Shown here in pieces: positions 1 to 32,551 of a DNA stretch of 32,551 bases (position 1 is its first letter; each line of letters starts with the position of its first letter). Position numbers and translations under genes: made by a program. The stretch spans positions 1 through 32,551 of the forward strand of contig NZ_JAENYR010000039.1 in the NCBI RefSeq assembly GCF_016841685.1, written 5' to 3'. The notes beneath the pieces are model-generated. The model was not told where the DNA came from, searched no databases, and saw nothing but the letters and a program-made list of their open reading frames with translations. This stretch comes from Thiohalomonas denitrificans. Lineage in GTDB: Bacteria > Pseudomonadota > Gammaproteobacteria > Thiohalomonadales > Thiohalomonadaceae.

Positions 1-37
1 GCTCGCCCCGGTTGATCATGCGCGGCATAGGAGATTC

Positions 38-137
38 GTCATCCCCGCGCAGGCGAACCGTCATCCCCGCGCAGGCGGGGATCCATTTTGAGCCTTGCCG
101 CTGCTCTCTGGATTCCCGCCTCCGCGGGAATGACGGG
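38..137. repeat. Palindromic intergenic repeat of the GTCATCCCCGC...GCGGGAATGAC type
   Basis: A partial copy (38-58) is followed by a fuller element (59-137). Its left arm, CGTCATCCCCGCGCAGGCGG, is answered by a right arm with GGATTCCCGCC and GCGGGAATGACG, so the unit is an imperfect palindrome. Similar elements are scattered between genes in many proteobacteria. It ends about 45 bases before the first gene. I see no gene in bases 1-181. Confidence 0.7.
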
Positions 138-181
138 GGAGTGAGGTGGACTAAAATTGTAGTCAGAAAAAAGGAGATCTC

Positions 182-760
182 ATGTCCCTGACCCCCTCGA
201 CGATGTTGGAACTCGGAACTCCGGCGCCGGGATTTACGTTGCCGGACACCGGCTCGGGAACCCTGGTGTCGCTGGACGACTTCCATGAGCATCCTGCTCT
301 CCTGGTAGCTTTTATCTGCAATCATTGCCCCTACGTGAAGCATATCGCCGATGCCTTTTCGGAATTCGCACGCGAATACCGCGACAAGGGACTGGCAGTG
401 GTGGCGATCAGCAGCAACGATATTGACCACCGCGAGGAGGACGGACCGGAGCACATGGCCAAGGAGGTGGAGCGCCGACGCTATGTCTTTCCCTACCTGT
501 TTGACGAATCGCAGGAAGTGGCGAAGGCCTACAAGGCGGCCTGTACCCCTGATTTCTTCCTCTTCGATGGGGACCGGAGGCTTGTCTATCGCGGCCAGTT
601 CGATGATAGCCGACCGGGTAATGACAAACCGGTGACGGGCAAGGATATGCGGGAGGCGGTGGATGCGTTGCTCGGCGGCAAGCCGCTGCCGTCCGAGCAG
701 ACCCCCTCCATCGGCTGTAATATCAAATGGAAACCCGGAAATGAGCCGGGTTACTCCTAA
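182..760 (+). CDS. Thioredoxin-fold (AhpC/TSA-like redoxin) family protein
   Basis: The 192-residue protein is a thiol-disulfide oxidoreductase or peroxiredoxin-like member of the thioredoxin superfamily. The N-terminal part reads like the redoxin core, followed by the active-site motif ICNHCPYVKH with the CxxC pair at Cys46 and Cys49. A third cysteine precedes the cis-proline region (ACTPDFFLFD, near residue 120). There is no signal peptide, so it should be cytoplasmic. The ATG has a clear Shine-Dalgarno (AAGGAG at 171-176). It is the only plus-strand gene in the first 19 kb and converges on a GGDEF gene that ends 24 bases downstream, so it is likely monocistronic. The precise redox partner cannot be told from sequence. 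Confidence 0.85.
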   Translation: MSLTPSTMLELGTPAPGFTLPDTGSGTLVSLDDFHEHPALLVAFICNHCPYVKHIADAFSEFAREYRDKGLAVVAISSNDIDHREEDGPEHMAKEVERRRYVFPYLFDESQEVAKAYKAACTPDFFLFDGDRRLVYRGQFDDSRPGNDKPVTGKDMREAVDALLGGKPLPSEQTPSIGCNIKWKPGNEPGYS

Positions 761-783
761 GTTGCCCGGAAGGCAGCATGGGT

Positions 784-1671
784 TCAGGCGGGTGTCTGGG
801 AGTCCATTGTGCCCCGCTCCTCGACAGCCGTGCCAAGCGCATGAGCGCAGCCGTTCTTGCCGCGCTTCTTTACGGTATACATCAGTTGATCGGCCTGATG
901 TATCATTTCCCGGACATCAGTGGGGGGTCGCAAATAGGTGAGTACGCCGATACTGAAGGTGACGGGCCAGCCCGCCTCTTTCATGGCCGCGAGCAATTGT
1001 TCGCGAAGTTCGTTAACCGCTTGCTTGACCGCTTCCGCCCCGGTTTCGACAAATAAGATAACGAATTCATCCCCTCCCAGTCGTGCGACTACATCGGTTT
1101 CTCGGGTCTGATTGCGCATGATCCGGGCTGCCCGTTGGAGCAGTACATCGCCGGCGGTGTGGCCGAAGGCGTCATTGATGTGCTTGAAATTGTCCAGATC
1201 GATGAATGCAATGCTGAAGGGGTGATGGTAGCGGCGGGCGCGAGTGAATTCCTGCTCGGCGGCTTCATAGAAGGCCCGGCTGTTGGCAACCCCTGTCAAC
1301 GAATCGGTAACAGCCCGTCTTTGCTCTTCTTTCAGTCGATATCGAAAGGCACTGAGGAGGATCACCAGGATCAGAAAGAAGCCCAGGCGGGTCAATGCGT
1401 TCCAGACCGGAATGGCGCCGTGGCTGTAGATATCGCCGGAGGTGATATCGGCGCTGTACCACAGCACTGCGCTCGCCACCGCCATGAAAATGCCCGGCCA
1501 GCGGCCCACGTACCAGGCGCAGAGGCTGATCGGAAGGGCATAGAAGATAGCAGAGGAGATTTGGGGGCCGGTTGCCACATCGACCAGTGCGATAACGATC
1601 CCGAGCGTCCCGCAGACAAGGACGATAAAGGCCTTGGAACGCCGGTCCATGAATGCAAGCAGCACTTTCAC
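784..1671 (-). CDS. Membrane-anchored diguanylate cyclase (GGDEF)
   Basis: The 295-residue protein has an N-terminal membrane region with about four hydrophobic helices between residues 16 and 107, then a GGDEF domain from about 120 to 280. The catalytic signature is intact: GGDEF at residues 199-203, with the upstream metal-binding segment FIDLDNFKHIND near 157-167. The RxxD inhibitory site (RETD, 190-193) stands exactly five residues before GGDEF, so product inhibition by c-di-GMP is expected. It should convert two GTP to c-di-GMP in response to a membrane signal. The sensor part matches no domain I can name. The start used is GTG at 1671; an ATG at 1650 is an alternative. It lies just downstream of the PEBP gene, 18 bases away on the same strand. 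Confidence 0.9.
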   Translation of the reverse strand: MKVLLAFMDRRSKAFIVLVCGTLGIVIALVDVATGPQISSAIFYALPISLCAWYVGRWPGIFMAVASAVLWYSADITSGDIYSHGAIPVWNALTRLGFFLILVILLSAFRYRLKEEQRRAVTDSLTGVANSRAFYEAAEQEFTRARRYHHPFSIAFIDLDNFKHINDAFGHTAGDVLLQRAARIMRNQTRETDVVARLGGDEFVILFVETGAEAVKQAVNELREQLLAAMKEAGWPVTFSIGVLTYLRPPTDVREMIHQADQLMYTVKKRGKNGCAHALGTAVEERGTMDSQTPA

Positions 1672-1689
1672 ACGGGATACCCGAATCCT

Positions 1690-2163
1690 TCACTTCACTC
1701 GCTGATAGAGTCCAACCAACTCGGCGTGATCTAGCATATGGCCTTGCATCGCCTTTTCAAGGTCTGATTTGGTTGGCTCGTTCAGTCCTTCCAGTTTGAT
1801 ATCCAGGGCATAGAGCTTGAAATAATATCGGTGGCGTCCGATCGGCGGGCAGGGACCGCCATACCCTGGTCGTTGCCAGTCATTGATACCCACCTGTGTA
1901 CCGCTGGGAAGCTCCTTCTGGCCCGCTTCCGGTAGCCCATCGCTGGTTGGCGGGATATTGAAAAGGACCCAGTGCACCCAGGTTCGTTGGGGCGCGGTCG
2001 GGTCAGGGGCATCCGGATCGTCCATGATGAGGGCCAGACTGTGGGTGCTGGGTGGTAGATTGGACCAATGCAAAGCGGGTGGTAAGTCCTTTCCATCACA
2101 CGTGTATAGCTGCGGAATTTCCCCACCGTTCTCAAAATGTTCCGACTGCAGTGTCAGGCTCAT
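1690..2163 (-). CDS. YbhB/YbcL family Raf-kinase-inhibitor-like (PEBP) protein
   Basis: The 157-residue protein belongs to the bacterial phosphatidylethanolamine-binding protein family. The ligand-pocket motifs are present: DDPDAPDP followed by WVHWVLFNIPP near residues 55-75, and GRHRYYFKLYALD near 115-130. I chose the ATG at 2163 because it has a strong Shine-Dalgarno (GGAGG) and matches the family length. A longer frame opens upstream to 2256, but that extension is Cys/Arg-rich and unlike the family. There is no signal peptide. The biochemical role of these proteins is not established. It may share a transcript with the GGDEF gene 18 bases downstream. Confidence 0.88.
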   Translation of the reverse strand: MSLTLQSEHFENGGEIPQLYTCDGKDLPPALHWSNLPPSTHSLALIMDDPDAPDPTAPQRTWVHWVLFNIPPTSDGLPEAGQKELPSGTQVGINDWQRPGYGGPCPPIGRHRYYFKLYALDIKLEGLNEPTKSDLEKAMQGHMLDHAELVGLYQRVK

Positions 2164-2354
2164 GTCGCCTCCGGAGACGGGTCTCTCTGCAAAGACTAGG
2201 AATTCCGGGGAACATCGGCAAGTGCATCGGAATTGACCTGCCCCATTTCCTTTCACTTTCCCTCTCTTCTATCCGGGATGGCCAGTCACCTGTCTCATCG
2301 GCCGCAGACTCCTGGAGCGACCACCGGCCTGATGTATCAGCGTGATACGGACAC

Positions 2355-2387
2355 AAAAAAGCCGCGAGGCAGCACCTCGCGGCTTTT
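2355..2387 (-). terminator. Rho-independent terminator after acs
   Basis: The stem GCCGCGAGG (2361-2369) pairs with CCTCGCGGC (2375-2383) around a five-base loop. On the minus strand a run of six T follows the stem. It lies 20 bases after the acs stop codon. The other side also has a T run (2384-2387), so it could act in both directions. Bases 2164-2354 hold no gene that I can see. Confidence 0.88.
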
Positions 2388-2408
2388 CGGTCTCCGTAGA
2401 GTCCGTGC

Positions 2409-4355
2409 CTATTGGACAGCGCGGTTGGCAATCAGATCCTCGACGACGCTCGGATCGGCCAAGGTGCTGGTATCACCCAGAGTGTCGATCTCATTGCTGG
2501 CAATCTTGCGCAGGATCCGACGCATGATTTTCCCGGAACGGGTCTTTGGTAGCCCCGGCGCCCATTGGATCACGTCCGGTGTTGCGATGGGGCCAATCTC
2601 CTGGCGAACCAGGCCGACGAGTTCTTTCTTGAGCTCGTCCGAGGGTTCCTCGCCCTTCACCAGGGTCACGTAGCAGTAGATACCCTGGCCCTTGAGGTCG
2701 TGCGGGAAGCCGACCACCGCGGCTTCGGCCACTTTTTTGTGCAGCACGAGTGCGCTTTCCACCTCGGCGGTGCCCATACGGTGCCCGGAGACGTTCATGA
2801 CGTCGTCCATGCGGCCGGTGATCCAGTAGTAACCGTCTTCGTCGCGGCGGGCCCCGTCACCGGAGAAGTAGTAGCCGCGATAGGTCTTGAAGTAGGTATC
2901 GATGAAGCGCTGGTGGTCGCCATATATCGTACGCATTTGCCCAGGCCAGGGGCGTGTGATAACCAGTGCCCCCTGGGCCGCGCCTTCCAGCGGAGTACCG
3001 TCACTCGGGTCGACGATCGCCGGCACCACGCCGAAAAACGGCTTGCTGGCGGAGCCGGGTTTGAGGTCGGTGGCACCCGGCAGCGGGGTGATCAGATGAC
3101 CGCCGGTTTCGGTCTGCCACCAAGTGTCGACGATCGGGCAGCGGCCTTCTCCGACGACATTGTAGTACCACTCCCAGGCCTCCGGATTAATCGGCTCACC
3201 CACCGTGCCGAGCAGGCGCAAAGACTTGCGCGAGGTCTTCTTTACCGGCTCTTCACCCTCGCGCATCAGTGCGCGGATGGCAGTCGGAGCGGTATAGAAG
3301 GTAGCCACGTTGTGCTTGTCGCAGACCTGCCAGAAACGGGAGGCATCCGGATAGCTGGGTACACCCTCGAACATCAGCGTTTTGGCACCGTTGGCCAGCG
3401 GACCATAGACGATGTAGGTGTGCCCGGTCACCCAGCCTACGTCGGCGGTACACCAGTAGACCTCGCCATCCTGGTAGTCGAAGGTATACATGTGAGTGAT
3501 GGCCGAGAAGAGCAGATAGCCGCCGGTGGTGTGCAGTACCCCCTTGGGTTTGCCGGTGGAGCCGGAGGTGTAAAGGATAAAGAGCGGATCCTCGGCATCC
3601 ATCTCTTCCGCCGGACAGTCGGCGGAGACCTTTTCGGTCGCCTCGTGATACCAGACGTCCTTGTCGTCCTGCCAGGCAATGTCGCCGCCGGTATGCCGGA
3701 CGACAAACATTGTGTGGACATTGGGGCAGCTCTGTAGTGCCTTATCGGCATTGGCTTTGAGCGATACGCTTTTCCCCCCGCGCAAGCCCTCATCTGCGGT
3801 GACTACCACCCGACAGTCGGAATCGAGGATCCGGTCTTTCAGGGATTCCGGCGAAAAACCGCCGAAAACCACCGAATGTACTGCGCCGATTCGGGCGCAG
3901 GCCAGCATGGCAACGGCCGCTTCCGGAATCATCGGCATATAGATGCAGACGCGGTCGCCCTTTTTGACTCCGCGCCCCTTGAGCGCATTGCCTAAACGGC
4001 TGACCTGTTCGTGTAGTTCGCGATAGGTCAGGGTCTTGTCGACTGCTGGATCATCGCCTTCCCAGATGATGGCGGCCTGATCCCCCCGGGATTCCAGGTG
4101 ACGGTCCAGACAGTTATAGGCGACATTCAGCTTTCCGCCGTCGAACCACTTGGTGTAGACGTTATCAACGTCATAGCTGTAATCCAGCACCGTGTTCCAC
4201 TTCTTGAACCAGGTGAGAAATTTTTCCGCCTGCTCCCCCCAGAACCCCTTCGGGTCCTCGACCGAGCGTTTGTACATTTCTTCATATTTGGCCGCGTCGA
4301 TGTGGGCCTTGGCCGCGACATCCGCAGGCACCGGATACGTTTTACTATCGGACAT
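2409..4355 (-). CDS. acs: Acetyl-CoA synthetase (AMP-forming)
   Basis: The 648-residue length is standard for Acs, which activates acetate to acetyl-CoA through acetyl-AMP in the cytoplasm. The AMP-binding P-loop [14 protein letters not shown] is near residue 264, and the acetate/CoA-site segment WWQTETGG is near 414. The C-terminal domain ends with the acetylatable lysine motif [15 protein letters not shown] near 603-617. GAGGAG precedes the ATG. The gene is followed by a terminator. Upstream on the same strand are the exonuclease, DUF294 and symporter genes, a neighbourhood known from vibrios and pseudomonads to be part of acetate scavenging. The 179-base leader (4356-4534) is long enough for its own promoter, but I could not identify a convincing one. 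Confidence 0.97.
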
Positions 4356-4534
4356 AGGTCACTCCTCGGTCATTTACTGTTTGTTTCTTCTTAAGTAAGG
4401 GTTCCTTCGCCTTCCCTGCTATTTTGTTCTTAGCTTTTCTTCGAGGTGAACGAGTATGCCTCTCCCGGTCCTATGAGTCGTCTTACCCACATCATAGTCC
4501 GTCAGGCACTCTCACTGGCTGTTACAAAAAATCG

Positions 4535-5227
4535 CTAGAGTCTGGTCAGAAACTCCTTGAGCGGCAGCCGGCCGCCGGTATCGCGCTCCGCAACCTGGGC
4601 CGCGAACAGTTCTGCCGCCGCCAACGCATCGACCAATGCATCGTGTGCCCGGTAGCGGGGCAGGCCATAGCGATCCCTGAGTCTTGAGAGGCGCAGTTCC
4701 CTGGCAGCATACGTCTGTTGCCGCCGCTCCAGCGTTCTGCGTTCGATCCATTCCGTGTCGACCATGGGTACCAGGAATCGGCCACCCCATATAGTTTCGC
4801 AGGCTGCGCCGAGAAACGAAAATTCCACCGGCGCGTGGTGGGCAATCAGCACCTTGCCCGCCAGCACCTTCAGCAGTTCACTGACTACCTTTTCAAGGGA
4901 TCTCCCCCCGGCGGCTGCGTCATCAGTAATCTGATGAATCACGGCACTTTGCTCGGGAATCGCGCCCTCGGTGATGACAAGCCGGTGAGTGGCGCTTCCC
5001 AAGTCGATGCGAAAACCGATCATTTCGACATAGCCGATGCTGACGATTTCGCCATGGTTTGCCTCAAGGCCGGTTGTCTCCAGGTCCAGAGCCAAAAAGG
5101 GAACCTCTCGGCAGTCGCTGTTCGGCGACGGAAACGGCACCGACAGAAAGTCGCGAAGAGGCCCCGGCGGTGCCTTTTTCAGCAGGCGCTCGCGGCGAAA
5201 CTCAAGACTGAGCAGGTTGCCGAACAT
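4535..5227 (-). CDS. DnaQ-like 3'-5' exonuclease domain protein
   Basis: The 230-residue protein of the DEDDh exonuclease superfamily has Exo I with Asp48 and Glu50 (LALDLETTGL) and Exo III in AHDALVDALAAAELF near the C-terminus. Exo II is unusual: the segment AHHAPVEFSFLG has Glu where the family normally has Asp and lacks the usual Asn-x-x-Phe-Asp. The fold is clear but activity is less certain. The start is ATG at 5227, three bases after the upstream DUF294 stop, so the two genes are almost certainly cotranscribed. The same exonuclease/DUF294 pair occurs beside VC_2705-type symporters elsewhere. What a nuclease does in an acetate-uptake cluster is unknown. Confidence 0.88.
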   Translation of the reverse strand: MFGNLLSLEFRRERLLKKAPPGPLRDFLSVPFPSPNSDCREVPFLALDLETTGLEANHGEIVSIGYVEMIGFRIDLGSATHRLVITEGAIPEQSAVIHQITDDAAAGGRSLEKVVSELLKVLAGKVLIAHHAPVEFSFLGAACETIWGGRFLVPMVDTEWIERRTLERRQQTYAARELRLSRLRDRYGLPRYRAHDALVDALAAAELFAAQVAERDTGGRLPLKEFLTRL

Positions 5228-5230
5228 GGC

Positions 5231-7159
5231 TCAAAAGAACCGTCCCGCCTGGTGTTGCTGTCCGAGTGCGTTTTGCAGGCCGCTGATTACCGAAAACGCA
5301 TCCTTCAAATAGCCCCGCTCCAGAGAGGAGAGCTCCGAGGGGGCCACATAGTTGTCCGGTTCCTCGCCCCGTTTGATCTGTTCGGCCTGGTGCCGCGCAC
5401 GCAGGGTGACGATGAATTCGAATGCATCTTCCAGATTTTCAGCGCTCTCACGACTGAGAGCCGATACCTCCGCGGCGATCTTGAGGCGTTCGCGGGTGTT
5501 CACTTCCGGCAATCCTGCGGAGAGCGCATAGACCCGGGCCAAATCCACGGCCGGTATAATCGCACGCCTTTTAAGATCCAGGCGCTGTGCATGGTCGCCC
5601 TCACCAATCAGCACGAAATGACGGAAGAATCCCAACGGTGGCCGGTTTTTCAAGGCATTAGCTGCCAGGTGGGCGAGAAAAATCCTGTTGTTGTGTGTTT
5701 GTTGCAGGACTTCGGCATGGAGTTGCTCATGGAGAGCGGGCTCGCCGTAGATAATCCGCATATCGAAGAAATTGGAGGCAAGCATCAGCGCCTTTTTCTC
5801 CGGCTGAGTTATCCATCGGTCGAAATAGCGCCGCCAGATGCGATAGGGCTGACGCCACTCCGGGTTCGTGGCCATTACCTCACCCGGACAGTAAGTGAAG
5901 CCGCAGGCATCGAGGCCATCAGCCACGAATCTCGCCAGGGATTCGAAGTAGCCATCGTGCCTGGCCGGGTCGAAATCGTCAGCGAGTAACAGCGCATGGT
6001 CCTGATCCGAGTGCACGGTCTGTTCGCGGCGTGCCAGCGAGCCCACAGCAAGCCAGGCGAAAGGCACCGGGGGCGGCCCCAGCTGCTCCTGGCACAGCTC
6101 GATAAGGCGCCGGGTTATGGCTTCCGTGATGGATGAGATGGTCTGACCGACATGATAACCGGTTGCTCCCGACGCGATCATCTGCACCTGCAGTTCCGGA
6201 AGATCGGCACAGGTCCGGGTCAGCGTCTCGACCGAAGTGCAGCGGCGGACGTCGCCTACCAGGTAGACCGCATTGGCACTCTGATAGCGGACAAGGTCGT
6301 TGCTGGAGACGACACCGATGACGCGCCCGTGATCGATGACCGGCAGATGGTGGACCGACAGCCGCGTCATGGTGATCAGGGCCTCGAATCCGCGGGTCTC
6401 CGGTTCCACCTTGTGCAGCCGGCGGGTCATGATCCCGCTTACCGGCTGCCCCGGATCACGGTCCTCGGCCAGACAGCGTGAGCGGAGATCGCGGTCAGTC
6501 ACGATGCCGACCAGCTGCCCCTCATCCATGATCAACAGGGAAGAGACACGGGCTTCGGTCATCAGTCGTGCAGCCTCCCCGATGCGGGTTTCGGGCCGGG
6601 CCATCACCGGTTCACGGACAATAAGGCTGCCGATGGGGACGCTGAGCAGTCCCGTGTGGGAGCTGCGAACCGCCTGTAACGATTCCAGCGCGCGCCGAAG
6701 CCGGCCACGAACCGACTGGTTGAAGTGTTCTGCGAATTGCGGATGCTCTTCCCTGATTGTCTCGAGCCGTTCGCAAGGCAGCAGATAAAACAGGCTGTCC
6801 TCGACCGTCAGGGCTGTAAATTGGCCCGTTTCACCCTCTCTGCAAACGGAGGAGTAGATCTCGCCTTCGCCGATTTTGTCGATGAGCTCATCACTCTGGT
6901 CACGCAGTTCCACCGCCCCTTTGCGGATGATATAGAGATAATCGCCATCGGCATCAGGAGGAGGAAGGGGAGTGCCGCGTCGAAGGTAACGGACCGACAG
7001 GTCCCGCGGCAGCCGCTCAAGGGCCTCCTCGGGCAGATGGTCAAAAGGGGGATGGCCAGCGAGGAAATCCCGGATTTCAATCAGCTCGACGTTCAACGTG
7101 GACTCTCGTGGCGACTCGCAATCGCAAACATAAATGAAACCCCAGAGGACACCGAGCAT
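5231..7159 (-). CDS. DUF294 nucleotidyltransferase-like protein with cNMP-binding and CBS domains
   Basis: The N-terminus is a cyclic-nucleotide-binding-like barrel (IRKGAVELRD, roughly residues 35-140). It is followed by a pair of CBS domains (GIVTDRDLRSRCL and GVVSSNDLVRYQ, about 170-310). Next is a GlnD-like nucleotidyltransferase core with AVGSLARREQTVHSDQDHAL near 385-405, and then the DUF294 C-terminal domain. It looks like a cytoplasmic signalling protein combining ligand sensing with a possible nucleotidyl transfer step; target and product are unknown. The ATG at 7159 gives 642 residues. A TTG at 7096, just before NVELIEIRDFLAGHPPF, would give 621 residues and aligns better with the N-terminus of the paralogue at 9684-11573, so the true start may be there. 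Confidence 0.88.
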   Translation of the reverse strand: MLGVLWGFIYVCDCESPRESTLNVELIEIRDFLAGHPPFDHLPEEALERLPRDLSVRYLRRGTPLPPPDADGDYLYIIRKGAVELRDQSDELIDKIGEGEIYSSVCREGETGQFTALTVEDSLFYLLPCERLETIREEHPQFAEHFNQSVRGRLRRALESLQAVRSSHTGLLSVPIGSLIVREPVMARPETRIGEAARLMTEARVSSLLIMDEGQLVGIVTDRDLRSRCLAEDRDPGQPVSGIMTRRLHKVEPETRGFEALITMTRLSVHHLPVIDHGRVIGVVSSNDLVRYQSANAVYLVGDVRRCTSVETLTRTCADLPELQVQMIASGATGYHVGQTISSITEAITRRLIELCQEQLGPPPVPFAWLAVGSLARREQTVHSDQDHALLLADDFDPARHDGYFESLARFVADGLDACGFTYCPGEVMATNPEWRQPYRIWRRYFDRWITQPEKKALMLASNFFDMRIIYGEPALHEQLHAEVLQQTHNNRIFLAHLAANALKNRPPLGFFRHFVLIGEGDHAQRLDLKRRAIIPAVDLARVYALSAGLPEVNTRERLKIAAEVSALSRESAENLEDAFEFIVTLRARHQAEQIKRGEEPDNYVAPSELSSLERGYLKDAFSVISGLQNALGQQHQAGRFF

Positions 7160-7215
7160 ACACCTGAAAATGCCTGCGCGATGCCCTCTGTGGTTTTATC
7201 TGTATTCACCCGATT

Positions 7216-7249
7216 GAAAAAATGGAGCCCCGCCCGAAGGCGGGACTCC
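7216..7249 (-). terminator. Rho-independent terminator after the symporter gene
   Basis: An 11-bp stem, GGAGCCCCGCC (7224-7234) with GGCGGGACTCC (7239-7249), closes a TTCG-type tetraloop and is followed on the minus strand by ATTTTTTC. It sits 17 bases beyond the symporter stop, so the DUF294/exonuclease pair downstream should be transcribed from its own promoter in about 7100-7215. Confidence 0.92.
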
Positions 7250-7266
7250 AGCTGGCGAGTGGCTTA

Positions 7267-9045
7267 TCAGCCGGACACGCGCGGTACGCGGATGTCTTCC
7301 ACCAGCTCCTGGATGTGAACAGGTGGCGGTGCAGTCACCTTCGACACCACGATGGCGGTGACGAAGTTGAACAGTGCACCGACGGCGCCGAACGATCCCG
7401 GAGAGATGCCGAACACCCAGTTGTCGGCAGTATCGGCCAGATTGGCGGTACCCGGGATAAAGAACCAGCCCTTGTATACGAAGATGTAAACGAGGGTGGT
7501 GCCCAGGCCTACCAGCATGCCGGCGACGGCGCCTTGGCGGTTGATGCTCTTGTTGAAGATACCCAGCATCAGCGCCGGGAAGATTGACGCTGCGGCCAGT
7601 CCGAAGGCCAGTGCCACCACCTGGGCCGCAAAGCCCGGAGGATTGAGACCGAGATAGCCTGCCACCAGGATGGCACCCCCCATAGAAATACGGCCGGCGG
7701 TCAACTCCGCCTTTTCCGATATCCGGGGCATAAAGACGCCCTTGAGGAGGTCGTGGGAGATGGCCGACGAGATGGCCAGCAACAGACCTGCGGCGGTGGA
7801 GAGTGCGGCGGCGAGACCACCGGCGGCCACCAGTGCAATTACCCAGTTGGGCAGGTTGGCGATTTCAGGGTTGGCCAGCACCATGATGTCCCGGTCGACC
7901 GTGACCATCTCGTTGCCTTCCCAGCCCCACTGCTCTGCCTTCTGGGCAAACTCCTCATTGCCGTCGTTGTAGTACTGGATCTGGCCGTCGCCGTTCTTGT
8001 CCTCGAACGTCAGAAGTCCGGTCTTCTCCCAGTTTTTGAACCACTGCGGGCGCTCGCTATAGGTGAGCGGAGTGAACTGCTCGGGACCGGAGGTGGCTGC
8101 GGTCGGCTGCATGATGGTGTCCATCAGGTTCAGACGAGCCATGGCGCCAACAGCCGGTGCGGTGGTGTAGAGTATGGCGATGAAGACCAGTGCCCAGCCG
8201 GCGGATGCGCGGGCGTCCCGTACGGTGGGTACGGTGAAGAAGCGCACGATGACGTGCGGCAGACCCGCGGTACCGATCATCAGCGACAGCGTCAGCAGTG
8301 TCATGTTGAGCGCTGAGCCCTTGTGATCCGTATAGGAGGCGAAGCCGAGATCCGTCACCACCTGATTCAACCGATCCAGAATGGGCTGTCCACTGCCATC
8401 CGCCATGGCGGCACCCAGGCCGAACTGGGGCAGGACAGTATCGGTTAGCTTCAGGGAGATGAAGATGGCCGGTACGGTGTAGGCGAAGATCATTACGCAG
8501 TACTGGGCGATCTGGGTGTAGGTGATGCCCTTCATGCCGCCGAGTACGGCGTAGAAGAAGACGATCGCCATACCGGTGAACAGCCCCGTGGAGAAATCCA
8601 CTTCCAGAAAGCGGGAGAACGCCACACCGATACCCTTCATCTGTCCGATAACATAGGTGATCGAGGCCACGATGAGGCAGATGACAGCGACGATACGCGC
8701 GGTCTGTGAATAGTAGCGGTCACCGATGAATTCGGGGACGGTGAACTTGCCGAACTTGCGCAGGTAGGGCGCGAGCAGCATGGCAAGTAGCACGTAGCCA
8801 CCGGTCCAGCCCATCAGGTATGCCGAGGCGTCATAGCCATTGAAGGCGATAAGGCCGGCCATGGAGATGAAGGAGGCGGCGGACATCCAGTCGGCGCCGG
8901 TTGCCATGCCGTTGGCAACCGGGTGGATGCCCTTGCCTGCCACGTAAAATTCGCCGGTGGTAGTGGCACGTGCCCATATCGCGATGCCGATATAGAGCGT
9001 AAACGTGGCACCTACGACGAGGTAGGTAATGGTTTGAAGATCCAT
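7267..9045 (-). CDS. Sodium:solute symporter, large subunit (VC_2705 subfamily)
   Basis: The 592-residue, many-helix member of the SSS/PutP superfamily resembles the acetate permease ActP but is of the VC_2705 type, which pairs with a small DUF4212 subunit. The N-terminus has SSS hallmarks: GKGIHPVANGMATGADWMSA, and TVPEFIGDRYYS after helix 3. A hydrophilic insertion of about 80 residues (roughly 315-395) carries DKNGDGQI, an EF-hand-like calcium loop. It probably imports acetate or a related monocarboxylate with sodium. It starts 24 bases after the small-subunit gene and is followed by a strong terminator, so the two form one operon. The substrate is inferred from context. Confidence 0.93.
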   Translation of the reverse strand: MDLQTITYLVVGATFTLYIGIAIWARATTTGEFYVAGKGIHPVANGMATGADWMSAASFISMAGLIAFNGYDASAYLMGWTGGYVLLAMLLAPYLRKFGKFTVPEFIGDRYYSQTARIVAVICLIVASITYVIGQMKGIGVAFSRFLEVDFSTGLFTGMAIVFFYAVLGGMKGITYTQIAQYCVMIFAYTVPAIFISLKLTDTVLPQFGLGAAMADGSGQPILDRLNQVVTDLGFASYTDHKGSALNMTLLTLSLMIGTAGLPHVIVRFFTVPTVRDARASAGWALVFIAILYTTAPAVGAMARLNLMDTIMQPTAATSGPEQFTPLTYSERPQWFKNWEKTGLLTFEDKNGDGQIQYYNDGNEEFAQKAEQWGWEGNEMVTVDRDIMVLANPEIANLPNWVIALVAAGGLAAALSTAAGLLLAISSAISHDLLKGVFMPRISEKAELTAGRISMGGAILVAGYLGLNPPGFAAQVVALAFGLAAASIFPALMLGIFNKSINRQGAVAGMLVGLGTTLVYIFVYKGWFFIPGTANLADTADNWVFGISPGSFGAVGALFNFVTAIVVSKVTAPPPVHIQELVEDIRVPRVSG

Positions 9046-9069
9046 GAACTTTCTTCCCCCGGGATATGA

Positions 9070-9336
9070 TTAGTTTTCGTGGACGTCGAATTTGCGATCG
9101 AGCTTGTTCATCCGCCAGGCGTAGAAAAAGATCAAACCAACGAAGGTGTAGATCGAGCCCTGCTGCGCGAACCAGAATCCGAGCGGATAGCCGCCCAGGG
9201 AAATGCTGTTCAGCGGCCCGGCCAGCCAGATGGCGAGCGGATAGGCGACGATGAACCACACGACCAGACAGCCGATAAGAAGGCGAACGTTTGCCTTCCA
9301 GTACTCGGCAGCCTTGCTGTTGCCGTTTGTCGACAT
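9070..9336 (-). CDS. DUF4212 sodium:substrate symporter small subunit
   Basis: The 88-residue protein has two hydrophobic helices, about residues 18-40 (LLIGCLVVWFIVAYPLAIW) and 55-73 (SIYTFVGLIFFYAW), separated by the typical GGYPLGFWFAQQGS turn and ending in a charged tail. This is the family that always precedes the large VC_2705-type symporter, as it does here. The sequence AGGAAAG precedes the ATG. It is the promoter-proximal gene of a two-gene operon. The region upstream (9337-9431) has no promoter I could identify with confidence. Confidence 0.92.
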   Translation of the reverse strand: MSTNGNSKAAEYWKANVRLLIGCLVVWFIVAYPLAIWLAGPLNSISLGGYPLGFWFAQQGSIYTFVGLIFFYAWRMNKLDRKFDVHEN

Positions 9337-9431
9337 TTTCTTTCCTCCGTACTCTTCGCTTGAAGTATTGTGCTGCTGTCATCCCTGGCCTTGTTTTCGG
9401 CTCCGTTATTCCCGGCGGAGTCGTGTAGAAC

Positions 9432-9677
<246 letters not shown>

Positions 9678-9683
9678 CGCTAC

Positions 9684-11573
9684 TTACAACTGGTATTCCA
9701 GCGCCAACTTGGACTGCAGCTTGCGCGCCTGACGGAATGCCTCTTTGAGGATGCGCCGATCCAGTTCGTTGAGTGTGTCGGGGTCGATGTGGTTGGAGAG
9801 TGGCTCTCCCTCTTCGGCCTGTTGCCGGTGGCTGCGCATGCGCAGCAGCTGAATGAAGTGATAGGCCTCCATCCAGGCATCCACATCCGTGCGCTTGAAA
9901 ACCCCTTCCCGCACGCCGCCTTCGAGCCGTCCGCCGGTGCTGGTGGCCTCCACATGATGGGCAAGCGCGTAGATCCGCGCTGCGTCCACGAACGGAGTAA
10001 TGCCTTGCACCTTCAGGTTGACGGTATGCGGATGCTCGCCGCCACTGGTAACCACGAAGTCGCGGAACAGACCCAGGGGCGGGCGATTGCGTAGCGCATT
10101 GGCCGCCATCTGACGACGAAAACGGCTGTTCTTCTCCACCCGGTCCAGCACCCACTGGCGCAGTTCGCGGGTCGCTTCCGGATCGCCCCGGAGGGGACGG
10201 AAGTCGAAAAAAATGCTCGCGTTCAACAGGTGTTCCGGGGTCCCCTGATCGATCCAGCGGCCGAATCGGCCTTTCCATTCGTCTAGGCTCAGGCAGCACT
10301 CCGGGTTACTGGCCATGATATTGCCGGGGCAGAGCGGGAACCCGCACTCCGCCAGGGCGTTGTTGATTTGCTCGGCAAGTGGCAGGAGCTCCTCACGGAC
10401 CGAATCGGCTGTACGTCCTTCGGGGAGTGAAAAAAGGATACCGTTGTCCTGGTCCGTCTTCAGCGTCTGTTCGTGGCGGCCCTCGCTGCCGAACGAGAGC
10501 CAGGTAAAGCCTACCGTGGGCAAGCCCGCATCATGCTCGACCAATTTGATGACGCGGCGGGTAAGACTGTCATTCAGCGCAGTGATGATCTGGGTCAACT
10601 GATCGACCGAGGCCCCTTGTGCCAGCATCTGATCCACCAGTCGGTGGACATCCTGACCCAGGCGCGCCAGTGTGGCCACGTCGCGGGCATCGGCGATTGA
10701 GCGGCTGAGACTGACCAGTCCCACACGCTGCAGTGAGAACAGATCCCGTTCAGAGAGAACGCCGATAAGCTGGCGATTTTCGACGACACAGAGATGTCCG
10801 AAGCCGGCCTGTGCCATCATCAGTGCCGCTTCATAGGCGCGTGCCGTGGGGGGGAGGGCAATGGGATCCGGCGTCATAACCTCACCGACCGGGAGGCTGA
10901 GGTCGGTTTCCGGTAGTGTTACCCGGGACAGAACGTCATGAAGTGTGAACACGCCGAGCGGCACACGGTTGGAGTCGATGATGATAATGCTGCCGACCCG
11001 CTCCTCTTGCATGCGCTGCAACGCCTCATGGAGAGGCGCATCGGGGCCGCACGCTACCGGCTGGCGGCGGATTAATCCCTGCAGAGCGGTGCTTAAAGAG
11101 GTGTCTTCCGACATCCGTGCCGCCGAGTTTGCCTGGACCGTACGTAGTGCGCTGTCGAGCAGACTGGCCAGGCGACGCGTACAGAAGTCCTGGAAAATCG
11201 GGCTTTTGACCAAAAGACGGTCGAACTCATCACGGGTCAATTCGTAGCAGAAAGTATCCTCGATGGCCGTGGTGGTGACGTGGGTCGCCCGTCGGGACAG
11301 CAGGGCCCCGATGGGGAAGCACTCTCCGGAGACCAGTTCCCAGGCACCTTCGTGGGTTTCGTCACCTTCGACTTCACCCCGAACCCGTCCCTGTTTGATG
11401 ACAAAAAACCGGCTGGCCGGCCCATCTTCCGGGCGAAGGATCGTTTCGCCGCGTCGATAGAAGACGAGTTTCAGGCGTTTGGCCATGTACTCCAGATGCG
11501 CCGACGTCATCTGGTCGAATGGCGCGTGGCGCTTCAAGAAGTTGATCACGGGTGTGAGGGGAGCTTGGGTCAT
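9684..11573 (-). CDS. Second DUF294 nucleotidyltransferase-like protein with cNMP-binding and CBS domains
   Basis: This is a paralogue of the gene at 5231 with the same order: cyclic-nucleotide-binding-like domain (MTSAHLEYMAKRLKL, FVIKQGRVRGEV), two CBS domains (GVFTLHDVLSRV, GVLSERDLFSL), nucleotidyltransferase core (FGSEGRHEQTLKTDQDNGI) and a C-terminal helical domain. The reading frame is open to an ATG at 11624, but those first 17 codons overlap a perfect sigma-54 promoter and would lie upstream of the transcript start. I therefore place the start at the ATG at 11573 (MTQAPLTPVINFLKRHAPFD), giving 629 residues. Expression should depend on sigma-54 and an enhancer-binding activator. Its 3' end abuts the heptanucleotide array. 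Confidence 0.88.
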   Translation of the reverse strand: MTQAPLTPVINFLKRHAPFDQMTSAHLEYMAKRLKLVFYRRGETILRPEDGPASRFFVIKQGRVRGEVEGDETHEGAWELVSGECFPIGALLSRRATHVTTTAIEDTFCYELTRDEFDRLLVKSPIFQDFCTRRLASLLDSALRTVQANSAARMSEDTSLSTALQGLIRRQPVACGPDAPLHEALQRMQEERVGSIIIIDSNRVPLGVFTLHDVLSRVTLPETDLSLPVGEVMTPDPIALPPTARAYEAALMMAQAGFGHLCVVENRQLIGVLSERDLFSLQRVGLVSLSRSIADARDVATLARLGQDVHRLVDQMLAQGASVDQLTQIITALNDSLTRRVIKLVEHDAGLPTVGFTWLSFGSEGRHEQTLKTDQDNGILFSLPEGRTADSVREELLPLAEQINNALAECGFPLCPGNIMASNPECCLSLDEWKGRFGRWIDQGTPEHLLNASIFFDFRPLRGDPEATRELRQWVLDRVEKNSRFRRQMAANALRNRPPLGLFRDFVVTSGGEHPHTVNLKVQGITPFVDAARIYALAHHVEATSTGGRLEGGVREGVFKRTDVDAWMEAYHFIQLLRMRSHRQQAEEGEPLSNHIDPDTLNELDRRILKEAFRQARKLQSKLALEYQL

Positions 11574-11607
11574 CAAGTACGGATCGCAATTTGATTGCCA
11601 TATACGT

Positions 11608-11623
11608 TGCAATGCGCGTGCCA
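11608..11623 (-). promoter_or_regulatory. Sigma-54 (-24/-12) promoter of the second DUF294 gene
   Basis: On the minus strand the sequence reads TGGCACGCGCATTGCA, which matches the consensus TGGCACG-N4-TTGCA at every defined base. The invariant GG and GC are separated by exactly ten bases. Transcription should begin near 11598, about 25 bases before the ATG at 11573. Confidence 0.9.
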
Positions 11624-11685
11624 TAATCCAGGCTCATGCGGATCAATGACTTGACAGACGTTAGGGGGAGTGCAGGTGTTTCTTT

Positions 11686-11722
11686 GTTACGCGTAGTAAC
11701 AGGGGGTGTTACGAATGGTAAC
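11686..11722. promoter_or_regulatory. Twin GTTAC-N5-GTAAC activator sites (UAS)
   Basis: Two palindromes, GTTACGCGTAGTAAC (11686-11700) and GTTACGAATGGTAAC (11708-11722), have centres 22 bp apart, about two helical turns. They lie about 95 and 117 bases upstream of the predicted sigma-54 start, the standard arrangement for an NtrC-type activator. The same palindrome occurs once more, before the kinase operon at 17427. The NtrC-type protein encoded at 12903-14240 is the natural candidate ligand; this is an inference. Confidence 0.75.
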
Positions 11723-11831
11723 AGGATGGGTTTGCCAGTGATAGACTCAGGGGCTACGGATCCCCGTCTCGGGGCTTTGAGGAGCTCCTCGATCACGGAT
11801 TTGGCGCCGCTTGAACGACCACTAGACGAGC

Positions 11832-12083
11832 AGCCTGTCCGAGAATAGCGACCGTCACGAGGGCAGTAGAGAATATCTGGAACCTATTCTCGAGGATGCC
11901 CGAGCCGACGATTGCAGGGAAGCACTCGGTAGAGCGAAGCAGGATGCCCGAGCGGACGAGTGCAGGGAAGCACTCGGTAGAGCGAAGCAGGATGCCCGAG
12001 CCGACGAGTGCAGGGAAGCACTCGGTAGAGCGAAGCAGGATGCCCGAGCCGAGTAGGCCAGTCTATTCTCGGGCAGGCTCCTA
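11832..12083. mobile_element. MITE-like element with CCTGTCCGAGAATAG terminal inverted repeats
   Basis: The left end AGCCTGTCCGAGAATAG (11832-11848) is answered by CTATTCTCGGGCAGGCT (12063-12079), 16 of 17 bases inverted. Inside are three tandem 48-bp units (starts 11895, 11943, 11991) and the beginning of a fourth. Units 2 and 3 each contain a perfect hairpin CGAGTGC-AGGGAA-GCACTCG; unit 1 has one mismatch. There is no transposase. A second element with the same ends lies at 23891-24008. The right end continues into CTAG, where the TAG is the stop codon of the neighbouring gene. Confidence 0.75.
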
Positions 12084-12518
12084 GCCGCCGAACAGTCTTC
12101 GCCACCAGCGACGGCGATTTTCGGGAGGCGGAAAGGCAGCCGGCAAGTCCGTTGGCGGTAGTGTGGATAACACCCAGCCGGGAAGCGGAGGTGGCCCGAA
12201 GCCCGGGCCGCATACACTGCCCAGGTTGTTGGGGTCATAGATCTTCGCCATCGAAGGGGCTTCAGGATCATCAATATAAACGATCCCGCAATAATCCTCC
12301 TTGTGCTCTCGACGCAGCAGGGAGTCGATTTCCGCAATAAAGACCGCGAACTCGTTCTTGGTGGCTGGCCGGTCGGGTGGCGCTTCGCCAATGGCGTAGA
12401 CAAACCAGTCGGTTTCGCTGGCGCGCAGACGTTCCCAGAAGCGATCCAGGTCTTGCCATTTCAGGAGATTGCGGAAGTATCCCTGATATTTGACGAGGAA
12501 AGGCTCTTTTGGATTCAT
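12081..12518 (-). CDS. Hypothetical cytoplasmic protein (145 aa)
   Basis: I do not recognise a family. The first two thirds are a globular acidic/aromatic sequence (KYQGYFRNLLKWQDLDRFWE, DWFVYAIGE, EFAVFIAEIDSLLRREHKED, CGIVYIDDPEAPSMAKIYDP). The last third is rich in Pro and Gly (GPGFGPPPLPGW) and ends in a basic RRRWWRRLFGG tail. There is no signal peptide or membrane helix. The composition and codon use look like a real gene. The stop codon TAG lies in the terminal sequence of the MITE-like element, so the original C-terminus may have been replaced. It is probably monocistronic. Confidence 0.7.
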   Translation of the reverse strand: MNPKEPFLVKYQGYFRNLLKWQDLDRFWERLRASETDWFVYAIGEAPPDRPATKNEFAVFIAEIDSLLRREHKEDYCGIVYIDDPEAPSMAKIYDPNNLGSVCGPGFGPPPLPGWVLSTLPPTDLPAAFPPPENRRRWWRRLFGG

Positions 12519-12902
12519 GACGATAAGATACCGAAGTCCGGTTCATGGATACACCCAGCCATGCCAGGGTAAACGCATACTCCCATTTTTGATACCGGCG
12601 AACGAACTAAGTCCTGATAGCAGGTATGCTGTGAATACGACCTACGGGGATGTAGGAAGTGAACATTATGCAGGAGCAATCATCTTTCATCCATGTACGC
12701 TCGAGGGCAGCATCCCTCGACAAGTGTGCTCCTGCATTGTCTAACACCGCCGTCCGTGGCGGCGTGCTGCCGACGACCGGCTATCAAGGACTTACACCGC
12801 TCGCTTCGAAGTATGCGGTTGCCCTGCCAGCCATGCAGTTGTGCTGCAAACGATCCGACAGCCCTTACACTCCCTGCAGAGGGACAGGTTGCCCGCGGTG
12901 GT
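12519..12902. other. Intergenic region without recognisable gene
   Basis: These 384 bases lie between the start of the hypothetical gene and the end of the response-regulator gene. Short frames exist on the plus strand but lack ribosome sites and overlap the regulator in antisense. I see no RNA gene, terminator with a T run, or repeat here. Confidence 0.5.
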
Positions 12903-14240
12903 TTAGAAAACGGGGCTGCGGTTGCGCGGAATCCCCAGTTTCTGGCGGCGCTCCCAGAGGGTTTTGCGGCTGACGCCCAGCTGCCTGGCCAATTCGGTTT
13001 CGGTCATCTGCATCTCGTGTTCACGCACGAAGCGGACGAAGTATTCGTCGAGGGAGAGATTATCGGCTGGTGCGGCATCGGTCGGCGCACTCGTTGCACC
13101 ACCTTCCAGCGGCAGCAGGTCGACGGAGACAGTGTCGCCCTCACTTAATATAACCGCCCGTTCCAGCACATTTTCCAGCTCACGAACGTTGCCCGGCCAC
13201 GGGTAGCGCCGGATGCGCTCCACGGCGTCGGCGGAGATCTGCATCGGGGGCCGGTTCAGACGGCGACAGGTCTTGTTCAGCAGGACCCGCGCCAGCTCTT
13301 CAATATCATCACCCCGGTTCCGCAGTGGTGGCAGGGCGATTTCCATCACATGTAACCGGAAGTAAAGGTCGTTGCGAAAGCGCCCGTCATTGACCCGTTT
13401 TTGAAGATTACGGTGGGTGGCGGCAACCAGACGGATATCGGCCTTGCGGGACTGGGTGGAGCCGACCCGGCGGATCTCGCCCTCCTGAAGCACCCGTAGC
13501 AGACGAGCCTGGGCCTCAAGGGGCAGCTCGCCGATTTCATCGAGGAAGAGGGTCCCGCCATCGGCGGCCTCGACCAGACCACGGTGGCTCTCCACAGCGC
13601 CGGTGAATGCGCCTTTTTCGTGACCGAACAGCTCTGATTCGATCAACCCTTCGGGGATGGCAGCGCAGTTGACGGTGATGATCGGGGCCTTGCGCCGAGC
13701 GCTGTGTTCGTGGACCGCCCGGGCGACCAGCTCCTTACCGGTACCCGATTCTCCCAGGATCAGCACGGTGGTATCGGCGGGGGCCACCTTTTGAATGCGG
13801 GCAAAGACCTCCTGCATGGCGGAACAGGTGCCGATGATCCCCTCGATGGGATAGGCGCGGGAGAGCTCCGACTTCAATACCTCATTGTGGCGGGCCAACT
13901 CGCCCTGCTTGAGAATGCGTTCGACGGTCATCACCATATCGTCGTGATCGAACGGTTTGGCAATGTAGTCCACCGCCCCCATTTTCATCGAATCAACGGC
14001 TGAGCGAACGCTGGCGTAGCTGGTCATGATGAGCACCGGTACCTCGCCGATAATGTCGGTTCCCGGGGCACCGGGAAGGCGTAGATCGGCGATGATCAGC
14101 TGGAAATCGCCCGGTGTGAAGTTAGCCACGGCTTCACCGACGGAACCGGCTTCGGATACGCCGTAGCCGTGTCGCTCCAGCAGCCGGCGCAAAGCGGTGC
14201 GGATGATCGCCTCATCTTCGACAATCAATATCTGTTTCAT
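12903..14240 (-). CDS. NtrC-type sigma-54-dependent response regulator
   Basis: The 445-residue protein has three classical domains. The receiver (1-115) has the acidic pair Glu8/Asp9, phospho-acceptor Asp52 (IIADLRLPG) and Lys95 (YIAKPF). The AAA+ domain (about 135-370) has Walker A GESGTGKE at 163-170 and the sigma-54 contact loop GAFTGA at 210-215. A Fis-type helix-turn-helix lies at the C-terminus ([20 protein letters not shown]). It should be phosphorylated by the kinase whose gene it overlaps by four bases (ATGA). It should then bind upstream sites and open sigma-54 promoters. A perfect sigma-54 promoter with twin palindromes lies only 1.3 kb away at 11608-11722. Confidence 0.95.
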
Positions 14241-17215
14241 ACGGTTTCCTGCATTTGAGCGGAATTCAGGGAGCGCTCACCGGTGGCGGGGAGTTGCACT
14301 TGTACCCGAATCCCGCCATCCGGAATGCTGTCGATAGTGACGCTTCCCGAGTGTTCCTGGACGATGTTGTACACCATTGGCAGTCCGAGGCCTGTGCCTT
14401 CGCCGGGCTCCTTGGTGGTGAAAAATGGTTCAAAGACCTGATCGAGCTCGTCCGGATCGATACCGCTGCCGTGATCAACGATCTCGATCATAACGTAATC
14501 GGCCTGTTCGAAGGCCGAGACCTGGATGCGCTCTCCGGGTGCGGAAGCGTCGCAGGCATTACTGAGCAGGTTTACGAAGACCTGGACCAGGCGCTGGTGA
14601 TCACCGATGGCCGAGAGTGATGGTGAACAGTCCACGTCGAACTGCAGCTGCTTGCCCGAATGGCTGAGTCGCACCAGTCGGACCGACTCGTCGATGGTCT
14701 GGGCCAGACTGACCGAAACGGGTGTGTGATCGGCCAGCGTACCGCTGTGGCTGAAGCTGACCAGTGACTGCACGATGGCCGAGATGCGGCGGGTCTGCAT
14801 GAGGATCTGTTCCAGCCCCTCTTCGGTCAGTTCCTCATCGCGCTCGCTGAGCAGGTTTTGCGCCAGACAGGCGATCCCGGTGACCGGGTTTCCCACCTCA
14901 TGCGCCACGCCGGCCGCCAGTCGGCCTACGGAGGCGAGTCGTTCACTGTGGGCCAACTCCGATTCGAGCCGGTAGAGGTCGGTCAGGTCTTCCACCAGAA
15001 TGACGGTGCCGCCGGGCTGGATCTCGCTGTATCCGGTGCCCGGTCCCTCGATGGCGGCCTTGTGAAGGTTGAAAACCCGCGTTTCCCTGCCGTCCCGCAT
15101 TTTGATTTTGTGCAGGTGATTGTCCTGGGCGTGCAGGAAACCGCACAGCAGCCCCGACCACGGTTCGGCCAGTGCCTTTAGGGGAAGTCCGACGGCATGG
15201 CGGTAAGGGACGCCGGAGATGGCCTGCATCGCCACGTTCCAGCTCACCACCTCCCGGTCCGGTCCCAGCGAGCAGACCCCCAGGGGCAAGTCGTGTAGCA
15301 CCTGGCGATGGTAGCGGCGCAAATCGTCGAGCTCGGCCGCCAGCCCCTTGAGGCGGGTTCGGGAGTCTTCCAGCCGCTGCTCCATGTAGCGCACGCTCGC
15401 TGAAAGGGCGGTACGGGCGCCAGATTCGATCTGCAGGCGTTGATCCACGATCATGCGCGCCAGTACCGGCCCCACCAATCCCGATAGGTTTCGCTCGATG
15501 CGCTCGCGCACCCGCCGTAACTCGGTCCGAGAGGTGGGCTCCGAAGCCACGCCCAGATCCTTGAGGGCACGCTCCACCTCATGCTCAGCCATCTCCTGGC
15601 CGGTAATCAACGCCAGCTGTTCGCGGATCTGCTCCAGCGAGCCCGCCACCAGCGTGCCCCGGGGCGGCCCCACGCCCTCCCTGCAGCAAGCCTGCGCGGC
15701 CTCCAGTTCCGAGTCCCGCGGTCGCCACAGCAATGAACCGGTTACGAAAAGTAGTGCGTTTACCGTCAGCGACCAGAATGTGGCCGGGCTCCAGGGATCG
15801 CCGGTATCGGAGCCCAGTACCTGGAGTGGATCGATTGCGTTGCGGATCAGTCCGGACTCCTCGAACAGTGGCAGCAGGAGCGTGACCGTCCAGACCCCGG
15901 CCCCGCCAAGTAGGCCGAGGATAAAGCCGGTGTGGGTGGCTCGACGCCAATAGAGCAGCCCGACGATACCGGGCAGGAACTGGGCTACTGCCACGAAGGA
16001 GATAAGCCCCAGTCGGGCGAGCCCCTGGTTGCGCTCCAGAAGCAGGAAAAAGCCGTATCCCGCCAGGATGATGATGGCGATCAGCAGTCTACGACCCCAC
16101 AGCAGCCAGCGGTACAGGTCCGTCTCAGGTTTGAGCTGCGGTGGGAAACTGGCCGGCAGCACCAGATGATTCATGCACATGGCCGCCAGCGCCAGGGTGG
16201 TAACGATCATCATCGCCGAAGCCGCCGATACCCCACCGATGAAGGTCAGGACCGGCAGGAGTGTCGAGCCGCTCTCCAGGGTGATGCCGAGCACATAGAA
16301 ATCGGCGGCCATTTCCGGAGAGAGGTGCATACCCGCCCAGAGGATGGGAGGAATGGCGAGGTTGAGGACCAGCAGAAACAGAGGGAATCCCCAACTCGCC
16401 ACCGACAGCGATTGACCCTCCAGGTTCTCGGTGAAGGTCATGTGGAACTGGCGGGGCAGCAGAAAGGCCGCAGCGAAGGAGAGTAGCAGCAGGGTGGCCC
16501 ACGGTCCTTCCCGTACCGGTCGATAAAGGTTCTCCAGGGCCTCGGGGTGCCGCTGGAGCCACTCTTCCATTCCTCCCAGTCCGCCGAAGACGCCGTATAC
16601 CGCAAACAGGCCGACGATGATCAGCGCCGTCAGTTTCACCAGGGATTCAAAGGCGATGGCCACCACCAGCCCTTCGTGTTTCTCCCGGGCCGAGATATGC
16701 CGCGCGCCGAAGAGGATGGCGAACAGCGTGATCGTGATGCAAAAAGCCAGCGCGATGAGATGGGGGGCCGACTCGTGGGTCAGCACCTGAAGCGACTCGG
16801 TGACGGCCCGTATCTGCAGGGCAATATAGGGGAGAACACCCGCCAGCATGAACAGGGTCACCAGCACTCCTGCCAGCTGGCTCTGATAGCGAAAGGCGAA
16901 GACATCGGCCAGTGAGGCCAGCTGGTAATCGCGGGTAAGCCGCAGGATCGGCTGCAACAGGACGGGGGTCAGCAGAAAGGCCAGCGTTACCCCGAGGTAT
17001 ATGGTCAGGAAGTTGTAGCCCTGCTCCTGGGCGAATCCGACGCTGCCGTAATAAGTCCAGGAGGTGGCGTAGACGCCGAGCGAAAGGACGTAGGTCGCGG
17101 GATGCCGTGCCAGGCGGGCCGGTAGCCAGCCGCGATCGGCGGCATAGGCGACGACAAAGAGGAGCCCCAGATAGGCCACCCCCGCCAAAAACAGCTGCCA
17201 GAGCTCAAACTTCAT
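14237..17215 (-). CDS. Histidine kinase with N-terminal sodium:solute symporter domain
   Basis: The 992-residue hybrid carries an SSS/PutP-like 12-13 helix domain over residues 1-500. It is followed by a linker coiled coil (about 590-640), a PAS domain starting near 640 ([18 protein letters not shown]), and HisKA with phospho-acceptor His772 ([15 protein letters not shown]). The HATPase has N box [11 protein letters not shown]1 [10 protein letters not shown] and G2 GEGTGLGL. It lacks a C-terminal receiver. This is the CrbS/MxtR architecture, known to control acetate metabolism in Vibrio and Pseudomonas. It probably senses transport or presence of a small carboxylate at the inner membrane. It is translationally coupled to the NtrC-type regulator downstream and overlaps the small membrane gene upstream by 11 bases. 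Confidence 0.94.
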
Positions 17216-17405
17216 CGTTCAGGAAGCGACGTTGCAGCCGGGCGGCCAGGAAGATGAGAGCGCCCCAGAGCAGGTAGGGGAGATACCACGGCGAATCGTC
17301 CGCAGCCCAGATCGCTTTCAGCGGCGAGACGAGCAGCAGAATCGCAAACAGAAACAGCAGAATGACACGGTCGATGGAACCGCCGGTTTCAGAATGCTTT
17401 GCCAT
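17205..17405 (-). CDS. Small two-helix membrane protein preceding the SSS-kinase
   Basis: The 66-residue protein has two hydrophobic stretches, RVILLFLFAILLLVSPLKAIW (about 13-33) and YLPYLLWGALIFLAARL (41-57), with a basic end RRFLNDEV. It overlaps the kinase start by 11 bases, so the pair is coupled. It resembles in size and position the small subunits that accompany SSS transporters (compare DUF4212 at 9070), and may assist the symporter-like sensor domain. That role is inferred. A GTTAC-N5-GTAAC palindrome lies 22 bases before its ATG. Confidence 0.8.
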   Translation of the reverse strand: MAKHSETGGSIDRVILLFLFAILLLVSPLKAIWAADDSPWYLPYLLWGALIFLAARLQRRFLNDEV

Positions 17406-17426
17406 CGAAGCAGCATACCAATGGAC

Positions 17427-17441
17427 GTTACAAAACGTAAC
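17427..17441. promoter_or_regulatory. Third GTTAC-N5-GTAAC palindrome, before the kinase operon
   Basis: GTTACAAAACGTAAC lies 21 bases upstream of the small membrane gene's ATG, in the 68-base gap after gluQ. It has the same half-sites and spacing as the pair at 11686-11722. Its closeness to the start codon suggests autoregulation, possibly repression, rather than a distant enhancer. I found no consensus sigma-54 promoter next to it. Confidence 0.6.
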
Positions 17442-17473
17442 ATCCTGATGATTCTACTGCAAACGACTCCTGC

Positions 17474-18367
17474 TCAGGGGCAGGTCAGCTTTTTTACGGC
17501 AGGAATGTGCGTCGCTTCCCAATGTTCAATGGCCCAGCGCCAAAACTCGTCCAGATTGACGCGTAGTAATTCAGTGGGCGGATGCTGGCCCAGAAGGGCC
17601 AATGCCCGAACCAAGGCGGCCAGCGGCGTGAGGGGATCAATGGGGGGAGCATGGGTCTGCTTGCTGAGTTTCTGTCCTGAGGCATCGACCACCACGGGCA
17701 GGTGCAGGTAGGAGGGTGTCGGCACCCCGAGTAACCGCTGCAGATAGATCTGGCGCGGTGTGGAATCGATCAGATCACTGCCGCGCACCACTTCGGTGAT
17801 CCCCTGTTCGGCATCATCCACGACGACGGCGAGCTGGTAGGCAAACAGCCCGTCCGCCCGGCGAATGACGAAGTCTCCCACATCGCATTCGAGCTCCTGT
17901 GCAAGCGTTCCCTGGACCTGGTCTTCAAAGGTTATCTGCTGTCCGGCCACATTGACCCGTACCGTTCGGGCTTGCCGACCGACCGGCGTGGCGGTTCGAC
18001 AGTTGCCGGGATAGACGCCGGGCGTGCCTCCGATGGCGGTGATGGCATCGGCCACCTCCTTGCGGGAACAGACACACCCGTAGGCGATTCCCAGCCGTTC
18101 CAGCTCTCTCAAAGCAGCACTGTAAGCCTCGTCACGTCGGCTCTGGTAGACCACTTTGCCGTCCCAGTGCAACCCGAAGGCCTCGAGCCAGCGCAGAATG
18201 GCATCCGCAGCGCTGGGGACTTCCCGCGGCCGGTCGACGTCCTCCATGCGTACCAGCCACAGTCCGTCTTGACTGCGTGCCTGCAGGAAACTGCCGACGG
18301 CGGCCACCAGCGATCCGAAGTGCAGTGGTCCGGTAGGCGAGGGGGCAAAACGGCCTATGTAATCCAT
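17474..18367 (-). CDS. gluQ: Glutamyl-Q tRNA(Asp) synthetase
   Basis: GluQ (YadB) is the catalytic-domain-only paralogue of glutamyl-tRNA synthetase and attaches glutamate to queuosine-34 of tRNA(Asp). The 297-residue protein starts at MDYIGRFAPSPTGPLHFGS, which contains the HIGH-type motif. The KMSKS counterpart is QKLSKQTHAP near residue 235. A zinc-binding cluster begins CVCSRKEV near 100 and continues to PGNCR. There is no anticodon-binding domain, as expected. I set the start at 18367; the frame runs further upstream to 18427, but that part is not family-like. The gene lies after dksA on the same strand, the common gammaproteobacterial order. Confidence 0.93.
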   Translation of the reverse strand: MDYIGRFAPSPTGPLHFGSLVAAVGSFLQARSQDGLWLVRMEDVDRPREVPSAADAILRWLEAFGLHWDGKVVYQSRRDEAYSAALRELERLGIAYGCVCSRKEVADAITAIGGTPGVYPGNCRTATPVGRQARTVRVNVAGQQITFEDQVQGTLAQELECDVGDFVIRRADGLFAYQLAVVVDDAEQGITEVVRGSDLIDSTPRQIYLQRLLGVPTPSYLHLPVVVDASGQKLSKQTHAPPIDPLTPLAALVRALALLGQHPPTELLRVNLDEFWRWAIEHWEATHIPAVKKLTCP

Positions 18368-18473
18368 ATTGCTTGCTGGGTATTTGAATATTCCGCAAAG
18401 CGCGCAAGAAGAATACGGCACCAACATATCAGCCCCCTCGGGGCAACCTGACGGGCCTTATGCCAGCAATTTC

Positions 18474-18513
18474 CCTCCGCGAACCTCCGCGCACTCTGCG
18501 TCTCTGCGGTGAA
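18474..18513. repeat. Nonamer-phased intergenic repeat (CCTCCGCG / TCTGCG type)
   Basis: CCTCCGCGAACCTCCGCG is followed by ACTCTGCG and TCTCTGCGG, which align with a period of about nine bases. It is a single arm without an obvious inverted partner and lies between dksA and gluQ. Similar sequences are common between genes of environmental proteobacteria. Confidence 0.55.
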
Positions 18514-18528
18514 TTTCCCTTTTAAATG

Positions 18529-18555
18529 AAAAAAGGGGCACCCGGCCCCCTTTTT
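18529..18555 (-). terminator. Rho-independent terminator after dksA
   Basis: An A/G arm (AAAAAAGGGG, 18529-18538) pairs with CCCCTTTTT (18547-18555) around an eight-base loop. Read on the minus strand it ends in six T, 20 bases past the dksA stop. The symmetrical T runs allow action in either direction. It separates dksA from gluQ, so some gluQ expression may depend on readthrough or a promoter in 18370-18520. Confidence 0.85.
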
Positions 18556-18574
18556 CGGTACCAGCTCGGACACC

Positions 18575-19126
18575 TCAGCCGCGCTGCTTTTCCCGGATTT
18601 CGTCCAGGGTCTTGCAGTCGATGCACAAGGTCGCAGTGGGGCGGGCCTCCAGTCGACGAATCCCGATTTCGATGCCGCATGATTCGCAGTAGCCGTATTC
18701 GCCTTCGTCCAATGCATCCAGCGACTCGGTGATCTTCTTGATCAACTTGCGTTCCCGGTCGCGGGTGCGCAATTCCATCGTAAATTCAGATTCCTGCGTG
18801 GCACGATCGTTCGGATCAGGAAAATTGGCTGCCTCATCCTTCATGTGGTGCACCGTGCGGTCCACTTCTTCCATGAGTTCCTTGCGCCATCCGGTGAGGA
18901 TATGACGAAAATGCTCGCGCATCTTTTCGCTCATATACTCTTCACCTTTTTTGGGTTCATACGGCGTGAATTTGCCGAAACCCTCGGCGGCGCTTTTCTG
19001 AGGAGCCGTATTTTGCACACTGGCAGCTTTCTTCACAGCCGGTTTATTGGCGGCGTTATTTGAAGAAACGCTCGTCTTTTCAGTGGTTTCGGTGGCCACC
19101 TCGGCCGCCGTTTTCTTTGCTGGCAT
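18575..19126 (-). CDS. dksA: RNA polymerase-binding transcription factor DksA
   Basis: DksA binds the RNA polymerase secondary channel and works with ppGpp. The coiled coil and its tip are intact (EVDRTVHHMKDEAANFPDPN), as is the four-cysteine zinc finger (CESCGIEIGIRRLEARPTA then LCIDC). At 183 residues it is about 30 longer than E. coli DksA. The extra length is a low-complexity Ala/Lys/Thr/Ser N-terminus (residues 1-47). The start is supported by TAGGAGAT before the ATG. It is followed by a terminator and then gluQ. Confidence 0.96.
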   Translation of the reverse strand: MPAKKTAAEVATETTEKTSVSSNNAANKPAVKKAASVQNTAPQKSAAEGFGKFTPYEPKKGEEYMSEKMREHFRHILTGWRKELMEEVDRTVHHMKDEAANFPDPNDRATQESEFTMELRTRDRERKLIKKITESLDALDEGEYGYCESCGIEIGIRRLEARPTATLCIDCKTLDEIREKQRG

Positions 19127-19300
19127 ATCCGTTTATCTCCTACCTGTATGCCCCAGCCAATCAAGGCCGTAGAAAATCAGCCGGCATCTATACCAGAACT
19201 GTCGAATCTGCGCAATATTACTGTCGAATGCGTAGTATTGCCACAAGGTGGTGTTTTGCGGAGCTTCGTAATCTGTGCCGTTTTCAATGCAGTGATGTTA

Positions 19301-19460
19301 ACTCGAAGATTTCATGAATTCGCACCGATCCCGCTTGTCTCTTGATTCCACAAGAAATATTCTCTCAGTCGGCCATAATCACCGATAAACCGCTCCTTCG
19401 AAAATTTCCTTGTGGAACAATATCCTGCGTTATCGGCACGAATTCATGAAATCTTCGGGT
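19301..19460. repeat. 160-bp palindromic element before the CbbY-type gene
   Basis: CGAAGATTTCATGAATTCG (19304-19322) is repeated exactly inverted as CGAATTCATGAAATCTTCG (19439-19457). The symmetry continues inward (CACCGAT against ATCGGCA, and CCACAAGAAAT against ATTTCCTTGTGG). The whole could fold into one long interrupted hairpin. It ends 14 bases before the next ATG and thus occupies that gene's leader. Bases 19127-19300 contain the dksA leader and nothing else I can name. Confidence 0.85.
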
Positions 19461-19473
19461 ATACGAAACTGCA

Positions 19474-20235
19474 ATGGCAAAACTTGGCGCACTTCTATTT
19501 GACATGGATGGAACACTGGCCGATACGGAACGCGACGGCCACCGGGTGGCCTTCAACCGCGCGTTCGCTGATGCCGGCCTGAACTGGCACTGGTCCGAGG
19601 AGCTCTACGGTAAGCTCCTGGCGGTCACTGGCGGGAAGGAGCGGATTGCTCTTTATCTGGAACAGTACAATACCTCGTTCGAAGCCCCAGGGGACCCGAA
19701 GGTCTTTATCGCCGGTTTGCACAAGGCGAAAACGTCTCACTTCACGCGGATGCTTTCCGAAGGACGCATACCATTACGGTCCGGTGTACAGCGTCTGATC
19801 CGCGAAGCCCGAGCCGCAGGCCTGAAGCTGGCGGTGGCCACCACCACCACGCCGGAAAACGTCACTGCGCTGCTGGAAAACGCCCTGGAATCGGGTGCGA
19901 CGGAGTGGTTCGACGTCATTGCCGCGGGTGATGTGGTGCCGAAGAAGAAACCGGCGCCGGACATCTATCTCCATGCCATGGAGAGACTCGGTCTTGCTCC
20001 CGAGCAGTGCATCGCTTTCGAAGACTCCCATAACGGCGTCCTTTCCTCGTCCTCGGCCGGGTTGAAGACGATTGTGGCGGTCAACGGCTACACCCGTGAT
20101 GAGACCTTCGATGCAGCTGTCGTGGTGCTGAATCATTGGGGCGAGCCCGATTCGCCCTTTAAGGTGATGGCTGGGGAGGTAGGCGAAGCCACCTTCCTGG
20201 ATCTTGCCCTGGTTCGCAGGCTCCATGAGTCCTGA
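19474..20235 (+). CDS. cbbY: HAD-superfamily phosphatase, CbbY type
   Basis: The 253-residue HAD hydrolase has motif I FDMDGTLADTE (Asp nucleophile at residue 10), motif II TTTTPENV near 126, motif III lysine in PKKKPAPDIY near 164, and motif IV AFEDSHNGV near 185. The close resemblance is to CbbY, which removes the Rubisco inhibitor xylulose-1,5-bisphosphate; that would suit an autotroph, but no Rubisco gene is in the window. No good Shine-Dalgarno precedes the ATG, and the leader is the 160-bp palindrome. Its end overlaps the aminotransferase start by 11 bases. The product name is fairly safe, the exact substrate less so. Confidence 0.85.
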   Translation: MAKLGALLFDMDGTLADTERDGHRVAFNRAFADAGLNWHWSEELYGKLLAVTGGKERIALYLEQYNTSFEAPGDPKVFIAGLHKAKTSHFTRMLSEGRIPLRSGVQRLIREARAAGLKLAVATTTTPENVTALLENALESGATEWFDVIAAGDVVPKKKPAPDIYLHAMERLGLAPEQCIAFEDSHNGVLSSSSAGLKTIVAVNGYTRDETFDAAVVVLNHWGEPDSPFKVMAGEVGEATFLDLALVRRLHES

Positions 20236-21409
20236 GAGGCCCACGCATATCGCCCGTCGCATGGCGGATATCGAGCCGTTTCATGTGATGGAACTGCTCG
20301 GGCGGGCACGGGAACTGGAGGCCGCAGGGCGCGATGTCGTGCATATGGAGATCGGCGAGCCCGACTTCGGCACGCCGGAACCGATCATCGAACGAGCCCG
20401 GCAGGCCCTCACCGCCGGTCAAACCTACTACACTCCGGCGCTTGGCCTGCCCGCGCTGCGGGAGGCGATCGCCGGCCATTATTGGGACCGCTACAGGGTG
20501 GAGATCGACCCCGGACGGGTCGTGATCACTCCCGGGGCCTCCGGTGCCCTGCTGCTGGCGCTGGGGGTGCTGCTCGACCGCGATGATGAGTTGCTGCTCG
20601 CCGATCCCGGCTATCCCTGCAACCGGCACTTTGCGCGGTTCGTGGAAGGCCGGGCCCGGGGGGTGCCGGTGGATGCCACCACACGCTATCAGCTCGATGC
20701 AGAACGGCTCGGCGCCCACTGGAATGAACGCACCGTTGCGGCGCTGGTGGCCTCGCCATCAAACCCGACCGGTACGCTGCTCGAACGCTCCGAACTGGCG
20801 GCACTTGCCGAGTCGGTGCGGGTGCGGAGCGGCCGATGGATTGTGGACGAGATCTATCACGGCCTTACCTATGGCATCGAGGCGGAGACCGTTCTGGCAG
20901 TGGACGATGGCGCCTTCGTGGTGAACAGCTTTTCGAAATATTTTTGCATGACCGGCTGGCGCCTGGGGTGGCTGGTTGCCCCCGAGGAGTATCAGCGTGA
21001 GGTCGAAAAGCTGATGCAGAACCTCTTCATTGCCGCCCCGACCCTTTCCCAGCATGCGGCCCTGGCGGCTTTTGAACCGGAAACCCGGGAGATACTGGAA
21101 AGTCGTCGGGCAGAATTCGAGCGTCGTCGCGACTTCCTGCTCCCCGCATTGCGGCAGCTGGGTTTCGAGATCCCTATCGAGCCCCGCGGCGCCTTCTACC
21201 TTTACGCCGATTGCAGCCGTTTCGGCGACTCAAAGCAGCTGGCCTCGGATCTTCTGGAGAAGGCGGGTGTGGCAGTGACGCCGGGCCTGGATTTCGGCAA
21301 CTACCGGCCCGAACAGCATCTCCGCTTCGCCTACACCACCTCGATGGAGCGGCTGGAAGAGGGCGTGCGGCGCATCGCCGGATTTCTGCGCACCCTTGAT
21401 AACCACTGA
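20225..21409 (+). CDS. PLP-dependent class I/II aminotransferase
   Basis: The 394-residue fold-type I aminotransferase has the N-terminal signature MEIGEPDFGTPEP, the substrate/cofactor segment SPSNPTGTLL, the PLP-binding Asp/Tyr region VDEIYHGLTY, and the Schiff-base lysine in NSFSKYFCMTGWRLGW near residue 240. Substrate specificity cannot be deduced; the AlaC/AspC-like group is likely. I chose the ATG at 20225 inside the end of the phosphatase gene, which implies translational coupling. The stop TGA (21407-21409) lies in the first bases of a palindromic repeat (CACTGAGACC), so the last few residues (DNH) may come from the repeat. Confidence 0.92.
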   Translation: MSPERPTHIARRMADIEPFHVMELLGRARELEAAGRDVVHMEIGEPDFGTPEPIIERARQALTAGQTYYTPALGLPALREAIAGHYWDRYRVEIDPGRVVITPGASGALLLALGVLLDRDDELLLADPGYPCNRHFARFVEGRARGVPVDATTRYQLDAERLGAHWNERTVAALVASPSNPTGTLLERSELAALAESVRVRSGRWIVDEIYHGLTYGIEAETVLAVDDGAFVVNSFSKYFCMTGWRLGWLVAPEEYQREVEKLMQNLFIAAPTLSQHAALAAFEPETREILESRRAEFERRRDFLLPALRQLGFEIPIEPRGAFYLYADCSRFGDSKQLASDLLEKAGVAVTPGLDFGNYRPEQHLRFAYTTSMERLEEGVRRIAGFLRTLDNH

Positions 21410-21597
21410 GACCACAGAGACCTTCCTGTTATTGCGAACCGCCTGCCGCTTCGCAGCCCCGAATCAGCGAAGAACGGCTAACCACGGGGAACACGGGGCG
21501 CACGGGGGGGGGAATAACCCGAAAAACTTATTTTATACCCCGTGGTGCCCGTGCACCCCGTGGTTAACCGTGTTTGCTGACCTCTGTGTTCTCAGTG
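21404..21597. repeat. Nested inverted repeat (CACTGAGACCACAGAG / CACGGGG type)
   Basis: The outer arms CACTGAGACCACAGAG (21404-21419) and CTCTGTGTTCTCAGTG (21582-21597) match in 15 of 16 bases. The inner arms are TAACCACGGGGAACACGGGG onward (about 21479-21507) and CCCCGTGGTGCCCGTGCACC onward (about 21537-21565), built of CACGGGG units at about nine-base spacing. The element sits between two convergent genes and contains the stop codons of both. Confidence 0.85.
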
Positions 21598-22334
21598 ATG
21601 TTGGATCTTTGCCTTTCCTGCACCCATAGGACCGTGGCGCCGGCCACCGCGGCCGGCATCACCAGGAAATTGACGATGGGGATCATGGTCGCCACCAGCA
21701 CCACGCTGCCGAATCCGAGTGCCATCGGGCGATGGGCACCGAGCCGCTGGCGCTGTTCACGCGCCTTGAGTCCGTGATTGCCCAGCGGGTAGTCACTGTA
21801 TTCGACCGCCAGCATCCAGGCACTGAAGGCCATCCAGGCAAAGGGTGCAATCAGGTTGATGCCCGGGATGAGGAACAGCAACAGCATCGGGACCGCCCAC
21901 CTGGCGAAGTACAGCAGCTTGCCGAGCTCATCGATAACCGCCCCCGGGGCCGCTTTTAAAGCCGCCGTCAGGCCACCTCCCGAATTCGCGGGTCGACCGG
22001 TCAGATGGCGTTCGACCGCTTCGGCGAGAAAGCCGTTGAAGGGGGCCGCAATCAGGTTGGCGATGATCGAGAAGCTGAAGAAGATCAGCACCAGGGCTAC
22101 GATTCCGAAAACCGCCCACAGCAGCCAGGAGAGCCAGGAGAGCCATTCGGGTAGCTGGGGCAGGAGATACGCCATCAATACCCCGAACTGATCGAGCGCA
22201 AACCAGAGCAAGAGGGTAAACACCGCCACATTGATCGCCAGCGGAATGGCGACGAACCGTTTCAGACCGGGTTCGGTCAATAGTCGGACGCCGCGGAAAA
22301 ACGAGGACGCCCCGATAAAAGGTTTTTGAATCAT
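21564..22334 (-). CDS. cysZ: CysZ/EI24-family membrane protein (sulfate uptake)
   Basis: The roughly 256-residue membrane protein of the CysZ family permits sulfate entry for cysteine synthesis. Hydrophobic helices occur near residues 25-55 (IPLAINVAVFTLLLWFAL), 68-95, 145-175 (AVPMLLLFLIPGINLIAPFAW) and 205-235 (VVLVATMIPIVNFLVMPAAV). The start is taken at MIQKPFIGASSFFRG (22334); an upstream GTG at 22349 is possible. The C-terminal residues NITENTEVSKHG are encoded by the right arm of the palindromic repeat and are probably not ancestral. It converges with the aminotransferase gene. Confidence 0.9.
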   Translation of the reverse strand: MIQKPFIGASSFFRGVRLLTEPGLKRFVAIPLAINVAVFTLLLWFALDQFGVLMAYLLPQLPEWLSWLSWLLWAVFGIVALVLIFFSFSIIANLIAAPFNGFLAEAVERHLTGRPANSGGGLTAALKAAPGAVIDELGKLLYFARWAVPMLLLFLIPGINLIAPFAWMAFSAWMLAVEYSDYPLGNHGLKAREQRQRLGAHRPMALGFGSVVLVATMIPIVNFLVMPAAVAGATVLWVQERQRSNITENTEVSKHG

Positions 22335-22512
22335 TGCTGGTACTCTCACTAAAAGGCAGGAAGACCCTATATCGGCCCGTTACGGCCATCGGCTCTTCCG
22401 TGGAATCTGTGAGCAGATGTTTGCTCGCGATGCAGCCACGGACATGATATCGAGGGATAACCAAGGGCAGTAGGGGTATGTGTGGGAGATTTTCCGGAGC
22501 CTATTTTGCTCT

Positions 22513-22595
22513 CTCGCCAAGACGCCAAGAACGCCAAGAGGGAGTGGGGCGCGAAGAGGCTACTGATTCCTTGGCGTGCTTGGCGTCTTGGCGAG
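22513..22595. repeat. Inverted repeat built of CGCCAAGA-type nonamers
   Basis: The left arm 22513-22538 (CTCGCCAAGACGCCAAGAAC then GCCAAG) and right arm 22570-22595 (CTTGGCGTGCTTGGCGTCTT then GGCGAG) are inverted with 25 of 26 matches. Within each arm GCCAAG recurs about every nine bases. It fills most of the 390-base gap between cysZ and the second aminotransferase. I see no gene there. Confidence 0.9.
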
Positions 22596-22728
22596 ATCCT
22601 GTATTTCCTTGCACCCACCAATTCTGCTGACGAGCCCGGGACCAAGCGGAACGGTCCATGGACAGCCTCGGTGGCGTTCCGATAAGGTGCGAATCCGGGC
22701 GGAGCAATAGCGGAAAACAGGGGTGGTA

Positions 22729-23931
22729 ATGGGCATTCGACTCAGTCGGCGCGCAGAAAACGTCTTGCAGTCCGAAATCCGCGCGATGACCCACGAGTGT
22801 GCGCGGGTGGAGGGCATCAATATGGCGCAGGGAGTGTGCGACCTGGCGATCCCCTCTTCGGTGATCGAAGGCGCCAAGGCCGCCATGGATGCCGGCCGCA
22901 ACATCTACACGCCGGCGGAGGGCTTCATTGAGCTGCGCGATGCGATTGCGGCAGCAACGCAAGCCCGGTATGGCCTGAGCGTGGACCCGAATGCAGAGAT
23001 CATGATCAGTTCGGGAGCGACCGGCGCGTTCCATTCCACCGCCCATGCGCTGCTCGATCCGGGTGATGAGGTGATCCTGTTCGAGCCCTACTACGGCTAT
23101 CACGCCGCATCCCTGAAAGCCATGGGATGCCGGGTTCGTTACGTGCGGCTCGAGCCGCCTGGCTGGGGCGTGGACTGGGAGGTACTGGGGCGCACCATCA
23201 ACTCCCGTACCCGGGCCGTGGTACTCAGCAACCCCTCCAATCCGACCGGAAAGGTATTTCGTCGCGATGAGCTGGAGCGCCTGGCCCGGTTTGCGCGGCA
23301 ACACGATCTGGTCGTGTTCTCGGACGAGATCTACGAGCACTTTGTCTATGACGGTCTTACCCATATTCCTCCGGCCTCCATTGATGCTCTTCGGGAGCGC
23401 ACGGTGACCATTTCCGGTTTTTCCAAGATCTTCAGTATCACCGGTTGGCGCCTGGGCTATGCCATTGCCCCACCCGAAGTGATTCGGGCAGCGACACAGT
23501 TCAACGACCTGGTTTATGTCTGCCCACCGGCCCCGCTGCAGCTCGGCGCTGCCCGGGGAGTCCTGGAACTCGGGGTGGAGTTCTACCGGGAGGTGGCGCG
23601 GGAGCACCGGCTAAAAAGGGATCGTTTCTGCGCTGCGCTCCGGCAGGCGCGACTGCCGCCCCACCGGCCGGAGGGGGCCTACTACGTAATGGCGGACATT
23701 TCGGGCGTGCCGGGTGCCGATGACCGGGAGCGGGCCTTGTGGATTCTCGAAAAGACCGGAGTGGCATGCGTCCCGGGTCGGGCCTTCTATCATGACGATG
23801 CGGGCCGCAATCTGGCCCGTTTCTGCTTCGCCAAGAAGAGCGAGGTATTGGAAGAGGCCTGCGATCGCATCGCCCGGCTCGCCCTTCCCGCTAGGAGCCT
23901 GTCCGAGAAAGCAATGGGCTCCAAAATGTAG
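22729..23931 (+). CDS. PLP-dependent class I/II aminotransferase (second copy)
   Basis: The 400-residue fold-type I aminotransferase has INMAQGVCDLAIP near the N-terminus, SNPSNPTGKVF, the cofactor-contact segment FSDEIYEHFVYDG, and the Schiff-base lysine in ISGFSKIFSITGWRLGY near residue 235. It is clearly related to, but divergent from, the protein at 20225. The specific substrate is unknown. The ATG at 22729 follows CAGGGGTGG; an in-frame GTG two codons earlier is an alternative. The last 13 residues (ARSLSEKAMGSKM, taken with flanking bases) are encoded by the left end of a MITE-like element, which also provides the TAG stop. Confidence 0.92.
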   Translation: MGIRLSRRAENVLQSEIRAMTHECARVEGINMAQGVCDLAIPSSVIEGAKAAMDAGRNIYTPAEGFIELRDAIAAATQARYGLSVDPNAEIMISSGATGAFHSTAHALLDPGDEVILFEPYYGYHAASLKAMGCRVRYVRLEPPGWGVDWEVLGRTINSRTRAVVLSNPSNPTGKVFRRDELERLARFARQHDLVVFSDEIYEHFVYDGLTHIPPASIDALRERTVTISGFSKIFSITGWRLGYAIAPPEVIRAATQFNDLVYVCPPAPLQLGAARGVLELGVEFYREVAREHRLKRDRFCAALRQARLPPHRPEGAYYVMADISGVPGADDRERALWILEKTGVACVPGRAFYHDDAGRNLARFCFAKKSEVLEEACDRIARLALPARSLSEKAMGSKM

Positions 23932-24008
23932 GTTGGCGCTGAGGAACGAAGCCCAACAAAATCAGCGTTGGTTCCCCAACCTACAAAAAACGATGTTCTC
24001 GGACAGGC
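23891..24008. mobile_element. MITE-like element with GCCTGTCCGAGAA terminal inverted repeats
   Basis: GCCTGTCCGAGAA (23897-23909) and TTCTCGGACAGGC (23996-24008) are perfect inverted repeats. The left end is preceded by CTAGGA, as at the right end of the element at 11832-12083. The core contains a second palindrome, TGTAGGTTGG (23927-23936) with CCAACCTACA (23976-23985), so the element folds completely on itself. It has no coding capacity. It overlaps the 3' end of the aminotransferase gene. Confidence 0.78.
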
Positions 24009-24068
24009 GCCCAGGCAAACCGAACCGGTTGACTGACCTCTGGTCGACGGTGCCAAACGTCTGGTATT

Positions 24069-24977
24069 TCAGGTCTGTGCGAGCAATCGGCGGGCGAGCA
24101 GGGCGGTGCCGTAGGCCGCTTCCGAATGGATGGGCTTGACCATGGGAACGCCCGTCAGTCGGCCCCGAATCTTTTCCCAAACCGGATTGGAGGCGCCGCC
24201 GCCGACGCTGAAAATGCGTTCGGGGTAAGGGGCGCCGAGTTGCTGCAGTTTTTGATAGGCGGCGGCCTCGATGGCGGCGATCCCTTCCAGCAGTCCCTGA
24301 AGGAACAGGGCATCGTCGGCGGGTCGCGGTGCGAGACGAGGGGCGAAATCGGGATCATTGACCGGGAAACGCTCTCCCGGTTGTAGCAGCGGGTAGTAAT
24401 CGAGCCCGGACGGGTGTTCCGGATCGATGCGCCTGCTGAGTTCGGCCATCCGGGATGGCGTGAAAAAGTGCTTGAGGACCGCGCCGCCGGAATTGGAGCC
24501 TCCGCCCACCAGCCATTGGTTCCCCAGCGGCTGACTGTAGACACCGTACGCAGGGGCGAAGATGGGCCGGTCGGCGATCACCTTGGTGACCAGGGTCGAA
24601 CCGAGAGAGCTGATGCCATCCCCGAGCCGTCTGGCACCGGTGGCGAGGATGGCGGCGGTGCTGTCCGTGGTTCCCGCCATGACCATGGTCGCTTCAGGCA
24701 GGTGCCAGTGAGTCGCCAGGCTCCCTTTCAGGCGGCCCAGAGGTGTTCCCGGGGCGACCACCTTGGGTAATTGCTGTTCGGAGATACCCAAGGCCTGAAG
24801 CCATTTCGGCCAGCGGCGCCGGACTGGATCCCAACCGAGTTTGAGGACGTTGTTCTCATCCGAGACGCCCGGAGTGCCGGTCAGCCGGGCTGCGATCCAG
24901 TCACCCTGGGTCGCCACCCGAGTCGGCTTTACGCCGGTGTGGTGTAGCGCGCCGCCATATTTGCGACGCAACGACAC
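24069..24977 (-). pseudogene. FGGY-family carbohydrate kinase, 5'-truncated by the prophage
   Basis: The remaining 300 residues correspond to the middle and C-terminal parts of an FGGY kinase, most like the D-ribulose-kinase group: DWIAARLTGTPGVSDENNVL, then GTTDSTAAILATGA, the ATP-site segment SLGSTLVTK, and FSVGGGASNPVWEKIRGR. Full-length relatives have some 420-500 residues, so the N-terminal lobe with the first phosphate loop is missing. The frame runs back to a TAG at 24993-24995, immediately beside the phage terminator. A GTG at 24977 could start a fragment, but an active kinase is not expected. The missing 5' part should lie beyond the far end of the prophage. Confidence 0.82.
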
Positions 24978-24995
24978 CGACTTTGCAACAGGCTA
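24938..24995. other. Phage-host junction zone with candidate transposase end sites
   Basis: Phage sequence ends and FGGY sequence begins somewhere in this stretch. It contains the near-palindrome TTGCGACGCAA (24961-24971) and a related TTTGCAACA (24982-24990), which could be end-binding sites of a MuA-like transposase. A TG start compatible with Mu-type ends occurs at 24938 (TGTGGTGTAG) and at 24983 (TGCAACAGG). If the second is right, the codons for AKSVSLRRKYG belong to the kinase. The five-base target duplication cannot be seen without the other end. Confidence 0.45.
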
Positions 24996-25014
24996 AAAGG
25001 GGCTTCCGCCCCTT
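24995..25014 (-). terminator. Rho-independent terminator at the phage right end
   Basis: AAGGGGC (24997-25003) pairs with GCCCCTT (25008-25014) around a TTCC/GGAA tetraloop and is followed on the minus strand by a T run. The stem touches the last base of the formyltransferase stop codon, so it closes the com operon at the phage end and protects the host gene from phage transcription. Confidence 0.88.
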
Positions 25015-25613
25015 CAACCCTCCTTTAAATACCCGCCAGCGAAGGCCGGTTCCCAAGTGGTGACCGTCTGGTCTTGTGGTACCCCGGTGATGACCCCGTT
25101 TTCTATCTCCTCCAACACCTTCCGGAACAGCCTGAGGCCCATCGGGGCCAACTGTCGGCGCCATAGTTCGGCGGGGGTCTCACCCGGTCTGATGTGGCAC
25201 CAGTCCTGGGCGGCGATTGGGCCGGTGTCGGCACCATCATCCATCCAGTAGACAGTGCCCCCGGTGACCGCCTCACCCATGTGGATGGCCCAGCGCACGG
25301 CGTCACGGCCGCGGTGGCGGGGTAGTAGAGACGGATGGTACCCGATGGCGCCAAGTCTGGCCTGGCGCCGCGCCCCGGCGTCGAGGAAACAGTGGGCATG
25401 GGCAGCCACGACCAAGTCAGTCCCGGCGGGCACCATCTCGGCAGTCAGGCGCGCGGATACCTTATAGGCCGGAATAGCCTCGTTCCATGCGGCTTGGTAG
25501 AGCCGGTCTTCCGGGGTGGGAGCATATACGGCCGCCAGTTCGTGTCCAAGCGCCATGCAAAGACGGAGGGTCTCGGTTCCTAACCACTTCTGGCCAACGA
25601 GGACTATCTTCAT
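25014..25613 (-). CDS. Formyltransferase-fold protein of the prophage modification cassette
   Basis: The 199-residue protein has the Rossmann-like formyl_trans_N fold shared by GART, Fmt and ArnA. The signature loop GYHPSLLPRHRGRDAVRW lies at 91-108 with His93. The second catalytic region, TGGTVYWMDDGADTGPIAA, has Asp129. The catalytic Asn that precedes His by two in Fmt and GART is Gly91 here. There is no C-terminal tRNA-binding domain, so it is not methionyl-tRNA formyltransferase. The start is ATG at 25613, which overlaps the ABC/GNAT stop (ATGA). The longer frame upstream lies inside that gene. It is the last gene of the com operon. By context it may make or transfer a one-carbon group for a modified DNA base; this is inference. 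Confidence 0.8.
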   Translation of the reverse strand: MKIVLVGQKWLGTETLRLCMALGHELAAVYAPTPEDRLYQAAWNEAIPAYKVSARLTAEMVPAGTDLVVAAHAHCFLDAGARRQARLGAIGYHPSLLPRHRGRDAVRWAIHMGEAVTGGTVYWMDDGADTGPIAAQDWCHIRPGETPAELWRRQLAPMGLRLFRKVLEEIENGVITGVPQDQTVTTWEPAFAGGYLKEG

Positions 25614-26740
25614 GATGCATCCTCCCGGCCGAGATACCGGAAACCCTGAACGGCCCGGAAATGGCCGCCGTAGCCGGAAGCGGCACCGGTGCTTCCCTTC
25701 CTGGCGTTGCTCTTTCGCATCGAGGCGGCGCTCCTTGCTTTTGAACCGCCGTACAGCTGTGCGCTCACCTGAGTCCAAACCGGGTGGCGTCGAAGTGCAG
25801 CGGCCAAGCCCGGGTGCGATGTATGGAATAGAGTCCGCAACGGTTTTTGGTACCGGTTGCAGCCTTGCAGCCACAGGTCACACACTGCGTTCAGGAAGCG
25901 GAGCCCGATGCCGGCGCCTTGCCACTCCGGCATCACCACTAGCCGGCAGGCGCGGGCCTCGATGAGGCCCGGCCTGGTGCTTACGGCCACGTGGGCTACT
26001 GGCTCCCCCTCTACCGTGCCGATGTAGTTGGTTGCTGCGATCATCTTGGGTAGCTTCAGATAGTGATGCGGCTCAAACAGGGGCCAATATCGCCAATCGG
26101 TCTGCCGAATTTCGAGGTCGAAGCGGGGGCGTCGCCAAAGCCCCCTCCCGGAGAATCTCCCTGTCGCCGTGTCATACACCCAGTCCGGCTCGAGCCAATC
26201 GATGATGTCGTAGTGGCAAGAGAGCAGCACGCATTGGCCGCCGGTGCGGCGCCAGGCTTTGCCAAACGCCAAGGCACCGAACCGGGCGATCTGCCGGTCG
26301 ACAACACTGGTGAACTCGTCCACGACGACCCGCTTGGGGGCCTCGCAGATTAGCCGGGCCAAGTCGGCGCGGAACTTTTCGCCGTTTGATAGCACCGAAT
26401 GCGGCCGCAACCAGGCCGGTACACTGCCGAGGCCTACCGCAGCAAGGGCGCCGGTCACTTGGTTGAAGTCACCGTGCGGTGCAATCGCATCAATGATCGG
26501 TTTGCGAGCCGGCCAGCTCGGCGCATATACAGCCGCGTTGCCCCATATCTCCCGTCCGATGCTGGATTTACCCGAGCCGCTCGGGCCAACGATAACCCCG
26601 AGGCCCCAGTCCGGAACGTCGATCGGCAGCTCTGCGGACAGTTCGAAGTTGGCCCCACTGTCCACATTAAATAGCGATTTAACTCGGGCTGAACGGTAGG
26701 AGTTGAACTCCTTGCAGTGATGGTGGATTTCGACTTTCAT
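25610..26740 (-). CDS. ABC-ATPase / GNAT acyltransferase fusion (Mom-position protein)
   Basis: The 376-residue protein has two parts. Residues 30-200 are an ABC-type ATPase with Walker A GPSGSGKS (52-59), signature LSNGE (117-121), Walker B RVVVDEF (137-143) and H-loop His176. There is no transmembrane part, so it is a soluble ATPase. Residues 205-345 resemble a GNAT acyltransferase, with the acyl-CoA-binding motif VVMPEWQGAGIGLRFL near 268-283. A basic Ser/Arg/Lys-rich tail (about 330-365) could bind nucleic acid. It lies where Mu has mom, whose product is also GNAT-related, downstream of Com. I start it at ATG 26740, overlapping the small gene's stop (ATGA); the frame extends six codons further up. 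A DNA-base-modifying role is likely but unproven. Confidence 0.78.
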   Translation of the reverse strand: MKVEIHHHCKEFNSYRSARVKSLFNVDSGANFELSAELPIDVPDWGLGVIVGPSGSGKSSIGREIWGNAAVYAPSWPARKPIIDAIAPHGDFNQVTGALAAVGLGSVPAWLRPHSVLSNGEKFRADLARLICEAPKRVVVDEFTSVVDRQIARFGALAFGKAWRRTGGQCVLLSCHYDIIDWLEPDWVYDTATGRFSGRGLWRRPRFDLEIRQTDWRYWPLFEPHHYLKLPKMIAATNYIGTVEGEPVAHVAVSTRPGLIEARACRLVVMPEWQGAGIGLRFLNAVCDLWLQGCNRYQKPLRTLFHTSHPGLAAALRRHPVWTQVSAQLYGGSKARSAASMRKSNARKGSTGAASGYGGHFRAVQGFRYLGREDAS

Positions 26741-26889
26741 ACTGCTACCACCTTGCACTTATGGCCATCCTTCCGCAGCCGGTTATAGACCTGCTCCTGG
26801 TGCGATTCATCGCGGCAAATTACGATGACCCCGTACCGTTTCCGGTACTTAAACCCGTTTCGCCCTGGTGTCTTCTTTTTGTCGGTCAC
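26737..26889 (-). CDS. Small basic protein (50 aa) between com and the ABC/GNAT gene
   Basis: A GTG at 26887-26889 opens a 50-codon frame that overlaps the 3' end of com by 41 bases in another frame and ends with TGA at 26737, overlapping the next ATG. The product begins MTDKKKTPGRNGFKYRKRYG and continues VIVICRDESHQEQVYNRLRK, ending in CKVVAV. A basic N-terminus is followed by a beta-helix-beta pattern (VIVIC, HQEQVYNRLRK, CKVVAV). Overlaps on both sides suggest translational coupling. I know no function. Its placement suggests it is part of the modification cassette or an adaptor for Com-dependent translation. Confidence 0.7.
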   Translation of the reverse strand: MTDKKKTPGRNGFKYRKRYGVIVICRDESHQEQVYNRLRKDGHKCKVVAV

Positions 26890-27052
26890 AGTGCTTTCCT
26901 TTTGTGTGAACGACGCTCTCAGGCGTTCTGGTACGGGGTTCTAGGCCCTCAAAGTTGTTCAGTGTCCCGCATCGCGGGCATTTTGCTTGCAGCCGTTCGG
27001 CCAGGCCTTTGGCCAGCAGCCGACGGCATGCTCCACAGCGGTATTCCTGCAT
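26849..27052 (-). CDS. com: Com-like zinc-finger translational regulator
   Basis: The 67-residue protein has the Com pattern of phage Mu: an N-terminal CxxC (Cys6, Cys9 in YRCGACRRLL), a second CxxC (Cys25, Cys28 in KCPRCGTLN), then a hydrophilic tail with KGKHCDRQKE that is also similar to the end of Mu Com. In Mu, Com binds mRNA and allows translation of the adjoining mom gene by melting an inhibitory structure. Here the downstream genes are different, so Com presumably controls the 50-residue and ABC/GNAT genes. The ribosome site (AAAGG) is weak. It overlaps the next frame by 41 bases. Confidence 0.85.
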   Translation of the reverse strand: MQEYRCGACRRLLAKGLAERLQAKCPRCGTLNNFEGLEPRTRTPESVVHTKGKHCDRQKEDTRAKRV

Positions 27053-27228
27053 GTCGTGAGCCTTTCTCTACTTCGTGATAGGCTCTCTGCGCCGCGTGCA
27101 CGTGGCAGAGGGCCTTGCTGGCTCACGGTGCCAATTTCACCGTGGGTTGGGTCCGGGTAGCAGTGGCAGCTGCTGCCCGGTCGCCCTCTCTTCCTTTCTC
27201 TTCCTCAACAACGCTGAACTATTAGTTA
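27053..27228 (-). promoter_or_regulatory. Structured leader of com with three inverted repeats
   Basis: Between the fibre-assembly stop and the com ATG lie three hairpin candidates. CCGGGTAGCAG (27153-27163) pairs with CTGCTGCCCGG (27170-27180), 10 of 11. CACGGTG (27124-27130) pairs with CACCGTG (27138-27144), perfect. CTCTGC (27085-27090) pairs with GCAGAG (27105-27110). None has a following T run, so they look regulatory rather than terminating. Mu controls mom at this place through Dam/OxyR and C protein; no GATC occurs here, so the Dam-dependent switch is absent. Confidence 0.5.
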
Positions 27229-27825
27229 TCATGCTGTGGGACGGATGGCATCGAGGGCGGCCGTCGCGTCCGCCCTCGCTGCATCGACGCCCACGTGGTC
27301 TAGTGCAGCATTGACGGCCGCCTTTCCCATCAAGCGTTCCCTCCGGATCGATTCGATAGCCGCGTACCACTCCACGGCGGTGGCCATGATGTCATCAGCG
27401 GCGGCGGTCGGCGTCATGCCCGATGCATCGGACCAATCCTGCACGCATGCCGGTACGGCGTCGGCCGGATAACCAGCGGCCTTGAATTCCTCGGCTTGTC
27501 TCTCGGCATGCTGATATTCGATATCGATATAGCTGCCCGGTGAGGGGTACGCTGCCCGGGCAGCACCAGCGGCGCTGTCGATCGCTGTTCTAGCGGCTAT
27601 CTGGTAATCGGCCAATGGCGGGAGCGGCGGTGTATAGGCCACGACCTCACCGGTATCGGTATCCCACCGACGAGTGCCCGGGTTTTCCAAGAGTTCGCGC
27701 CATTGGGCTTTTGTGATTTCGACCAGAGTGTCGGTGGGGCTGATGCCGACTTTTTCGGCATGCTTAGTGTCCCGGTAGAATCCGGTGGCGCGGCCATTTG
27801 TGTCGATCGTTGCGTACATAATCAT
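27229..27825 (-). CDS. Tail-fibre assembly protein (DUF4376-like C-terminal half)
   Basis: The 198-residue protein has an N-terminal part (MYATIDTNGRATGFYRDTKH, then ITKAQWRELLENPGTRRW and DTGEVVAY) typical of phage tail-fibre assembly chaperones, with their short beta repeats and WRELL motif. The Ala-rich helical second half ending VEWYAAIESIRRERLMGKA resembles DUF4376-type domains. It should help trimerise or attach the fibre encoded just upstream. The start ATG at 27825 overlaps the fibre stop (ATGA), so the two are coupled. Confidence 0.8.
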   Translation of the reverse strand: MIMYATIDTNGRATGFYRDTKHAEKVGISPTDTLVEITKAQWRELLENPGTRRWDTDTGEVVAYTPPLPPLADYQIAARTAIDSAAGAARAAYPSPGSYIDIEYQHAERQAEEFKAAGYPADAVPACVQDWSDASGMTPTAAADDIMATAVEWYAAIESIRRERLMGKAAVNAALDHVGVDAARADATAALDAIRPTA

Positions 27826-28472
27826 ATTCCCAATGCTAGGAAGGAGGTAACTGCGCCGCTAAGGATTGCCGCGTCACTGTGTGTACAGATGTGCGTAAAT
27901 CCAGCGGCGTCATATGGGTTGTACCCGGAGTAATATCCGGAGCCCGCTAAGGGGGTGTTAAACAATTCGGTCCAGATGCCAAACGGAGTGGCATTGAACG
28001 CTATTGGAAATGTCACCAGAGTGGACGTCAGCTGGGAGGAGTTAATATTGTGGGAAAAACTACCCCATTGGAGGATCAATCCCCCGGGCAGCACCTGATG
28101 ACCGGGGACCGTATGGCTCTTGTCGAACGATGCCAATCCCGCCGGGGTGATAGCGCGTTGATCGTCTGTGCCGCCTTGCACTTCTAAAGCTGTCGCTAAT
28201 TCGATGATGCCCTTGAAGGTGTCAGTCGCTTGGCTGAGCCCCAGGCCCGATAGTGCGGCCAAAAGCTGTCCCAGATCGTCATCACTGGGCGTTATGCCTG
28301 CTGCGGTGATGATCGAACGCAACTCCTCGCCGATTTTGTAAAACCAGAAGGGTCCGGGCGTCGTGGCCTCATTAACGCCAGGAACAGCGGATTGTGGAAA
28401 GCCGTTGCTGGGACTGGCCGGTTTTACTGGCGGCGTGCCGCTGGCATTGGCTAGATAGTTACGCGGGTCCAT
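27822..28472 (-). CDS. Phage tail fibre protein (short)
   Basis: The 216-residue protein begins MDPRNYLANASGTPPVKPAS, a Pro-rich baseplate-attachment type of start. It has a middle region that resembles phage fibre repeats (ATDTFKGIIELATALEVQGG followed by DDQRAITPAGL). The C-terminal distal part, with GGLILQWGSFSHN and a Gly/Tyr-rich end, looks like gp53-type tail-fibre tips. It is short for a host-binding fibre. An exceptionally complete Shine-Dalgarno precedes it. The downstream gene is its likely chaperone. Confidence 0.82.
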   Translation of the reverse strand: MDPRNYLANASGTPPVKPASPSNGFPQSAVPGVNEATTPGPFWFYKIGEELRSIITAAGITPSDDDLGQLLAALSGLGLSQATDTFKGIIELATALEVQGGTDDQRAITPAGLASFDKSHTVPGHQVLPGGLILQWGSFSHNINSSQLTSTLVTFPIAFNATPFGIWTELFNTPLAGSGYYSGYNPYDAAGFTHICTHSDAAILSGAVTSFLALGI

Positions 28473-28477
28473 TTATC

Positions 28478-28490
28478 GATCACCTCCTTA
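28478..28490 (-). promoter_or_regulatory. Thirteen-base Shine-Dalgarno of the tail-fibre gene
   Basis: The minus strand reads TAAGGAGGTGATC, perfectly complementary to the last 13 bases of bacterial 16S rRNA (GATCACCTCCTTA). The first three bases are also the stop codon of the gp48 gene. It lies five bases before the ATG at 28472. It should give strong initiation of the fibre gene after termination of gp48. Confidence 0.85.
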
Positions 28491-29075
28491 GGTGTATTCA
28501 AACAGTGCGATGGTGTGAGCCGGTTTGCGTCGATTGACGGCACACTCCAGTCGAGTGGTCGGGGCGACTTCGCCGAGGGATTCATCAACGGTTGAATCGG
28601 CATTGAACTGTTGGACGGGCGGCATCGGCGCGGTGAGCTTCCAGGCGAATTGCCAGTCCGCACCGTAAATGGGGGCGTCCACGGTTTCGTCGACGGTGTG
28701 CGGGTCGTATTCGGCGATCGCCGAATCGTCGAAACCGAGGCTTCCAGCCACCCCGATGAAGTAGTTCCGCGACTGACCACCGACGCTGGTCAGTATGTCA
28801 ACCAGTGCAGCCCGGCGCTCATCGATGGTGGTCCCCAAGCCGCTGCATGTATCGGGCAGGCCCGCAAAGGCCTCCCACTCCGCCAATAGCTGAAGTGTGG
28901 TGCGCGGGTCGGCTTCATTTATCAGTGCTTCGGCGGTCGCATCGACGCGGGCGAACTCTGCGGCCAGCGCATCGAGCAGCGCAGAGAACGTGGTGTCCGG
29001 CGCTCGCAAACCACGCCAGAGCACACCGCGCGGTAGCAGAGCCCGAAGCTGGTTGAGGTAGTCGCTGGCACCCAT
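28488..29075 (-). CDS. Mu gp48-like tail protein (DUF2313/YmfQ family)
   Basis: The 195-residue protein begins DYLNQLRALLPRGVLWRGLR and continues with LLDALAAEFARVDATAEALINE and DPRTTLQLLAEWEAFAGLP, the hallmarks of the YmfQ/DUF2313 family that follows the baseplate J protein in Mu and related phages. It is a structural baseplate or tail-tip component. Its ATG shares bases with the gp47 stop (TGATG). Its stop lies in the fibre gene's Shine-Dalgarno. Confidence 0.88.
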   Translation of the reverse strand: MGASDYLNQLRALLPRGVLWRGLRAPDTTFSALLDALAAEFARVDATAEALINEADPRTTLQLLAEWEAFAGLPDTCSGLGTTIDERRAALVDILTSVGGQSRNYFIGVAGSLGFDDSAIAEYDPHTVDETVDAPIYGADWQFAWKLTAPMPPVQQFNADSTVDESLGEVAPTTRLECAVNRRKPAHTIALFEYT

Positions 29076-30157
29076 CAGGAGATCGCCTGCCAGGTAATGA
29101 CGCCGAGCGTGGCCAAAGCGCCGAGGCTCGGCGCCACGTCCCCAGAGGGTGAAATCAGGACGTGGTCAATCTCGCCCTCGGCACCGCTGATGGCCTCGCG
29201 GATGTGGCTGATAGGGATGGCGCCGCTGCCGTTACCGTCCTCGACATTCGCCTCCCTTCGGAACAGATCCGTCAGCGACGCCTCGACGGCTGCCTGCACG
29301 TCCAAGGTATTGGGTGCGAGCTGGATCGTCATATCGACCGGCTCCACTGTCGGCGCGTAGGCAGTCACATCCGCCGTGACCGGGCGGACGGTATCCAGAT
29401 AGTCCTGTACCGCCTGCACCTCGGCAGCGTCTGGGATTATCAGGGCGTCATCATCGCGGACGAAAAAAACGCCTACGGTGCCGAGGCCGGCCCACGCCGG
29501 CATTACCCAGGCGCGGGTGACGCCTTCGACCTCCAGTGCCCAAGCCTCGTAATCGGCGATGGCTCCGCCCTGCGGTGAGCGTTGTACACGGGCTTTGAGC
29601 CGGTCACGTAAGGAATCGTCGCCCTCCTCATCCGCTCCGCCGGTAAGCCCGTCGCCGGCCACTGACACGGTGGCTGTCGAGTACACGCCCGAAATGGGCG
29701 AGACGAGCGAGAGTGTTACTCCGGGATCGGCATTCGTATCCTGGCCGCCCTCGACGGCCGTAACGGCAATTTCGGCCACGCTGCCGGTGATGGTGCCTTC
29801 GGCGTCGGTGGTGTACTCGACGCTGTCCGCCCGTTGCAGCGTTGTGCCGGCTGGTATCACTGCGCCGTCGGTGCCGGTGAAATCGACTATGCCGACCGCC
29901 GGCGCCGCGGGCTTGCGGCCGATGCCCCACCAGCTCGCGTGGCGTTCCAGGTAGTTGGCATCGGCCGTACTCGGGATGATTTGCCTGGCCATCCAGGCGA
30001 GAAAACCGTAGAGCCCGTGCACCGCGCCGGCGATGGCGCGCACAATCGCGAAGAGCACGGAGCGGCGCAGGCGGGGATCAGTGCCGGGCAGGCGGGATTC
30101 GATGTCCGACTGTATGCGGTCGATTAGTGCGGGCAGTGTTGGGCGGTTAAACGCCAT
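29075..30157 (-). CDS. Baseplate J-like protein (Mu gp47)
   Basis: The 360-residue protein has the Baseplate_J pattern. The N-terminal segment LIDRIQSDIESRLPGTDPRL is followed by AVHGLYGFLAWMARQIIPST, a central beta domain (PAAPAVGIVDFTGTDGAVIP), the conserved DDSLRDRLKARVQRSPQGG, and a C-terminal segment with WVMPAWAGLGTVGVFFV. It forms wedge proteins of the contractile-tail baseplate. It begins immediately after the gp46 stop and overlaps the gp48 start. Confidence 0.93.
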   Translation of the reverse strand: MAFNRPTLPALIDRIQSDIESRLPGTDPRLRRSVLFAIVRAIAGAVHGLYGFLAWMARQIIPSTADANYLERHASWWGIGRKPAAPAVGIVDFTGTDGAVIPAGTTLQRADSVEYTTDAEGTITGSVAEIAVTAVEGGQDTNADPGVTLSLVSPISGVYSTATVSVAGDGLTGGADEEGDDSLRDRLKARVQRSPQGGAIADYEAWALEVEGVTRAWVMPAWAGLGTVGVFFVRDDDALIIPDAAEVQAVQDYLDTVRPVTADVTAYAPTVEPVDMTIQLAPNTLDVQAAVEASLTDLFRREANVEDGNGSGAIPISHIREAISGAEGEIDHVLISPSGDVAPSLGALATLGVITWQAIS

Positions 30158-30616
30158 CTATGCAGCCTCCAAATCGAGATAGAACACATCGTCAAAGGGC
30201 GTGCGGCCCGGCAGCGTGATGGTTAGGTAGAGGGCAAGAACGCCGCGGCCGATGTCATTGCGCCACTCGGCCTCTGTCTGCACCGCCGTGGCCACGCTGT
30301 CCTCGATGAGCCATGCCAGGGCCGTCTCGGCATAGGTGCGGGCGCGTTGAAGCACATCGGCCGTCTCTTTTTCCCGGCTGAGCAGCCACAGGAGGGACCC
30401 TTCACTGTCGCCGTCGTGCGGCAAATAGGTGTCGTGCCAGGAGCCGCGGCGATCATCGGTGCCATCGGGGATGTCGTCGTCGGGCTCTGCTCGCGCGTCG
30501 GTAAATAGCGAAACAATGACCGCAGAGCGCAGGCCGTCATCGGTGGCCAGATCCGGGCCGTCGAGGGCCAGGTCCCATCCGGGGGTGGTGTCGTCTTGAG
30601 TGAGCATCAGATCCAT
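30158..30616 (-). CDS. Mu gp46-like baseplate protein
   Basis: The 152-residue protein of the phage GP46 family begins MDLMLTQDDTTPGWDLALDG and contains LRSAVIVSLFTDARAEPDD, GSWHDTYLPHDGDSEGSLLW and RARTYAETALAWLIEDSVA, a series characteristic of the gp25-like wedge in Mu. It shares one base with the gp45 stop (TAATG) and abuts gp47. It is a part of the baseplate wedge. Confidence 0.9.
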   Translation of the reverse strand: MDLMLTQDDTTPGWDLALDGPDLATDDGLRSAVIVSLFTDARAEPDDDIPDGTDDRRGSWHDTYLPHDGDSEGSLLWLLSREKETADVLQRARTYAETALAWLIEDSVATAVQTEAEWRNDIGRGVLALYLTITLPGRTPFDDVFYLDLEAA

Positions 30617-31338
30617 TACTGCGGTGCCCCCGTTGTGCCACCTTCAGGATTGGAATGGACGTGCCCCTTGGCGCTGATGCCGTCCACGGTCACATCGCCG
30701 CCAGTCACCTCCAGGCTGCCGGATACCGTCGCCGCACCACCGGCCGCACCGGTCACCGCCAAGCCACCGACGGTGGCGACACCGGCCACGCTGGCGGTGC
30801 CGCCCACGGTCGCATTGCCGTCGATATCGGTATCGCCGCCGATGGTGGTGTCCCCGCTGATGTCGGTATTGCCGTTCACGGTCAGATTGCCGTTGATGGT
30901 GACGTTGCCGTTGTGGGTCGAGGTGGCGTTGACCTCTACGGTCGGCGCGGTGACTTCGACGTGGTCCACGGAGTTGATCAGAATGCGGTCGCGTTTGAAG
31001 TGGATCACGTTGCCGAGATCGTCGTAAAGAACCTGCTCGCCTTCTGCGAGATTCCGAACTCGGAACTGTCGATTGGCTACGGCGATCGCTACTGTATGGT
31101 CACGGTTGGCTTCGACGGCGGCGGCCAGTACTTCGCGGCCATTGGCGGGGGCGTGGGCGGTGCGGCCGTAGCCTTCGAAGTGCTCGACGTCGTCGACAGT
31201 CTCATCGCGAAGCAGCTCCACCTGCAGGGTCTGCATCAGGGTGCTCGTGTCGATAAGATGCACCACGCCGCGGGTGATCATTACCTTGATCTTGCGGCGT
31301 AGCGGCCGGATCAGCTTTCGCCAGGTTTCGCCGTTCAT
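30616..31338 (-). CDS. Baseplate spike / gpV-like protein (Mu gp45)
   Basis: The start at 31338 (MNGETWRKLIRPLRRKIKVM) overlaps the gp44 stop (ATGA), giving 240 residues; an upstream extension of 43 residues is Arg-rich noise. After the OB-like domain (IDTSTLMQTLQVELLRDETV) comes a stretch of short VTINGNLTVNGNTDISGD-type repeats (about 130-215), which make the triple-stranded beta-helix needle. The C-terminal end GHVHSNPEGGTTG contains the HxH pair that in Mu and P2 spikes binds iron at the tip. It pierces the host outer membrane. Confidence 0.92.
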   Translation of the reverse strand: MNGETWRKLIRPLRRKIKVMITRGVVHLIDTSTLMQTLQVELLRDETVDDVEHFEGYGRTAHAPANGREVLAAAVEANRDHTVAIAVANRQFRVRNLAEGEQVLYDDLGNVIHFKRDRILINSVDHVEVTAPTVEVNATSTHNGNVTINGNLTVNGNTDISGDTTIGGDTDIDGNATVGGTASVAGVATVGGLAVTGAAGGAATVSGSLEVTGGDVTVDGISAKGHVHSNPEGGTTGAPQ

Positions 31339-32375
31339 CCCCAGCCCCCTTCGTCGTCTTCCGCTGGCAGGGGGATAAGATCGAACGCCTCGGGACCCAT
31401 CACGCCCAGTTTGGTGCGGCGGCCGCTTTTGCCGCGGACGAACTCCACGCTGGCGATCATCAGCCACTCGCCGTCGAATCCACTCCAGGGGTCGTTCACA
31501 TAAACCAGCCGGTTGGGCCGCCAGATATCATCCTTGTGCCGCCAACCGGTGACGGTGTAGGCCGCAGAGCGGGAGCGGCCGTAATTGACATTGCGCTGCC
31601 ACTCGGCCCGGCGCTTGGCCCCGGCCGGGTCGGTGCTGCCCTCCATCACGATGGTGGTAGGCCGGTAGCGGATAACCGTGTCTTCGGCCCGCCCGAGGAT
31701 GTGGGCTGCATCTGCGCCCATCGTTTCGTCCGACCCAGGGCGTTGCCCGGGGAAGTAGTAGTGGCTGAAACGGTTGCGGTGCGAATGCTCGGCTTCGGCC
31801 TCCTCGATGTTCTCGCCCATGACCAGGGCGGTTTCTATTCGCTGGTTACTGGCGCGGGTGATGACGAGATTACCGTCGGCGTTGCCGACGAGGCGCACGG
31901 CTTGGGCTCTTGCTTGCTTTTCGAGAAACTCAAAGCCGGTTTCCTCTTTCTCGGCCACTACGGCACTTATTCTCTGGGTCTCTGCCTCCTCAATCACGGT
32001 GATGCCGTACGGCTTTGCTACTTCCCTGGCTAAAGAGGCAAGCGTTTGGTTCACATACCGCCTATTTCTTGGATAGTCGGAGCAGTCCACTAGGTCCGCA
32101 ATCTTGGAACGACCGGCAATCTGGACAGTACGGCTGTCGGGCCGCGTTCTAGGTCGCACCCGATCGATGTAGCCCGTCACGATCTTCTCTTTGCCCAGAA
32201 ACACCTCGGCGGGGCTGCCCAGGCGAATGGGGCGGCGCTTCATCGACTCCGCCCACTTGTCCGTGATGGTGAAACTGAAATCGTCGGCCGCGGCCTCGAT
32301 AGAGCGGTTCACGCTCAGCTCTTTCCAGCCGTAGTAGAGCTGGCCGCCGATGTGGAGGGTGATGTCATCACGCAT
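31335..32375 (-). CDS. Mu gp44-like baseplate hub / tail protein (gpP)
   Basis: The 346-residue protein of the gpD/gp27-like hub family has an N-terminal barrel (ITLHIGGQLYYGWKELSVNR, DDFSFTITDKW) and a second barrel (FLGKEKIVTGYIDRVRPRTR, VQIAGRSKIADLVDCSD). It also has the segment FEFLEKQARAQAVRLVGNAD common to phage late control D proteins. It forms the baseplate centre that holds the spike made by the next gene. The start overlaps the gpN end by eight bases. Confidence 0.92.
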   Translation of the reverse strand: MRDDITLHIGGQLYYGWKELSVNRSIEAAADDFSFTITDKWAESMKRRPIRLGSPAEVFLGKEKIVTGYIDRVRPRTRPDSRTVQIAGRSKIADLVDCSDYPRNRRYVNQTLASLAREVAKPYGITVIEEAETQRISAVVAEKEETGFEFLEKQARAQAVRLVGNADGNLVITRASNQRIETALVMGENIEEAEAEHSHRNRFSHYYFPGQRPGSDETMGADAAHILGRAEDTVIRYRPTTIVMEGSTDPAGAKRRAEWQRNVNYGRSRSAAYTVTGWRHKDDIWRPNRLVYVNDPWSGFDGEWLMIASVEFVRGKSGRRTKLGVMGPEAFDLIPLPAEDDEGGWG

Positions 32376-32551
32376 TCAGCACCTCCAGTTCCTCGCCGCC
32401 AGGCACGAAGCCCGGGTGGCGGATTCGATTGCGGTCGATGATTTCACTGTCGCGGGTGGCGTCGCCATAGAGCTGGTGGGCGACCACCAGGGCCGGCAGG
32501 GTGGTGGCGGGCTGGTAGGTGGTCAGCTCCGGCAGCCGGGCGCCACGGCTG
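32368..32551 (-). CDS. DNA circularisation protein gpN-like (Mu gp43), C-terminal end only
   Basis: The 61 codons at the window edge are in frame to TGA at 32368 and read LPELTTYQPATTLPALVVAH, then QLYGDATRDSEIIDRNRIRH and PGFVPGGEELEVLNA. The end closely follows the known C-terminus of Mu gpN/gp43-type proteins (arginine-rich IRHPGF then PGG). Its 5' part is beyond the window. It is translated just ahead of gp44. Confidence 0.85.
   Translation of the reverse strand, partial: SRGARLPELTTYQPATTLPALVVAHQLYGDATRDSEIIDRNRIRHPGFVPGGEELEVLNA

Follow-up and report, generated by a model that had tools for sequence, protein, structure and literature searches.

A Com-linked ABC-ATPase/GNAT and formyltransferase cassette of a Mu-like prophage, a candidate DNA-base acylation system

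A Mu-like prophage of Thiohalomonas denitrificans carries com at its right end, followed by three genes in the place of mom. To address what this set of genes does, we analysed contig NZ_JAENYR010000039.1, a stretch of 32,551 nt referred to here as the window. The last 2.1 kb of the prophage are made up of four overlapping minus-strand genes encoding, in order, Com, a 50-aa protein, an ABC-ATPase/GNAT fusion and a protein with a formyltransferase fold. These four frames, reported in a preliminary description of the window, were confirmed in position and strand. The features are as follows.

26849..27052, minus strand: com, 67-aa zinc ribbon, putative translational activator (PF10122, E 9.9e-14; phrog_6417, E 2.8e-15)
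26913..26926, minus strand: candidate Com-binding hairpin ACGC-CTGAGA-GCGT within com, matching the published motif; the GTG of the small gene lies 23 nt further on
26737..26889, minus strand: 50-aa stand-alone ParB-type C-terminal tail (phrog_28816, E 8.7e-22)
25610..26740, minus strand: 376-aa fusion of an ABC ATPase and a predicted GNAT acyltransferase (phrog_11143, E 1.4e-155; PF00005, PF00583)
25014..25613, minus strand: 199-aa FDH/HypX-type formyltransferase (PF00551, E 1.1e-21; phrog_9240, E 7.9e-64)
24995..25012, minus strand: terminator-like hairpin GGGGC-GGAA-GCCCC-TTTT, 3' of the last gene, read from the sequence
24943..32551, unstranded: right part of the Mu-like prophage, with its right end at 24943; the window ends inside the prophage
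24938..24942, unstranded: 5-bp target-site duplication CCACA within an FGGY (xylulokinase-like) gene

The element is a Mu-like transposable phage, with a MuA transposase, a 5-bp duplication and Mu-type tail genes. Its left end and the MuA-like transposase lie on contig C155, and homologues of Gp48, GP46, GpP and Baseplate_J are encoded in the prophage. CCACA occurs at both prophage junctions, and rejoining the host flanks yields a stop-to-stop kinase frame of 438 residues. The final prophage base, 24943, lies 71 nt past the last cassette stop codon; mom as annotated ends 115 nt from the end of Mu. A terminator had been proposed at the phage end: its hairpin is present in the sequence, but the terminator scan, whose rule requires five T, did not return it. 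ATGA overlaps, proposed throughout, occur at the small gene/ABC-GNAT and ABC-GNAT/formyltransferase junctions; the com/small-gene overlap is instead 41 nt without ATGA, the small gene starting inside com.

The com product has the two CxxC pairs ascribed to it earlier (C6/C9 and C25/C28) and belongs to the zinc-ribbon family PF10122. All four cysteines were invariant among 25 members (alignment A8, using 25 of 60 sequences). The window hairpin reads CC-TGA-GAG with a C-G closing pair and fits the Com-binding motif CC(N)2-3GAG given in PMC6483171. This motif was found in a paired hairpin in 53 of 64 distinct Com leaders, the other 11 lacking the strict hairpin, and in 1 of 71 leaders without Com. 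Shuffled Com leaders yielded a mean of 1.33 hairpins and a maximum of 5 over 200 rounds. The flanks of CCN2-3GAG were complementary in 76 of 110 occurrences against an expected 20.8, indicative of a covarying stem. The 64 leaders were obtained from 79 Com loci by removing duplicates and dropping six without a placeable tail start inside com. The hairpin claim is based on this recount with the published motif and not on our initial pattern, which was derived from about ten leaders and scored on the same set (57/64 versus 5/71 without Com); a version with a stricter loop and a longer window gave 44/79 versus 13/79 and 15/79 in controls. RNAalifold detected almost no consensus structure in MAFFT-aligned leaders, probably because the hairpins shift position, and motif counting was therefore used. 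The downstream gene started inside com at 73 of the 79 Com loci, start codons being picked by a simple ribosome-site score. By analogy with Mu, Com seems to act as a translation activator of the downstream cassette genes.

Other Com loci lead mostly to DNA methyltransferases or Mom. We scanned one selected downstream frame at each of 69 such loci with Pfam and obtained 31 D12, 14 N6_N4 and 4 C5 DNA methyltransferase matches, together with Mom at 3/69 and DUF642 at 5/69, tallied per family such that a protein matching two families counts twice. At locus L276 the frame was swapped for one already shown as a methyltransferase, and at L262 the scanned frame missed a methyltransferase detected separately at the same locus.

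According to Pfam, the fusion protein contains ABC_tran and Acetyltransf_1 domains, both above cut-off, and it matched the two-domain phrog_11143 over its full length with intact ABC and GNAT motifs. Pfam and PHROG profiles bore out both the ABC-ATPase/GNAT fusion and the formyltransferase fold of the preliminary description. The Walker A/B, signature, H-loop and GNAT RxVxxPxxQGxG residues were invariant in 99 ABC-GNAT sequences (alignment A6, using 99 of 138). The predicted structure had a pLDDT of 90.6, and the 50 Foldseek matches listed were, by title, all ABC-type ATPases. A homologue in phage pT24 aligned with 85% of the query at 32% identity. A plasmid search returned 883 records, 3 of which covered 80% of the query; among the 10 matches listed, 7 matched the ABC part alone. 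A genome profile search with phrog_11143 gave matches in 14/14 control genomes and was excluded from the evidence. The ABC-GNAT is predicted to be a DNA-base acyltransferase.

Mom had been described as itself GNAT-like; kinship of the GNAT domain to Mom was not recovered by hhalign with the whole protein or the GNAT part against three Mom sequences (probability <1%, P-values 0.12-0.44). The Pfam scan of ABC-GNAT likewise returned no Mom match (PF25680) at E values up to 1. An HHY-type motif is common to the GNAT domain and Mom but is not significant. We also rejected a reading of the cassette as a defence system: PADLOC labelled ABC-GNAT as mad3 (E 6.6e-9) and mad8 (E 2.4e-4) and the ParB protein of Gordonia phage NHagos as MTase_II (E 6.3e-7), and the other three proteins had no match.

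The 50-residue frame is present as described, and its reading has changed. Residues 8-50 align with the C terminus of the ParB-like gp1 of NHagos at 46.5% identity. Judged by this homology, the protein is the C-terminal tail of the ParB-like proteins that occupy the same slot in other phages; at 50 aa, the window protein is tail only and lacks the ParB N-terminal domain. With a fusion defined as at least 110 residues ahead of the tail, ParB_N was detected in 26 of 47 distinct fusions. Com accompanied 0 of 54 fusions of ParB length, and was not detected with 27 of 106 stand-alone tails.

The one-carbon step proposed earlier was retained, with a changed reading. The best PDB match of the formyltransferase, whose model had a pLDDT of 96.1, was the FDH hydrolase domain 4qpd (profile E 4.4e-41; VIA Z 28.3). 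This domain ranked first by both profile and structure, although the structural Z gap between FDH and Fmt was only ~1. The protein has the FDH/HypX-type fold with catalytic His, Ser and Asp: H93 and S95 occurred in 133/133 aligned members and D129 in 132/133. Position 91 lacked Asn in 133/133 (G 113, I 7, A 7, S 4, V 2), and the window protein thus lacks the Asn of the N-x-H motif of the amine-directed Fmt/ArnA/PurN class. N-x-H is present in the Fmt and PurN of the host and absent from FDH and the host's HypX-like protein. In PMC6802093, FDH is described as acting on a phosphopantetheine thiol, HypX is proposed to make formyl-CoA, and the His-Ser-Asp triad is common to Fmt and ArnA too. The enzyme therefore looks like a member of the thiol-directed branch (FDH, HypX), which suggests a formyl-thioester donor. 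The case for thiol specificity consists of one residue and family resemblance.

The multi-gene set and its combination with com recur, in keeping with the earlier proposal of a set in the mom slot, most likely a Com-preceded DNA-modification system that includes both an acyl step and a one-carbon step. Among 164 related loci, 160 encode the small tail protein, 134 the formyltransferase and 79 Com. The tail lies at most 1.5 kb upstream of ABC-GNAT in the 160 loci, with a gap of at most 15 nt in 154; the formyltransferase lies at most 1.5 kb downstream in the 134, with a gap of at most 60 nt in 121, and these loci span several phyla. Loci were the best-scoring 80 of each search, from two partly duplicated collections, and the counts are therefore non-independent and biased to close relatives; further sequence subsets used were A7 (81/87), A12 (77/133 frames) and A13 (56/83). 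No formyltransferase was present at 20 of the 154 loci with enough downstream sequence, so the clade does not always need one. At 8 of 80 distant loci, an aspartate decarboxylase and/or a CoA-transferase takes its place; possible donor genes other than the formyltransferase lie immediately 3' of ABC-GNAT at some distant loci. Several distant members have terminase genes close by. The relatives examined are largely in phages and prophages, contrary to a predominantly non-phage distribution that would have spoken against the proposal. The cassette also occurs beyond Mu-like phages, and Com is an optional addition to it.

With moderate confidence, we interpret the cassette as a Com-activated phage DNA-base acylation system regulated like Mu mom. 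The three-gene set would probably add a small acyl group to phage DNA, formyl being one possibility. By analogy with Mu, Com would bind one or two hairpins, of the kind observed, in distal com mRNA and permit late-infection translation of the tail-ABC-GNAT-formyltransferase message. The formyltransferase may take formyl from 10-formyl-THF and load it onto a thiol; CoA is the simplest candidate, and the product would then be formyl-CoA. The GNAT domain could then acylate a DNA base at an exocyclic amine, probably N6 of adenine or N4 of cytosine, with the ABC ATPase acting as a DNA clamp or remodeller. The small tail, elsewhere part of a ParB-like protein by observed homology, may bind ABC-GNAT. 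Like Mom-modified DNA, DNA bearing this group would withstand host restriction. The aspartate decarboxylase and CoA-transferase-like protein of a few related phages might supply beta-alanyl-CoA. Partners making acyl-CoA appear swappable between related systems, with formyl-CoA possibly used in the window cassette. Only tentatively do we propose the full version: N-formylated bases made with FDH/HypX-type formyl-CoA and an ATP-driven ABC-GNAT, on a modular acylation platform with swapped donor partners (beta-alanyl-CoA in Jace-like phages), ParB-type tail targeting and, in Mu-like phages, Com hairpin control.

Two alternatives concern the one-carbon enzyme. The GNAT domain could add an aminoacyl group to the base, whose amine the formyltransferase would then N-formylate, much as Fmt acts on Met-tRNA and PurN on glycinamide ribonucleotide. 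The fold common to Fmt and ArnA favours this two-step route, as do the aspartate decarboxylase/CoA-transferase loci, which suggest aminoacyl-CoA donors within the family; the absence of the amine-directed Asn from all 133 aligned members and a top profile match to thiol-directed FDH make it unlikely. Still less probable, in our estimation, is that the enzyme hydrolyses 10-formyl-THF, thereby shifting one-carbon pools, and does no more than share a transcript with the modification gene. Its nearest relative is indeed the FDH hydrolase domain, and 20/154 testable loci lack it; however, its close linkage 3' of ABC-GNAT across several phyla (134/164 loci; at most 60 nt in 121) and its replacement by other CoA-type enzymes in some distant loci speak against this reading.

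A further alternative is that ABC-GNAT targets a host protein or RNA in host take-over, with Com merely timing late expression. GNATs acylate many substrates, and phage GNATs that modify host proteins have been predicted (PMC7824862). We nevertheless doubt this reading, given that Com is elsewhere paired chiefly with DNA methyltransferases and Mom, that ParB-like proteins occupy the partner slot and that several distant members lie near terminase genes.

Compared with known systems, the proposed DNA-base acylation cassette shares with Mu com-mom its phage-end position, upstream com, downstream start inside com, Com hairpin and predicted GNAT-type chemistry. It differs in having three genes, with an ABC ATPase, a ParB-type tail and a formyltransferase but no Mom homologue, and a GNAT domain without detectable relation to Mom. 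Other Mu-like prophages, presumably including FluMu and Pnme1, carry Dam-type genes in the mom slot; there too another DNA-modification gene would replace mom, although by single-gene methylation. The formyltransferase shares its fold, catalytic His and Asp and lack of the N-x-H Asn with the FDH (ALDH1L1) hydrolase and HypX N-terminal domains, and its catalytic Ser with FDH; unlike them, it is a stand-alone protein of 199 aa without a fused carrier-protein, dehydrogenase or hydratase domain. The Dpd 7-deazaguanine system, by its description in PMC12839542, likewise combines a base modifier (DpdA) with a ParB-like protein (DpdB), but exchanges bases by transglycosylation rather than the proposed acyl transfer. 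That an ABC ATPase-GNAT acylates a DNA base is a prediction already in print: the accessible part of PMC7824862 makes it, citing Iyer et al. 2013, for the same domain pair with phage pT24 as example, and mentions no formyltransferase, ParB tail or Com. A literature search that reached few subscription papers, most lying outside it, returned neither the formyl-CoA reading nor the Com and ParB-tail anatomy, and no description of the ABC-GNAT set combined with formyltransferase, ParB or Com.

The predictions are exact (nucleoside mass, acyl-CoA product, hairpin mutant), and the proposal is therefore directly testable. Phage DNA-modification genes would gain a marker in Com, along with an RNA element that can be scanned for. 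If the proposal is correct, acyl, possibly formyl, DNA bases would join the known phage hypermodifications and formyl-CoA would gain a role in nucleic-acid modification. It would also account for an operon that has been poorly annotated although it is found repeatedly, in phages and in prophages, across several bacterial phyla.

The anatomy of the cassette is clear: four genes lie on the minus strand at one end of a Mu-like prophage, each matching a PHROG family.

From 27052 downward (top of the cassette), minus strand: com, 67 aa, phrog_6417
Starting within com, minus strand: 50-aa frame, phrog_28816
Between the 50-aa frame and the formyltransferase gene, minus strand: ABC-ATPase/GNAT fusion (ABC-GNAT), 376 aa, phrog_11143
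Ending at 25014, minus strand: formyltransferase-fold protein, 199 aa, phrog_9240

In the window sequence, ATGA overlaps link the last three genes. Prophage genes inward of the cassette matched Mu Gp48, GP46, GpP and baseplate J. The prophage splits a xylulokinase-like FGGY kinase gene, both halves of which were identified. The window holds this gene without its start (24069-24942). The fitting first part lies on another contig of the same assembly, C155, where a repressor-like gene and a 662-aa MuA-like transposase adjoin it (site 4698-5150 on C155, 24069-24977 in the window). Both prophage junctions bear the duplicated CCACA, and joining the host flanks across the prophage restores a 438-residue stop-to-stop frame. 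The prophage therefore ends at 24943, 71 nt beyond the cassette's final stop, which bears out the placement of the cassette at the phage end in the preliminary description. By comparison, the annotated mom of Mu stops 115 nt from the phage end.

Searches with tblastn found ABC-GNAT homologues in 77 of 50,697 phage records. Nineteen of these records reach 53% identity or more, and in 18 of them a formyltransferase lies close to ABC-GNAT (neighbours were read in three): Komp_PAO1_1, ten Gordonia phages, five Porphyromonas phages and two faecal phages. The remaining record, MT835521, does not appear in the formyltransferase list, of which 60 of 62 entries were displayed. We then assembled 164 loci, comprising the best 80 GTDB genome loci, the best 80 IMG/VR loci, the window and three annotated phages, and sought neighbours by profile search within 1.5 kb of ABC-GNAT. 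The 50-aa protein (the tail) was encoded upstream in 160 loci, with a gap of at most 15 nt in 154, and Com upstream in 79. The formyltransferase was downstream in 134, within 60 nt in 121. As ten of the 30 loci lacking it stop less than 100 nt past ABC-GNAT, the rate is 134 of 154 testable loci. Host names in the genome-locus titles include Proteobacteria, Acidobacteria, Planctomycetota, Verrucomicrobia, Chloroflexi and Bacteroidota. The 77 proteins encoded upstream in genome loci most often matched baseplate, phage tail and tail-fibre PHROGs (among the 25 listed of 255 families), and the 50-aa family had no match in 38 host relatives or 14 control genomes. Thus the gene set recurs, with com in about half of the sample, and its homologues there do not lie mostly outside phages beside metabolic genes.

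The cassette carries the Com RNA element. Of the 79 loci with Com, 73 have the tail-gene start within com and 71 have a 4-nt overlap between the tail and ABC genes. Some leaders, the stretches before the tail-gene start, were folded and contained recurrent short hairpins with the loop C...GA. According to PMC6483171, SELEX with a Com homologue yielded hairpins whose loop holds CC(N)2-3GAG, on a variable stem with a C-G closing pair. Requiring this motif, which is independent of the folded leaders, plus three further base pairs, we found at least one hairpin in 53 of 64 distinct Com leaders and two in 25. Dinucleotide-shuffled leaders gave a mean of 1.33 with a hairpin (maximum 5 in 200 rounds), and leaders without Com gave 1 of 71. 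For the loop motif alone, the flanks were complementary in 76 of 110 occurrences versus 20.8 expected from re-dealt 3' flanks (maximum 34 in 2000); in leaders without Com, they paired in 1 of 31. The window has a single hairpin of this kind, ACGC-CTGAGA-GCGT, 23 nt upstream of the tail gene's GTG start; its Mu counterpart is ATGC-CTGCGA-GCAT. In Komp_PAO1_1 (~5684-5860), com is unannotated and overlaps an annotated short frame in a different reading frame.

Some Mu-like prophages reportedly carry adenine methyltransferase genes in mom's place. In 80 further Com loci from IMG/VR, profiles detected ABC-GNAT or the tail in 5, Mom in 3 and none of these in 72; a SELEX-type hairpin was present in 47 of the 63 distinct leaders of this set. 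A Pfam scan of one downstream frame per locus (69 loci, Mom loci included) matched D12 in 31, N6_N4 in 14, C5 DNA methyltransferase in 4 and Mom in 3, up to 52 of 69. DUF642 followed in 5, and a few had another match or none. Com thus mostly heads DNA-modification genes of mutually unrelated folds. By its position behind Com, the cassette therefore likely has such a role. One of the 80 loci has a Colicin M-like frame after Com.

The small protein is a ParB-type tail. In the same slot, Gordonia phage NHagos has the ParB-like protein gp1, and residues 8-50 of the small protein match the end of gp1 at 46.5% identity. In 54 loci the tail is preceded by at least 110 in-frame residues, and 26 of 47 distinct fusions matched ParB_N at E 0.001. 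Com accompanied 79 of 106 stand-alone tails and none of the 54 long fusions. As a query (E up to 0.5), the 50-aa protein matched 17 records in the phage collection, 16 of them also ABC-GNAT matches; the exception, from a Vibrio phage, was weak (E 0.4). The simplest reading of the tail is therefore a docking piece of ABC-GNAT, borne alone or by a ParB-like protein.

Invariant in 99 ABC-GNAT sequences, down to 31% identity, were GxSGxGK (Walker A), LSxG (signature), DE (Walker B, with the catalytic Glu), the His of the H-loop and RxVxxPxxQGxG of the GNAT part. The predicted model had a mean pLDDT of 90.6. ABC-GNAT is expected to be an active ATPase and an acyl-CoA-binding enzyme.

By profile, the formyltransferase matched the FDH hydrolase domain best (E 4.4e-41 versus 1.2e-28 for the best Fmt). 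Structural comparison pointed the same way with a smaller margin (Z 28.3 for the FDH structure 4qpd, against 27.2 for the best Fmt and about 21 for HypX). Two residues before the catalytic His, host Fmt (LNVH) and PurN (LNIH) have Asn. The residue is Ile in FDH (IIYH), Gly in the window protein (IGYH), and Ile (LIVH) in a host protein built like HypX, with formyltransferase and enoyl-CoA-hydratase parts (238-1917, minus strand, host locus L345). The 133 family members have G, I, A, S or V there and conserve the catalytic His (133/133), Ser (133/133) and Asp (132/133). PMC6802093 describes the FDH domain as transferring formyl to the thiol of phosphopantetheine, and formyl-CoA as the proposed product of HypX. 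Given the similarity to FDH, the missing Asn and this thiol chemistry, the product may be a formyl thioester, a reading we hold less firmly than DNA modification.

Donor genes may differ elsewhere. In 80 distant ABC-GNAT loci, we detected the tail in 54 and found no formyltransferase. Aspartate decarboxylase-like and CoA-transferase-like frames each occurred in 7 (both in 6), the former overlapping the ABC-GNAT end by 4 nt in 5; near-clade loci had neither. In Jace, one of these 80 loci, the decarboxylase matched PF02261 (E 2e-33) and the second protein had a partial match to CoA_transf_3 (E 2.2e-8) over the first 92 of its 227 residues. Together they could yield beta-alanyl-CoA. In other distant loci, terminase genes or unrelated ones come next. 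Distant-clade ABC-GNATs also have an amidoligase (PF12224), a Vsr endonuclease or a short-chain dehydrogenase nearby, in one instance each, as possible further accessory enzymes. Locus L184 has a second ABC-GNAT copy (3035-4138) after the decarboxylase/CoA-transferase pair, as tandem paralogues.

Overall, the cassette is probably a DNA-modification system, as the preliminary description proposed in seeing a multi-gene replacement of mom; its substrate, product and ATPase role are what we infer from these comparisons. According to PMC7824862, a GNAT coupled to an ABC ATPase was earlier predicted to acylate a DNA base, with phage pT24 as an example; a phage of that name is among the tblastn matches to ABC-GNAT.
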